47,612 bases of DNA from a virus, in the IMG/VR virus record IMGVR_UViG_3300025133_000187, positions 1 through 47,612 of that record, one strand, 5' to 3'. The notes beneath the pieces were generated by a model, which was not told the DNA's origin, did no database searches, and saw only the letters and a program-made list of their open reading frames with translations. Below, piece after piece: positions 1 through 47,612 of the stretch. The translations under genes were made by a program, and so were the position numbers. Every line of letters starts with the position of its first letter. The stretch's first letter is position 1.

Positions 1-17
1 CGTAAAAAGTGGATGGA

Positions 18-293
18 ATGAACTGTCCCTATTGTGAGTCAGCTGGTCATCGCGACGTCCACAGCATGCTTCGGCATGTATTGATGACTCATGTGGAACG
101 TCAATATAGGCTGACTCGTGTACTGTTTCGTGGTTTGCCTCGGGTGTCTCCGGAAAAGGAAGTTACTGTTTCAGCACGCTGTACATGTGGCAGCACGGTC
201 GAAGGTGGTCAACTGTCGTACGTGGACACGTTTTCATCGCATTTGGGGGAATGCGGTTCATTTCCGGAGTTGAAAGTCATTTTGGATGCCTGA
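18..293 (+). CDS. Small zinc-finger-like protein
   Basis: The product is 91 aa from ATG 18, or 94 aa from an in-frame GTG at 9; an in-frame TAA at 3-5 shows the gene is not cut by the window edge. It has a CPYC pair followed by spaced histidines (H..H..H in residues 10-27) and later a C-T-C...H...C cluster, so one or two zinc-binding knuckles are plausible. Its last 8 bases overlap the start of the tail protein downstream (ATGCCTGA), which suggests translational coupling within the virion operon. No family was recognised. A structural or assembly role is inferred only from position. Confidence 0.6.
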   Translation: MNCPYCESAGHRDVHSMLRHVLMTHVERQYRLTRVLFRGLPRVSPEKEVTVSARCTCGSTVEGGQLSYVDTFSSHLGECGSFPELKVILDA

Positions 294-2994
294 TACGCCG
301 GTCAATCTGCCATTCCCAGTCAATGGACTCCTTGAGTACACAGCGTACCAGGAGCAACCAGAGGGTACGAGTGCCGACCTGCAGAACGTCGTGGCGGTTG
401 ATCCGACGACCGGTCGTCTCCGCGGCTCGCAGCGGCCGGGGATATCGAAGTTTGTCAGTACGGCGATCTCATCAGGTGCGTCTGCTGCCAGTATTCAGGA
501 AATCATCCATACGGTCGGCCCGAACTTCAATAATGCCACCGGTGCCGGCCAGATGATAATTCGCAACCCATCCAGTGCAAACTGGGGTGCGTTGAACGAT
601 CTTGGGGCTAAATACACATCTGGCGGGACTGATTCGCATCTGTATCAGATGAGTTGCTGGGACGTTTTCGGCAATTTCTATGTGGCGACCCGTCCGACAT
701 CCACATCCACTGCAGTGGATATTCAGAAATACTCAGTAACGGGCGACAGTCAGTGGGCAGACAGTGCGGACGCCCTGGACATTACCCACGGCAACAGCAG
801 TGGCAGTGCGTTCGTGGTGACCGGAATGCTCGCTATAGGGCCGTATCTGTACGTGTTATTTGACGGAGCGAGTGCTTACGACGATACGGTGTTCCGTTTC
901 TACCTGTCGACCGGGAACGATGTTGACGGTGGCTCATCGTGGGTGCAGAAAGGTGACGAAATTACGGGTGGTACGTTCGTCACTCATCGCGCGCACTACA
1001 TGGCGAAATCCGCAGATTACATTGGTGTGGTCAGCTACACCGGAGTGGCCGGTACAAGCCTGCTGACGTTGTATTTGGACGTATTGAACCCGGAAACTGG
1101 AAGCCAGCTGTCATCGACGGCGATCACAACGGTATCAGGGAGCGATGCGGATTCAGACGACACACTGGACTGCTATGGAATTATCGGTGACGGGGCAGGC
1201 AATTTCTTCATCTCGCTGCAATACAAGGATGATTCGGCTGGTACGTACACGACGAGTCTTGAATATCGCACATCCGCAGGCGCGACGATCGGTACGTGGC
1301 CGTTGACGTCCACAACATCTGCTACGGACAAATATGTAAATTCAATGGCGTTTGATGCGGTAAACAACCGGATCGCGTGTGTTGGTCCGAACGTAATGGC
1401 AACTGGAAAGTCGTTTGTGATCTATGATGTGTCCGACAAGAGCAAGGATCACGAGTCGGACTATGACGGCAACTCAAGTTGGAGCCGGGTGTATGCAGAC
1501 GAGGATGGTGGTTTTCGGCTGGCAAAAAACAGTTCAACCAACAATATCGTCAAAGTGCCGAGCGATCTGAATGCGACACCGTCATGGACTTACAACGCGG
1601 CAGAAAACGATCAGGATTACCCATTATCGATCAACACGACGTACGCAGTGTCGATTGATGAGCAGCGGCCACGACAGACACGTCTGCTCGTGGTAGCGGG
1701 CGGCACGGTCAAATCGGTAGATCGCAGCACAGGGACCGTGTCATCGGTTACAGCGGGCGACAACGCCTTGGATCAATCAGCACCGGTGGTGTACGGGACA
1801 AGCTACTTTCCTGACATCTATTTTGCCGATGGGAAAAGCACAAAATACTACAGGTCATCGAATAAGACGATTACATCCTGGACGACAACAGCCGGCAGTT
1901 TGCCCAGTTACACTGTCAACACTGAGGTCCAGCGACCACGGTTAATCTGCACTTGGAACGCTCGCATCGTTCAAAGTGGCCTGGCGGGTGATCCCCAGAA
2001 CTGGTTTATGTCAGCGATGACCAATCCGCGTGACTGGGACTACTCTCCTGCCACGACGTGCGAAACGCAGGCTGTCGCCGGAAACGCCAGCGATGCGAGT
2101 GAAGTGCAGGATGTCATTAACGCCTTGATACCCTGGAACAACGACTATCTGGTGTTCGGGATGGATCACTCGATTGGCCAGATGAGCGGAAATCCAGCTG
2201 GTGGTGGCCGTTTCGACATGCTGTCCGATGTGACAGGTGTAGCTTGGGGTCGTGCATTTGCACTCCATCCGGACAAAAGTCTGTGGTTTATCGGTTCCCG
2301 CGGTGGCCTGTATCGTTTTGAGTTGGGTCAGCAGCAACCAAGGCGCATTTCAGAAACGACGATCGACGAGCGGCTTGCTGATATTAACTTGGCTGAAACG
2401 GTCATTCGAATGCAGTGGGATGACCGGATGCAGGGATTCCTGATTGCCCTGACCCCAATGGATCGGTCTTCAGCGACAACGCATTATTTCTTTGATGCTC
2501 GCAACCAGGCATGGTTCCCGTGGCAATTCGCGAATGCGGACCACAATCCCAAGGTGATTTACCTGTTTGACGGTGATGACGTCGCGGACCGAGTGATGTT
2601 GCTGGGTTCCTGGGACGGATTCGTCCGCAATCTGGATTACGACGGGACTGCCGATGATGGCACGGCGATCGACTCATACGTCATGATCGGCCCGCTCCAG
2701 AGTCCAGAATTAGTGCCAGTGATGCTGACGAGTATCAGTGGGGTGCTTGGATCCTCGTCGAGCGCGGTGACATGGTCACTGCATCCCGGTGATTCGGCTC
2801 AGGAAGCGTTGACCGCTCCAGCGGTGAACAGTGGCACGTTCGGTTCGGGCAAAAATCGGTGGTCTCGCTACCGGGTCGCCAGTCATTCACTGTTCATAAA
2901 ACTGCGAAACAACAGCAATAGCCAGGCGTGGCAGCTGGAAGGTTTGCAGATCACTCTCCGAGCGACGAGTGCCAAGTTCGCGAGGACACACTAA
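286..2994 (+). CDS. Large virion protein, probable tail (nozzle/tubular-like) protein
   Basis: This 902-aa protein starts at an ATG overlapping the previous stop. The N-terminus (PVNGLLEYTAYQEQPEGTS, then DPTTGRLRGSQRPGISK) is of a kind seen at the start of podovirus tail proteins, where the chain is strung along the tail tube. The body is beta-rich, with many T/S/G/D residues and aromatic-flanked strands and no signal peptide. The C-terminal part (SLHPGDSAQEAL...RWSRYRVASHSLFIKLRN) looks like a jelly-roll strand set. It sits directly before the fibre-like gene with no gap. Tail nozzle or tubular protein is an inference from size, position and N-terminal style; a baseplate or other tail protein is the alternative. 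Confidence 0.5.
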   Translation: MPDTPVNLPFPVNGLLEYTAYQEQPEGTSADLQNVVAVDPTTGRLRGSQRPGISKFVSTAISSGASAASIQEIIHTVGPNFNNATGAGQMIIRNPSSANWGALNDLGAKYTSGGTDSHLYQMSCWDVFGNFYVATRPTSTSTAVDIQKYSVTGDSQWADSADALDITHGNSSGSAFVVTGMLAIGPYLYVLFDGASAYDDTVFRFYLSTGNDVDGGSSWVQKGDEITGGTFVTHRAHYMAKSADYIGVVSYTGVAGTSLLTLYLDVLNPETGSQLSSTAITTVSGSDADSDDTLDCYGIIGDGAGNFFISLQYKDDSAGTYTTSLEYRTSAGATIGTWPLTSTTSATDKYVNSMAFDAVNNRIACVGPNVMATGKSFVIYDVSDKSKDHESDYDGNSSWSRVYADEDGGFRLAKNSSTNNIVKVPSDLNATPSWTYNAAENDQDYPLSINTTYAVSIDEQRPRQTRLLVVAGGTVKSVDRSTGTVSSVTAGDNALDQSAPVVYGTSYFPDIYFADGKSTKYYRSSNKTITSWTTTAGSLPSYTVNTEVQRPRLICTWNARIVQSGLAGDPQNWFMSAMTNPRDWDYSPATTCETQAVAGNASDASEVQDVINALIPWNNDYLVFGMDHSIGQMSGNPAGGGRFDMLSDVTGVAWGRAFALHPDKSLWFIGSRGGLYRFELGQQQPRRISETTIDERLADINLAETVIRMQWDDRMQGFLIALTPMDRSSATTHYFFDARNQAWFPWQFANADHNPKVIYLFDGDDVADRVMLLGSWDGFVRNLDYDGTADDGTAIDSYVMIGPLQSPELVPVMLTSISGVLGSSSSAVTWSLHPGDSAQEALTAPAVNSGTFGSGKNRWSRYRVASHSLFIKLRNNSNSQAWQLEGLQITLRATSAKFARTH

Positions 2995-5967
2995 ATGCCT
3001 TGCAATATCGACGGATTTGGAAGAGTGCCTGGGACCGTGGTGGACCCGGAGTTGCGTAGATTTCTGGACCGTCTGGCACGGTCTCCAGACGTCTGGCTCA
3101 GTGGGAGTGGTTTGCAGGTAGGCGATGATGGCGTCGTCGAAGTGGATGCCACGGATGTATCCAGTGGAGTTTTGAAGATTGCGAATGGCGGGACCAATTC
3201 GGGTACGGCCTTGAACAACAATCGGATAATGGTTTCGGCGTCAGGCGCGATTGTGGAAGCAGCTGCGATGACGAACGGTCAGATGCTGGTGGGCGTGACC
3301 GGGGCCGCACCGACAGTGACACAGATTGCCGGGACATCGAATCAGGTAATTGTGACGTTAGGATCCGGCTCCATCACGCTGTCGGCTCCACAAAACATCC
3401 ATACGGGCGCGAGTCCGACATTTGTGAGAATGACATCGTCGCAGTCGACCGGAACGGCCCCTCTGACCGTGTCATCCACTACTGTGGTAACCAATTTGAA
3501 TGCGGATTTGCTGGACGGGAGCCATGCGAGTGCGTTCCAGGCGGCAGATGCGACGTTGAGCGCACTGGCCTCGTACAACACGAACGGTCTGTTGACGCAG
3601 ACGTCTTCAAACACGTTTGCCGGGCGTACGATCACAGGCACAGCCAACGAAGTTGACGTATCAAACGGCGATGGGGTATCGGGAAATCCGACGATCGGAC
3701 TTCCAGACGACGTGACGATAACAGGAAATCTCACGGTCAGTGGGACCACAACCACGGTCAATACATCCACCCTGGCGGTAGAGGATCCGTTGATAGCCCT
3801 CGCGACAGGCAACGATTCCAGTGACTCGCTGGATATTGGGTTTTACGGCCTGATGGATGTTACAGGGTCGCAGGATGTGTACGCCGGCCTGTTCCGAGAC
3901 GCATCCGACAGTGGCCGCTGGAAGCTGTTTGATCTGGTTCAGGCGGCACCCACGACCACGGTGAATACGAGTGGCACTGGATATGACCATGCTGATCTGC
4001 AGGTCGGTGCCTTGTACGCTGACGACGCCATTTACATTGGTGGGTCGGAGATTACAGGCACTACCACTGAGCAGATTCAGGACATTGTAGGTGCGATGTT
4101 TTCTGGAAACACAGAAACTCGTTGCTCAGTGACGTATCAGGACGGTGACGGGACGATTGACGTCGTTGTGGACGACATGACAGCTGACACAAATACGCAG
4201 AACGAGTATGCCACATCGTGGGTGGACGATAGTGACGATGTGTTGTTGCGTTTGACAGAAAGCGGGGCCGGCTCTGGGACTCAGGATTTGAAACTCGTAG
4301 CTGGATCAAACATCTCGCTGACACCGTCGTCGGCCGATATGACGATCGCCGCGACAGACACAAATACGATGGGTGCGGGGTTTGTGCTTGAGGACGGTGA
4401 CGGCACCGAGGTGACCGTTACAGAGAACAAGGAAGTCAAATTTGTCGAGGGTGGCGGAATTGATATCGATTGGACGGATGTCGACAACGGCACAGACGCA
4501 GACCCTTATGACCTCACCTTCACCGTATCTGACACCACCGTGGCGGGTGACAGCGGTTCGACAGGCATCACCCCTGGAGACACGCTTACGATTGCTGGCG
4601 GGACGAATGTCACTACGGCCATGTCGGGAGACACGCTGACCATCACATCAACAGACACCAACACCCAGCTATCTACTGAAGCGGTGCAGGATATTGTTGG
4701 CGCAATGTTCTCCTCGAACACCGAGACCCGTATCGCAGCTACCTACCAGGATGGCGACGGCACGATTGATCTCGTGGTTGATGACATGACCGCAGACACC
4801 AACACGATGGGGTCAGGCTTTGTGTTGGAGGACGGCGATGGCACGGAGGTGACGATCACCGAGAACAAAGAGATAAAATTCATTGACGGTGGCGGGATCG
4901 ACATCAACTGGACGGATGTCGACAACGGCACAGACGCAGACCCTTATGATCTGACATTCACGGTTATTGACTGGACATCCACCACTGAAAACCTGTCCAC
5001 GACAGGCACAGCGACTACCGGCCTGCTGACTACACAGGTCACGACGGACAATGCCAGCGTCCAGCAGGGAATTTTTAAGGGTGGCAACCGGGGTACTCCT
5101 GCGGACGGAGACGAGTCGTACTGGAGCTTCCAGCTGGACGATTCTGCGGGCAATCAGGTTGAATTTGCCAGGCTGACATGGGAGGCAAATGATGTCACCG
5201 ATTCGACGAAGGACGGTGAAGTTCGCCTGAGCGTGATGAAGAATAACACGCTGACGACTGGTCTGATTGTAGATGAGGTTGGTTTTCGGACGTTCGATAC
5301 GGCACTGGGGCAGTCCGAATACGGACTTGGACCTAGCGAGGTTGCGATCCATGACCGGCAGGTGCTGAGTGTGTATGGGACGTTTGATGATACCTCTGGG
5401 CAGCAGTGTACTTTGGCATTTGCCGCAAATGACTCCGCATCGTCGGAAAGTGCATGCCAGACGCGGGGGGTTGTAGGTCAGGCTGGGACAGGGTCGACCA
5501 CGTCACATAACGTGACTGGCCGTCTGGATGGCCTGTTTTTTCAGACTCAGCACCGTGGCTCTGGGACATTGGATGATGCTGCCTGCATACTGGTGGCAAA
5601 TGGGAACAATACGAACGCTGGCACGACGACAAATCAGGTGGGTCTGTACATTGACCGGCAGGAAAAAACGCACGTCACCAATGGGTACGGAATCTACCAG
5701 TGGTACTCAGGTGACACGAATTACCTTGAGGGGAATTTGGGTCTGGGCAATACGGCACCGGACACGAAACTGCACGTAGACGGGGCGATCACTCTTGAGG
5801 ACGACACGGCGACTCCAGCAGTTCCGGACAGCGCGGCAGAGTGCAGGCTGTATATGAAGGATGACAAATTGATTATCCAGTACAATGACGGTGGAACCGC
5901 GAGGTACAAGTATCTGGATTTGACTGGGACCGGCGTTACGTGGACTCACACGACGTCGGCACCGTAA
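2995..5967 (+). CDS. Tail fibre-like protein with internal repeats
   Basis: The 990-aa protein starts one base after the previous TAA. It is dominated by short Thr/Gly/Asp/Ser-rich beta repeats, with phrases typical of trimeric phage fibres (NGDGVSGNPTIGLPDDVTI near residues 223-241, then GNLTVSGTTTTVNTSTLAVEDPLIAL). A DSLDIGFYGL...YAGLFRD segment lies near residue 279. Two modules are duplicated: QDIVGAMFS.NTETR...TYQDGDGTID..VDDMTADTNT (about residues 359 and 562) and FVLEDGDGTEVT...DPYDLTFTV (about 463 and 609). The C-terminus (MKDDKLIIQYNDGGTARYKYLDL) resembles a fibre tip. Receptor binding is inferred from family resemblance. Confidence 0.7.
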   Translation: MPCNIDGFGRVPGTVVDPELRRFLDRLARSPDVWLSGSGLQVGDDGVVEVDATDVSSGVLKIANGGTNSGTALNNNRIMVSASGAIVEAAAMTNGQMLVGVTGAAPTVTQIAGTSNQVIVTLGSGSITLSAPQNIHTGASPTFVRMTSSQSTGTAPLTVSSTTVVTNLNADLLDGSHASAFQAADATLSALASYNTNGLLTQTSSNTFAGRTITGTANEVDVSNGDGVSGNPTIGLPDDVTITGNLTVSGTTTTVNTSTLAVEDPLIALATGNDSSDSLDIGFYGLMDVTGSQDVYAGLFRDASDSGRWKLFDLVQAAPTTTVNTSGTGYDHADLQVGALYADDAIYIGGSEITGTTTEQIQDIVGAMFSGNTETRCSVTYQDGDGTIDVVVDDMTADTNTQNEYATSWVDDSDDVLLRLTESGAGSGTQDLKLVAGSNISLTPSSADMTIAATDTNTMGAGFVLEDGDGTEVTVTENKEVKFVEGGGIDIDWTDVDNGTDADPYDLTFTVSDTTVAGDSGSTGITPGDTLTIAGGTNVTTAMSGDTLTITSTDTNTQLSTEAVQDIVGAMFSSNTETRIAATYQDGDGTIDLVVDDMTADTNTMGSGFVLEDGDGTEVTITENKEIKFIDGGGIDINWTDVDNGTDADPYDLTFTVIDWTSTTENLSTTGTATTGLLTTQVTTDNASVQQGIFKGGNRGTPADGDESYWSFQLDDSAGNQVEFARLTWEANDVTDSTKDGEVRLSVMKNNTLTTGLIVDEVGFRTFDTALGQSEYGLGPSEVAIHDRQVLSVYGTFDDTSGQQCTLAFAANDSASSESACQTRGVVGQAGTGSTTSHNVTGRLDGLFFQTQHRGSGTLDDAACILVANGNNTNAGTTTNQVGLYIDRQEKTHVTNGYGIYQWYSGDTNYLEGNLGLGNTAPDTKLHVDGAITLEDDTATPAVPDSAAECRLYMKDDKLIIQYNDGGTARYKYLDLTGTGVTWTHTTSAP
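4066..4965 (+). repeat. Intragenic duplicated modules in fibre gene
   Basis: Two coding blocks appear twice: one beginning near 4069 and again near 4678 (QDIVGAMFS.NTETR...VVDDMTADTNT), and one near 4360 and again near 4801 (MG.GFVLEDGDGTEVT...ADPYDLTFTV). Several stretches are nearly identical at nucleotide level, for example the bases coding for the DNGTDADPYDLTFTV-type segments at about 4480 and 4920. That suggests recent duplication or gene conversion. Such repeats usually set the length of a fibre shaft. Confidence 0.75.
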
Positions 5968-5977
5968 GGATAGAGGA

Positions 5978-6256
5978 ATGCCATACACAATCACCTTCGA
6001 CGGTCCTGACGATGTGATTCAGGAGGGACTCCTCTTGTTTGCGAAGGCATCAGGCTGGTCGGAAAGAATCATGGTGGATGACGGAAACGGCGAGAATGAG
6101 GTGGCCCATCCGGAGTCTGCCGAGCAATATGCAAGGCGTCAGCTGAAAAGTTACGTTCTGGAGCGAATCACAAAGTACCAGCAGTCTGAGCAGGCTCGAC
6201 TGGTCAAACAGCAGGTACGAGACGTACTGAAAGCGAAATTTGACCCGGTGGGGTGA
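5978..6256 (+). CDS. Small virion-region protein, unknown function
   Basis: The product is 92 aa, starting at an ATG behind a good SD (GGATAGAGG). It opens with MPYTITFDGPDDVIQEGLL, has an acidic middle, and ends in a charged helix rich in Gln, Arg and Lys (ERITKYQQSEQARLVKQQVRDVLKAKF). The compact fold with a helical C-terminus resembles the small accessory tail proteins often coded behind fibres, but no specific family was recognised. It follows the fibre gene by 10 bases, so it is co-transcribed with it. Confidence 0.65.
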   Translation: MPYTITFDGPDDVIQEGLLLFAKASGWSERIMVDDGNGENEVAHPESAEQYARRQLKSYVLERITKYQQSEQARLVKQQVRDVLKAKFDPVG

Positions 6257-6329
6257 ATATCGGTATTGGCTACGGAGCGAAAAAGACAAGAATGGAAGGT
6301 CCAGTCGCGGCCTTTGCAGGATCATAATC

Positions 6330-6342
6330 GGACACGATGTCC
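6330..6342. promoter_or_regulatory. Palindrome GGACA-CGA-TGTCC, operator-like copy 1
   Basis: A member of the GGACAC-N-GTGTCC family found five times in the window. It lies in the 112-base gap between the genes ending at 6256 and starting at 6369. This copy has 5-bp perfect arms with a 3-base centre, so it is the weakest copy. Binding by a phage regulator is inferred; an RNA hairpin is the alternative. Confidence 0.45.
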
Positions 6343-6368
6343 CAATTGTTAGAAAGCGTGTGTGAGCG

Positions 6369-6851
6369 ATGGGTTTATTCAGCAGCGGCAAAAGCGCGTT
6401 GAAGCGACTGAAGCAGGAAGCACAAGACACGCAACAGAGGCAGGGTACGGGGAAAACAGGCCAACCTCCTCAGCAGGCCGTTGGTCAGCCGGGGCAGCAG
6501 ATTGAAGGTCGTTTGGCGTTACCCCAGCGAACCGCACAGCAACGTCCGTTCACTCGTCCGCACGCAGAGATGCTCGACATAACTCGGCTGTTGAAGGCAA
6601 TTCAAGGTCAATTGGGTGCGCCATTCCAGATGGCCGAGGGTGGTGCCAGAGCGGGACAAGACCCTGTGACTCCGGCTGGAGATGGGATGTTGGACACGTT
6701 ATCTCTCTTGGAGCAATTGTCACAGGGTGAGAATCGCGGGACCGGAGTGCTGGGCGCGGGAGGTGGTGGAGCAGGTGGTGGTGGTGGCGGGGGCGGATTT
6801 GGTGGTCAGGGTGGTGGCAACATTCTGCGAGAACTGATGCAACTGGGGTAA
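6369..6851 (+). CDS. Gly/Gln-rich protein, unknown function
   Basis: The product is 160 aa. The N-terminal third is basic and Gln-rich (GKSALKRLKQEAQDTQQRQG...PPQQAVGQPGQQ), the middle is a short globular or helical part (EMLDITRLLKAIQGQLG, residues about 60-80), and then comes a run of nearly pure glycine (AGGGGAGGGGGGGGFGGQGGG). It ends in a short helix (NILRELMQLG). The low-complexity layout fits a flexible virion or ejection component. It is flanked on both sides by members of the palindrome family, which sets the two Gly-rich genes apart from the rest of the virion operon. No family was recognised. Confidence 0.6.
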   Translation: MGLFSSGKSALKRLKQEAQDTQQRQGTGKTGQPPQQAVGQPGQQIEGRLALPQRTAQQRPFTRPHAEMLDITRLLKAIQGQLGAPFQMAEGGARAGQDPVTPAGDGMLDTLSLLEQLSQGENRGTGVLGAGGGGAGGGGGGGGFGGQGGGNILRELMQLG

Positions 6852-6855
6852 TATC

Positions 6856-6870
6856 CGGACACAGTGTCCG
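6856..6870. promoter_or_regulatory. Palindrome CGGACAC-A-GTGTCCG, operator-like copy 2
   Basis: A perfect 7+1+7 palindrome in the 63-base gap between the two Gly-rich genes, starting 4 bases after the stop codon at 6851. It is the longest perfect copy of the repeated GGACAC-N-GTGTCC motif. It could be a protein operator or a small transcript hairpin. Confidence 0.55.
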
Positions 6871-6914
6871 ATTATGTTTTTTATCGATCAACTCGCTGTG
6901 CGAAAGGTGATGCC

Positions 6915-7217
6915 ATGTTTGGTTTACTGGGTGGATTGCTGGGTGGCTTGGGCGGCTTGGGGGCGGCAGGTGGTCTGTCAAATCTTTTGGGTGTTATCAA
7001 TGGTATCGGCGGCACGATTGGCGGAATTGGTGGTCTCATCAGTCAGTTCCAGACGAATAGCACCCGTAAAAAGCTGACAGATCGATTGATCCGGCAGTTT
7101 GACGAGACGAGTGCTGCCAACCGTGCGCCGATTGCAGATGTGCCGCAGGCTCCAAGACGTGATCCCAGTGCGTTGTACGGTCTTACTGACCTGCTGAACC
7201 AGTCCAAGCAGACGTAA
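6915..7217 (+). CDS. Gly-rich hydrophobic membrane-active-like virion protein
   Basis: The start is the ATG at 6915 behind AAAGGTG, giving 100 aa; an upstream GTG at 6864 would overlap the palindrome. Residues 1-45 are a long Gly/Leu/Ile stretch with GLxxGLGG periodicity (MFGLLGGLLGGLGGLGAAGG and on to GGIGGLISQF), which could enter a membrane. The rest is polar (TRKKLTDRLIRQFDETSAANRAPI...LTDLLNQSKQT). Podovirus ejection proteins contain such Gly-rich amphipathic parts, and the next genes are the large candidates for ejection proteins, so a pore-type injection role is a reasonable guess. Confidence 0.6.
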   Translation: MFGLLGGLLGGLGGLGAAGGLSNLLGVINGIGGTIGGIGGLISQFQTNSTRKKLTDRLIRQFDETSAANRAPIADVPQAPRRDPSALYGLTDLLNQSKQT

Positions 7218-7238
7218 GACATAACAAGGCGTAGCACA

Positions 7239-8324
7239 ATGCCGACTTACAGTGGCGTTCAGTACGGTCCCATCCCTACGTACCCGAATAGTCCGGGTGG
7301 TCCGGTGGCTCCGAATCCGGTGTTCGGTCTCGATCCACCCGGTGGCACGTATGGTGGTCTGTCAAGTCAGTTTGATACGCTGATGCGTGACCCGGCCACT
7401 GGTGAACTTTTGCCCGCGGGAAACCCGAACATTTTGGGTGACAGGGATTCGGGGTTCATCGCGAGACTGGTAAGTGAAGGAGGCCGGCCGGGGGTAACGA
7501 CTTTTCTGGAAAGGGCGCGTCTTAGAAACCAGGCGACCTTGTTCGAAGCGATTCAGGGTGAGACGGCGCGGGACGCACAACGGAAGAGAAACCTGTTCAC
7601 TACGATACAGCGCGGGCAGGACGCCGCGCTGTCTGATCTGCCGAATCGAAATCTTGGTTTAGGGCAAAATGTTCTGGACACGCTGTTTCGGAACATGAAC
7701 GAATTGGGAGAAGATACGGATGTTCGTCGTGATGCGGTCGGTGCAGGTCAGGCTGGTCTCGAACAGGAAAGGCGTAACCTGGTTCCGACTCTGATGGCGA
7801 TGACAGCACAGCGAGGCCAGGAAGCTGGCAGGGATATCAATCGTCAGGCTGGTCAACAACTTGGTTCTGCTACCGCTGGTCGTGTGGGCAGTGGCATGTA
7901 CAACACGACAATGCTCGACGCGGACCGGAGAAACATCGAGGAACAACGGTCTCGATCGCAGCGAAGTCTGGCGGATAGCGTTCTGGGACAGAATCTGGCA
8001 CTGCAGGAACAGTTGACCGGCGATGCGATTGGTGAACAGGAACGAGGCGTCCAGAGGCGAGGCCAATATGATCTGCCACTGATGTCTCAGCTGGCCCAGA
8101 GTCTCAGTCAATCGGGGCAAATCGGAGAAGCACAGCGAGCCACGGACACTGCTTTGCTTTCTGATCTCACCAGTAAGTCTGTCGGATTTGCAGCTGACGA
8201 TATGATTCCACGCGGCCCGAACCTGAACAATCTGATTGCGATTGCAATGCAGGGGCCAACGGCGCAGCCGTATCCGCTTGCACCTACGCCATCTGGCGGA
8301 TCCACGTACGCAGGGACTCTCTGA
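7239..8324 (+). CDS. Virion-region protein, paralogue A of a tandem pair
   Basis: This 361-aa protein starts with a Pro/Gly-rich arm (GPIPTYPNSPGGPVAPNPVFG, PPGGTYGGLSSQF). A long Gln/Arg/Asp-rich helical body follows (RARLRNQATLFEAIQGETARDAQRKRNLFTTIQRGQDAAL, LPNRNLGLGQNVLDTLFRNMNEL, RRGQYDLPLMSQLAQSLSQSGQIGEAQRATDTALLSDL). The next gene repeats the same landmarks in the same order, so the pair arose by duplication. The stop overlaps the start of the next gene (TGATG). The helical, Gln-rich composition and the position before the giant protein suggest an internal virion protein. No enzyme motif is seen. Confidence 0.65.
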   Translation: MPTYSGVQYGPIPTYPNSPGGPVAPNPVFGLDPPGGTYGGLSSQFDTLMRDPATGELLPAGNPNILGDRDSGFIARLVSEGGRPGVTTFLERARLRNQATLFEAIQGETARDAQRKRNLFTTIQRGQDAALSDLPNRNLGLGQNVLDTLFRNMNELGEDTDVRRDAVGAGQAGLEQERRNLVPTLMAMTAQRGQEAGRDINRQAGQQLGSATAGRVGSGMYNTTMLDADRRNIEEQRSRSQRSLADSVLGQNLALQEQLTGDAIGEQERGVQRRGQYDLPLMSQLAQSLSQSGQIGEAQRATDTALLSDLTSKSVGFAADDMIPRGPNLNNLIAIAMQGPTAQPYPLAPTPSGGSTYAGTL

Positions 8325-9433
8325 TGCCGTACACACCGCTCAATTATGGAACTCTGCAGAATTCGCCTCCCGCGATCCCTTCGAACGAGGCGTTTGGTCC
8401 CGACACGCCGGCTCCAGGCGGGACATTCGGCGCGTTGTTTCCCAGATACCAGCAGGTGACTGGTTATGATCTGGGTCCAGCGCAGAACCCATTGTTCTTT
8501 GGTTCATATTCTGACACGCCCGAAGATGCCGGCGAGGCCGGTGCCGGCCAGGGGTATATCGGCGAACTGATGCAGTTTGCGCGAAGCACTTTGCCGGGTG
8601 CATTGCCAGTCACAGACCGGATCAAGATGGCAAAGACGGCCGAGTTGTTGTCGGCTGCGCAGGCGGAATCGGCCTATGACGCCGAGAGACGCCGCAATGT
8701 ATTTGGCACGGTCATGCAGGCACTTGATGCCCGTATTCCTGATTCCCTGAACCGTAATATGGCGTTGGGACAGGGTGTCCTGGACAATTTCAGTTCCGGG
8801 ATGAATCAGTTGTCGAGTGATACTGACCAGCGTCGTGACAACAGCCTTGCGGCTCAGTCGCAAGCGACAGCCAATTATGGTGGTCGCCTGCAGGATCTGT
8901 TAAGCACGGTCGCCGGTGCCGGGTCTGGCATGATGAGCGATGTGAATCGAAATTACGGCGCACAGGATGCAGCCGCTCGTGAATCGCTGGCGAGTCGTGG
9001 CCTGACGAACCCGGATATCCTGCAGTCTGTGCTGGGTGGTGTGGAATCAGACCGCCAGCGTGAACTGCTGGGTGTGCAGGAGCAGCTGCAGGAGCAGGCT
9101 CTGGGAACTCGCCAGCGTGGTGAAGAGGACCGTCTGGAGTCAATTTCTCGTGGTCTGGATATGCGTAGTCAATACGACCGTCCACTGCTTAGTCAGATGC
9201 ATCAAGGACTGGGACAAGCGGCCCAGATCGGTGAGACGCAACGGGGTGCAGATACCGCGTTGGCGTCTGACCTTGTCAGTCGTCGACTTGGATTCCTCGC
9301 GGACGAAATGAACCGTGACGAGGCTCCCGATTTGAATTCTCTGCTCGGCCTGGCGTTGCAGGCTGGAACAGCCGCACCGTTCCCGCAAACCGGTGAGAAC
9401 CTGACAGCTGGGTCGCTCGCTGGCTTGCTGTAA
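8324..9433 (+). CDS. Virion-region protein, paralogue B of a tandem pair
   Basis: This 369-aa protein is clearly homologous to its upstream neighbour: PGGTFGALFPRY, AQAESAYDAERRRNVFGTVMQALDA, LNRNMALGQGVLDNFSSGMNQLSSDTDQRRD, RSQYDRPLLSQMHQGLGQAAQIGETQRGADTALASDLVSRRLGF and DLNSLLGLALQ all have counterparts there. The termini differ more than the core. Translation is coupled to paralogue A through a TGATG overlap, which favours roughly equal amounts of both, for example as partners in one internal or ejection complex. That role is inferred. No membrane segment or catalytic motif is visible. Confidence 0.65.
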   Translation: MPYTPLNYGTLQNSPPAIPSNEAFGPDTPAPGGTFGALFPRYQQVTGYDLGPAQNPLFFGSYSDTPEDAGEAGAGQGYIGELMQFARSTLPGALPVTDRIKMAKTAELLSAAQAESAYDAERRRNVFGTVMQALDARIPDSLNRNMALGQGVLDNFSSGMNQLSSDTDQRRDNSLAAQSQATANYGGRLQDLLSTVAGAGSGMMSDVNRNYGAQDAAARESLASRGLTNPDILQSVLGGVESDRQRELLGVQEQLQEQALGTRQRGEEDRLESISRGLDMRSQYDRPLLSQMHQGLGQAAQIGETQRGADTALASDLVSRRLGFLADEMNRDEAPDLNSLLGLALQAGTAAPFPQTGENLTAGSLAGLL

Positions 9434-9445
9434 AGGCTCTCGAAG

Positions 9446-11695
9446 ATGCCATTGCCCTCAGAACAGCAGTTATTGAGTCTGCTTGTACGACTTGTCGGCC
9501 CGCCCCCCCGTACGAATTTGCCGATGGTTCCATTCCCCACAGGTCTGGGGAGTGGTGGCCTCACAGGCGGCAGTCGCGGCAGATCAGTGGGCAGCGGAGG
9601 CGCGTCCGGATCACGGTCAGTGGGCGGTTACACTGACTATGGGAAAATGACGGATCAATCGCGCCAAAGAGTAGCTGAGATGATCGCAGCAGGCGCACCT
9701 CCTGAAACGATAGAAGAACTCTTCAATTTGTCGCGGGGGCAGCAGGATGCATTGAGGGATTTTCCCACGAACGTCACAAAAAAAGGCAGTACAACTGGCT
9801 CGTCCGGTGGTCAAAATTCATTGTCAGACCAGCTGCGTTTGATACAAGGAATAGAGTCAGGTGCCATTCCAGAATCCGTCGGAAGGCAGCTGTGGCCGAG
9901 ATACTTTCCGCAGTCGGAGCAGCAGGCCACTGGTCAAGACGCACAAAGCCTGCTGCAAGCACCGCCAGAACGGGGTTGGGGTCCGCGAGGTCCAAGCCAG
10001 CCCGTCCAGCCGTCGGGGTCATATCCCGCAGAATTTTTCGACGAAAGCAATGCTCGGCTCAAGTTAGATGAGAAGAATGAACTGCGAGATGCGCTGAACA
10101 AACGCTACGAACAGACTGGAGATGTAGCTAGCACCAAGGCAATAGCCGCACAGCTTAACGTGCGGTGGGAACCGCCAGAGGATCCTGAAGATGAGACGCC
10201 TCTCGATATCGAAGGAGCGAGAGCGATTCTGCAGCGGAAACTTGCCCAGGAAATGAACGCCGAGATAGATCCTGACGTCGATGATCCTATCAAACCGTCT
10301 GACGTTCCGGTGCCACCACTGGATGTTATCAATCTGGCAGAGCAGTTACGGTCGAGGGCCGTAATCGACAAGGATAAGGATTTACGCAAGTTGTTTCGGG
10401 AGTCGAGAAAAGGCAAGTCACCGGAGTACGTCGAAAAGCACGGCCAAGGTAACGCTGGAAACGATGCAGCAGCAAAGATCGTAGAACAATTTCCGAGCAT
10501 GGCCGATTTTTATAAAGACAACGATATCGAATCGGGCCAGTTCATCGATGTGGAAGAGGGGTTTATTGGTCAGGGTCCGCGAGATTTCGGCCCAGGATAT
10601 GGGGAGGCCGAAAAAAGGTTGTTCGGCCCGCAGAGTCCACAACCGGGTCTACCGCAGGGACCGCAGCAAGGCATGCCTGGGTCGCCGGCCGGCATGCCAG
10701 CATCGGGTCAGGGGCAGTTTATTGACGTGCCGGGCGGTACTCCCCCGATCACTGAAGGCGATCAGCAAACGACTCCAGAGCAGTGGCTGCAAGGTGAATA
10801 CCAGCAGATCGAGCAGCAGAGGCAGCAGGCGGGGCAGAAACAGATCAACTGGAGCCGGAATGACCCCAGGCAGAAAAAGTACGAAAATGCAAAAGAGGAC
10901 GTTCGACGGGCGTTGGACCGCAGTAACACGTCGGACGATAATCCGTTTGCGAAACTCCAATGGTCGCGGAGGCTCGCAGCTGCGGAACAATTGTTGGAGC
11001 AGATGAAATCCAACCTGCCGACCGAACGCCAGCCGACGTTTCCGGAAAGGCTACAGCAAATGATCGCACCGATGCCAGGTGGGGGGGTTGTGATGGAGCA
11101 GCGGAACGGGATGGCGGAATTGTGGTTGCCGCAGGCCAGGACTCCGCAAATCGAAGCAGAACTGGCGAAGGTAGAGGGATTGAAAGCGCAGACCGCAGCT
11201 GACAGCGTCAGGATGCAGGCTCAGAAGAATGCCACAGCCGGTGACAACCAGCGGCGTCAACTTGAGCGGGCGATGATTGATAAAGCAGAGGACCGAACCT
11301 CAAAAGAACAAATTAAGAAGGATGAGTTGAATTACAAGCAGTGGGAAGCAGAAGCGAAGTTGCAAGAAGAAGCGGCCCGGCGTGCAGAAGAGGGAGAACG
11401 CATAACACGGGAAGGTGCAAATAGACGTCGCCAGGAGTTGACCGATTTTGGTACAGGGTATTCAAGGTCCAAACATGTGTCGGAAGCGTTGCAGATAGTA
11501 ATGGATGCAGAATCGTTCGGTGTGGAAACGCTCCCACCGGAGACACAAGAGATTTACCAGGAGGCGAAGGATTACATCGACAGGGTACAGAGATACAAAC
11601 CAGTGGTGGTGAATACTCCTGCTGAAGTGGAGCAGCTGGAGTCGGGTGCCTTTTGGATCAGACCAACAGATGGTGCGATCGTCAGGAAAGATTGA
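9446..11695 (+). CDS. Large Gln/Glu-rich helical protein, probable internal virion/ejection protein
   Basis: The 749-aa protein has a Gly/Ser-rich N-terminal arm, several disordered Pro/Gln stretches (PQPGLPQGPQQGMPGSPAGM) and two long charged helical regions. One is around residues 440-520 (QGEYQQIEQQRQQAGQKQ...YENAKEDVRRALDR), the other around 560-680 (AELAKVEGLKAQTAADSVRMQAQ...KDELNYKQWEAEAKLQEEAARRAEEGER). There is no enzyme motif. Its length is close to that of T7 gp15 (about 750 aa), and like gp15 it precedes the largest gene of the virion module. The comparison is positional only. Confidence 0.6.
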   Translation: MPLPSEQQLLSLLVRLVGPPPRTNLPMVPFPTGLGSGGLTGGSRGRSVGSGGASGSRSVGGYTDYGKMTDQSRQRVAEMIAAGAPPETIEELFNLSRGQQDALRDFPTNVTKKGSTTGSSGGQNSLSDQLRLIQGIESGAIPESVGRQLWPRYFPQSEQQATGQDAQSLLQAPPERGWGPRGPSQPVQPSGSYPAEFFDESNARLKLDEKNELRDALNKRYEQTGDVASTKAIAAQLNVRWEPPEDPEDETPLDIEGARAILQRKLAQEMNAEIDPDVDDPIKPSDVPVPPLDVINLAEQLRSRAVIDKDKDLRKLFRESRKGKSPEYVEKHGQGNAGNDAAAKIVEQFPSMADFYKDNDIESGQFIDVEEGFIGQGPRDFGPGYGEAEKRLFGPQSPQPGLPQGPQQGMPGSPAGMPASGQGQFIDVPGGTPPITEGDQQTTPEQWLQGEYQQIEQQRQQAGQKQINWSRNDPRQKKYENAKEDVRRALDRSNTSDDNPFAKLQWSRRLAAAEQLLEQMKSNLPTERQPTFPERLQQMIAPMPGGGVVMEQRNGMAELWLPQARTPQIEAELAKVEGLKAQTAADSVRMQAQKNATAGDNQRRQLERAMIDKAEDRTSKEQIKKDELNYKQWEAEAKLQEEAARRAEEGERITREGANRRRQELTDFGTGYSRSKHVSEALQIVMDAESFGVETLPPETQEIYQEAKDYIDRVQRYKPVVVNTPAEVEQLESGAFWIRPTDGAIVRKD

Positions 11696-11697
11696 AC

Positions 11698-14600
11698 ATG
11701 CCAAACGAGTGGGATGGTCTTGGGACCGTGGTTTTTGCCCCAGAACGTGACGACGTCGCGGCCGATACCGACAACCAGTGGGATAATCTTGGCAAAGTCA
11801 TCGTGCCGGCTATTGGGGATGAAGTTGATCCCGTCGAGGATTTGCTGCCCCCGAATGTAAGGCGATTATCTCCTCAGTATCCGGATGTGGAGCAGTCCTA
11901 TCTGGAAATGCTGGAAAGTGATCCGAAGGGTGCCGAGCAGCTGGCAAAAGCTCAGGATGCTGCATCGGCACAGGATTACATTTCACGCTGGAACTGGTCG
12001 CGAAAGCTGCAAGACCCTGATACGCAGAGTCAGTACATCGGGTGGGCAACCGATGAGCAACTGCAGCAGATTCCGGAAGAAATTCGTAAACAGGTCGAAG
12101 AGTACCGTAAGGATCCGAAAGAACGTGCGCTGTTCGCATTGGATCATGCGATCAAATATCGATCTGGTTTCGAACGACGCACCTATGCGGAGACGTTCGC
12201 AGATATTTTGAAACCGGTTCCATTTTTTGGCGGTATCGCGGACATCGCACGGTCAGTGGAAGTGAAAAATGCCGCAGAACGTGTGGAAGATGGCACATGG
12301 AAACCCCGCGATATCGACATGGTGGCCGGATATTTAAGGGACATGCAACGAGCGGAAAAAGAACTGAAAGGCTCTCCTGTTCTTGGTCGTGCGAAGGAAA
12401 TCCTGAAAGAGATGCCGGCTTTCATGGGAGAGTTTGTGACGACGGGCGGTCTATTTACGGCGGGGTCAAAAGCAGTACGTAAAGGGACGCAAAAACTGCT
12501 GTCGAGAGCAGCACGCAGAGCAACTGCTAGGGCGGCGATCCGGGCCGGATCCAGGGTTCCTGGGGTCGCAGGGGGATTGGCGGCACAGTTGGCTGCGAAC
12601 CCGCAGTTGATCGGACGGGGAACCGCTGATCAGGCACTGCAACGGCAGCTGGGGAACATTGGTGCAGAAGAGGGTGCAAAAAAAGACGCCAGTTTGTTGG
12701 GCAATTTGCCGGCTGGTTTGGTATCCGCAGCAGGGGAACTATTGACGGAGCGTTCGGGCGGTGTAATGGGAAAAGCAGTATCCAACTTGCCGCTGGGGGT
12801 TGGGTCTTTGACGCGGGCTTACCAGAAAAGCAAAGCTGGACAGGCTATGGCCAAGGCGGGCGTTCACGGTCCGCTGGAAGAAATGTCTGAAGAACGTCTC
12901 AATGAGATATTGCAGGGAGGTGCGGCGACTGCATTTCCAGAGTACATCGATGCAGATTTCGGTGCGACTGGCGGTCTGATCGAGGGTGGAGAAGCGCGTA
13001 AAGAAGCGGCCCAGCAGTTAGCGGCTGAGGGTGTGGCGTTTGCAGCACTGCCTGCCGCAGCGACTGCGGCAGGTATGACAGCCGGAGGTGCAAAGTTACT
13101 TGGCAACATTGCCCGCCGACGTAGGTGGGGCAAGGGAGAGGCATCGCGTGGAGACTGGGCGGAAGCCACGGGTGAGCCACGCAATCTGGCACCAAAAGAT
13201 GCAAAAGAACGGTTCAAAGTAGTACAGGACCATATGGGTTTAGCTCGTGACCAGCGAGACCAGCGAGACCTGCTGAATGACATCGCCGCGATCGAGAATG
13301 GAGAGTATCGTCCTGCGCCAGAAGCGATGAATCCGCAAGACCCTGAGTATCAGGGATATGAATTCACTTTTCGCACGGAGGCGGGTTGGGCGGCACCCGG
13401 TCGACTGTATGTCCGAAAACGATCGGCACCGTCCTTCGCGGGTCTGAAAGATGTGAACTGGAGTTCCGCCAACGAAGACTACCAGTCGTACATTGGCACA
13501 AAGGACGACGGTAAATTCGAGGTTGTGTTTCAGGATCGAGAGTCAGAAGTAGTAGTGCCGCACGGTGGGCCGTCGTCATTTGCGACGGAGGAAGCGGCAC
13601 AGCAGTATGTAGATAGCCAGTTCGAGCAGTTGGCCCAGCCGTCGGAACCCACGGTTGAGGAGCCAGCTGCCGCCGCTGAAACGCCGCCTGCAGCAGCAGC
13701 GGAACCCGTCGAGCCAGCGGCAGAGGAACCCACGGCGTTCACCGAAGATATTGAAAGGCAACTTGAAAAGTTAGCGGGTGATGTCGAAGACGGCCAAGCT
13801 GATCCAAAGGAAATTGACGCGGCTGAAAAAGCAGGACTGATATCTCCAGGACTTGCACAGATATGGCGTAAAAGAAACGGGAAGGGGAAGCGTAAAGGTT
13901 CTGCCCCTGCAGCAGCAGCGGCACCCACGGTCGAAGACGAAAGCAGATACAAGCTCGTAGGAGAAGGAGAAACCGCGAAATCACGGGAGATTCCGCCAAG
14001 TCTGTTGAAAAGGTCACAGGATGAGGATGGTGGCCCGGCGAGCGAAATGACCGATGCGGATGTTGTCAAGTGGCTCGAACGAGTGGTGGCAGGGACCAGT
14101 AATGCAAATGCGGTGGACATATTGCGGAATTTTGGAGTCCAAGTCGACGCCGAAGAAAAAGTAGAGACGTTCCCGAACGGTAATAAGTTTCGGAGCGTAT
14201 CGTCGTATCGCATCAACGACGAGCAGGACTTCGACGCGCTGCGAAAAGTTATTGGAGAAGCGCAGAACGAAAATGCAAATACGTATCTGCAGTTGCTCCG
14301 CACGACTCAACACGGTGACAAGGTCAAAGATGAAAGACCGACATGGGCAAAAGAGGTATTGAAACAGGTGGCCAGGGGGGAAGATGCCGCCCCAGATTTA
14401 ATAGAGGCAATTCGAGCAAACCGGCCAGAGTTGTTGGAAGAAAAAGAACTGGACAAATGGAGAAAAAGAGACGCGAAAAAACAAGCACAAAACGACGAGC
14501 AGGACTTGTACGCGCGGACGACACTGCAGGATATCAACCTCGACAATCGCATACTCAACGACAAAACATTGCCTGACGGGACGATTGATCCCGGCCTCAA

Positions 14601-17600
14601 AACGATCGCAAAGAATGCAGGGGTGACACGAACGGGGAAAAAAGAGGACTTAATCAAGAGATTGAAAGAAAGGCAAGCGCAGGCGGCACCTGCCCCCACG
14701 GACGAGCCAGCAGCAGCGGCACCCACGGTCGAAGGTGCCAGAGATGTGGTGGATGAAATACGCGAGACACAGAAAGGGGTCCGTCGCGAGCCGGCCGTGC
14801 CACCATCCCCTGCCCCGGATGCGGATACTGAATATGACGTCACGACGGGCGGGCGAGACAAAAGCGGGAAAGTGTTCGAATCCACGATGCGAGCGAAACG
14901 GGATGGCAACTTTTATGTGGCGACAGAAGGTGTAGGACGAATTCATGTAGACAGTGATGACATTCTCGATGTCACCGAGGTGGTTCCAGAGCCAGCTGCA
15001 GACGAGGGACCGGGAATCGAACCAGCGAACGTCCGGAGTTTTTTCTCGGATAATGCATGGGACAATGTGGAAGCGGAAACAGAAGGTAACTCACGAACAA
15101 TTCTTGTGTACATGTCGCCGGAAGACTTTTTGACAGTGGCAGAACGTGTTCCGGAAGAAGCGAGCAAGGGTAAGCGCAGGGGAATATCAGAGACGTTGGA
15201 GGCGGGAAAACAATTTGAGGATATCCCCTACCTCAATTTCAACAATGATGGAGAAGGCAATGCAAAAGTGACGGGACATGAAGGTCGCCATCGGGCAATG
15301 GCTTTGAGGGGGTTGGACATAGAGCGAATGCCGGTGCGTCTGAGATCGGTGGGTGGAGAAGAAATTCGATGGAACACATTCACAGGTCGGATGCCAGAAC
15401 GTCTTATCAAGCAGGATGGCGAAAAGGAAGAAACGGATTCCATTCCATTCCCAGCTATCGACGAAGAACCGGAGGACACGACTGGTTCCGAACTGGATGA
15501 TATGTCTCCCGAGGCGTTAAAGCGGATGTACGCTTTTGAGATGTCGGTTGACGACAGCTACAAAGAGAACCTGTACAAAAGAGCAAAGAAAGAAAATGCG
15601 GCGATTCAGCGGACCGATTTGGAGCAACTCTACGACAAAAAGTTGGCTCATTTAGCGAAACTCGGTGATCGTAATCCTAAGTATGAAACAATCGATCCAT
15701 CGCAGATGACCGCAGCATTCTTGAATGGCGTCAAGGATGCCGGCAAAAAACGGAAGGGGAAGACAGCCACAGGCAACGTGCCGGAACAGCAGCAGAGGGA
15801 TCCGGAACCAGAGTTCGACGAGCCGCAGCCGCAGGAAGAAGAGTTTGACCCGGTAGAAAGTGACATTACCGAGGACGAACAGCGAGAAGCGTACGAAGGT
15901 CTTTCGAAAGAGGAGTTGGATAAACAGAAAAGAGCGGTTCTGAAACAAAGCCGTGAGTTAATCGCGAAAGAAGTGCAGGACGAAAAATACGGTTCGGAAG
16001 AGGAACACCCGCTGCAGGGCGTGGTAAAGAAACTGAGTACCGCGCGAAGTCCAGGCACCGTAATTGAAAATATGTTGCGGTTGGGCGAAGCACTGGGCAA
16101 ATTCCGTCGCGATGTGCCGACACGGCCACAAGGTATCTGGGCGCATCAGACCTGGACGTCGAAAACGAATCCGGACGACACGGTCAAAGTGCGGCAGGTG
16201 TCAGATGACGGTAAAAATGTTCATCTGGAAAAAGGCAAGGTGATTGACCCCGTCGAACTGGTGCGTGACTACACGCTGAATCGGGCGGATGACTTTCGTG
16301 TGAAGGCGGAGGGTCCGTTTAAGTCGGATGAAGAACGGTTCGAGGCCGAGATGATCGCTGTGTTCGGCAAGAAGGCTGGCACCGAGGGCATGAAGATTGC
16401 GAGACAGCAGTACGAGAGCCGGCCCGACGACAAGAAGGCAGACTACTGGTCCCGTGCGCGGGCGGAATTTGGGTTTTCGGACGAGGCACCGCAAGACGCC
16501 TTGTTCCAGCCGGGTGTGCGTCCGGAGTGGTTTTCGAAACTGCTGCAGACCTTGGACCGGAAAAAATTCAAAGCGATCAGCCACTCAGACCTGCGCAATA
16601 TGCTGCATGGCGAAGGCGTGAAGGAAGAGGAGATCGAGTGGGCGAATCTGGAGTTGCTGTTTGAAGGTCGCCGCACGGTCCCGAAGGACGAATTACGGTC
16701 CTGGATTGCTGCAAATGCACTGGTGCTGGACGAGACAGTGCTGGGTGAGGATCCCGGCTACTACGAAGAAGCTGTGCGCGAACAGGCAGCATCGGACATT
16801 CGAGACGTATTAGGGCCGAACGTGACGGACGAAGTAGAGACGGCCCTGAGTAAATGGGTACAGACGGATGATGCCGATGCCTGGCACACAATTGACGCAG
16901 AACTGGCGGATGCAGGTGAGCCAAATATGTACGCAATGATTCGACGGGCGGAGAAAGAACGGCTGGCCAAAGGAATGCCTAGCCCGCCAAGATTTTCGTC
17001 GTACACAATCGACCGTGAGAATGTGCAGAACTACCGCGAGATTCTGGTGAAGTTGCCGGATCGCACGCCCGAAGTAGATTTCCCATCGTTCGAGGAATGG
17101 CTAAGAGAAGAAATTCTGCCCGATCATCAAAACGATCCAGAAAATCGGCGCGTGTACGAAGCTGATCGCCGAGAGGCGAGTAATAAAGCACAGCGAAGAC
17201 GCACCTTTAAGCACAGTCATTGGCCCGGTCATGACAACGTCATCGTGCATTTGCGGGTTCAGGACCGTGTGATAGACGGGAAGCGTGTATTGCTGGTGGA
17301 GGAAATCCAGAGCGACTGGCATCAGGATGCGTTGCAGCTCGGATATGAAGGGGAAACCCGACAAAGACTGAATCAGTTGTTCGACGAACGTCGACAGGTC
17401 GATCGCGAATTGGACAAAAACCGTGAGGAGTTCATCGATCTCAAGGAACGTGTGGATTATGTCCGCGACAAAATGAAAGACGTCGACCACACCGATGCAA
17501 AAGATGTGTCGCGTCCGGAAAATGTGCAGCTGGCAAAGAAATACAGCACGTTACTCAAGGAACTGGAGGCAAATCGCAACATGCATGAAACTCTGTGGAC

Positions 17601-20600
17601 TCGCAGAGACAAAGTGCAGAACCAGATGGCAGAACTCAGGGGCAAAGGCGAAGGTGTTCCAGACGCACCGTTCAAAAAGTCGTGGCGTGAACTGGGAATG
17701 AAGAGGGCGTTTCAGGAAGCTGTGAACGGTGGATACGACGAGATTATGGTTGTCGGGGGCGTAGCGCAGGCAGAACGGTCGGGTCTGCGTGAGGTTGTGG
17801 ACAAACTTGCGTGGGCGGAAAGTACACCAGAGGATAAGGAACGCCACCATTTAGCAGCAGTGGATCTGAAAATATCCGCCGAAGGATTCCAGATCAAACT
17901 CATTATGGATAAGGACGGCACAATCATTAGTGCCGTCAACCATGACGGGTGGGTGGGCAAAACGCTGGATGAGGTGGTCGGAAAAGATATCGCCAAACGG
18001 GTCATGTCAGAGGAATCGGGCGAGTTGACCGAAGAGGGTCTCGCCGTTGGTGGCGAGGGCAAAATCCATACCTACGACAAAGTGCTGCCGTCGTTCATCA
18101 AAAAATATCTCAAGCGTTTTGGGGTGAAACCAGACCGTGCTGTGATCGACGGTCGAAGATTGCCCTCCGATGAATGGGAGTACGCCGGTCCTGACCGTTC
18201 ATTGGGGCAGATTCGCAATGTGCTGAGACCGTTTGACAATGAGCAAGCAGAAGATGTCCCAAACGAGTTAACTTTTGAAGAAACCGCGACGTCTTTTCGC
18301 GTTGGGATACCTATCTTTTCGTATTCCCGCAACATAAAGGCACTGCGTCTTGTCGCGACGGAAATGGAAAAAGGTACGTCGTTCGGGGATGCCATGGCGC
18401 AGTTGATGCAAAAGTCTGCATCGACAGTGCTGCAGACCGGGGGGTTACACACAGCCGCATACGACGATTTAGCACTGCTGTTCGGTGGCGAAATGCGACT
18501 GGCAGAAAAAGCCAAACAGATCACGGTCCATCGTGTCCCAATCACAGACAAGATGCGATCTGCTCTGAGTACGGAGGGACAGCCGCTATTCCAGACTCCG
18601 CGGCAGCGTGCAGAACGCAGGGTGCAGGCGAACCTCACACCAGAGGAGGCGTGGCGCACCAGAGACCGTGGTACTTCGCAGCGTCTGGTGGACATGTTCG
18701 TGGCATTGCCTCCAGATTCGGAACTGGAAGAAGCGGCGATGGCCGGCATCACGAAACGTGGCTGGTATCGTCGTGCGGCGGAATACATCGAGGATTTGTT
18801 TGGACCGGATGCCACCAGATTCGCAGCTGCATTGTCGGCATTGTCACCTCGTCAACCGGTGATCAATAACCTGAAGATGACTCTGGAAGTGTGGGAAGCC
18901 TGGAATAGTGCGGGTCGTCCGAAAAAGAAGCGAGCGATCAAAAAAGCGTTACGGGGCGTTGCTGACGGGTGGCAGTTTGGAAGCCGGGAACCGAACCTGA
19001 TGCGTGCATTGATGCATCCAGAAGGCGAGTTCGTTCCCCTGAGCGGGTTCAAGGTGGATTCGTTCACACGCAACCTGCTCGGCGATCTGGAAGCTGTGAC
19101 GAATGACGTCTGGATGGCACGGTTCGCAGGATTCGAGCAGACGGAACTAAAAAACCCCAAGGGTTATTTCGCTCTGAATGCGAAAGTGCGAGCGGTCGCG
19201 AAACAGATGAATATGAAACCAGCTGAGGTTCAGGAGACGATCTGGAGTTTCACGAAAACAATATCGGCACTGCGTGCGGGTGGTTATACTGGTCGAGAAG
19301 CATTGGAACGCGCGACTCACGAATCAGTCGCCACAATGCCGGAATTTGCCACTATTTTCCGTGAGGATGCAGATGTCCGAGAAAGACTCAATGCGATCGG
19401 ACTTACTCTCCCTTCTCAGCGAGGCGACGAAACCGAAGGAACCGGTGCCACCGGCCAGATACAAGCAGATCGTCCTCGCGTACTTGGACGGGTTGTTGAC
19501 AGAATCCCGCCCCCGAAAGGATCAGCGGGAGTACCGGAAGCGGTAAGTGAGGCACTGTTCCAGGCAGTCGAAAACGCCGGCCCGTACAAAGGCTCGTTCC
19601 ATGTTGATAAGGAAACGAACGACCGGGTCATCACCGCATTTGAACTGGGCGATGCCGGCACGATGTTGCATGAACTCGGCCATTTCTTCTGGGACACGCT
19701 GACCCCAGCCGAGCAGAATCATGTAGCGAACGTCCTGAAGTTTCAGAAGGTGGGTCGTGGTCGTAATCTCGGCGACCGTGCCGGTCTGGAGCGATTTACC
19801 GACGCTTTCACGGACTACGTGCGCAACTCGCGGACAGCACCCACCGAAGAGATGAAGTCGGTGTTCAAAAAGTTCAAAGACTGGCTGAATACGATTCTCG
19901 GCGAAATCAAGAATCTGGTAGACCTCAGCAAGACGCAGAGAAAGAACATCAACAAATTCTTCGCCGAGATGATGGGTAAGCCGCCAGCCGGGCCAGCCGA
20001 AACGAAATCGAGAAAGGAATCAGCAGCGAAAGGTCAGGCGACGAAAGCGGCGAACGTACGTCAGTCTGTAATTGACCAGATTCTGGAGGGTAGTGAAACG
20101 GACGAGGGGCGCAAATTCACAGAGTTTGGTGTGACTGCCGACGAGGTTGGTGGCGTTCTCGACTATGCCCTTCAAGAAGCGAAGGGCATACATGGAGACA
20201 GCGCAGAAGTGGTTGAATGGGACGCCCTGTTCAGTCTGGGAGAAACCGGAAAGCGGATCATAAAACAAGTGGAATTGCGTGACAAAGACCCGTCCAGGAG
20301 AGGTGTTGTCGGTGCTGAGGACATGCAGTTGATTGATGGTATTGACGAAGCGGCCGACGAATGGTGGGGAAATCTGGGTCGTGGCGTCCCAATGGCGGAT
20401 GGGTCACATGTGCAGGACATGATAGATGCCATTTTGCGTGGCAAGCCGGAAGTTCCGCGCATTAACAGCAAGGATGTCATTGCGAGAGCGGAGGAGTTGT
20501 TGCAGCTGACAGTCGACGACCTGCACAAGGACAGGCCGGATCTGCGAGGTCTGACGGAGGAGGGACGCAAAGAGGTTGGCGACGAAATAGAGGCTCGCGA

Positions 20601-23600
20601 ATCCCTTGAGGATCTGGACAAGTGGGCGGAAAACCTCAGAACCCCCGACGGTAAGACGATGTATGAGGACCGTGGGTTTGATCTGGGAAGTTGGCTTGAT
20701 TACATCCATAGCATGTTGTGGCAAGGTAGAGAAGCAGTCGAGCCGGAGCATCCCGGCGCACGTATGCCGACCGTGTTCGATGAGGATGTGAAGAAGTGGG
20801 TCGCCGAGAAGTTGCTCAGACTGGGCGCGGCACGTCCCGTGGATCTGGGTTTTGAAGACCGCATACCGGATGTCGACGAGGACAGCTGGGGATCACGGTC
20901 CAAGAATGCGGAACCGGGTGAACCCAGGTATCACGAATGGAAGCGTACTCCGCACGCAGCCAGGCTGGAAAGAGAAGGCGAACTGTTCACAGAGGCACCA
21001 GTCAGTTATGCGTCCGGACACAGTGGCGATGCGGTCAAGGCAACGGCAAAAGAGAATGCAGGAATTGGTCTACTGGTCACACCGAAGACCAACACATACC
21101 TGGATGATGCGGAAAATTTCTCGCACATCATCCTCGACAACGGTGTGTTTACAGCTGATTTTTTCAAGCCAGAGGACGAGGGTGGCGGGGTTGATGCATT
21201 CGACAGTGATAGATTTCAAGAACTGCTGGATAAAGCCAGCGGCCACGAAATGAGTGATAGAATCCTGTTTGTAGTAGCTCCTGATTTCATTGGTGACCCG
21301 AAGAAAACTCTGGCACGGTCAACAGGGACGTCCGAAGTAAAACCCGGTGAGGGTACTCGCGACTGGTTGCTGGCGATTAAGGAAGCTGGGTTTCGGCCTG
21401 CGTATGCGGCACAGGACGGGGTTGAGCAGGATTTGGATTCCATACCGTGGGAACGGTTTGACGTGCTGTTTATCGGTGGCACGACCGCATGGAAACTCGG
21501 GAGGAACCGAATAGAAGGGGATCCCTTGATCGTAACACCGCGGGAGGCACGCGAGGCGGGTTTCAATCGCAAATTTTTGGATATGATCATCGAAGCAAAA
21601 CGCAGAGGCAAGAAAATTCATGTCGGGCGTGTAAACAGTGCCGAACGTATGTCGATCGTTCACGGATATGGGGCAGATACGGCAGATGGCACGTTTTTGA
21701 GATTCGCCCCTACAGAAAACCTGAAACCGCTCCAGGAATGGTTGGAGTATCAGGGGCGCGGAGTCGAAAGCCCCCAAGAAGAAGAAAGGCGCATTGCGCA
21801 AGACCCAGCTGAACAAGGTAGTCCGGCAGGCAGGCGGCAGGATGACCAGTTTCCGTCACTCGGAGAACCATCCGAGGAAGAGGACGACGACGACGACGGG
21901 GGCGACGAACCGTTTTCACTGCTCCGCGACATTCCGGCTGCGAAACCAGCGGGTGAAAAGTTCGAGGATGTCAAGACGGAGCAGAAACGTCTGATTATCG
22001 GAGCCGATGATCTGGCCGGCCAGCAAAGTTTGTTCACGTTGGGCGGGGCAGAGGAAGCACCTGGTGTGCGGATCCTGAGGGAGGCACAGAAAGAACGCGA
22101 AGACCGTGAGGGTGGCCAGGCAGTGATGGGGTTTGGTCCAGGCGGGCAGGCTCCCAGGAAAAAGGGAAAGCCGGCTGCGGGACAGCCGGATGAATTCGGG
22201 CGTGAGGACACGATCGAAGGTGAGGTCTGGGAAACTCGCGAGGAATTCGTTGCCGAAATCTTCCCAGGTCAAGAAGAAACCCAGCAGAGAGTTCTTGATA
22301 ATCAGGGTCTCAAGGCCAGACGGAAATGGTCGGATTTCTGGGGCCATGTACGAGATACAATCACGTACAGTCGTCCACAGCGTCATATTCCGAATGTGAA
22401 TGAGAAAGAATCGGCTCTCAGATTTGCAAAGTTCAACAACTTTTTTCGCCGGCTGAAAGCTGTATACACAGCTGCGCCTGAAGTGGCGCGACTGCAGGTG
22501 GGTGCGATCATTGATCCCCTTGGCAAAAAACAGTTGATGGCGTTTGAGATGGTCCTGGCGTTGCGGAACATGAAACGGGGTGTGGATTCCGGCCAGCGTG
22601 CTTTGGGTGCGTTTGGCATCAATACGGTAGAGGCACTGGACGCCGCGCTGGAAAACGCGGAGCGAACAGCAAATGCGAGCGAACCGGTCATGCGTGCGTT
22701 GGATCGGCGAGAGCGTCTCAGGCGTGAGGTTGTACAGGAACTGGTCGACCTTGACCTGATTGGCCTTGAAGCCCTCGACAATGACGCTTATTTCCACCAG
22801 ATGGTGCAGACATTTCAGGACCTGGCATCACGGTTCCCGATTACCGGTGGGGTACAAGCGAGGGCTGTAAAGCGCGGTTTCCAGCATCGTCGACTGCAGG
22901 GTGACGAACTGCGTACAGAGAATATGGACTGGAACCTGTCATTTCTGGAATCGGAATACACCTGGTTGACTCACGCAGGGATTGAGGCTCGCAAAGCACA
23001 ATTACTGCGGCGACTGCCGAACGAAATGCAGCCACTGAAAGACTTGGCAAAGCAGCGTAATGATGTCGCATTGGTTGGTGGGCAGGAGAACTTCGACAAG
23101 CTGACAGAATTGAGAAATGAACTGTATTTCATGCGAGCGGAAATTGCGGGGGGGTTAGCAAAGCCGACCAGTGACGAACGCAGGTATATGGCCCAGCTGT
23201 CGGACCAGATTGCGGACCTCGACCCCACGATGCCAGAGCGGACACAGTTGGCGAGAGCGTTCGGCGAGTTTGGCGAGTTGCCGATCATCAAAGCCGAAAT
23301 GGACATCAACGGAACGGACATAAAGACACTGGTTGACCGGTACAAGGCTTTGAAAGGCTCCACCGGAGAGGCACGCGAGGCGATGGAATTGGCAAACGTG
23401 GTGATGGCGGCAATTGGGGCGTTGACGAACCGGAAGCGTGAGCTACTCGGAGACAAATACCAGACGTGGGAAACGATATTGCAGAGCGAAAGGCCGGATC
23501 TGGCACAGTTTCAGCCAAAACCCGGCAATGTGTTTTTCAAAGCGTGGACAGTGAGTGATCAGCTGCAAGAGGCTCTGCATCTGGGTCTGATAAAGGAGCA

Positions 23601-25629
23601 AAAAATCGGACCAGAAGACCTGAAAGCTGTGAAGGCGGTTGCACCCGAACGGGAACCGATGATTTTCCCGGTCGAGGTGGTGGCACAGCTGACGGCCACG
23701 ACCCGTCCACCGGCACATGTGATTCTGTCCACATTGGAGGATATGATGCGGACGTGGAAAGCCTGGACGCTGATGAATCCGAAGCGTTTCCTCGGCTATC
23801 GCCTGCGGAACCTGTCAGGCGACATCGATGCTGTCTGGTCAGGTGCGCCGGGCGTATTCAAGTATTTTGGTGATGCGGCGACTGATCTGCATGCGTACTA
23901 CTTCAAGTCAAAAATTGATATGCCGGATGACGTTCGGGACGCACTGGAAATGGGTGTTATCGGCGGTTCGGAGGACACCACAGATATTCAGGATGTGCGT
24001 AGTCTGGGAGTGTTTCGGCGATTTTCCACGGACATGAAGCCCGATCTCAAATCAGTGCCGACGAGTTTGGTGAAGGCTCTGATTGGCGTCACCCGTAAAT
24101 CGAACAGTTTTGCAGAGGAAGTTCTGCGACTGGCAGCTTACAGGCATTACCTGTCACAGCTGAAAAGCGGCAAACTCGCACACTACGGTGGGGCCAAGAA
24201 GCACATTGTGAACGCGGTGCGGGACACGGTCGGGCGGAAAGACGCCGCAGCGATGCTGGCGAACAAACTGCTTGGTGATTACGGTGACCTGAGTACCTTT
24301 GGTAACTGGAACCGTCGCTATCTGATGCCGTTCTGGGCGTTTCAGGAGATCAATCTGGCCCGTACTCCGAGACTGGTCATCAATGCGTGGGAATCTGGAG
24401 ACCTGAAGCGGGCAGTACCAAGTGCAGCAATTCGGCTTGTGGCGACGAGTCGCATAGCGCACATGTTGCTGGCAACGCAGCTGTGGAACCGGGCCATAGC
24501 ACCGTGGCTGATGGGCGACGATGATGACCGCGATCAGGAATCAGACAACCCGCGATACGTCAGACAAAACCCTCACGTCAACATGGGATACAACCCGGAC
24601 GGCACGGTCAGGGTGTTCAATAATGTCGGTGTGCTGGGCGATTTTCTGGAGTGGTTCGGACTGAATTCGGCATCAGAGCTACTGGAGCAGTACCGGGACG
24701 GTCAGATTTCCGAACTTGAGGTACTCTCGCAGATGCTGCAGGATCCGCTGAACAAAGTCGTGGGATCAATTCGACCGGATGTCAAGGGAGTTATCGAGCA
24801 AATATCAGGCAGAAGCTCATTCCCAGACGCATTGAACTGGCGACGTGCCGACCGTCGCGAAATGCTGGCTGGCATCTGGGGTTTGGAAGACGAGTACAAG
24901 TATCTGATGGGTGCGATCGCGAAAGACGGTACACGCCCGCGAAGGGATATAAGGGGGTATAGGTATCGACAGTCGATGCTGGGTATCACAACCTCGCTCC
25001 CAGGCAAGAATGCTTTGGGCCGCATCTGGGATGCCAGAGAGCGGTTCCTGAACAATAAAGGTGAGGATGTTTACAACCCTGGCACAGTGACAAAGATGAA
25101 GCCGATGCGTGAGGCGGCACTTCGCGACAATCTGGATGCGTTCCAGGAAGCCAAACAGTTTTTCATCGCGAACGGTGGAACTTACTCCCAGTTCCGTGAG
25201 CATATAGATCGCGTCGGCCCTGAAGGGCGGATGAAAAAGGAGCATCGGGACGAGTTTGAACATGAGTATCTGAACGATTCAGAGCGGCGACACCTGAAAG
25301 TCGCCCGTGAGTACGCGCACGAACTCCGCAAGCGTATGGCACTGTACTGGAACCAGGCGAAAGTCGACGATCCGGTATCCGCGGAACAACATCAACAGTG
25401 GCTCATGCGGCAGGCGAGTGCCATATCAGGCAATGACGATGAACTCGCAGAGAAGGCGATGTCCAAACTGGAAGATGAGGGTATCGGGGTTGATGAGGTG
25501 CGGGAACTTGTAAAGGCGTATGGCAAGCAGAGGGACAAGAGTGGGCGACAACACTGGAAATTACCAGAAACAAAACGCCGGCACTTGCGTAAGGCTATCG
25601 AGAGGTACAACAAGAAGACGCCCCAATAG
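11698..25629 (+). CDS. Giant multidomain polyvalent virion/ejection protein (4643 aa)
   Basis: The start is ATG 11698 behind AGGAAAG; an ATG at 11653 would lie inside the previous gene. Landmarks in order: small-residue-rich membrane-active-like helices (residues ~240-470); Ala/Pro/Glu linkers; a SAP-like segment (~965-990); GHEGRHRAMAL, ParB/sulfiredoxin-like (1193-1203); a conserved phage polyprotein module with HSHW (~1838), VEEIQSDWHQ (1867-1876) and VPDAPFKKSW (1987-1996), ending at EGQPLFQ (~2295); a GWYRRAAEYIEDLFGPDATRF module (~2354); a zincin HELGH (2658-2662); and a TGT/DpdA-like barrel (~3100-3350) with DNGVF 3147, QDG 3239, FIGGTTAWKLG 3258, HVGRVNS 3308 and DTAD 3327-3330. An Asp run (~3394) follows, then a long helical C-terminus. 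Such proteins are known as large polyvalent proteins, thought to be injected with the DNA. Confidence 0.75.
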   Translation: MPNEWDGLGTVVFAPERDDVAADTDNQWDNLGKVIVPAIGDEVDPVEDLLPPNVRRLSPQYPDVEQSYLEMLESDPKGAEQLAKAQDAASAQDYISRWNWSRKLQDPDTQSQYIGWATDEQLQQIPEEIRKQVEEYRKDPKERALFALDHAIKYRSGFERRTYAETFADILKPVPFFGGIADIARSVEVKNAAERVEDGTWKPRDIDMVAGYLRDMQRAEKELKGSPVLGRAKEILKEMPAFMGEFVTTGGLFTAGSKAVRKGTQKLLSRAARRATARAAIRAGSRVPGVAGGLAAQLAANPQLIGRGTADQALQRQLGNIGAEEGAKKDASLLGNLPAGLVSAAGELLTERSGGVMGKAVSNLPLGVGSLTRAYQKSKAGQAMAKAGVHGPLEEMSEERLNEILQGGAATAFPEYIDADFGATGGLIEGGEARKEAAQQLAAEGVAFAALPAAATAAGMTAGGAKLLGNIARRRRWGKGEASRGDWAEATGEPRNLAPKDAKERFKVVQDHMGLARDQRDQRDLLNDIAAIENGEYRPAPEAMNPQDPEYQGYEFTFRTEAGWAAPGRLYVRKRSAPSFAGLKDVNWSSANEDYQSYIGTKDDGKFEVVFQDRESEVVVPHGGPSSFATEEAAQQYVDSQFEQLAQPSEPTVEEPAAAAETPPAAAAEPVEPAAEEPTAFTEDIERQLEKLAGDVEDGQADPKEIDAAEKAGLISPGLAQIWRKRNGKGKRKGSAPAAAAAPTVEDESRYKLVGEGETAKSREIPPSLLKRSQDEDGGPASEMTDADVVKWLERVVAGTSNANAVDILRNFGVQVDAEEKVETFPNGNKFRSVSSYRINDEQDFDALRKVIGEAQNENANTYLQLLRTTQHGDKVKDERPTWAKEVLKQVARGEDAAPDLIEAIRANRPELLEEKELDKWRKRDAKKQAQNDEQDLYARTTLQDINLDNRILNDKTLPDGTIDPGLKTIAKNAGVTRTGKKEDLIKRLKERQAQAAPAPTDEPAAAAPTVEGARDVVDEIRETQKGVRREPAVPPSPAPDADTEYDVTTGGRDKSGKVFESTMRAKRDGNFYVATEGVGRIHVDSDDILDVTEVVPEPAADEGPGIEPANVRSFFSDNAWDNVEAETEGNSRTILVYMSPEDFLTVAERVPEEASKGKRRGISETLEAGKQFEDIPYLNFNNDGEGNAKVTGHEGRHRAMALRGLDIERMPVRLRSVGGEEIRWNTFTGRMPERLIKQDGEKEETDSIPFPAIDEEPEDTTGSELDDMSPEALKRMYAFEMSVDDSYKENLYKRAKKENAAIQRTDLEQLYDKKLAHLAKLGDRNPKYETIDPSQMTAAFLNGVKDAGKKRKGKTATGNVPEQQQRDPEPEFDEPQPQEEEFDPVESDITEDEQREAYEGLSKEELDKQKRAVLKQSRELIAKEVQDEKYGSEEEHPLQGVVKKLSTARSPGTVIENMLRLGEALGKFRRDVPTRPQGIWAHQTWTSKTNPDDTVKVRQVSDDGKNVHLEKGKVIDPVELVRDYTLNRADDFRVKAEGPFKSDEERFEAEMIAVFGKKAGTEGMKIARQQYESRPDDKKADYWSRARAEFGFSDEAPQDALFQPGVRPEWFSKLLQTLDRKKFKAISHSDLRNMLHGEGVKEEEIEWANLELLFEGRRTVPKDELRSWIAANALVLDETVLGEDPGYYEEAVREQAASDIRDVLGPNVTDEVETALSKWVQTDDADAWHTIDAELADAGEPNMYAMIRRAEKERLAKGMPSPPRFSSYTIDRENVQNYREILVKLPDRTPEVDFPSFEEWLREEILPDHQNDPENRRVYEADRREASNKAQRRRTFKHSHWPGHDNVIVHLRVQDRVIDGKRVLLVEEIQSDWHQDALQLGYEGETRQRLNQLFDERRQVDRELDKNREEFIDLKERVDYVRDKMKDVDHTDAKDVSRPENVQLAKKYSTLLKELEANRNMHETLWTRRDKVQNQMAELRGKGEGVPDAPFKKSWRELGMKRAFQEAVNGGYDEIMVVGGVAQAERSGLREVVDKLAWAESTPEDKERHHLAAVDLKISAEGFQIKLIMDKDGTIISAVNHDGWVGKTLDEVVGKDIAKRVMSEESGELTEEGLAVGGEGKIHTYDKVLPSFIKKYLKRFGVKPDRAVIDGRRLPSDEWEYAGPDRSLGQIRNVLRPFDNEQAEDVPNELTFEETATSFRVGIPIFSYSRNIKALRLVATEMEKGTSFGDAMAQLMQKSASTVLQTGGLHTAAYDDLALLFGGEMRLAEKAKQITVHRVPITDKMRSALSTEGQPLFQTPRQRAERRVQANLTPEEAWRTRDRGTSQRLVDMFVALPPDSELEEAAMAGITKRGWYRRAAEYIEDLFGPDATRFAAALSALSPRQPVINNLKMTLEVWEAWNSAGRPKKKRAIKKALRGVADGWQFGSREPNLMRALMHPEGEFVPLSGFKVDSFTRNLLGDLEAVTNDVWMARFAGFEQTELKNPKGYFALNAKVRAVAKQMNMKPAEVQETIWSFTKTISALRAGGYTGREALERATHESVATMPEFATIFREDADVRERLNAIGLTLPSQRGDETEGTGATGQIQADRPRVLGRVVDRIPPPKGSAGVPEAVSEALFQAVENAGPYKGSFHVDKETNDRVITAFELGDAGTMLHELGHFFWDTLTPAEQNHVANVLKFQKVGRGRNLGDRAGLERFTDAFTDYVRNSRTAPTEEMKSVFKKFKDWLNTILGEIKNLVDLSKTQRKNINKFFAEMMGKPPAGPAETKSRKESAAKGQATKAANVRQSVIDQILEGSETDEGRKFTEFGVTADEVGGVLDYALQEAKGIHGDSAEVVEWDALFSLGETGKRIIKQVELRDKDPSRRGVVGAEDMQLIDGIDEAADEWWGNLGRGVPMADGSHVQDMIDAILRGKPEVPRINSKDVIARAEELLQLTVDDLHKDRPDLRGLTEEGRKEVGDEIEARESLEDLDKWAENLRTPDGKTMYEDRGFDLGSWLDYIHSMLWQGREAVEPEHPGARMPTVFDEDVKKWVAEKLLRLGAARPVDLGFEDRIPDVDEDSWGSRSKNAEPGEPRYHEWKRTPHAARLEREGELFTEAPVSYASGHSGDAVKATAKENAGIGLLVTPKTNTYLDDAENFSHIILDNGVFTADFFKPEDEGGGVDAFDSDRFQELLDKASGHEMSDRILFVVAPDFIGDPKKTLARSTGTSEVKPGEGTRDWLLAIKEAGFRPAYAAQDGVEQDLDSIPWERFDVLFIGGTTAWKLGRNRIEGDPLIVTPREAREAGFNRKFLDMIIEAKRRGKKIHVGRVNSAERMSIVHGYGADTADGTFLRFAPTENLKPLQEWLEYQGRGVESPQEEERRIAQDPAEQGSPAGRRQDDQFPSLGEPSEEEDDDDDGGDEPFSLLRDIPAAKPAGEKFEDVKTEQKRLIIGADDLAGQQSLFTLGGAEEAPGVRILREAQKEREDREGGQAVMGFGPGGQAPRKKGKPAAGQPDEFGREDTIEGEVWETREEFVAEIFPGQEETQQRVLDNQGLKARRKWSDFWGHVRDTITYSRPQRHIPNVNEKESALRFAKFNNFFRRLKAVYTAAPEVARLQVGAIIDPLGKKQLMAFEMVLALRNMKRGVDSGQRALGAFGINTVEALDAALENAERTANASEPVMRALDRRERLRREVVQELVDLDLIGLEALDNDAYFHQMVQTFQDLASRFPITGGVQARAVKRGFQHRRLQGDELRTENMDWNLSFLESEYTWLTHAGIEARKAQLLRRLPNEMQPLKDLAKQRNDVALVGGQENFDKLTELRNELYFMRAEIAGGLAKPTSDERRYMAQLSDQIADLDPTMPERTQLARAFGEFGELPIIKAEMDINGTDIKTLVDRYKALKGSTGEAREAMELANVVMAAIGALTNRKRELLGDKYQTWETILQSERPDLAQFQPKPGNVFFKAWTVSDQLQEALHLGLIKEQKIGPEDLKAVKAVAPEREPMIFPVEVVAQLTATTRPPAHVILSTLEDMMRTWKAWTLMNPKRFLGYRLRNLSGDIDAVWSGAPGVFKYFGDAATDLHAYYFKSKIDMPDDVRDALEMGVIGGSEDTTDIQDVRSLGVFRRFSTDMKPDLKSVPTSLVKALIGVTRKSNSFAEEVLRLAAYRHYLSQLKSGKLAHYGGAKKHIVNAVRDTVGRKDAAAMLANKLLGDYGDLSTFGNWNRRYLMPFWAFQEINLARTPRLVINAWESGDLKRAVPSAAIRLVATSRIAHMLLATQLWNRAIAPWLMGDDDDRDQESDNPRYVRQNPHVNMGYNPDGTVRVFNNVGVLGDFLEWFGLNSASELLEQYRDGQISELEVLSQMLQDPLNKVVGSIRPDVKGVIEQISGRSSFPDALNWRRADRREMLAGIWGLEDEYKYLMGAIAKDGTRPRRDIRGYRYRQSMLGITTSLPGKNALGRIWDARERFLNNKGEDVYNPGTVTKMKPMREAALRDNLDAFQEAKQFFIANGGTYSQFREHIDRVGPEGRMKKEHRDEFEHEYLNDSERRHLKVAREYAHELRKRMALYWNQAKVDDPVSAEQHQQWLMRQASAISGNDDELAEKAMSKLEDEGIGVDEVRELVKAYGKQRDKSGRQHWKLPETKRRHLRKAIERYNKKTPQ

Positions 25630-25657
25630 AGTCACTCGGCCGGCACGGTCGAGATTG

Positions 25658-25670
25658 GGACACCGTGTCC
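25658..25670. promoter_or_regulatory. Palindrome GGACAC-C-GTGTCC, operator-like copy 3
   Basis: A perfect 6+1+6 palindrome in the 44-base gap between the converging ends of the giant virion gene (plus) and the HTH-protein gene (minus). There is no promoter need in a convergent gap, so here the element may act as a transcript hairpin or roadblock rather than as a classical operator. Confidence 0.5.
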
Positions 25671-25673
25671 AGA

Positions 25674-26012
25674 TTAGGTATTGCCATCGTCACTCGGCGC
25701 GTGTTTATTGCCGGGTTTCTTTTCGATGCCTGTGGGTGGGCATCCGTTTTCGATCCAGGCGTCCAATTCCTCGCGCCGCCAGCGTACCATGCCACCAATT
25801 TTCACCGGGGGTGGCATCCGCCCGTCATCAGCCATGCGGTACACATGCCGCCAAGAGCAATCGAGCATTTCTGCCACGCACCGCACATTAACGAGCATGG
25901 CGTTCTGCGATTTGGACATCAGTTGCTTCCTTCTACAAGGGTTGGTGGGCATATCGAAGACAGACAGTTCCGGTTCCGGCTCGTAACCGCAGCTGGGGCA
26001 TTTGTCACTCAT
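25674..26012 (-). CDS. HTH protein of the AlpA/excisionase type
   Basis: The product is 112 aa from ATG 26012, with a strong internal alternative at 25919 (ATG behind GAAGGAAG) giving 81 aa. The core NVRCVAEMLDCSWRHVYRMADDGRMPPPVKIGGMVRWRREELDAWIENG is the winged-helix HTH_17 pattern of AlpA-like regulators and excisionases: the helix-turn-helix is followed by the PxPVKIGG..RW...ELDAWI wing. The longer form adds a Cys pair (CPSC). Such proteins bind DNA and act as activators or recombination directionality factors. With no integrase in the window, a transcriptional role on the palindromes is the first hypothesis. It is last in its minus-strand operon. Confidence 0.8.
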   Translation of the reverse strand: MSDKCPSCGYEPEPELSVFDMPTNPCRRKQLMSKSQNAMLVNVRCVAEMLDCSWRHVYRMADDGRMPPPVKIGGMVRWRREELDAWIENGCPPTGIEKKPGNKHAPSDDGNT

Positions 26013-26202
26013 CGCTCACATCCTGTTCCGGATTCTCGCCCTTCGCGATGGGAACGTACACCCACTCCTCCGTTATATCATCCCGAATCTGATCTTCAAC
26101 GCTCCGATGTGCAGCGTCCAACCGCAAGTTACCGCCGTTGCGTCGGGATGCCACTCGCTCCCGTCTGCGGGCCAGCCGTGCCAGCAGATAATTGCGTGAC
26201 AT
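26005..26202 (-). CDS. Small basic/acidic protein, unknown (overlaps another frame)
   Basis: The product is 65 aa from ATG 26202; a TTG at 26235 would lengthen it. The N-terminal half is Arg-rich (LLARLARRRERVASRRNGG) and the C-terminal half acidic (EDQIRDDITEEWVYVPIAKGENPEQDVSDE). Its stop is entangled with the start of the HTH gene (GATGAGTGA), a pattern used by the real neighbouring genes, which favours coding. About 130 bases overlap the Trp-rich frame listed separately. Both look protein-like, and I cannot decide between them by eye. SD support is weak, and a GGAGGAG at about 26070 could instead serve a much shorter product. Confidence 0.35.
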   Translation of the reverse strand: MSRNYLLARLARRRERVASRRNGGNLRLDAAHRSVEDQIRDDITEEWVYVPIAKGENPEQDVSDE

Positions 26203-26297
26203 GAATCCCGCACCCAGCCGACTCTGATCGGCCAATACTGCCAGGAAACAGGATAGTTCCGCTCATCATACCCACGGTTCCACTGAAACAGACGCAT
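26073..26297 (-). CDS. Small Trp-rich protein, unknown
   Basis: The product is 74 aa from ATG 26297. It is unusually rich in Trp (9), with VSWQYWPIRVGWVRDSCHAIICWHGWPADGSEW and a C-terminal GWTLHIGALKIRFGMI that reads like a real beta strand pair. Third-position GC is high, as in genuine genes here. It follows a 7-bp stem-loop in the gap behind the coiled-coil gene. No SD is obvious. A TAA followed at once by GGAGGAG ends the frame, as if another start were expected there. The overlap with the 65-aa frame means that one of the two may be spurious. Confidence 0.4.
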   Translation of the reverse strand: MRLFQWNRGYDERNYPVSWQYWPIRVGWVRDSCHAIICWHGWPADGSEWHPDATAVTCGWTLHIGALKIRFGMI

Positions 26298-26310
26298 AGC
26301 AATCACATGC

Positions 26311-26331
26311 ACGCGGAGCAGCCGTCCGCGT
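26311..26331 (-). other. Intergenic stem-loop (ACGCGGA / TCCGCGT)
   Basis: A perfect 7-bp GC-rich stem with a 7-base loop, placed between the stop of the 49-aa coiled-coil gene (26333) and the start of the Trp-rich gene (26297). There is no T-run behind it on either strand, so it is not a standard terminator. It may be an mRNA processing or stability element. Confidence 0.4.
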
Positions 26332-26332
26332 C

Positions 26333-26482
26333 CTATTCGGAAATCATTCGGGGATCTACACTATCCAGAGCAGTCCGCACCGCTTCACGCAGGCGTTCAT
26401 CCAGAGCAGTCCGCACCGCTTCACGCAGGCGTTCGTTTTCTGCCCGCAGGCGTTCACCACTCTGCCGTCCAGCCTTGCCCAC
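26333..26482 (-). CDS. Short coiled-coil protein with internal duplication
   Basis: This 49-aa reading frame starts at GTG 26482, inside the end of the upstream gene, and ends with TAG at 26333-26335. It reads QSGERLRAENERLREAV..., then repeats ERLREAVRTALD twice in a perfect heptad-like pattern. The 36-bp tandem repeat is an exact multiple of three and stays open only in this frame, which supports coding. It resembles coiled-coil parts of two neighbours (SENERLRAEIERLQ and ERENQRLKKELSKH). SD support is weak (CGGAAA). Function unknown; it may be the remnant or tail piece of a duplicated neighbour. Confidence 0.5.
   Translation of the reverse strand: MGKAGRQSGERLRAENERLREAVRTALDERLREAVRTALDSVDPRMISE
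26363..26434 (-). repeat. Perfect 36-bp tandem duplication
   Basis: Two identical adjacent copies (26363-26398 and 26399-26434) code for ERLREAVRTALD twice on the minus strand. A third, diverged half-unit follows (gaacgcctgcgggcagaaaac on the coding strand). Complete identity implies a very recent slip or duplication. Confidence 0.9.
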
Positions 26483-26714
26483 CGTGATATTTCCGGTCTG
26501 TTGCTGCCCCGCTTTTGTCGCCGTTGTTTAACGTCTGGATGGGTAGTTTTTCCCGGCACCTTAAACACTCGCCCCAGAATTCGGTGTCTTGTTTGGACAT
26601 CGGCCATCCGCACTCGCACAGACGGAACTGTTCCCTCAATTCCCGCAGATTCATTTGCCAAATAACTTCGACAATAGCCTCAGACAGAAGCTCTTGTGTC
26701 GTTTTTTCTGCCAT
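26454..26714 (-). CDS. Small zinc-ribbon-like protein
   Basis: The product is 86 aa from ATG 26714 behind TAGGGA. An amphipathic N-terminal helix (KTTQELLSEAIVEVIWQMNLRELREQF) is followed by CECGWPMSKQDTEFWGECLRC, two Cys pairs spaced like a zinc ribbon, and a polar tail. It lies 2 bases downstream of the ENERLR coiled-coil gene and overlaps the 49-aa frame. Zinc binding is inferred from the Cys spacing. No family was recognised. Confidence 0.6.
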   Translation of the reverse strand: MAEKTTQELLSEAIVEVIWQMNLRELREQFRLCECGWPMSKQDTEFWGECLRCREKLPIQTLNNGDKSGAATDRKYHGGQGWTAEW

Positions 26715-26716
26715 TG

Positions 26717-26980
26717 TTATTCCCTACAGGTCTCCTCTGCCTCCGTTGCCGTATCGATCGCTGCACGCAGACGCTCGATCAAGGAAGTATCGGGAAACAT
26801 AAACGCGGCATTCAGGAGTACGTTCTGCAGTCGCTCGATCTCTGCCCGCAGGCGTTCGTTCTCGGATTGCAGCACTCTGGCAGCGGAAATAGCTGTCAAA
26901 AAATTCATCCTCGGATCGCCGCTCCACTCCGTAGCTTGTGCGATTTCTGAGGCTTTCCGCACGGCATCACTTTCACTCAT
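26717..26980 (-). CDS. Small coiled-coil protein (ENERLR type)
   Basis: The start is ATG 26980 behind AGAGGTG, giving 87 aa; it overlaps the stop of the upstream gene (ATGAGTGA). Residues about 35-60 (VLQSENERLRAEIERLQNVLLNA) form a clear leucine-zipper-like coiled coil, followed by FPDTSLIERLRAAIDTATEAEE. The same ENERLR/ERLR(A/E)A wording occurs in the 49-aa gene next door, so the two are probably related. Dimerisation is likely; function unknown. Confidence 0.65.
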   Translation of the reverse strand: MSESDAVRKASEIAQATEWSGDPRMNFLTAISAARVLQSENERLRAEIERLQNVLLNAAFMFPDTSLIERLRAAIDTATEAEETCRE

Positions 26981-27245
26981 CGCACACCTCTTTCCTGTCT
27001 GCAAGACCCTCGAACCCAGCCAGCACAAATGCACTGCGTGCGGTCGACTCCCACGTATGACCGCAGCGATTGCAGATCAGAGACACGCTGCTATATCGTC
27101 GGTCCTCCGACGCTGGGCTGTGGTGCGTGACCATCACAGCTCGCACCCAGTATTCCCACACCTCGTGACTCTCGTACGGACACCCGTCTTTCGACTTCCG
27201 GCATTGCGAGCAGTGTGGCTTTCGTTGTGGCGTTGCTTTCCGCAT
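26973..27245 (-). CDS. Zinc-ribbon-like protein, unknown
   Basis: The start is ATG 27245 behind a strong GAGGAGGGAG, giving 90 aa. A basic N-terminus (MRKATPQRKPHCSQCRKSKDGC) holds CxxC plus a further Cys, and a second pair appears in SLICNRCGHTWEST, so one zinc ribbon is formed from the two CxxC knuckles. Between them lies a beta-like stretch (EVWEYWVRAVMVTHH). This layout matches small phage zinc-ribbon proteins that bind nucleic acid or a partner. Its last bases overlap the following gene. Confidence 0.6.
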   Translation of the reverse strand: MRKATPQRKPHCSQCRKSKDGCPYESHEVWEYWVRAVMVTHHSPASEDRRYSSVSLICNRCGHTWESTARSAFVLAGFEGLADRKEVCDE

Positions 27246-27261
27246 ACTGTTTGCTCCCTCC

Positions 27262-27480
27262 TCAGCCTCCGTGATATCGTATTTCTGACGGGTCGGATGG
27301 GTCGCCGCGTGTCGCAAATTTCTTCAGGTATTCTGTGCGCCGGATTCCCTGCGCAACCCACTCTTCCACTTCCAAGTCCTCTTGGATGTGCTTGCTCAAC
27401 TCCTTTTTCAGTCGCTGGTTCTCCCGTTCGAGTTCGACGTACCGGGCTTCCGGCCAAAGTTTGTCGTAATAGTGGTGCAT
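27262..27480 (-). CDS. Small coiled-coil protein, unknown
   Basis: The product is 72 aa from ATG 27480, 2 bases after the stop of the resolvase-like gene. It reads MHHYYDKLWPEARYVELERENQRLKKELSKHIQEDLEVEEWVAQG, a short coiled coil with charged flanks, then IRRTEYLKKFATRGDPSDPSEIRYHGG. The zipper resembles those of two neighbours on the same strand. SD support is poor, so expression probably depends on the preceding gene. Confidence 0.6.
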   Translation of the reverse strand: MHHYYDKLWPEARYVELERENQRLKKELSKHIQEDLEVEEWVAQGIRRTEYLKKFATRGDPSDPSEIRYHGG

Positions 27481-27482
27481 GG

Positions 27483-27911
27483 TTATCTGCTGCCGGCAAC
27501 GCACTCACCGCATTCGGCGCAGACAGACGACCAGTCAGAATGCGTGGGCAAGCTCAGATTTTGACCGTCGTATTTCGTCCGCAGGTGTGAGACGACCGCA
27601 GCTGCGAAAAATGCAGTATCAACTGCGCGGATGGTGATCAGCCACGGTCCACGGTTTTTGCGATGTGCGACGTACGGAACCTCTTCCTCTCCGCAATCCG
27701 TGACGGCCTGCTGAACGGCCTCAGATAGCCGCAGGCGTTCGACTCGCTTCACTTCGACGTGTGTTCCTGGAATCCCACCGACGACATCAGGAGAGTCAGG
27801 AGAGCCGCTGTACTGCTGCCCTCTGCGGGCATCCGGACAGTGCAGATGGTCCCGCAGGAAATCCCGCCATTCACGTTCCCCTCGACTACCCTTCGATCGA
27901 CTGTTCGTCAT
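27483..27911 (-). CDS. PD-(D/E)XK nuclease, Holliday-junction-resolvase-like
   Basis: The start is ATG 27911 behind GGAGG, giving 142 aa; the longer frame would run through the HNH gene. The order SKGSRGEREWRDFLRD (helix with Glu 12/14), SPDVVGGIPGTHVEVKRVERLRLSEAVQQA (Asp 42, Glu 53-x-Lys 55), then YVAHRKNRGPWLITI is that of archaeal-type/phage resolvases, where these acidic residues and the Lys form the metal-dependent active site. It would cut branched DNA during recombination or before packaging. It overlaps the HNH gene by 26 bases. A general PD-(D/E)XK endonuclease is the alternative. Confidence 0.75.
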   Translation of the reverse strand: MTNSRSKGSRGEREWRDFLRDHLHCPDARRGQQYSGSPDSPDVVGGIPGTHVEVKRVERLRLSEAVQQAVTDCGEEEVPYVAHRKNRGPWLITIRAVDTAFFAAAVVSHLRTKYDGQNLSLPTHSDWSSVCAECGECVAGSR

Positions 27912-28353
27912 GAGTAGTGCCTCCAAGCACGAGTGCGGCCCGCTGTGCGAGCCACGGGTCCAGATCCGTTGTGTTATTCTCCAGCCAGCCGAGTATATTC
28001 TGGCCAAACACGCTGCTCATACGCTCAGGATCCCACCCAATTCCTCCTGATTTCCACTTCCACCAGATGGCAAGTACGCGGCCGGCACGGTCGCAGTCGG
28101 TCTTCCACTGATGTGGGATCCGTGATGTGGCAATGTAGTTGCTCGGATGCTCCACGTCAGCTGGTTGACCGCGCCGACCGAAAATATGGTCTATTTCGGT
28201 GGCCCGCGGTCTCCGCTCAGTTCGCCACGTCCCTGCCCATTCGTGGAAATCAAACTGGCCAGCTGCAGCCCGTGTGTACTCACAAATCGGGTGAGCGGCC
28301 AGGTACAACGCCCTCCGGTTTTTGGCCTGTCGGGATTGAGTCTTCACCGTCAT
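27886..28353 (-). CDS. HNH-family endonuclease
   Basis: The product is 155 aa from ATG 28353. It has a basic N-terminus (SRQAKNRRALYLAAHPICEYTRAA), then RATEIDHIFGRRG (residues 50-62, the DH of the HNH core), HPSNYIATSRIPHQWKTDC (Asn and the final His region) and an alpha-helical tail. The single N-terminal Cys does not make a full zinc knuckle. HNH proteins of this size in phages are either homing-like enzymes or packaging-associated nickases; no terminase is nearby. It is the first gene of the minus-strand operon, facing the SSB-like gene across a 127-base divergent region. Confidence 0.75.
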   Translation of the reverse strand: MTVKTQSRQAKNRRALYLAAHPICEYTRAAAGQFDFHEWAGTWRTERRPRATEIDHIFGRRGQPADVEHPSNYIATSRIPHQWKTDCDRAGRVLAIWWKWKSGGIGWDPERMSSVFGQNILGWLENNTTDLDPWLAQRAALVLGGTTHDEQSIEG

Positions 28354-28480
28354 TCCTGGTTTTTGTTACAAAAGATGTCGATAACATCATTTGGCAGTTG
28401 CCGTGTTTGGGATCGGCGATTATGGTCCCGTCCGGGTCGCGTTTTATCAGAAAACGAACAGCATCAAAAGGAGGGAATTG
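28354..28480. promoter_or_regulatory. Divergent intergenic region, presumed bidirectional promoter
   Basis: The 127 bases separate the starts of the leftward nuclease operon and the rightward SSB/recombination operon, so both promoters should lie here. It is A/T-richer than its surroundings, with TTTTTGTTACAAAAG near 28360. I could not name convincing -35/-10 pairs on either strand. No copy of the 13-bp palindrome is present. Confidence 0.5.
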
Positions 28481-28873
28481 ATGGACTCCAGCAGTTACGT
28501 GACAGGACACGTCCACCTCGTGGAAGAAACCAAAACGTACGGCCAGAAGGGATTTCGGAAACGCCTCGTCGTTCTGGAGCAGGACGAAGGTGAGTACACA
28601 AACCTCGTCCCAGTCGAGTTCACCCGCGACCACTGCGATATTTGCACGATGGAAGCGGGCGATGAGATCACGGTCAGGTATCGCCTTCGAGGACGCGCTT
28701 GGCAGAAGGATAGTGATTCGGACGTGAAATACTTCCTGAATGCGGAAGCGGACGCCTGGCGTCCGATAGAGGACGATCACCGCGTAGATGCACCTGCACC
28801 TGCACCTGCACCTGCACCTGCACCTGCACCTGCACCTGCACCGAAAGTCAGCAGTGACGAGATCCCGTTCTGA
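28481..28873 (+). CDS. OB-fold ssDNA-binding-like protein (DUF3127 type) with Pro-Ala linker
   Basis: The start is ATG 28481 behind AAAGGAGGGAA, giving 130 aa. The body SYVTGHVHLVEETKTYGQKGFRKRLVVLEQ...NLVPVEFTRDHCDICTMEAGDEITVRYRLRGRAWQ fits the DUF3127 OB-fold pattern (strand, FVIEQ-like strand, KxGDEVTVxF strand). A (Pro-Ala)9 linker then leads to KVSSDEIPF, which copies the acidic C-terminal tip of SSB proteins that docks partner enzymes. It should coat single-stranded DNA and recruit replication or recombination proteins such as the ERF and exonuclease coded just downstream. Confidence 0.8.
   Translation: MDSSSYVTGHVHLVEETKTYGQKGFRKRLVVLEQDEGEYTNLVPVEFTRDHCDICTMEAGDEITVRYRLRGRAWQKDSDSDVKYFLNAEADAWRPIEDDHRVDAPAPAPAPAPAPAPAPAPKVSSDEIPF
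28789..28842 (+). repeat. TGCACC hexanucleotide repeat, nine units
   Basis: Nine perfect TGCACC units code for the Ala-Pro linker of the SSB-like protein. Gain or loss of a unit changes the linker by two residues without breaking the frame, so length polymorphism is expected. Confidence 0.9.
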
Positions 28874-28907
28874 TGATGGCGATGAGAGAATGTTGACATC
28901 GCCATCA
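28874..28907 (+). other. Stem-loop behind the SSB-like gene
   Basis: TGATGGCGATG (28874-28884) pairs perfectly with CATCGCCATCA (28897-28907) around a 12-base loop, directly after the stop codon. No T-run follows, so a factor-independent terminator is not supported. A transcript-end or stability hairpin is more likely. Confidence 0.55.
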
Positions 28908-28910
28908 AGG

Positions 28911-29045
28911 ATGGGCAGTAAAACCACGCCCTTGTCTGCTCACAGGGCGACCGACAGAACCGGTCAGGATGACGATGAGTGGCCTGGGGGCATGGGTTCA
29001 CGACCCATTAAACAGGGACTGACGGTAAACGAATCCAGGCAATGA
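28911..29045 (+). CDS. Possible 44-aa polar peptide
   Basis: ATG 28911 opens MGSKTTPLSAHRATDRTGQD and continues DDDEWPGGMGSRPIKQGLTVNESRQ. It starts just behind the stem-loop and has only a weak SD (CAAGG). The stop overlaps an ATG at 29042 (ATGA), the coupling pattern of real genes here, but that ATG leads only into an N-terminal extension of the next gene. A 6-bp hairpin (ATGGGT/ACCCAT at 28992-29008) lies inside it. Otherwise the 28874-29150 stretch shows no convincing gene. Confidence 0.3.
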   Translation: MGSKTTPLSAHRATDRTGQDDDEWPGGMGSRPIKQGLTVNESRQ

Positions 29046-29150
29046 CGCACCCTGTCACCCTGGCCCGACCATTGCAGGCTCATCCGAGTCACCGTCAGCA
29101 TCTGGCAGGCACACTGCTCAACAGCAGGTTCCCCCTGCAAGGGAGGGACA

Positions 29151-29198
29151 ATGGGTGTGGTGCGCGAGTTTACAAAGGAGAGGCAATGGGCAGAATGA
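29151..29198 (+). CDS. Possible 15-aa leader peptide
   Basis: ATG 29151 has an excellent SD (AAGGGAGGGACA) and codes for MGVVREFTKERQWAE. Its stop TGA lies in a second in-frame start region of the next gene (ATGA at 29195), and the reading frame covers that gene's own SD at 29174-29182. Translation of this peptide could therefore couple to or modulate the next gene. It may also be chance. Confidence 0.35.
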   Translation: MGVVREFTKERQWAE

Positions 29199-29527
29199 AT
29201 TCGGACCAGAAATATCTGGCAGCGCGCGCCTTGGATGAACTGGTCCTCGCGGGCGAATTGCATCCGGCGATGGGTTACCTGTCGATCGGCGAAAAAATCG
29301 CTCTGAGCAGCGATGTGCCACGGTCATGCCTGACACGGCATGTGGTATTATCGCTGTTCAAGACGATAGGCGTTCCTGGCGATGAGTTTGTGTCTGTCAA
29401 CGCAAATCGGAAGAGACCCAAACGGGCCAGCGAGTGGGCGGCAATTTCCGATCAGATCCGGGCAATGGACGACCGGCTGTCTCTGGTTGATGACCGCTTG
29501 ACCAAACTAGAGGAGCAGCAGCTGTGA
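29186..29527 (+). CDS. Small protein with C-terminal coiled coil, unknown
   Basis: The start is ATG 29186 behind AAAGGAGAGG, giving 113 aa. Helical N-terminal part (NSDQKYLAARALDELVLAGELHPAMGYLSIGEKIALS) is followed by SCLTRHVVLSLFKTIG and a C-terminal coiled coil (AISDQIRAMDDRLSLVDDRLTKLEEQQL). The stop overlaps the GTG start of the next gene. The position between SSB and csrA puts it in the early recombination operon; no function was recognised. Confidence 0.6.
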   Translation: MGRMNSDQKYLAARALDELVLAGELHPAMGYLSIGEKIALSSDVPRSCLTRHVVLSLFKTIGVPGDEFVSVNANRKRPKRASEWAAISDQIRAMDDRLSLVDDRLTKLEEQQL

Positions 29528-29862
29528 TTCTATCGCAAAGTGTGTGCGATCAGTCTACCTTCGAGAACCTCAAAGAAAGTCTGGAGTCCAGTCGTGATCT
29601 GCTGGACTACATCGAAGGTGAGTTTCGCCAGGCAAGGGCGGCTGGCGAAAATAGTCATCCGTGTCCCGGTGAGCTTGAGTTGGTGATTGACCTGAAGGAG
29701 GCCATCGAGTCACTGTCGTTGTGCTGCTCAACCGTGGTACGCAACGCAGTGGAGGATTTGTCTTGGGGCCGAGTGAAACACCCTCGCCGTGTGGACGCTC
29801 GGGTCGGCTCCGTGGACTCAACGGACGAGTCGCATTCGCAGGAGGCGAACACGGAGCCTTAA
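29524..29862 (+). CDS. Small acidic helical protein, unknown
   Basis: The product is 112 aa from GTG 29524 behind GAGGAG, overlapping the preceding stop (GTGA). It has mostly helical content (FENLKESLESSRDLLDYIEGEFRQARAA, LELVIDLKEAIESLSLCCSTVVRNAVEDL) and a polar, probably disordered tail. No motif identifies it. Confidence 0.6.
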   Translation: MILSQSVCDQSTFENLKESLESSRDLLDYIEGEFRQARAAGENSHPCPGELELVIDLKEAIESLSLCCSTVVRNAVEDLSWGRVKHPRRVDARVGSVDSTDESHSQEANTEP

Positions 29863-29946
29863 AAACGTGAGCGGGAACGCCGGAATGCTATTGATGATCA
29901 AAAGGCACGGGCGTGACAGCCGGGAGAGACCGGCATTTATCACAAG

Positions 29947-30047
29947 GGGCCGGCACTGACTGGTATTCGCCTGTGCCTTACCTCGCTTGGAAGTGCGACA
30001 AGTAAGGTAGTTTTTCCAGGAATCACGTCACGCAGAGGTGCCGGCCC
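29947..30047 (+). ncRNA. Candidate structured 5' region upstream of csrA
   Basis: A perfect 10-bp inverted repeat, GGGCCGGCAC (29947-29956) and GTGCCGGCCC (30038-30047), encloses about 80 bases with further pairings: TGAC/GTCA, CTGG/CCAG and the hairpin at 29976-30007. Together they could fold into one closed multi-stem structure. The rest of the 29863-30096 gap holds the palindrome, the CsrA-like site and the csrA SD. Whether it is a separate small RNA, a leader or just a terminator plus promoter cannot be told by eye. Confidence 0.4.
29976..30015 (+). terminator. Possible intrinsic terminator before csrA
   Basis: CCTTAC (29976-29981) pairs with GTAAGG (30002-30007), with CGC/GCG pairing inside, and TAG then TTTTT follow at 30011-30015. 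The T-run is short, and the stem has an internal loop. It would end the SSB transcript ahead of the csrA promoter region. Confidence 0.4.
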
Positions 30048-30055
30048 TGATTTTG

Positions 30056-30068
30056 GGACACAGTGTCC
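30056..30068. promoter_or_regulatory. Palindrome GGACAC-A-GTGTCC, operator-like copy 4
   Basis: A perfect palindrome 28 bases upstream of the csrA start, flanked by GATTTTG on the left and GGATTTTTTG on the right. It is ideally placed to overlap the csrA promoter or transcription start. Of the five copies it has the best position for repressor-type control. Confidence 0.6.
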
Positions 30069-30080
30069 GGATTTTTTGTC

Positions 30081-30090
30081 GCATGGAGGT
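30081..30090 (+). promoter_or_regulatory. CsrA-type binding site on the csrA ribosome-binding site
   Basis: GCATGGAGGT fits the CsrA consensus CANGGANGT and contains the SD (GGAGGT) of csrA itself. Known CsrA proteins block translation by binding a GGA over the SD, so autoregulation is predicted. Only one GGA of this quality is visible here. Confidence 0.5.
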
Positions 30091-30096
30091 GCAAAG

Positions 30097-30294
30097 ATGC
30101 TTGCGTTGACTCGAAAAGCAGGGGAGTCGCTGGAAATTATCTGCGGCTGCGGTGAGAAGATTCTAGTGGTGGTCAATCAGGTCACCCACGACAGCAGAAA
30201 GGTCCGCATTGGTGTTAAGGCGCGGCCGACCGTGAAGGTTTGGAGATCAGAAATCTCGCCCTCGAATCGGGGGGAAAGGAGTGGTGATGAGTAG
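30097..30294 (+). CDS. csrA: CsrA-family carbon-storage/translation regulator homologue
   Basis: The product is 65 aa from ATG 30097. MLALTRKAGESLEI matches the family start (L4, R6 and the GE.L.I strand), and KVRIGVKARPTVKVWRSEI matches the RIGV..P..V.V.R.EI strand, including the Arg that contacts RNA (R44 in E. coli). The Cys-containing turn ICGCGEKILV is unusual. The protein should be a small beta-strand dimer binding GGA loops in mRNA leaders. It overlaps the exonuclease start by 8 bases, so both are translated from one message. Targets could be phage messages or host ones. Confidence 0.9.
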   Translation: MLALTRKAGESLEIICGCGEKILVVVNQVTHDSRKVRIGVKARPTVKVWRSEISPSNRGERSGDE

Positions 30295-31261
30295 GGAATG
30301 GTTGGATATTTCCGCTGAGGAATATCACACGATGGAGGCGGTCTCCAGTGGGGGGCTGCGGATGTACGAGAAGGTCAGTCCGCTCGAATACTATGTCACG
30401 TATGTGGCGAGGACGAAAAAGTCACCTGGGACGACGGCCACAAAGTTGGGTACAGCGTTCCATGCTGCGATGGAAGACCCTCAGCAGTGGGAAGACTCCT
30501 ATCGCGTGATCAGTGAAACGCTCGACGACGAGGCGATTGTCGATTGTGTGAATTTGTCACTGGACGCGAGCGGCAGCGGCTCGAAGCGTGCGACGGTCGG
30601 CGAGGCGTTAAATCGCCGTTTGCCGTCGCACAAGCTCTATGAGGAGAATGTCACGGCTGATGCGGCATCTCAAGGCCAGGAACTGATCACGGTCGACCAG
30701 CTGGATGTGATTCGGCGACAGGTTGACGCAGTGTACGATTCGCCGGCCTGCCGGGAATACGTTGGCCGAAAAAAGGCTGGCAACGTGGAAATGGCGTGTG
30801 TGTACGACCCAGGATTTGGGCAGAAGTGCAAAGCGTTGTGCGATCTTGTTTTGCCAGAATGCGTCGTCGATTTCAAGACGACAAAGGCACTCAACCCGCA
30901 TCAGTTTCTGCGCGATGCGCTGGATAATTACGGCCTGCAGTACCAAGCCGCCCACTATCTGTTTGTCACCGGATTCCGCGAATTTCGGTTTATCACGGTG
31001 ACCAGTGAAGCAGTGATGCGGAGTGGTTCGGCGTGCGAGGCGAATGTCTGGTATGTGCCAGAACACGAACTGGAGCGTGCGACAGTGAAAAATATGCAGA
31101 CACTGCGCACGATATGTGACCACTTTGCGGTAGCAGCAGAGAATCCTGAAAAGTGTGATTCGCAGGGCATTCCGCTGTCCTGGCATAACGAGGGTTATGG
31201 GGCGATGGACCCACTCCCGATGGACCGTGCAGCCTTTGCGAACGAGGAGGTGTGGGTATGA
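30287..31261 (+). CDS. Exonuclease VIII-like PD-(D/E)XK exonuclease
   Basis: The start is ATG 30287 behind AAAGGAGTG, giving 324 aa. Landmarks of the RecE/Exo VIII-like (PDDEXK_1) group: WLDISAEEYH at the start, TKLGTAFHAAMEDP (His 59), KCKALCDLVLPECVVDFKTTKA (Asp 186, Asp 195-x-Lys 197), and DNYGLQYQAAHYLFVTG (Tyr/Gln motif at about 215-223). Such enzymes resect double-stranded ends and work as a pair with an annealing protein. Here the ERF gene follows directly with an ATGA overlap. Together with the SSB-like protein this forms a complete phage single-strand-annealing system. Confidence 0.85.
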   Translation: MSREWLDISAEEYHTMEAVSSGGLRMYEKVSPLEYYVTYVARTKKSPGTTATKLGTAFHAAMEDPQQWEDSYRVISETLDDEAIVDCVNLSLDASGSGSKRATVGEALNRRLPSHKLYEENVTADAASQGQELITVDQLDVIRRQVDAVYDSPACREYVGRKKAGNVEMACVYDPGFGQKCKALCDLVLPECVVDFKTTKALNPHQFLRDALDNYGLQYQAAHYLFVTGFREFRFITVTSEAVMRSGSACEANVWYVPEHELERATVKNMQTLRTICDHFAVAAENPEKCDSQGIPLSWHNEGYGAMDPLPMDRAAFANEEVWV

Positions 31262-31917
31262 CTGAGAAGAAGAAAGGTGTGAAACGGCAGAAGAAGGCAG
31301 CGGGTACTGCTGCCAAAACGAGACGTAAGCCGCGGACACTGCATGAGGCTCGTCTGCAGGTGATGGCAGAAGTTCCGTACGTGAGAAAAAGCCGCTCCGG
31401 TGGTCTGAATTACACGTTCATGTCTGAGGCTGAACTCATTGCTGCAATGCATCCAGCGATGCGGAAAGCGGAGTTGACAGTGTGTCCTCTGTCGGTTGAC
31501 GTTGTGTCCGAATCCGAGTATCGGACATTGAATGACCGCAGAATGGGGCATGTGCGTGCGGTTGTGACGTATCGATTCAGCACCGAAATTGAATCTCAGG
31601 ATGTCCGTGTGCTGGCGGAAGCGGCCGACAGTGGCGACAAAGCCAGTTCAAAATTGATGACGATGGCGATGAAATACGCCTTGCGGCAATTTTTCCTCAT
31701 CGAAACTGGAGATGATCCGGACACGGTCGCACATCAGCGTTCTAATCGTCGAGATGCAGCGTTTGATCGTGCGGTTGAGTTGATTGCACACGCGACGGAC
31801 ATGTCTGATTTGGATTCCGTTCGTGAGAAGGCACTGAAGACTTCCCCCAACTTCAAGGCGGAATTGGAGGCCGTTGTGGCAGTTCGAAGGAGCGAATTGA
31901 ATGGCGCAAGCGGGTGA
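31258..31917 (+). CDS. ERF-family single-strand annealing protein
   Basis: The start is ATG 31258 behind GAGGAGGTG, giving 219 aa. A Lys-rich N-terminal arm precedes the ERF core: VPYVRKSRSGGLNYTFMSEAELIAAMHPAMRKAELTVCP, then VVTYRFSTEIES, then AEAADSGDKASSKLMTMAMKYALRQFFLIETGDDPD. The last block (D.GDKA..K..T.A.KYAL...F.I..G.DPD) is diagnostic. ERF proteins anneal complementary strands in rings on ssDNA. It is coded between its exonuclease partner and a small acidic gene. Confidence 0.9.
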   Translation: MTEKKKGVKRQKKAAGTAAKTRRKPRTLHEARLQVMAEVPYVRKSRSGGLNYTFMSEAELIAAMHPAMRKAELTVCPLSVDVVSESEYRTLNDRRMGHVRAVVTYRFSTEIESQDVRVLAEAADSGDKASSKLMTMAMKYALRQFFLIETGDDPDTVAHQRSNRRDAAFDRAVELIAHATDMSDLDSVREKALKTSPNFKAELEAVVAVRRSELNGASG

Positions 31918-32245
31918 TTTTTCCAATGATGATTACGTGCCACCACGCGATCCACATGCGAAAGCTGTTCGGTTGGCGTCGATCCAGGCTCGCACCGGTC
32001 AAAACCGGGTGGTGGCGCGTCCACGAGGTGAATCGCCCGAGGAATGGATGTCTCGGGCGGTTCGGATGTCGCGTTTCTGGATCGATGAAATCTTGACGAT
32101 CCCGCTGAAACAGGATGATAAAGGGTACGCAGCCCAGCAGGATTTCCTGCGTTACGGGCCTATATTGACAGCGTGGGACACAACAATGTCAGGCAGTGGA
32201 GGCCGAAAAAAGGATGAAGAAGAACAAGAAAGTGACGCCGATTGA
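31901..32245 (+). CDS. Small protein downstream of ERF, unknown
   Basis: The product is 114 aa from ATG 31901 behind AAGGAGCG, overlapping the end of ERF. Charged N-terminus, GESPEEWMSRAVRMSRFWIDEILTIPLKQDDKGYAAQQDFLRYGPILTAWDTTM forms a helical core, and the tail is strongly acidic (KKDEEEQESDAD). Its 3' end overlaps the ParB-like gene by 32 bases. No family was recognised; its place suggests an accessory recombination role. Confidence 0.6.
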   Translation: MAQAGDFSNDDYVPPRDPHAKAVRLASIQARTGQNRVVARPRGESPEEWMSRAVRMSRFWIDEILTIPLKQDDKGYAAQQDFLRYGPILTAWDTTMSGSGGRKKDEEEQESDAD

Positions 32246-33188
32246 TTACTCCAAGATCACGGTCCTGGAGGAACTGCAGGAATTCCTGAATCCTCTGCCG
32301 CACGATCAGTATCTGGGCCTGCGTGAGAAACTTGAACAGTACGGAATTCTGCATCCTTTACTCGCCGCGAGGATTGGCGAGCAGGTCGTGCTTCTCGACG
32401 GCCACAACCGTCAGAAATGGTACGAGGATCGTGGAAAGTTTCTCGGTAGCCCGCCCCCGGAAGTACATATATTGGATGATGTGCGGTCGATTCTGGACGC
32501 TCGTGTCGCGATGATCGAGATGCAGCTGGCGAGGCGGAATCAGTCGGAGCAACAGGTCCGGGTTGAACGCGGGCGGTTGCTCCAGTTGCGTGTGCAGCAG
32601 GAGCGTGAGCGAGGGGATGGTTTTGTTTCAACATCCTCACTCAGTGAGGAGATCGCACAGCAGGAAAAGGTGTCGTCTCGCACGGTGAGGCGGAACAAGA
32701 AGCTGGCCGATGCAATCGACAAAATCAAGGTCGTGGATAAGACGGTGGCGCGAAAGATCGAATCTGACCAGCTGCCGCTGACTGTTGCGGACATCCTGGC
32801 GATCGCTGCCGGCGACACACAGGCATGCGTCGAGAACATTCGTGCCGGTCGAAAATGGGACGATAGCGGTGAGCCACTGGTTCAGGCGACGGCGACGGCC
32901 AAAAAGAAAAAGTCGTCGAAGGAGAAAAAATTGAGTCGTCTCATCCAGCGTTTCGCCACCTGCATCGAGACTCTGATCCCGCAGTTGAAGACCGAATTGA
33001 TCAATATTGACCGTGGTTTGAACGTCAGCGGGAAGTCGAAACACCGCTGGCCTGATTCCTGGGATGAGAATCTGGAGTCGATCTACGGTCAACTGATCAG
33101 TTGGAAGCCGGTTGGTCCCTGTCCTGACTGCCAGCTGGCCGGGTGCAAGCGATGCAATTCACGCGGCTGGTTGCGGAGGAAATCATGA
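32214..33188 (+). CDS. ParB-like nuclease/DNA-binding protein
   Basis: The start is ATG 32214 (a GTG at 32196 is possible), giving 324 aa. The N-terminal ParB-like domain has LPHDQYLGLREKLEQYGILHPLL and VVLLDGHNRQKWYEDRG (G-H-N-R at 63-66, the ParB box). A helix-turn-helix follows (SLSEEIAQQEKVSSRTVRRNKKL, about 142-164). The C-terminus has CPDCQLAGCKRCNSRGW, a zinc knuckle like that of DnaJ. Phage ParB-like proteins act in partition, as nucleases or as regulators; no ParA is coded here. It overlaps the helicase gene (ATGA). Confidence 0.8.
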   Translation: MKKNKKVTPIDYSKITVLEELQEFLNPLPHDQYLGLREKLEQYGILHPLLAARIGEQVVLLDGHNRQKWYEDRGKFLGSPPPEVHILDDVRSILDARVAMIEMQLARRNQSEQQVRVERGRLLQLRVQQERERGDGFVSTSSLSEEIAQQEKVSSRTVRRNKKLADAIDKIKVVDKTVARKIESDQLPLTVADILAIAAGDTQACVENIRAGRKWDDSGEPLVQATATAKKKKSSKEKKLSRLIQRFATCIETLIPQLKTELINIDRGLNVSGKSKHRWPDSWDENLESIYGQLISWKPVGPCPDCQLAGCKRCNSRGWLRRKS

Positions 33189-34693
33189 TTCAGGTCGGTC
33201 CGTTTGTGCTGGATCAGTATCAGCAGGCTGCGATCGATGCTCTGCGTTACGAGATGGAGTGCGGCAGGACGCATCTGTTGTTGGTGGCCCCAACTGGTTC
33301 GGGCAAAACTGTGATTGCGCTGGGGATCGAGTCGTTGTGTATGGAACGTGGTACTCGTGTGGGTTTCATTACGTCCGGTCGGCAGTTGATACTGCAGAAA
33401 GCGGCGAAGGCAGAAGCGGCTGGCCTGCGGTTTACCGTGTTGATGGGTGATTCGGGATACGAATTCGACCCGGATGCTGACCTGATGATCGTGTCGAAAG
33501 ACACGCTGCAGCAGAGGTGGGGGCATATCTCGTGGCAGGAACCGGACCTGTGGATTGTCGACGAGGCGGATGTGGCGATTTCTCCGAAGTGGATGGAGAT
33601 TCTGAGTCGCTCGCGATCTGTTATCGGTCTGACCGCCACTCCTATTACCGGTCAGGGTGACACGCTGCCAATGTACGAAAGTTTGGTCACGGTGGCGACG
33701 TATTCACAGCTGATTGAGAGTGGTCGTCTGGTGGATGTGCCGGCTGGTTGTGTGTTTTCGCCCTCCCGTCCCGACCTGACTGGCGGCAGAACCAGCGCGG
33801 GAGACTGGTCGAAACCGTGGTTGAGTGAGAGGATGCGGCGTCCGAAGTTGGTGGGTAACATCGTAGAGCATTGGGTCAAGCACGGTCAGAACCGTCCCAC
33901 GGTCGTGTTTTGCGTGGATCAGGCTCATACGGCAGCTGTTTGTGATCACTTCAATGGTGTTGGGATTCCGGCAGCGTTTATCATCGACGAGACGCACCGG
34001 TTTGAACGTGATGCAATTTTCCGGGACACAGAGAGCGGAAAAAACAAGATCATCGTCAATTGTGCGACGTTGACGCGCGGGTGGGATTTGCCGTGTGTGT
34101 CCTGCTGTGTGCTGGCCCGTCCAACCAGATCGAGACGTCTGTACCTGCAGATGTGCGGTCGAGTGCTGCGGTCGCATCCGTCCAAGTCCGATGCGATTGT
34201 GATCGATCATGCGGGCGCGGTATGGGAACACGGCTGGCCGACCGAGGACCGTGAATGGTCGTCCGTTCCGGGTCAGACGGTCGTAGAGACTCAGGACGAG
34301 CGGCGAGTCCGGTCAGCGGACGAAATGCCAGAGCGGCTGTGTCCACAGTGTACTGTGTTGCTGGCCGCAAATTATCGCCGTTGCCCGAACTGTGGATTCG
34401 CAAAGACACAGAAGGGCCAGCAGGCCGAAACTGCGGACGGGAATCTGGTGACCGTGAAGCGGCGTAAGCCGGGTCGGCCGGCCGAAAAAACAGCGGCACA
34501 GCGAAAACAGCAGGCATGGATGGGAATTTTATACTCGTTCGGACGGAGCGGCCGGCAGTATTCAAACGCTCATTCCGCGTTTAAGCGGAGATTCGGGGTG
34601 TACCCAGAGCATGCTGGTGTCGGGCCAACGACGTCAGGATCGAATTGGCGTGTGCGGATTGACGAGTTATTTCCTTGGATACGTAGAAAGTAG
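33185..34693 (+). CDS. SF2 DEAD-type helicase with zinc ribbon
   Basis: The start is ATG 33185 behind GGAGG, giving 502 aa. Helicase motifs in order: DQYQQAAIDAL (Q-like), APTGSGKT (35-42, Walker A), VDEAD (125-129), TATP (150-153), NCATLTRGWD (292-301, motif V) and QMCGRVLRSHPSK (322-334, motif VI). A zinc ribbon CPQC...CPNCG (386-403) and a basic tail complete it. It resembles RecG/Rad25-type ATP-dependent DNA helicases carried by phages, likely for origin melting or recombination. It follows the ParB-like gene with overlap, so the two are probably made together. Confidence 0.88.
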   Translation: MIQVGPFVLDQYQQAAIDALRYEMECGRTHLLLVAPTGSGKTVIALGIESLCMERGTRVGFITSGRQLILQKAAKAEAAGLRFTVLMGDSGYEFDPDADLMIVSKDTLQQRWGHISWQEPDLWIVDEADVAISPKWMEILSRSRSVIGLTATPITGQGDTLPMYESLVTVATYSQLIESGRLVDVPAGCVFSPSRPDLTGGRTSAGDWSKPWLSERMRRPKLVGNIVEHWVKHGQNRPTVVFCVDQAHTAAVCDHFNGVGIPAAFIIDETHRFERDAIFRDTESGKNKIIVNCATLTRGWDLPCVSCCVLARPTRSRRLYLQMCGRVLRSHPSKSDAIVIDHAGAVWEHGWPTEDREWSSVPGQTVVETQDERRVRSADEMPERLCPQCTVLLAANYRRCPNCGFAKTQKGQQAETADGNLVTVKRRKPGRPAEKTAAQRKQQAWMGILYSFGRSGRQYSNAHSAFKRRFGVYPEHAGVGPTTSGSNWRVRIDELFPWIRRK

Positions 34694-34705
34694 GAGGGTA
34701 CTGGT

Positions 34706-35083
34706 ATGGGGAAGAAGAAAGCGGCGAGAGTGGATCGCAAAGAGACCGTTGAAGAGACTGTTGAGGAGAGGGAATCGCCAAAGGTTTTTCAGGATTTTCT
34801 GACGGCAGTGACCGAGTCGAACGGTGATACGCGGCCGTTGTGGGAAACCACAGTCGCAGTGTCGCCGGATGCCGTGAAACGGTGGTGGGTGCGTGCGAAC
34901 ACGCAGAATCAGGCGCGTCAGGCTGTGCTTCACACGGTCTCGATGCCGGTGCGGCTGAATACTCAGACTGTGATGCAGACGTTGATTGCTGAGACGCAGC
35001 GGCTGCGCACCGAGAGTCACAGCGAAGATGATGCAGATGATGCGGGGGAGGCAGACCATGATCCGTCCACTGATACGTTCTGA
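34706..35083 (+). CDS. Small protein, unknown function
   Basis: The product is 125 aa with a strong SD (AGGAGGGT). Very basic start (MGKKKAARVDRKE), a Glu-rich segment, a globular middle (FQDFLTAVTESNGDTRPLWETTVAVSPDAVKRWWVRANTQNQARQAVLH), and an acidic tail (SEDDADDAGEADHD). The charge distribution suggests contact with nucleic acid or with the helicase coded upstream. No family was recognised. Confidence 0.6.
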   Translation: MGKKKAARVDRKETVEETVEERESPKVFQDFLTAVTESNGDTRPLWETTVAVSPDAVKRWWVRANTQNQARQAVLHTVSMPVRLNTQTVMQTLIAETQRLRTESHSEDDADDAGEADHDPSTDTF

Positions 35084-35471
35084 GGAATGGCGAATTATGG
35101 ACTCAATGGGCCATTGCGAGGTTGGGTTTGCGGACAATCCGGTTCAGGTTCCTATGGGGCTGTGGGTTTCGAGGGGTTTGAATTGGCTGGCGGTTCCGCT
35201 GGAGTGGTCCGTCCTTCCTGATGACTGTCCATTGCCATTGTTGGGTGGCCGGTACGTGATGTTTCGGCGTTTGACTCCGGAGTGGTTGACCTGGTTGCGC
35301 AGAGATTTTCAGCATCGCGACCCGCAGTCGACACTGGCAATACAGACCAGGATGGTACTTCTTCGGGATGCCATCACGGTTTATATGCCAGAACTGGAGG
35401 GTGCCGATGTTGAACTGCCGGCTGGATATGCGCCTCCGCGGTTTGACGCAGTCACGCACAGTTACCGGTGA
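35058..35471 (+). CDS. Small protein, unknown function
   Basis: The start is ATG 35058 behind GGGGGAGG, giving 137 aa; it overlaps the previous gene by 26 bases. It is compact and hydrophobic-core rich (PVQVPMGLWVSRGLNWLAVPLEWSVLPDDCPLPLLGGRYVMFRRLTPEWLTWLRRDF), with no signal peptide or motif that I recognise. It is the last gene of the replication operon; 63 bases without features separate it from the lipase. Confidence 0.6.
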   Translation: MIRPLIRSEEWRIMDSMGHCEVGFADNPVQVPMGLWVSRGLNWLAVPLEWSVLPDDCPLPLLGGRYVMFRRLTPEWLTWLRRDFQHRDPQSTLAIQTRMVLLRDAITVYMPELEGADVELPAGYAPPRFDAVTHSYR

Positions 35472-35534
35472 CTGGAGTTCCGTTTTGCAGAGTCGGCGGT
35501 AAAATGCAGATGGGGGTGGGAAGAAGTTGACGCA

Positions 35535-36302
35535 GTGGATGCGCTGGAAAAATATCAGGGTGGTTGGGACCGTGAAGCTGTGCATGCGCTGGCAGTGCAT
35601 GCGGCTGATGCGTACACGGATGCTCCGGCTGGCGGGGAACTGATTCACAGTCGCCGCACGGATACGCAGGCGTTTCTGCACGATTACGGCACGCACAGCG
35701 TGCTGGCCTTTCGCGGAACGGAGACTCCGCAGTTGATCGAACTGCTCTCGGTCAAGACTCCGTTCTTGCGGAGGTTTCGTGATATTCTGACAGACATGAT
35801 GATCACGCAGGTGGATTGGGTGTGTGGCGGCAGGGTCCATCACGGATTCCACCGTGCGTTCCGGTCGGTTGAGGGGTCGCTGGAATCGGCACTTGGTCGT
35901 CTGAGTGATGAGAGCCGGTCAAACCTCTTCATATGCGGTCATTCTCTGGGTGGATCGCTCGCCACCCTTGCGGCATCACGGTTCCCGTTTCGCATGGTTG
36001 CTACCTTCGGTTCCCCGCGTGTGGGCAATCGTCGTTTCGCCCGCGTATTTGGCCTGTCCAATGCTGGTCGGTATTACCGGGTGGTCAACCGGGCAGATGT
36101 CGTGGCGCGAGTGCCTGTTCCAATCAGGTATGCGCACTGCGGCGTGCCGATTTTCATCCTTCATGACGGGCAGCTGTGGCCGAGACCGGGCCTGGGTGTG
36201 CGGATGGTGGCTCTCGTGCGGAATCTGATGCGAGGCAGAAGCGTCGTAATTTCCGATCACGGGATGGACAATTATTTGCAGGCGTTGGAGACCAAAAAAT
36301 GA
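35535..36302 (+). CDS. Class 3 lipase-like alpha/beta hydrolase
   Basis: The product is 255 aa from GTG 35535. The lipase-3 signature is complete: THSVLAFRGTE, VHHGFHRAF, ICGHSLGGSLATLAA (nucleophile Ser 137), ATFGSPRVGNRRFA, VVNRADVVARVP (Asp 188) and SDHGMDNYLQAL (His 242). All three catalytic residues are present, so it should hydrolyse lipid or other esters. There is no signal peptide, so it would act from the cytoplasm or need membrane opening. The stop overlaps the protease start (ATGA). In this spot it is a candidate for attacking the host membrane at exit. Confidence 0.88.
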   Translation: MDALEKYQGGWDREAVHALAVHAADAYTDAPAGGELIHSRRTDTQAFLHDYGTHSVLAFRGTETPQLIELLSVKTPFLRRFRDILTDMMITQVDWVCGGRVHHGFHRAFRSVEGSLESALGRLSDESRSNLFICGHSLGGSLATLAASRFPFRMVATFGSPRVGNRRFARVFGLSNAGRYYRVVNRADVVARVPVPIRYAHCGVPIFILHDGQLWPRPGLGVRMVALVRNLMRGRSVVISDHGMDNYLQALETKK

Positions 36303-37852
36303 TCAGTATTACCGCTGCGTCAATCGTGCTGTTGACCGCTGGATGGGCAGACCGGCCGGTTGAGTACCCTCTCATGCGGGTTGGTGGTGCGACGGCATTC
36401 GTTGTGGACAACAATCTGCTGCTGCATTGTATTCATGGTGTTCCCCCGTCGAAGACGCATATCAATCTGGTGGGTGGATCATCGGCGACCCGCGTTTCTA
36501 CGCTGCAAATGAACCCGATGCTGCCTGGTTGGCACGCACCGGCGAACAGTGATGGTACGAAGGAGGCCACGCGAGATGGGGTCACGGTCTGGCAGCTGCC
36601 GCAGCGATATCACACGCTGCAGCTGGCCCGTGATGACCCGGAGGTGGGAGACTTCTGCCGCGTTCAGGGGTATCCGGAAATGAAGTTTGAGCAGCAGACC
36701 GGCCGTGTCAAACGGATTGGGAAGTATCAGATGGAAATCACCTGTCTGGTGCGGCCAGGTTACAGCGGAGGCCCGGTATTGAACGCGGCCGGCGAGGTGA
36801 TCGGTATGGTTTGTTCGGTGACCGGTCCGCAGCACACTCCGCACCAGGAATACTGGGGGAGTGGCTGCGTAAAGCTCTCCACACTGAAATCTGCTGTGGC
36901 GATGGCGCAGAAAACTGCCCCAGGTCCGGAGTTACTGGAACCAGTCGCAGCCGAGCATTTGCCGGTGACGGATCGCCAGCCGGCTCAGGCCCAGCGTCAG
37001 GTTGTGGCGTTTGTGACAGAAAACTGCGGCGGTTGTGATGCGCTGAAGAATGACATAAAGCAGGGGCATTTCCGCCAGTTTAATATGGTTGTCGAGAACT
37101 ATTCACGGTCAACTCGTACCTGGCAGGATGGTGGCGAGTTGTTTGAGGAGTTTTGTCGAGCGACGAAATACAACGGTGGTCGGATCGTGTTTCCGGTGGT
37201 CTGGGTACGTGGCAGCACTCAGTACAAATCTGGGTATCTCCCTGCTCGTCGCGGTGGTCTGATCGGATTTATTGCGGGGATCCTTGACGGTGTGGCTGCG
37301 GTGGTGGTGGGTGAGCCGGAATCCGCCCCCTTCCCACAACCGTATCCGTTGGATGAGGATGAGAAGGTGTCCGACACGGTCCCGAAACCGGAAACCACTC
37401 CCGCACCGACGTCTGATCTGCGCAAGTCAATTGATGAGTTGCGAGAGGACATCACTGCGATCAAATCTGGCAATTTGTTCGAGAAAATTGGAGCGGTGCG
37501 GAGTCTCCGTGACGATGTGGCAGCAGTTAAGGCTGAGGCGTCAGATGCGTTGACTGTCGCACGGTCGGCGGAATCGGATGTGGAGAAAAAGCTCACAGAG
37601 CAGGCAGACCAGCTGCGAAAAGACATCGAGAACGTCCGCAGCGGGAACCCGTTTCTGAAAGCGAAGGGTGCGCTGGCCTTGAAAAAGGACGTAAAATCCT
37701 CGATCGATCTGGTCAAGGGTCAGGTCACAGAGATTAAAGCACTTGAGCCGGCGGCACTGATTGGCCTGATTGGTGCTATTCGAGCGTTTCTACGCCGGCG
37801 AAAAGAGGATCAGGAAGCGGACGAACTGGCTCAGATAGGAGGTGCGGCATGA
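36299..37852 (+). CDS. Trypsin-like protease fused to CGGC thioredoxin-like domain and coiled coil
   Basis: The start is ATG 36299, overlapping the lipase stop, giving 517 aa; the longer upstream frame runs through the lipase gene. Residues 1-17 look like a signal peptide (MISITAASIVLLTAGWA). The protease part has LLHCIHG (His 43), RDGVTVWQL (Asp 93) and RPGYSGGPVLN (Ser 156), so the triad is plausible. Residues 235-330 start VVAFVTENCGGCDALK, a thioredoxin/glutaredoxin-like CxxC. Then Pro-rich linkers, a coiled coil (about 395-490) and a hydrophobic segment LIGLIGAIRAFL lead to a charged end. It probably acts outside the inner membrane or tethered to it. Confidence 0.8.
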   Translation: MISITAASIVLLTAGWADRPVEYPLMRVGGATAFVVDNNLLLHCIHGVPPSKTHINLVGGSSATRVSTLQMNPMLPGWHAPANSDGTKEATRDGVTVWQLPQRYHTLQLARDDPEVGDFCRVQGYPEMKFEQQTGRVKRIGKYQMEITCLVRPGYSGGPVLNAAGEVIGMVCSVTGPQHTPHQEYWGSGCVKLSTLKSAVAMAQKTAPGPELLEPVAAEHLPVTDRQPAQAQRQVVAFVTENCGGCDALKNDIKQGHFRQFNMVVENYSRSTRTWQDGGELFEEFCRATKYNGGRIVFPVVWVRGSTQYKSGYLPARRGGLIGFIAGILDGVAAVVVGEPESAPFPQPYPLDEDEKVSDTVPKPETTPAPTSDLRKSIDELREDITAIKSGNLFEKIGAVRSLRDDVAAVKAEASDALTVARSAESDVEKKLTEQADQLRKDIENVRSGNPFLKAKGALALKKDVKSSIDLVKGQVTEIKALEPAALIGLIGAIRAFLRRRKEDQEADELAQIGGAA

Positions 37853-38094
37853 TTACGGCAATACTGGGAAGCACGGTCCTGCAGGGTGCGGTGGTGTATT
37901 TGCTGTCGGACAAGGCCGGCAGTTGGGCGTCCAATCTTCTCAGCAAAAAAGGTTTGCTGGGTTTGGGTACGAAAGCCTCAAAGGCTGTCGCTACGAACAG
38001 GCTGGAGCGTCGTCGCACGCAGGCGCGAGATGAGCGTGTTGCGTTTCTGCAGTCGGAGATCGATCGGCTGAATGGAGATGCGACCGATGCGTAG
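37849..38094 (+). CDS. Small membrane protein, holin-like candidate
   Basis: The product is 81 aa from an ATG overlapping the protease stop, behind AGGAGGTG. One hydrophobic helix at the start (MITAILGSTVLQGAVVYLLS) is followed by a Gly/Leu/Lys amphipathic part and a charged helical tail (NRLERRRTQARDERVAFLQSEIDRL). One membrane segment plus a charged tail fits small holins or pinholins, but also many other phage membrane proteins. Confidence 0.6.
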   Translation: MITAILGSTVLQGAVVYLLSDKAGSWASNLLSKKGLLGLGTKASKAVATNRLERRRTQARDERVAFLQSEIDRLNGDATDA

Positions 38095-38521
38095 ATACGT
38101 GCTGATCAGCCTTATTGGCCTTGTTGGTATTGGCATCGGGCGTGTGTCAGTGTCTGAACCGGCCCCTGTCACTGGCTGGACAACCCCGGCTACGGTGGTG
38201 AGTGTTTACGACGGTGATACTCTCACGGTCCAAGTCACTCGCCGTATGCGTGTGAGGATTCTGGATTGCTGGTGTAGTGAAATCCGGACTCGCGACAAAG
38301 CGGAGAAAGCCAAGGGTTTCGCTGCGCGGGATCACCTGAAATCGATACTTCCGGAGGGGAGTCAGGTAGTTCTGCAGATACCGAACTACACAGATTTGGG
38401 TAAATCGTTCACGTTTGGGCGAGTGCTGGGACAGGTGTGGCTACCGGATGGAGAGTCGTCGATAGCGGAGCAGATGGTGGCCTCGGGCCACGCGACAAAA
38501 ACGAAACAGCAACGGAGGTGA
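38087..38521 (+). CDS. Secreted SNase-like (thermonuclease) protein
   Basis: The start is ATG 38087 behind GGAG (in-frame ATGs at 38072 and 38078 are alternatives), giving 144 aa. A signal or anchor segment (MRRYVLISLIGLVGIGIGRVSV) comes first, then the staphylococcal-nuclease pattern: ATVVSVYDGDTLTVQV, MRVRILDCWCSEIRTRDKAEKAKGFAARDHL, GSQVVLQIP and GKSFTFGRVLGQVWL. The Asp of YDGDT and Arg of GRVLG are in place; the usual IDTPE is replaced by LDCWCSEI, so activity needs care. Such enzymes cut DNA or RNA outside the cytoplasm. Confidence 0.8.
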   Translation: MRRYVLISLIGLVGIGIGRVSVSEPAPVTGWTTPATVVSVYDGDTLTVQVTRRMRVRILDCWCSEIRTRDKAEKAKGFAARDHLKSILPEGSQVVLQIPNYTDLGKSFTFGRVLGQVWLPDGESSIAEQMVASGHATKTKQQRR

Positions 38522-38524
38522 CAA

Positions 38525-38737
38525 GTGGGAACGACTAAGAAAACAGCAATGTCGATTCGGGACACTGTGTCCCAAAATCTGTCTTCAGCCGATCGATGGC
38601 AGCTGGTGTGTGCGGTCACTCCAGCGATCGTGCAGCGGTTGTCGGATTCGGACCCGAAACGAGTGGCTGATCGTACCCTCACGGTCGTGAATGCCGTGGT
38701 AGCTGGGTTCATTAAGGAACGGGATGAACGCACCTGA
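38525..38737 (+). CDS. Small protein, unknown function
   Basis: The product is 70 aa from GTG 38525 behind CGGAGGTG. It is mostly helical (LSSADRWQLVCAVTPAIVQRLSDSDPKRVADRTLTVVNAVVAGFIKERDER). One copy of the 13-bp palindrome lies inside its first codons, where it spells RDTVSQ. A second ATG at 38549 has no good SD. Overlaps the next gene by 14 bases. Confidence 0.55.
   Translation: MGTTKKTAMSIRDTVSQNLSSADRWQLVCAVTPAIVQRLSDSDPKRVADRTLTVVNAVVAGFIKERDERT
38560..38572. promoter_or_regulatory. Palindrome GGACAC-T-GTGTCC, operator-like copy 5
   Basis: A perfect palindrome (with flanks GGGACACTGTGTCCC) located 35 bases inside the gene starting at 38525, the only copy within a coding region. It could still control a promoter for the downstream exit genes. 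Confidence 0.5.
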
Positions 38738-39167
38738 TGAGAACATTCATTCGATGGATTGGGGATCGGGCGGCAAAACGAACGCGATCATGCGTTTGAC
38801 GATGCAGGTTGCCAAGCTCGAAACTACGGTCAAGCAAGTGAGCGATGACGTTCGCGAGTCGGATCCCGATGCGCACCGGGAGCGGCTGGCTAAGATGGAC
38901 GCAAAGCTCGATGTGCTGGAGTCGCGGCTGGCTGTCACCGAGAAGGCTATGTCTGAACTGGATGATCTGAAAAGTGCGGCCAGATGGTTGTCTCCGAAAA
39001 ATGCCGGCATTCTGTTCATGGTCCTGTTTGGCGGTTCGACCGCAGCCAGTACGGCGATCGACCGTGTGACGCACGATCCGTCTACGGTCGAGCAGAAAAT
39101 CGAAACTCAGGACCAGCAGATGCAGCGTCTGATCGAGCAGTTGCAGCGGATGCAACAGGATGAATGA
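38724..39167 (+). CDS. Coiled-coil membrane protein, possible holin or spanin-like
   Basis: The product is 147 aa. A long N-terminal coiled coil (MRLTMQVAKLETTVKQVSDDVRESD...LAKMDAKLDVLESRLAVTEKAMSELDDL, about 25-85) is followed by one hydrophobic segment (NAGILFMVLFGGSTAASTAI, about 94-113) and a second short coiled coil (VEQKIETQDQQMQRLIEQLQRMQQ). This coil-TM-coil layout recalls XhlA-type or unusual holins. It overlaps the CAP gene by 4 bases (ATGA). Confidence 0.6.
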   Translation: MNAPDENIHSMDWGSGGKTNAIMRLTMQVAKLETTVKQVSDDVRESDPDAHRERLAKMDAKLDVLESRLAVTEKAMSELDDLKSAARWLSPKNAGILFMVLFGGSTAASTAIDRVTHDPSTVEQKIETQDQQMQRLIEQLQRMQQDE

Positions 39168-39571
39168 GTTACGTTCGCAATGCCTCAAGATGGTCTGAAT
39201 CCATGACGATTCTGCTGTTGTGCCTTGTTCCGGGCATACCATCCGCAATTCACGATCCGTCCACGGTCGCGATGCACCGGTCAGCGATGCAGTGGCGCAG
39301 ACACTATGGGCTGGCGGAACAGTCACTGGATGAGGACTGTTGTCGTCTGGCCCAGCAGCACGCAAAGTACATGGCACGGCATGAATACTACGAACACGGT
39401 GCAAATGACCAGGTGATCACAATTGGCTATCGGACTCCAGCTGCAGCGGTACGCAGCTGGATTTACTCTCCCCCTCACCTGCGGTGGATGCTGTCAGGCA
39501 ACAAAAAGGCCGGCTGGGGGCATGCTGTTTCCCCGGCCGGCCGGCACTACTGGTGTGGAGTGTTTCGTTAG
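39164..39571 (+). CDS. Secreted CAP (SCP/PR1)-domain protein
   Basis: The product is 135 aa from an ATG overlapping the previous stop. A signal-like stretch (MTILLLCLVPGIPSA, about 14-28) is followed by VAMHRSAMQWRRHYGLAEQSLDEDCCRLAQQHAKYMARHEYYEHG and AAVRSWIYSPPHLRWMLSGNKKAGWGHAV, ending YWCGVFR. These match the CAP pattern (first His, Glu of the HAxxMA helix, SPxH and the closing W/YW strand). CAP proteins bind lipids or act as peptidases or inhibitors; in a phage exit cassette the role is unknown. It ends convergent with the minus-strand array. Confidence 0.75.
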   Translation: MSYVRNASRWSESMTILLLCLVPGIPSAIHDPSTVAMHRSAMQWRRHYGLAEQSLDEDCCRLAQQHAKYMARHEYYEHGANDQVITIGYRTPAAAVRSWIYSPPHLRWMLSGNKKAGWGHAVSPAGRHYWCGVFR

Positions 39572-39972
39572 TCAAGAGTCTCCACGATGCCTCCACCGGC
39601 ATATGCCTCAACGCAGGCGTCCTTGTATCTAGCGGTGATTAACGCCTTGCGTCGTTCCTCCCGCTGATCCCATCGCGGGTGGTCTGGATACTGATCGACA
39701 TACTGGTAGGGATCATATTTCGAAAGCTGCTCGATCAGATCACTCTTCCGGTCTGTACCGGCGAACACGGTCGTCACGTCGTTTTCACGTTCGATTTCGG
39801 TCACATACTCCACCTGACCGACCAGAGTCCCGGCAGTGGTACGGTACAGCGTGACCACATGCCAACGCATAGTCCACTCAGGTTTCGCGTGTTCCGGTCG
39901 CCTGCCGCCTCGACCAATCATGTCACCGTCGAAGGTGAGGTCTGGCAGGCCGGTTCTCTGCAGAGTTATCAT
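39568..39972 (-). CDS. Unknown protein, last gene of the minus-strand array
   Basis: The product is 134 aa from ATG 39972 behind GGAG. A beta-rich first half (WHVVTLYRTTAGTLVGQVEYVTEIERENDVTTVFAG) leads into a charged helical half (DQREERRKALITARYKDACVEAYAGG). It overlaps the convergent CAP gene by 4 bases at the 3' ends. The upstream stop is 4 bases away, so it is coupled to the HTH-like gene before it. No family was recognised. Confidence 0.6.
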   Translation of the reverse strand: MITLQRTGLPDLTFDGDMIGRGGRRPEHAKPEWTMRWHVVTLYRTTAGTLVGQVEYVTEIERENDVTTVFAGTDRKSDLIEQLSKYDPYQYVDQYPDHPRWDQREERRKALITARYKDACVEAYAGGGIVETLD

Positions 39973-39976
39973 TGCA

Positions 39977-40213
39977 CTATCTCCATGCCCTGCGCAGGCC
40001 CAGTTTCCGCCGCATCTGAGATGCGAGTACGTGGAACGATTTCGTCGGCCGGCGAAGTATTTTGTCGTGTTTCAGCAGGCGTGCCAGCTGCCTGTTATTC
40101 AGGTCCGGCGCAGCGGACAAGTAGTCGCAGATCGCCCCGGTGATCGTCATCTTGAACTCCGTGACCTGATGTTTTGCCAGGAGTTTCGGATCGGTAATCT
40201 CGGTGACATTCAT
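39977..40213 (-). CDS. Small helical protein, unknown
   Basis: The start is ATG 40213 behind AGGGAGT, giving 78 aa; the longer frame only adds leader sequence. Helical and basic (DPKLLAKHQVTEFKMTITGAICDYL, LNNRQLARLLKHDKILRRPTKSFHVLASQMRRKLGL). The spacing NNRQLARLL...SFHVLASQMRR could be a small HTH-like DNA-binding fold. The leader element with stem-loop lies directly upstream. Confidence 0.6.
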   Translation of the reverse strand: MNVTEITDPKLLAKHQVTEFKMTITGAICDYLSAAPDLNNRQLARLLKHDKILRRPTKSFHVLASQMRRKLGLRRAWR

Positions 40214-40310
40214 CGGTGTGTACTCCCTGTGTATTTGCCTGCCAGGTGCCGGGCAGTTGCGGCTCGATCGCGAATCGCGATCACTCTCACCCTTTATCAG
40301 ATCACGGTCT
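40214..40310 (-). repeat. Leader element copy (stem-loop CTGCC..GGCAG plus 17-bp palindrome)
   Basis: Contains CTGCC...GGCAG at 40239-40256 and the perfect palindrome GATCGCGAATCGCGATC at 40266-40282. A CACGGTC motif is near 40303. The ATG-proximal part is diverged (SD AGGGAGT rather than TGGAGATTACGACC). It separates the 78-aa gene from the 181-aa gene upstream. Confidence 0.7.
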
Positions 40311-40856
40311 CTATTCTGGGTCACAGTGTGGGAAGTGGTCCTGGATTTCAAGCAGGCTCTTTTGCAGCGCGGTGAACAGTTCTGGGTGCAGTGGGAAATC
40401 GTCGTTCAGGTCAATGATCGACCGGCAGTCCAGCCAGAGGTGTCGGATTGCTGTATCGCCGGGCGATAACTGCTGTGCCGTGGTGGATTCTCCCTGGCCC
40501 AGGTCCGCAGAATCGTCCAACGGATAGAAATGCAGGCTCCAATGAAATCCGCATTCATACCAGTAGCCATGGCCGGCCAGGAACGTCTGGAATTGTTCCA
40601 TCAATTGCCAGTCTCCGTCACTCGGGAAACCGTAATTCAGGGCCACGCACAGGTCGCCTTCGGTGATCAGCGTGCCTCCTGCAGCGGTGTTTCCGTACGG
40701 TTCTCCACGGTCCTGCCACTGCGACTGGGTGTACAGCCTGCCGCAGCGGCTGTGGACTGGGTCGTCCGAGTCCCAGAAATCGTGATATGTTCCGGATCTG
40801 AGCCACTCGACGAGGGCAGTGTGGAATTCGGCTGGGGGTGTGGTTGTCTGTTTCAT
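40311..40856 (-). CDS. Unknown protein (181 aa) with leader element
   Basis: The start is ATG 40856, 9 bases behind the leader's GGAG. Sequence rich in aromatic and acidic residues (FHTALVEWLRSGTYHDFWDSDDPVHSRCG, GYWYECGFHWSLHFYPLDDSADL, DTAIRHLWLDCRSIIDLNDDFPLHPELFTALQKSLLEIQ). It looks like a single folded domain of the small phage-unknown type. No catalytic pattern was found. Confidence 0.65.
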   Translation of the reverse strand: MKQTTTPPAEFHTALVEWLRSGTYHDFWDSDDPVHSRCGRLYTQSQWQDRGEPYGNTAAGGTLITEGDLCVALNYGFPSDGDWQLMEQFQTFLAGHGYWYECGFHWSLHFYPLDDSADLGQGESTTAQQLSPGDTAIRHLWLDCRSIIDLNDDFPLHPELFTALQKSLLEIQDHFPHCDPE

Positions 40857-40929
40857 GGTCGTAATCTCCAGTCTGCCGGTATGCCGGGCAGTTGCGGCTG
40901 GATCGCGAATCGCGATCACTGATTTTGGG
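40857..40929 (-). repeat. Leader element copy, best preserved
   Basis: In the sense of the minus-strand genes it carries GATCGCGATTCGCGATC (40901-40917), the stem CTGCCGGTATGCCGGGCAG region at 40873-40891 and the SD block ACTGGAGATTACGACC running straight into ATG 40856. It is the reference copy for the others. Confidence 0.85.
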
Positions 40930-41361
40930 TCAGTCAGTCACGGTCTGGTCCTTGTTCCTGCCTGATTCTATGAGGAACCGGAGTACCTCATCCTCCAAGG
41001 GCTGCGAGGTGAACTGGCACGGTTCCACCACCTCGACCGTGCAGCATCCGAACCGGTGATCAATCTGTGTCCGCAACCTCTCTCCTGCAGGCATCAAGGG
41101 GTCGCGGATGCCTGCCTCTGGTTCGAGCCTGTCATGGATGCGGATCCAGGTGTGATCGTCTGCCAGCGGGAAGTCGGCAGCGAAGTCTTCTGGAAGCGCA
41201 TTGCATGCGCCCCGCACAACCAGGCGGTCGGCTAACAAATTGTCCTTGATCCATTCGACAACCCGCTGCCGTGGTGCTGAGGTTAGCCACAATCGTGGAT
41301 CCCCAGCTTCATCCACACCCAGTTGCACGACCTCCATCTCGACGATTACACGTATCGTCAT
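40930..41361 (-). CDS. Unknown protein (143 aa)
   Basis: The start is ATG 41361 behind TGGAGGAT; the longer frame runs through the terminator. It begins with a beta strand (MTIRVIVEMEVVQLGVDEAG), and the rest is mixed (RQRVVEWIKDNLLADRLVVRG, HTWIRIHDRLEPEAG, FGCCTVEVVEPCQFTSQPLEDEVLRFLIESG). Not recognised. Its leader is not of the repeated type; it follows an intrinsic terminator instead. Confidence 0.6.
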   Translation of the reverse strand: MTIRVIVEMEVVQLGVDEAGDPRLWLTSAPRQRVVEWIKDNLLADRLVVRGACNALPEDFAADFPLADDHTWIRIHDRLEPEAGIRDPLMPAGERLRTQIDHRFGCCTVEVVEPCQFTSQPLEDEVLRFLIESGRNKDQTVTD

Positions 41362-41380
41362 AGCAATCCTCCAGTCAGGG

Positions 41381-41413
41381 TAAAAATCAGGGGGGCTGAA
41401 ACAGCCAACCCCC
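41381..41413 (-). terminator. Intrinsic terminator, minus strand
   Basis: On the minus strand GGGGGTTGGCTG-TTT-CAGCCCCCC forms a strong stem with a two-base bulge, followed by TGATTTTTA. It lies 14 bases behind the stop of the 107-aa gene and ends that transcript. Confidence 0.8.
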
Positions 41414-41426
41414 TCACCTCTTGCGT

Positions 41427-41750
41427 TTAGATACTCACTCTCCACAGCATCCCATCGAGACATTCACGCAGGGCTGCGTGTTCCTCAGGCTTGAAGCTGT
41501 CGATAGCCTTCAGAACTTTCTTCAACTTCCCGGTCATCCGCCGGGCGACTGCCTTAGCACCAGCCATTTCAAATATCTGCCAGTCATCAGGCGTAACCGG
41601 AATTTGATACGGGCGTCTGAGATAATGCTGGCGGATACAGTGCTGAAACTCACCGTCAGGTTCAGTGTCAGCCGCTCCAAACTCAGCTGTCTCAGCAGTG
41701 AGAGTCTCAAATTCTTTCCATGCTGCTTCAAGTTTTTCGACAGAACTCAT
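41427..41750 (-). CDS. Unknown small protein (107 aa)
   Basis: The start is ATG 41750 behind AGAGGAAA. Helical throughout (SVEKLEAAWKEFETLTAETAEFGA, GAKAVARRMTGKLKKVLKAIDSFKPEEHAALRECLDGML) with a short middle (PYQIPVTPDDWQIFEMAG). It stands alone between terminators on both sides, so it is probably a single-gene transcript. Function unknown. Confidence 0.65.
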   Translation of the reverse strand: MSSVEKLEAAWKEFETLTAETAEFGAADTEPDGEFQHCIRQHYLRRPYQIPVTPDDWQIFEMAGAKAVARRMTGKLKKVLKAIDSFKPEEHAALRECLDGMLWRVSI

Positions 41751-41776
41751 GGCGTTTCCTCTGCAGTAAGAGAACA

Positions 41777-41885
41777 GGGGGCTGGAACATCCAACCCCTT
41801 AATCGCAGCTTAATCGCACTTCATGGTAAAAATCAGGGGGGGCTGAGAACATCCAACCCCCTTAATCGCAGCTTAATCGCACTTC
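41777..41885 (-). terminator. Duplicated terminator-like element (two copies)
   Basis: A 46-base block (GGGGCTG..AACATCCAACCCC followed by TTAATCGCAGCTTAATCGCA) occurs at 41778-41823 and again at 41839-41885. Each has a GGGG/CCCC stem; the second copy is followed on the minus strand by TGATTTTTACC (A-run at 41828-41832) and is a good intrinsic terminator (41827-41861). The first is weaker. Confidence 0.65.
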
Positions 41886-41919
41886 GAGGTCTGTGAGACA
41901 GCACACAGATCCTGCCATG

Positions 41920-42070
41920 AACGGAACCGAACGGAACTGCCAACGGAACCGAACGGAACCGAACGGAACTGCCAACGGAACCGAACGGAACCGAACGGAA
42001 CTGCCAACGGAACCGAACGGAACCGAACGGAACTGCCAACGGAACCGAACGGAACCGAACGGAACCGAAT
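41920..42070. repeat. Non-coding 32-bp tandem array (iteron-like)
   Basis: The block GGAACTGCCAAC begins at 41933, 41965, 41997 and 42029, a period of exactly 32 bases; each unit also contains two GGAACCGAAC subrepeats. A truncated unit (GGAACCGAATCG) closes it at 42061. No supported gene covers it: the open frames across it are repeat translations. It lies in the 371-base gap 41751-42121, together with the duplicated terminators. Replication-origin iterons or a ParB-type centromere are the main ideas. Confidence 0.8.
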
Positions 42071-42121
42071 CGTCCATAAAACGCCAGAAATATCGAATCT
42101 GCGGTTGCGTCGTGTTGTGCG

Positions 42122-42358
42122 TCATACCACTGGCATTCCGCATGATCCGCAGTACAGGTCAGGGTCCACGGTATCGACCTCCGTAGACCCGCAGTGCGGG
42201 CAGTCACTGTCGATCGTGTCGTCGGACTGCAGATCGCGATCACTCTCGACCGTGATCCGGTCACGGTGTCTGATCCAGTCCACCAGTGTCGTCATGATCA
42301 GCAGGAATAAACCCGCGATCAGGACAAACGGGGTGATGGTGTGCATGGTTTCGGTCAT
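42122..42358 (-). CDS. Small membrane protein with C-terminal zinc ribbon
   Basis: The start is ATG 42358 behind AAGGAGGG, overlapping the previous stop (ATGA), giving 78 aa. One membrane helix (TITPFVLIAGLFLLIMTTLVDWI, about 7-29), a charged linker, then CPHCGSTEVDTVDPDLYCGSCG, a four-Cys zinc ribbon at the C-terminal end. It would be anchored with the ribbon most likely in the cytoplasm. Confidence 0.75.
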   Translation of the reverse strand: MTETMHTITPFVLIAGLFLLIMTTLVDWIRHRDRITVESDRDLQSDDTIDSDCPHCGSTEVDTVDPDLYCGSCGMPVV

Positions 42359-42966
42359 TTCAGCCCTCCTTTCCGGGCAGCTGCGACCAGGTCACGCCGG
42401 ATCGCGGATTCAGTCCGAGGCGTCGAGACCTCGACTTTGAGGATGAACCGGAAGTAGCTGCGGTCTCGGATGACCCTGCAACCCTCTTCGGCAACGTCCA
42501 GTTTCAGTCGTTCCATTCCTTCCGGGTAGTAATAGTTTCGGGCAGCACCCTCTCGCCGTTCGAGGCCGAGGAAGTCTTTGACCTGCTCGGGCAAGTCGTC
42601 GGCGCGAACGTGCGGTCCACGTCGGTTGCGGCGTCCCCAGCAACAGAGGACGCCACCGATTGAGTTCCTGAAAGCGACTTCCCAGGTCTGGGTCGTCTTG
42701 GTCGCTGTTTCGACCAAGTATTCGCCCAGCGGGTCGTTGCCGGTAGCGGCGACGTGCTGCCGGTACTCGTCCCATGCTTTCCGCTCGTCTTCGTAGCTTG
42801 GTAGATCGGACTGTTGACACTGGTCATGGTCGCCGTCGCTGTATTCGTCGAAGGTGAAGCCGGTCTCGACTTCGTCGTCGATCCAGTAGGTCGCCCGATG
42901 CCAGCCGACGTTGCAGCCATCAGAGTTGCCACAGTGCCAGGGGATTGACGTGATGATGTCTTGCAT
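42355..42966 (-). CDS. Unknown protein (203 aa)
   Basis: The start is ATG 42966, 10 bases behind the leader's GGAG. N-terminal part with paired Cys/His (SIPWHCGNSDGCNVGWHRATYWIDDEVETGFTFDEYSDGDHDQC), then a helical middle and WEVAFRNSIGGVLCCWGRRNRRG...SYFRFILKVEVSTP strands. Three Cys/His groups may bind metal. No family was recognised. Confidence 0.65.
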   Translation of the reverse strand: MQDIITSIPWHCGNSDGCNVGWHRATYWIDDEVETGFTFDEYSDGDHDQCQQSDLPSYEDERKAWDEYRQHVAATGNDPLGEYLVETATKTTQTWEVAFRNSIGGVLCCWGRRNRRGPHVRADDLPEQVKDFLGLERREGAARNYYYPEGMERLKLDVAEEGCRVIRDRSYFRFILKVEVSTPRTESAIRRDLVAAARKGGLK

Positions 42967-43079
42967 TGTTCGAAATCTCCAGTCCTGCCGGGAGCCGGGC
43001 AGGTGCGGCTTATGTCGGTCTATGTCGGTCTATGTCGGTCTTATGTCGGCCTATGTCGGTCTATGTCGGCTGGTCGCGA
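42967..43079 (-). repeat. Leader element copy carrying a 10-bp tandem repeat
   Basis: Stem CCTGCC...GGCAGG at 42984-43003, followed (on plus) by about six units of TATGTCGGTC/TATGTCGGCC at 43011-43070, then GTCGCGATCACTCTTGGCTGGTCA, the usual leader flank. The repeat sits where other copies have the CGGCTGGATCGCG segment, so it looks like an expansion of local sequence. This 113-base gap has no gene. Confidence 0.8.
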
Positions 43080-43364
43080 TCACTCTTGGCTGGTCACAGG
43101 TTCGTGCTGGCCACAGGCATACACCCAGGCGGCTCGCATCATTTCCGCCAGTCGTTCCTCGCTGTCGAATTGGCTGTCGAATTCGTTGTCATCCCAGTCG
43201 TGAGAGTCTCCGCTGTGGTCGGTGTCGATCCCGACAGTCACCGTATGTCCGAGATCAGCAACGTACTCGGCCATTAGCGCATTCAGGGCGTCACGGTCAG
43301 CTGGCGTGGCCTCCCAACCGTAGGAATCGAGCGAGCCAGAAAAGTGCAGGATGACGTGCGCCAT
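43080..43364 (-). CDS. Unknown small acidic protein (94 aa)
   Basis: The start is ATG 43364 directly behind the leader's TGGAGATAACGACC. It reads MAHVILHFSGSLDSYGWEATPADRDALNALM, then VADLGHTVTVGIDTDHSGDSHDWDDNEFDSQFDSEERLAEMMRAA. Beta-alpha fold with a very acidic centre; acidic small phage proteins can mimic DNA and block host nucleases, but nothing here proves that. Confidence 0.65.
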   Translation of the reverse strand: MAHVILHFSGSLDSYGWEATPADRDALNALMAEYVADLGHTVTVGIDTDHSGDSHDWDDNEFDSQFDSEERLAEMMRAAWVYACGQHEPVTSQE

Positions 43365-43498
43365 GGTCGTTATCTCCAGTCTGCCAGGATGCCGGGCAGT
43401 GTCGGCTGGATCGCAAAACGCGATCACTCTCGGCTGGTCGCAGCGTGCGCCCTGGTCCCGGTCCGACGGTTGCCGGGCCGGGTGCAGGAATCACGGTC
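43365..43498 (-). repeat. Composite leader: GC hairpin (A) plus stem-loop/SD (B)
   Basis: B: CTGCC...GGCAG at 43381-43399 and the imperfect palindrome GATCGCAAAACGCGATC at 43409-43425. A: CCGGTCCG...CGGGCCGG hairpin within about 43456-43480, with GAATCACGGTC next to the upstream stop. Same order as at 45380-45488 and 46082-46178. Confidence 0.8.
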
Positions 43499-43753
43499 TC
43501 AGTCCTCTGCGTCTGAAAATGCATCGACGTGCGTAACCGGACAGGCAGCGTCCAGCTGCTCGAAAATGGTTCGCCGGGCGGGATTGCCGTAGCTGTAGCC
43601 GGAATCTTCCGGCTCGCTGCCGTGGTATGCGACCTGTGCGTCAGTGTGATCTGTGCCGCAGTACAGCACGATCGTGCGCCAGTGCGTACAGTCAGGCTGT
43701 AGGCTGGTCGTGGTTTTGCAGATCACTCGGTAGATTGTCGTGGTCGTGGTCAT
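43499..43753 (-). CDS. Unknown small protein (84 aa)
   Basis: The start is ATG 43753 behind GGAGGAGATTACGACC. It opens MTTTTTIYRVICKTTTSLQP and goes on CTHWRTIVLYCGTDHTDAQVAYHG, then FEQLDAACPVTHVDAF. Probably one small beta-rich domain. The leader ATG placement rules out the longer frame that starts in the next gene. Function unknown. Confidence 0.65.
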   Translation of the reverse strand: MTTTTTIYRVICKTTTSLQPDCTHWRTIVLYCGTDHTDAQVAYHGSEPEDSGYSYGNPARRTIFEQLDAACPVTHVDAFSDAED

Positions 43754-43805
43754 GGTCGTAATCTCCTCCTGCCAGTATGCCGGGCAGGTGCGGCGTGGTC
43801 GCCGG
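43754..43805 (-). repeat. Leader element copy (short)
   Basis: CCTGCCAGTATGCCGGGCAGG at about 43768-43788 followed by the SD block and ATG 43753. The distal palindrome is missing. Confidence 0.75.
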
Positions 43806-44006
43806 CTACCACAGCCGGCGTTGTTTCGGGGTTGTAGGTGTTTCCGCTGTCGGTGTGTCACGGTCACCAGCTGCCCGCAGGCAGTGCCAGCAGAGTGAGC
43901 CTCCAGCGTGTTCCACTGGTGCGGCACACTCGCAAGTGCCGTGGGGGTGGTAGTCATATCGTTCCTGTAGCGTCTGAAATGCAGGCGCGTTTTCATTGTG
44001 CAGCAT
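43806..44006 (-). CDS. Small Cys-containing protein (66 aa), zinc-binding candidate
   Basis: The start is ATG 44006 behind GGGGAGGAG. Cys pattern CECAAPVEHAGGSLCWHC (four Cys plus His) suggests one zinc site; polar tail rich in Thr/Pro follows. Its 5' end overlaps the next gene upstream by 14 bases. No family was recognised. Confidence 0.6.
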   Translation of the reverse strand: MLHNENAPAFQTLQERYDYHPHGTCECAAPVEHAGGSLCWHCLRAAGDRDTPTAETPTTPKQRRLW

Positions 44007-44274
44007 GTCGTGGCTCCTCCCCTTTCTGGGCATCCTGGTATTGCCACTGCCCGGAATTCCAGCGGCGCGCGGTTTCCAGACATTGATACGCCAGCAAAAG
44101 TTGGCAGCGACTGCCGGTCAGATACGCCTGCCGGATAGCCTCGCTGTTGATCTGCCGGAGTTCTGTGACGGTCAGTGTTCGGAGAAAGTCATATACTGAT
44201 TCCATCGCTGCCCCGTCCGGTTTTTCCCCGTGCCACGGTCCACGTGCCACCTCAATCGTCCAGTCAATCGGCAT
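43993..44274 (-). CDS. Unknown small protein (93 aa)
   Basis: The start is ATG 44274 behind GAGGAGG. MPIDWTIEVARGPWHGEKPDG, then a helical stretch (ESVYDFLRTLTVTELRQINSEAIRQAYL, CQLLLAYQCLETARRWNSGQW). Both ends overlap neighbours (ATGA-type coupling), so 44449-43806 is one tight translational unit of three genes without leader elements between them. Confidence 0.6.
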   Translation of the reverse strand: MPIDWTIEVARGPWHGEKPDGAAMESVYDFLRTLTVTELRQINSEAIRQAYLTGSRCQLLLAYQCLETARRWNSGQWQYQDAQKGEEPRHAAQ

Positions 44275-44449
44275 CGCGTGCCTCCTCATGGGGCGATGAC
44301 CAGGTTGTCAGTCGCACGTTGTGCGCTGCCTCGTGCGCCAGGCGGATTGCCGGGAGAATCTCCGCAGCGGTGGCCCCATTTTCCGCCTGGCCCATTGCAT
44401 ACTCGATCAGAGCGCGGCAGGCAATCAGGTCCAGATTGTTGTCGTCCAT
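44264..44449 (-). CDS. Unknown small protein (61 aa)
   Basis: The start is ATG 44449 behind AAAGGGA. MDDNNLDLIACRALIEYAM is followed by GQAENGATAAEILPAIRLAHEAAHNVRLT. Short helical acidic protein. It lies 10 bases behind the conserved Cys-rich gene. Confidence 0.6.
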   Translation of the reverse strand: MDDNNLDLIACRALIEYAMGQAENGATAAEILPAIRLAHEAAHNVRLTTWSSPHEEARDAD

Positions 44450-44459
44450 GTTGTCCCTT

Positions 44460-45092
44460 TCAGATTTTGAGGAAGGCAATGTGCCGGCCGGCAGGGGGTT
44501 CCCAGCACAATCGGCAGGTTCTGCAGGTTACATCCGGCACGGTTCCGCCGCTTTTGGCCTTGTCGTATGGGCAGGCGATTTCATTTTCTGCACGGTCTGC
44601 GGGGCTGTCAATCACTCGCGCAGTCGTCCAGCCTGCCGCCTGTGCAGCCTGAGCGGTGGGCAGATCGTCGCAGCTGGCCAGAATCGTCAGGTTCGGGGGC
44701 CAGGCGTCCGGCCCGACTCCGGCACGGTCCCAGACCTCCCAGTCGTGCGTGTAGCTCCAGCCATGCGTCCGGGGTTGTCCGGCATGCCAGGCGATGACTT
44801 GCCGCACGTAGGCGACATCGAGCCGCGTGTATGCTCCCCACCGGCGAAACCAGCCACCGGAAACCATCAGCCGCAGCAGATCCATTCCCGCGGCCTGGTC
44901 CAGATCACCGTCGTCGTCGGCAGCTGCCGCCTGATGCATGTTCACCCGTCCGCGCTGGGCGTAACAGCCATCGTCGAGCAGTCCGCACCCCAGCGGGCAG
45001 GTAGGCCCGACCGGGCGATACGTGGCGGAAACGGGGCCGGTTTTGCGGTCGCCGCTCACACGGACGACCTTGGTCTGAGGCAGTCGGTACAT
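44460..45092 (-). CDS. Conserved Cys-rich phage protein, unknown
   Basis: The start is ATG 45092 behind GGGGGAT, overlapping the previous stop, giving 210 aa. The N-terminal SATYRPVGPTCPLGCGLLDDGCYAQRGR (about 23-50) and C-terminal CPYDKAKSGG...VTCRTCRLCWEP carry seven to eight cysteines arranged as if for a metal or Fe-S site. In between, WSYTHDWEVWDRAGVGPDAWP, LTILASCDDLPTAQAAQAAGWTTARV look like TIM-barrel-type strands. I remember this TYRPVGPTCP layout from phage and planctomycete proteins of unknown function. Resemblance to radical-SAM-type barrels is only suggestive. Confidence 0.7.
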   Translation of the reverse strand: MYRLPQTKVVRVSGDRKTGPVSATYRPVGPTCPLGCGLLDDGCYAQRGRVNMHQAAAADDDGDLDQAAGMDLLRLMVSGGWFRRWGAYTRLDVAYVRQVIAWHAGQPRTHGWSYTHDWEVWDRAGVGPDAWPPNLTILASCDDLPTAQAAQAAGWTTARVIDSPADRAENEIACPYDKAKSGGTVPDVTCRTCRLCWEPPAGRHIAFLKI

Positions 45093-45379
45093 CACAGATC
45101 CCCCTGCTCACGGTCGAGCCGGTCAGCAATCGCCTGAGTGATCGCCAGCGACCGGCGGACCATGCTGTCACGCCCACGCAGTGCAGCCTCAACGATGTCC
45201 AGGGGGTGAACTGCGTGCAGTCCGCACACGTCGCAGCGTTCGAGTCGGCGGATTTCACGGTCAGGGGTCCAGACCTGTGAGCCGCAGGAAAAACACCAAC
45301 CGCAGGCATCGCCAGTGATCTGTGCCTTAATTCGCGACTGCTCGACCCGGAAGCGGGTTATGTCGGGGTGTCGTTGCAT
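45092..45379 (-). CDS. Zinc-ribbon-like protein, MQRHP paralogue 1
   Basis: The start is ATG 45379 behind TGGAGATTACGACAG, giving 95 aa. MQRHPDITRFRVEQSRIKAQI is followed by CGWCFSCGSQVWTPDREIRRLERCDVCG, with CxxC pairs in ribbon spacing, then a helical tail. The next gene upstream starts with the same MQRHP.IT and has the same Cys layout; they are duplicates. Regulator or nucleic-acid binder is a guess. Confidence 0.7.
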   Translation of the reverse strand: MQRHPDITRFRVEQSRIKAQITGDACGWCFSCGSQVWTPDREIRRLERCDVCGLHAVHPLDIVEAALRGRDSMVRRSLAITQAIADRLDREQGDL

Positions 45380-45488
45380 CTGTCGTAATCTCCATCCTGC
45401 CGTGTAGCCGGGCAGGTTCGGCCGGTCGCGGTCGTGCGTCCTGGTCCAGGTCCGGCAGTGCGCCGGGCCTGGTGCAGGAATCACGGTA
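45380..45488 (-). repeat. Composite leader element (A plus B)
   Basis: B: CCTGCCGTGTAGCCGGGCAGG at about 45396-45416. A: CCAGGTCCGGC-AGTGC-GCCGGGCCTGG at about 45446-45472, 11-bp stem with one T-G pair, followed by TGCAGGAATCACGGTA next to the upstream stop. Best hairpin A copy. Confidence 0.8.
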
Positions 45489-45692
45489 TCACGTCAGTGT
45501 GAACATCAGCTGTTCCGCGCCGTAGACGGCGTATGCGCCGCATTCCTCGCAGCGGTAGTGTTCTGCGTCCGGTTCGCAGCCCTCAGCGTCTGCGCCGCAG
45601 TCCAGGCAGAATCCGGGGTAGTCGTTGCCAAACATCGACAGTTCGGCGGCGGCAATGATTCGGTCTTCGGTGATGCTGGGGTGTCGTTGCAT
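45489..45692 (-). CDS. Zinc-ribbon-like protein, MQRHP paralogue 2
   Basis: The product is 67 aa from ATG 45692 behind TGGAGATTACGACAG. MQRHPSITEDRIIAAAELSMF is followed by CLDCGADAEGCEPDAEHYRCEECG. Zinc ribbon like its downstream neighbour, but with a shorter tail. Gene and leader are duplicated together, since the bases around the start codon are nearly identical in both. Confidence 0.7.
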   Translation of the reverse strand: MQRHPSITEDRIIAAAELSMFGNDYPGFCLDCGADAEGCEPDAEHYRCEECGAYAVYGAEQLMFTLT

Positions 45693-45778
45693 CTGTCGTA
45701 ATCTCCATCCTGCCGGAAGCCGGGCAGGTTCGGCGGGGGCGAATTGCCCCCCTCACCAATTAAACGCATCAGTCACGG
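45693..45778 (-). repeat. Leader element copy
   Basis: CCTGCCGGAAGCCGGGCAGG at about 45709-45728, then (on plus) TTCGGCGGGGGCGAATTGCCCCCCTCACC, which adds a GGGGGCGAATTGCCCCC hairpin found in no other copy. The SD block TGGAGATTACGACAG follows toward the ATG. Confidence 0.75.
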
Positions 45779-46081
45779 TCAGCTGTGTTTTGAGGTTCGG
45801 TCTGGACTGTTCAGATCAACGATGTGTTCCACGATGTTCCCGTACAAATTTCTGCCCTTCACCAATTTCAGGCTGCCGTCGTCACGTCGGATCGTGAACG
45901 TATGCTGTCCGGTTTTCTCGCCGTACGAGTGGCGCAGGATCACGCCCGTCACCCGGTCAGTCCCGATACGCTGGGGCCGGCCGCGCTGCCGGCCCCCGAA
46001 AAACGAACCGCCGGCGAAAATCGGCAGGTCGACGGTGACCCGGTCACCGGTGCGGATTGCGTCTGTGGTCTGTGTGGTCAT
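45779..46081 (-). CDS. Small beta-rich protein (100 aa), unknown
   Basis: The start is ATG 46081 behind TGGAGACTACGACC. TGDRVTVDLPIFAGGSFFGG, RVTGVILRHSYGEKTGQHTFTIRRDDGSLKLVKGRNLYGNIVEHIV read as an SH3-like barrel of four or five strands, the kind found in nucleic-acid-binding or adaptor proteins. No specific family. Confidence 0.65.
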   Translation of the reverse strand: MTTQTTDAIRTGDRVTVDLPIFAGGSFFGGRQRGRPQRIGTDRVTGVILRHSYGEKTGQHTFTIRRDDGSLKLVKGRNLYGNIVEHIVDLNSPDRTSKHS

Positions 46082-46178
46082 GGTCGTAGTCTCCAGCTGC
46101 CAGGATGCCGGGCAGTGTCGGCGGGTCGCGTCGTGCGTCCATGTCCAGGCCCGGTGTGTGCCGGGCCGGGTGATGGAT
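46082..46178 (-). repeat. Composite leader element (A plus B)
   Basis: B: CTGCC...GGCAG at 46097-46115. A: GGCCCGG-TGTGTG-CCGGGCC at about 46149-46168. Flank GGATTCACGGTCGAGTGA is adjacent to the upstream gene's stop. Stem A differs in sequence from the other copies but still pairs. Confidence 0.8.
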
Positions 46179-46409
46179 TCACGGTCGAGTGACCCGGATC
46201 TTCAGTCGCCAGTCCATACAGTCCGCAGCGGTGGCGGCGGTCCAGCCCCACATGTCCACGCTGTTGTCGTCGTCGATGTGGTGATCAATTTCGCCCGTGA
46301 AAACGTCGCGGCATGCCTCCAGCGCGTCGCTACAATCTCCCGCGAAGGTGACGTTGACGATTTCGTTGTGGCTAATGCTCCGCTCGATGGCGGCTCTGAT
46401 GTCGTTCAT
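46179..46409 (-). CDS. Unknown small acidic protein (76 aa)
   Basis: The start is ATG 46409 behind TGGAGACACTGAACCA. MNDIRAAIERSISHNEIVNVTFAGDCSDALEACRDVF, then the acidic EIDHHIDDDNSVDMWGWTAATAADCMDW and a basic end. A short alpha/beta fold; no family recognised. Confidence 0.65.
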   Translation of the reverse strand: MNDIRAAIERSISHNEIVNVTFAGDCSDALEACRDVFTGEIDHHIDDDNSVDMWGWTAATAADCMDWRLKIRVTRP

Positions 46410-46447
46410 TGGTTCAGTGTCTCCAGTCCTGCCGGATGCCGGGCGGG
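46410..46447 (-). repeat. Leader element copy (degenerate stem)
   Basis: CCTGCCGGATGCCGGGCGGG at about 46428-46447; the stem end is changed (GGCGGG instead of GGCAGG), leaving C-G pairs but one mismatch. The SD block TGGAGACACTGAACCA is shared only with the following copy at 46652. Confidence 0.65.
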
Positions 46448-46651
46448 TCATGCGTCACCCCCTTCCACGGTCACCAGGCGGGCCGGCCAGCGGCTCTGGA
46501 TTTCCGCTCGCACGGTCGCAGCTGCGGTGAGCGCGGTCCACGCTGTGGGGACGGTCGACGCGCCAAACGTCTGCAGGATGACCGGGTCATCCGGGAAAGT
46601 TGCAAGCCAGCCTGCCGGCGTGCGCGTCAGAATGATCTGTTGCTGTGTCAT
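46448..46651 (-). CDS. Unknown small protein (67 aa)
   Basis: The start is ATG 46651 behind TGGAGACACTGAACC. MTQQQIILTRTPAGWLATFPDDPVILQTFGASTVPTAWTALTAAATVRAEIQSRWPARLVTVEG. The single-strand/helix/strand pattern and PAGWLATFPDDP wording resemble HicB-like small antitoxin folds (beta-strand, helix, strand), but no toxin partner is adjacent. The resemblance is weak. Confidence 0.6.
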   Translation of the reverse strand: MTQQQIILTRTPAGWLATFPDDPVILQTFGASTVPTAWTALTAAATVRAEIQSRWPARLVTVEGGDA

Positions 46652-46709
46652 GGTTCAGTGTCTCCATCCTGCCAGGATGCCGGGCAGGTTCGGCTGATCA
46701 CGGCTGTGA
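46652..46709 (-). repeat. Leader element copy with extra hairpin
   Basis: CCTGCCAGGATGCCGGGCAGG at 46668-46688, and an 8-bp stem CTGATCAC-GGCT-GTGATCAG at 46694-46713 that overlaps the stop codon of the PP-loop gene. It could also serve as that gene's transcript end. Confidence 0.75.
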
Positions 46710-47612
46710 TCAGAACAGGGTCAGCTGTGGTTCTGGTGGTGCTGTGTGTTCCACGGTCACCGGTTCCGGCAGGTTGCCAGGCCGGAGTGTAGGGTCGTCG
46801 GGTGTGTCGTCGTCGAGTTTCTCACGCCAGGTCCGCTGTGATGCCAGGCCGCGGTACTCACCGCGGAAGTGCCGGCCGGCCTGGAAACGCTCCTCCAGAT
46901 CGGTGGCAGCGTCAAATTCCTCGGGCGGCATTTCGCGCAACTCGCACGCTTTGCTGATAGGACACATGAAGCACGCGCTTTTGCCCGGTGACGGGAGGCC
47001 GGCAGCAGTGATCGAGGCCAGGCAGTCGGCGCGGGTCATCTGCCAGTCAACCAGCGGATACCACTGCACGAAATCGGTGTCATTGTCCACGCTGTACCTG
47101 ATCGCTCGCCGGCCGGTTTCCGTCGATTCGTAGCCGATCGCCTCTGTCGCCGCACCGCGCCGTGTCGGCATTTCGTCGGCGTCGAATCCGATCGCAGTGG
47201 TTGCCGACGGTCGCAGCACCCAGCCGAGCAGTCGTTGATATTTCCGCTGCGGTTCCAGTTTCCAGCTGATGCTGCAGCTGTGATTCTGGTGGAATGCCGG
47301 GGATGGCAGCTGTTCCGTGTTCCACGCCTGTTCGTACAGGGACCGGTGACCGGCGCGGGGGCATCGCCGGCGAACGATCACCAGCGGCGGAAATCCGACG
47401 GACGCCAGCCATTTCTCCAGCACGGTCACCGCTCGGTACGTGTGCCGTCTTTCGCTGCCTGTGTCTGCCCAGGTGATCAGGTCCGGCCGGATGCCGCGGT
47501 TGTGCATTTCGACGAGCATCGCCCAGCTGTCGACGCCCATCCCACAGGCGACGATCAGGCGTGGCCGGTCGTGATCTGGCCGCGGGTAATCGCGCGGATG
47601 TATCGACGCTTC
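46710..47612 (-). CDS. PP-loop / PAPS-reductase-like protein (5' end outside window)
   Basis: The minus-strand frame is open to the window edge, so the start is missing; at least 300 residues are visible. RLIVACGMGVDSWAMLVEM is the PP-loop (SGGxDS-like) that binds ATP, followed by LITWADTGSERRHTYRAVTVLEKWL, typical of PAPS-reductase-type adenine nucleotide alpha hydrolases common in phages. Two Cys near the end (SACFMCPISKACELREMPPEEF) may bind metal or be redox-active. Related folds act in sulfur transfer, DNA phosphorothioation (DndC) and 7-deazaguanine synthesis (QueC); the real substrate is unknown. Confidence 0.8.
   Translation of the reverse strand, partial: EASIHPRDYPRPDHDRPRLIVACGMGVDSWAMLVEMHNRGIRPDLITWADTGSERRHTYRAVTVLEKWLASVGFPPLVIVRRRCPRAGHRSLYEQAWNTEQLPSPAFHQNHSCSISWKLEPQRKYQRLLGWVLRPSATTAIGFDADEMPTRRGAATEAIGYESTETGRRAIRYSVDNDTDFVQWYPLVDWQMTRADCLASITAAGLPSPGKSACFMCPISKACELREMPPEEFDAATDLEERFQAGRHFRGEYRGLASQRTWREKLDDDTPDDPTLRPGNLPEPVTVEHTAPPEPQLTLF

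Follow-up and report, generated by a model that had tools for sequence, protein, structure and literature searches.

Why should a series of unrelated small genes in one phage each begin behind the same short intergenic element? The question is raised by a minus-strand gene array in the window (the whole stretch of viral DNA analyzed here, 47,612 nucleotides, IMG/VR record IMGVR_UViG_3300025133_000187). The original prediction held that the element was an unreported leader through which accessory genes are expressed and shuffled, comparable to the PeSL cassettes of T4-type phages.

The window comes from a temperate phage that had not been described before and whose hosts appear to be planctomycetes. 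Because a second contig of 17.7 kb (L108) overlaps the window at both its ends, we read the two as a single phage, and together they look like one circular or permuted temperate phage genome of ~65 kb. Genes for an ERF-type recombinase and an exonuclease are encoded by the phage. When the terminase was used as a query against IMG/VR, it retrieved a short sister contig without the array (L112) and a further contig (L113, 42%), which carries neither an integrase nor the leader within its 2.3 kb upstream; helicase, integrase, and PAPS-reductase queries matched the window phage alone. The virion genes have relatives in a planctomycete prophage, G574, a distant relative, although none of the array genes has a detectable relative there.

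A repeated leader at the starts of array genes

All ten minus-strand copies predicted before start codons were recovered directly 5′ of starts between 40.2 and 46.7 kb (Table 1). The predicted list stopped short of four more copies on the minus strand of L108 (at 1559, 1217, 892, and 242), one of which precedes the gene that is cut at the window edge. In total, 14 leaders are spread over ~9.5 kb beside the integrase, each oriented in the sense of its gene and ending at its ATG (14/14).

The leader has the layout CTGCC-[CGGC..]-GGCAG, followed by a Shine-Dalgarno (SD) block of GGAGA plus TTACGA or CACTGA, and its constant parts are CTGCCCGGC and GGCAG, separated by 2 to 5 nt. The inverted repeat CTGCC..GGCAG, with a loop of 8 to 9 nt, is found in 13 of the 14 leaders, while one has CCGCC. 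The loop and second arm vary: the predicted CTGGCAG occurs in about half of the copies, with CGGCAG in the remainder. GGAGA and the conserved spacer are likewise present in 13 of 14. An SD block had been expected at each copy; nine matches were found in the window, and the copy at 40256 lacks the usual block. In the alignment, conservation starts further 5′ than the hairpin, at a near-invariant GCCG, and runs through hairpin, SD, and spacer to the ATG, with 21 invariant columns that lie mostly outside the SD, so that the copies resemble each other well beyond their ribosome-binding sites. Dinucleotide shuffles of the array gave a mean of 0.002 hairpin matches (10 observed) and 0.115 SD-block matches (9 observed), and neither the opposite strand nor the remainder of the window gave any hairpin match.

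Across the window and L108, a leader opens 14 of the 16 noncoupled translation units and none of the coupled genes. Intergenic gaps in the window measure 38 to 134 nt. The two noncoupled genes without a leader (41750 and 41361) are preceded by a terminator-like region. As had been proposed, the genes behind leaders are unrelated save for one duplicated pair (45692/45379, E 4e-9), while a few otherwise unrelated array genes have the first 12 to 15 nt of their coding sequence in common (MTTQT, MTTTTT). The suggestion that anti-defense genes are present proved correct for at least one, encoding ArdA; PADLOC returned nothing beyond a weak SspD-like match, to the PAPS-reductase-like gene.

Table 1. 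Array features, in window coordinates unless L108 is given; the upper coordinate of each leader copy is the 5′ end of its CTGCC (CCGCC in copy 2)
Feature	Position	Strand	Remarks
Whole accessory array	39568..47612	-	continues into L108 1-1559 (-)
Leader copy 1	46649..46687	-	hairpin, SD, ATG of gene 46651-46448
Leader copy 2	46407..46446	-	CCGCC variant; ATG of gene 46409-46179
Leader copy 3	46079..46115	-	ATG of gene 46081-45779 (DUF7699)
Leader copy 4	45690..45727	-	ATG of zinc-ribbon-like gene 45692-45489
Leader copy 5	45377..45415	-	ATG of zinc-ribbon-like gene 45379-45092, paralogue of gene 45692-45489
Leader copy 6	43751..43787	-	ATG of gene 43753-43499
Leader copy 7	43362..43399	-	ATG of gene 43364-43080
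Leader copy 8	42964..43002	-	ATG of gene 42966-42355
Leader copy 9	40854..40891	-	ATG of gene 40856-40311
Leader copy 10	40211..40256	-	retains the hairpin but has a diverged SD block; ATG of gene 40213-39977
Type A post-stop hairpin module	46124..46178	-	directly 3′ of stop of gene 46409-46179; covarying structure
Type A post-stop hairpin module	45424..45484	-	covarying structure
Type A post-stop hairpin module	43436..43494	-	covarying structure; then type C hairpin 43425-43409
Type B hairpin GGGGGGCAATTCGCCCCC	45735..45752	-	upstream of leader copy 4
Type C hairpin GATCGCGATTCGCGATC	40901..40917	-	upstream of leader copy 9
Type C hairpin	40266..40282	-	upstream of leader copy 10
Terminator-like region	41391..41861	-	three GGGG(G)TTGG..CAGCCCC(C) hairpins, T-rich tails, before genes 41750, 41361
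Terminator-like hairpins	41861-41838, 41798-41778, 41413-41391	-	T-rich tails
DUF7227 gene	45092-44460	-	coupled behind zinc-ribbon-like gene 45379-45092
PAPS-reductase-like gene	46710..47612	-	cut by contig end; leader (242) and ATG (207) in L108, - strand
ArdA antirestriction gene	L108 855-316	-	in array continuation
Tyrosine recombinase	L108 2279-3409	+	divergent from array, adjoins it

Hairpins, promoters, and duplicated blocks

The leader stem comprises 5 bp, and in the covariation test four of the five pairs never varied and no compensatory change was seen. Covariation therefore neither supports nor refutes the hairpin, which could equally be a DNA palindrome. Folding in native context predicted the stem in most copies; predicted SD accessibility (0.49 for leaders and 0.46 for nonleader genes) did not differ clearly. 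At least six leader copies have a structured hairpin module upstream, just 3′ of the preceding stop codon. In the type A modules, five pairs are kept via compensatory changes, with a covariation score of 0.275 versus 0.107 in shuffled alignments (0/500). A block similar to the type B hairpin precedes the first leader in L108. An Rfam search matched no family. In an intrinsic-terminator test, neither leaders nor type A modules had a T run, which the three hairpins at 41.4 to 41.9 kb do have.

No sigma-70 promoter and no −35/−10 pair was found at the leaders, and GC content upstream of the starts is ~65%, with no AT-rich box. The sole sigma-70-like site in the array, at 44611-44583, lies away from the leaders (1 found versus 1.8 expected), and the array promoter search gave a single weak match, at L108 1840-1811. 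The leaders may nevertheless hold a promoter unlike sigma-70, since comparable elements in phage Adephagia, the extended start-associated sequences (ESAS) discussed below, include sequences like SigA promoters (PMC11373665).

Unrelated genes can be preceded by almost the same complete intergenic block: the L108 blocks before 207 and 1183 are 93% identical over 88 nt, whereas the flanking genes reach 38% and 17%. Searches of IMG/VR with the leader and wider leader patterns found it as a repeat in no other contig, and repeated copies of the type A pattern occurred in the window phage alone. The leader pattern had 66 single matches in GTDB r220 genomes, none repeated within one record; scattered over unrelated genera, these were discarded as chance. 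In blastn against phage and plasmid records, the one match to the array was a short coding stretch shared with a PAPS reductase gene on a plasmid. The G574 prophage has a start-associated repeat of its own, with a different sequence, whose copies lie ~28 to 33 nt before the ATG; all five copies in the 7.9-Mb genome are on the same strand of the 70-kb prophage contig. No start-associated repeat rose clearly above the shuffled maximum in two further prophages (G724 and G395).

What the leaders may do

We consider it probable (about 0.6) that the leaders are a family of start-associated expression signals serving the accessory genes of this temperate phage, copied as whole intergenic blocks. The results support the predicted expression-type leader before mostly unrelated small genes, with whole blocks duplicated. 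Transcription would begin beside the integrase and yield one or a few long minus-strand RNAs that span the array; the post-stop and pre-SD hairpins would separate the cistrons, serving mRNA processing, stability, or insulation, and the conserved leader would give each unit its own standard, possibly coregulated translation start. New units would be built by copying the stop-to-start block before acquired genes, so that the leader would spread within the genome via duplication or recombination. More tentatively, and with rather low odds, the leader hairpin (CUGCC, C bulge, GG, loop, CC/CU, and GGCAG abutting the SD) is a putative site for a phage or host RNA-binding regulator, which would define a translational regulon of ~14 accessory and counter-defense genes, extended by the same block copying.

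The invariance of the inverted repeat, without compensatory changes, would also suit a transcriptional element, namely a promoter or an operator palindrome (CTGCC-N8-9-GGCAG) recognized by a regulator from the phage or its host; the SD would then owe its conservation solely to block copying. Promoter-like sequences in ESAS (PMC11373665) and promoter activity of HF2 intergenic repeats (PMC8707807) point the same way. Yet the lack of −35/−10 pairs and of an AT-rich box at ~65% GC, the 1-nt difference in arm spacing, the restriction to one strand, the fixed link of the element to SD and ATG, and conservation running through SD and spacer make this possible but unlikely. An improbable alternative is that the leaders are PeSL-like cassettes that serve chiefly to exchange genes among related phages, with homologous recombination taking place at the shared blocks. 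Near-identical blocks between unrelated genes, common first codons, the ERF-type recombinase and exonuclease, and array genes without G574 relatives all fit, but the searches turned up no related phage that carries the leader, no early promoter was detected in the element, and within-genome duplication explains the data.

With one hairpin per gene unit, a single orientation, and a divergent tyrosine recombinase adjoining the array, the locus could be read as an integron-like array whose attC sites are the hairpin repeats. We rejected this very improbable reading, as the match of the recombinase to the integron-integrase model TIGR02249 scored 13.4 bits (cut-off, 265). Moreover, RYYYAAC/GTTRRRY boxes are not conserved in the leader alignment, Rfam found no match, and the repeats, joined to the SD and ending at the ATG, are found on the 5′ side of genes and not on the 3′ side. 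That the leaders are nothing more than strong SD sites beside GC-rich palindromes that arose by chance is next to impossible: the SD does belong to the element, but the shuffles refute chance, and the invariant columns lie mostly elsewhere.

Comparison with known start-associated repeats

PeSL promoter-terminator cassettes of T4-type phages are likewise repeated intergenic stem-loop blocks before small accessory genes (PMC4503421); they are defined by an early promoter and by shuffling between related phages. Here, the stem-loop is present, while neither an early promoter in the leader nor another phage with the leader was found. With no promoter detectable in the leaders, the predicted likeness to PeSL is not supported as membership. 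Halovirus HF2 also has repeated intergenic blocks before viral genes, but these carry AT-rich motifs with promoter activity (PMC8707807), whereas the leaders are GC-rich with the SD inside. Cluster O mycobacteriophages carry many invariant 17-bp palindromes per genome, although with little meaningful orientation and about ten inside genes, whereas all leaders lie at starts on one strand (PMC4351075).

The closest known kind is instead the start-associated sequences and their extended form (SAS/ESAS) of cluster K and EF actinophages, to which the leaders are the same in kind but, judged by sequence, not in family. The claim that the element was unreported accordingly holds for this sequence but not for the arrangement, which is known from cluster K (PMC3203893) and cluster EF (PMC7302621). 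Start-associated repeats of actinobacterial phages have been known since 2011, without an assigned function. In cluster K, an SD-containing block a few nt before the ATG recurs 11 to 19 times per genome in one orientation, at nonstructural genes with larger intergenic gaps, and is absent from the host and other phages; 17-bp imperfect repeats lie just upstream at about half of the sites, with a variable spacer (PMC3203893, PMC12699233, PMC11373665). A promoter role was proposed for the ESAS of Adephagia, which contain SigA-like promoter sequences (PMC11373665). Microbacterium phages have SAS/ESAS (cluster EF), 18-bp inverted repeats 14 to 22 bp before starts (EG), and further motifs (EC/EI) (PMC7302621). 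As here, these number about ten at or just before starts of nonstructural genes, but they share no sequence similarity with the leader, and no fusion to a conserved SD block is described for the EG repeats (PMC7302621).

The leaders share with SAS/ESAS a conserved repeated block that takes in the ribosome-binding site and ends a few nt short of the start codon, an inverted repeat immediately upstream with a variable spacer, and a placement at nonstructural genes with larger gaps, in one orientation (14/14 on the minus strand). Their consensus differs from GGGATAGGAGCCC (cluster K) and GGGAAAGGACCCC (cluster EF). Unlike in cluster K, the hairpin, with its 5-bp stem and 8- to 9-nt loop, abuts the SD in 13 of 14 copies, a covarying post-stop module is added, no SigA-like promoter was seen in the leaders, and the phage lineage is related to planctomycete prophages. 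No close relative carrying an array was found. Because a new sequence appears in this unrelated lineage, and a third in its distant relative G574, the comparison suggests independent or fast-evolving solutions to providing many small accessory genes with a start signal in common. Reporters could address the role directly, given the fusion of hairpin and SD in one block, its 14 natural variants, and the covarying post-stop hairpin, and the leader marks otherwise unrecognizable small genes, ArdA among them, as counter-defense candidates. The array resembles the start-associated arrangement of some actinobacterial phages, while its sequence, its layout, and the host group are new.

Leader copies and the genes behind them

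The window, an IMG/VR virus contig of 47,612 bp, has a series of small genes on the minus strand between 47.6 and 39.6 kb, and all ten leaders that the original prediction had placed directly before start codons were present there, each abutting its start codon on that strand. In gene sense, the leader consensus reads GCCG-NNN-CTGCCCGGC-(2-5 nt)-GGCAG-(0-3 nt), followed by TGGAGA-(TTACGA or CACTGA)-CC-(0-2 nt)-ATG; the copy at 40256 retains the hairpin and has a divergent SD stretch. The hairpin pattern was observed 10 times versus 0.002 in dinucleotide shuffles, and a scan of both strands found no other instance in the rest of the window.

A second contig, L108 (IMGVR_UViG_3300025133_000918, 17,682 bp), overlaps the window at both ends: 126 bases are identical at one end, and 119 bases match at 98% at the other. 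Most simply, L108 and the window would make up a single circular or permuted phage of ~65 kb. L108, which also encodes an SU10-like adaptor, adds 4 leaders on the same strand, one preceding the gene truncated at the window edge, so that the array extends beyond the window: 14 leaders over ~9.5 kb, adjoining the integrase and divergent from it. The TCGGACGCGCGGCGTCCGA palindromes between integrase and array are likely candidates for operator or integrase arm sites.

Leaders open translation units that neither overlap nor abut an upstream gene, with gaps of 38 to 134 nt at such units in the window. No leader was found at genes overlapping or closely following their upstream neighbor (45092, 44449, 44274, 44006, 42358, and 39972). 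Since only the noncoupled genes 41750 and 41361 lack a leader, it is used by 14 of 16 units; these two genes are preceded by terminator-like hairpins with T-rich tails. As predicted, the genes behind leaders are unrelated save for one pair, the zinc-ribbon-like 45692/45379 (37% over 60 aa; E = 4e-9). Other recognizable array products, besides those tabulated, are a DUF7227/Gp88-like protein and a DUF7699 protein.

Features of the window, L108, and the related prophage contig G574:C365
Feature	Position	Strand	Remarks
ArdA	L108 855-316		Pfam E 1.5e-18
PAPS-reductase-like protein			phrog_424, 4e-28
Tyrosine integrase	L108 2279-3409	+	
Terminase large subunit	L108 4267-6162		
GTTACACGCG(N)AAC copies	G574:C365 5802, 17924, 18314, 50613, 62337	one strand	
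Palindrome TCGGACGCGCGGCGTCCGA, 4 copies	L108 2246-2376		31-32-bp spacing; just upstream of integrase
3 CGGACAG and 3 CTGTCCG, mutually facing	L108 2123-2221		11-12-bp spacing each; upstream of array; iteron- or operator-like
Tandem GAACGGAACC	window 41919-42069		10-mer, higher-order period 32, 4.6 identical copies; in 371-bp gap within array
Tandem GACATAGACC (gene sense)	window 43009-43079		~6 copies, 10-11-nt unit; directly upstream of leader copy 8
Single open frame, 4658 aa	window 11653-25629		one DUF7178 match, no other Pfam family
Consecutive class 3 lipase, trypsin-like peptidase, and CAP-domain genes	window 35535-39571		adjoins array; includes weak staphylococcal-nuclease-like match
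Perfect 36-nt tandem duplication	window 26363-26434		plus-strand region
TGCACC hexamer repeat, 9 copies	window 28789-28842		plus-strand region

Leader action and the structure of the gaps

We favor action of the leader at the RNA level, because hairpin, SD, spacer, and ATG are fused, because strand and position are strict and only noncoupled units are served, and because the surroundings are GC-rich and no sigma-70 sites were found at the leaders. The leader would then be a standard start module for the cistrons of a long accessory transcript, and the flanking hairpins may separate, process, or stabilize these cistrons. The main rival, that the leader is a promoter or operator, draws on the SigA-like promoter sequences contained in the ESAS (extended start-associated sequence) elements of Adephagia (PMC11373665) and on the HF2 repeats, which are promoters (PMC8707807). 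Folding predicts the leader stem in most copies, and predicted SD accessibility does not discriminate. Covariation speaks neither for nor against an RNA hairpin in the leader, since the stem pairs nearly never vary (4 of 5 invariant, with 0 compensatory changes).

Covariation was present in the type A module, a hairpin directly after the stop codon in 6 intergenic regions. Five pairs are kept through changes on both sides (score, 0.275 versus 0.107 shuffled; 0/500 shuffles), and in this small sample of 6 sequences, type A is a structured element. Its lack of a T run sets it apart from classical intrinsic terminators. In other gaps, hairpin types B (GGGGGGCAATTCGCCCCC) and C (GATCGCGATTCGCGATC) replace type A or join it.

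Intergenic blocks are similar while their flanks are not. The block preceding L108 gene 207 and the one preceding gene 1183 show 93% identity across 88 aligned nt, compared with 38% for the upstream gene ends and 17% for the downstream gene starts (gapped columns left out of all three counts). A few pairs remain similar for the first 12 to 15 nt of reading frames that are otherwise unrelated (ATGACCACACAGACC). Such likeness of blocks between differing genes would be expected if stop-to-start blocks had been duplicated or recombined inside this genome.

Relatives and known start-associated elements

No IMG/VR contig other than those of this phage carried repeated copies of the leader. GTDB r220 genomes gave a single match per record, never a repeated one, and blastn of the array against phage records returned no relative. 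The virion genes have relatives in prophages of three genomes (G574:C365, G395, and G724), with 56 to 58% for the capsid and 39% for the terminase of G574:C365; as these are planctomycete prophages, a planctomycete host is likely. The class 3 lipase and trypsin-like peptidase also have relatives on the G574 prophage contig. Array genes had 0 matches in G574 and G724.

The G574 prophage carries its own start-associated repeat, GTTACACGCG(N)AAC, which differs from the leader and sits ~28 to 33 nt before an ATG; all 5 copies in the 7.9-Mb genome lie on the 70-kb prophage contig. Judging from these two members, the phage group therefore has recurrent start-associated repeats whose sequence is specific to each lineage.

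The proposed likeness to PeSL, the promoter-terminator cassettes of T4-type phages, held for the stem-loop before small genes and failed, as far as testable, for the promoter, so that membership is not supported. An integron array is rejected on integrase type and attC boxes. The leaders resemble the start-associated sequences (SAS/ESAS) of actinobacterial phages, both those of cluster K (PMC3203893, PMC12699233) and those of cluster EF (PMC7302621), in the number of copies, their position, the SD within the element, the inverted repeat upstream, confinement to nonstructural genes, and uniqueness to a phage group. The leaders differ in sequence, probable host group, and the added post-stop module, and their hairpin abuts the SD in nearly every copy. 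With these likenesses, and with PeSL and integron failing, the leader therefore belongs to the SAS/ESAS kind, with a new sequence, layout, and probable host group.
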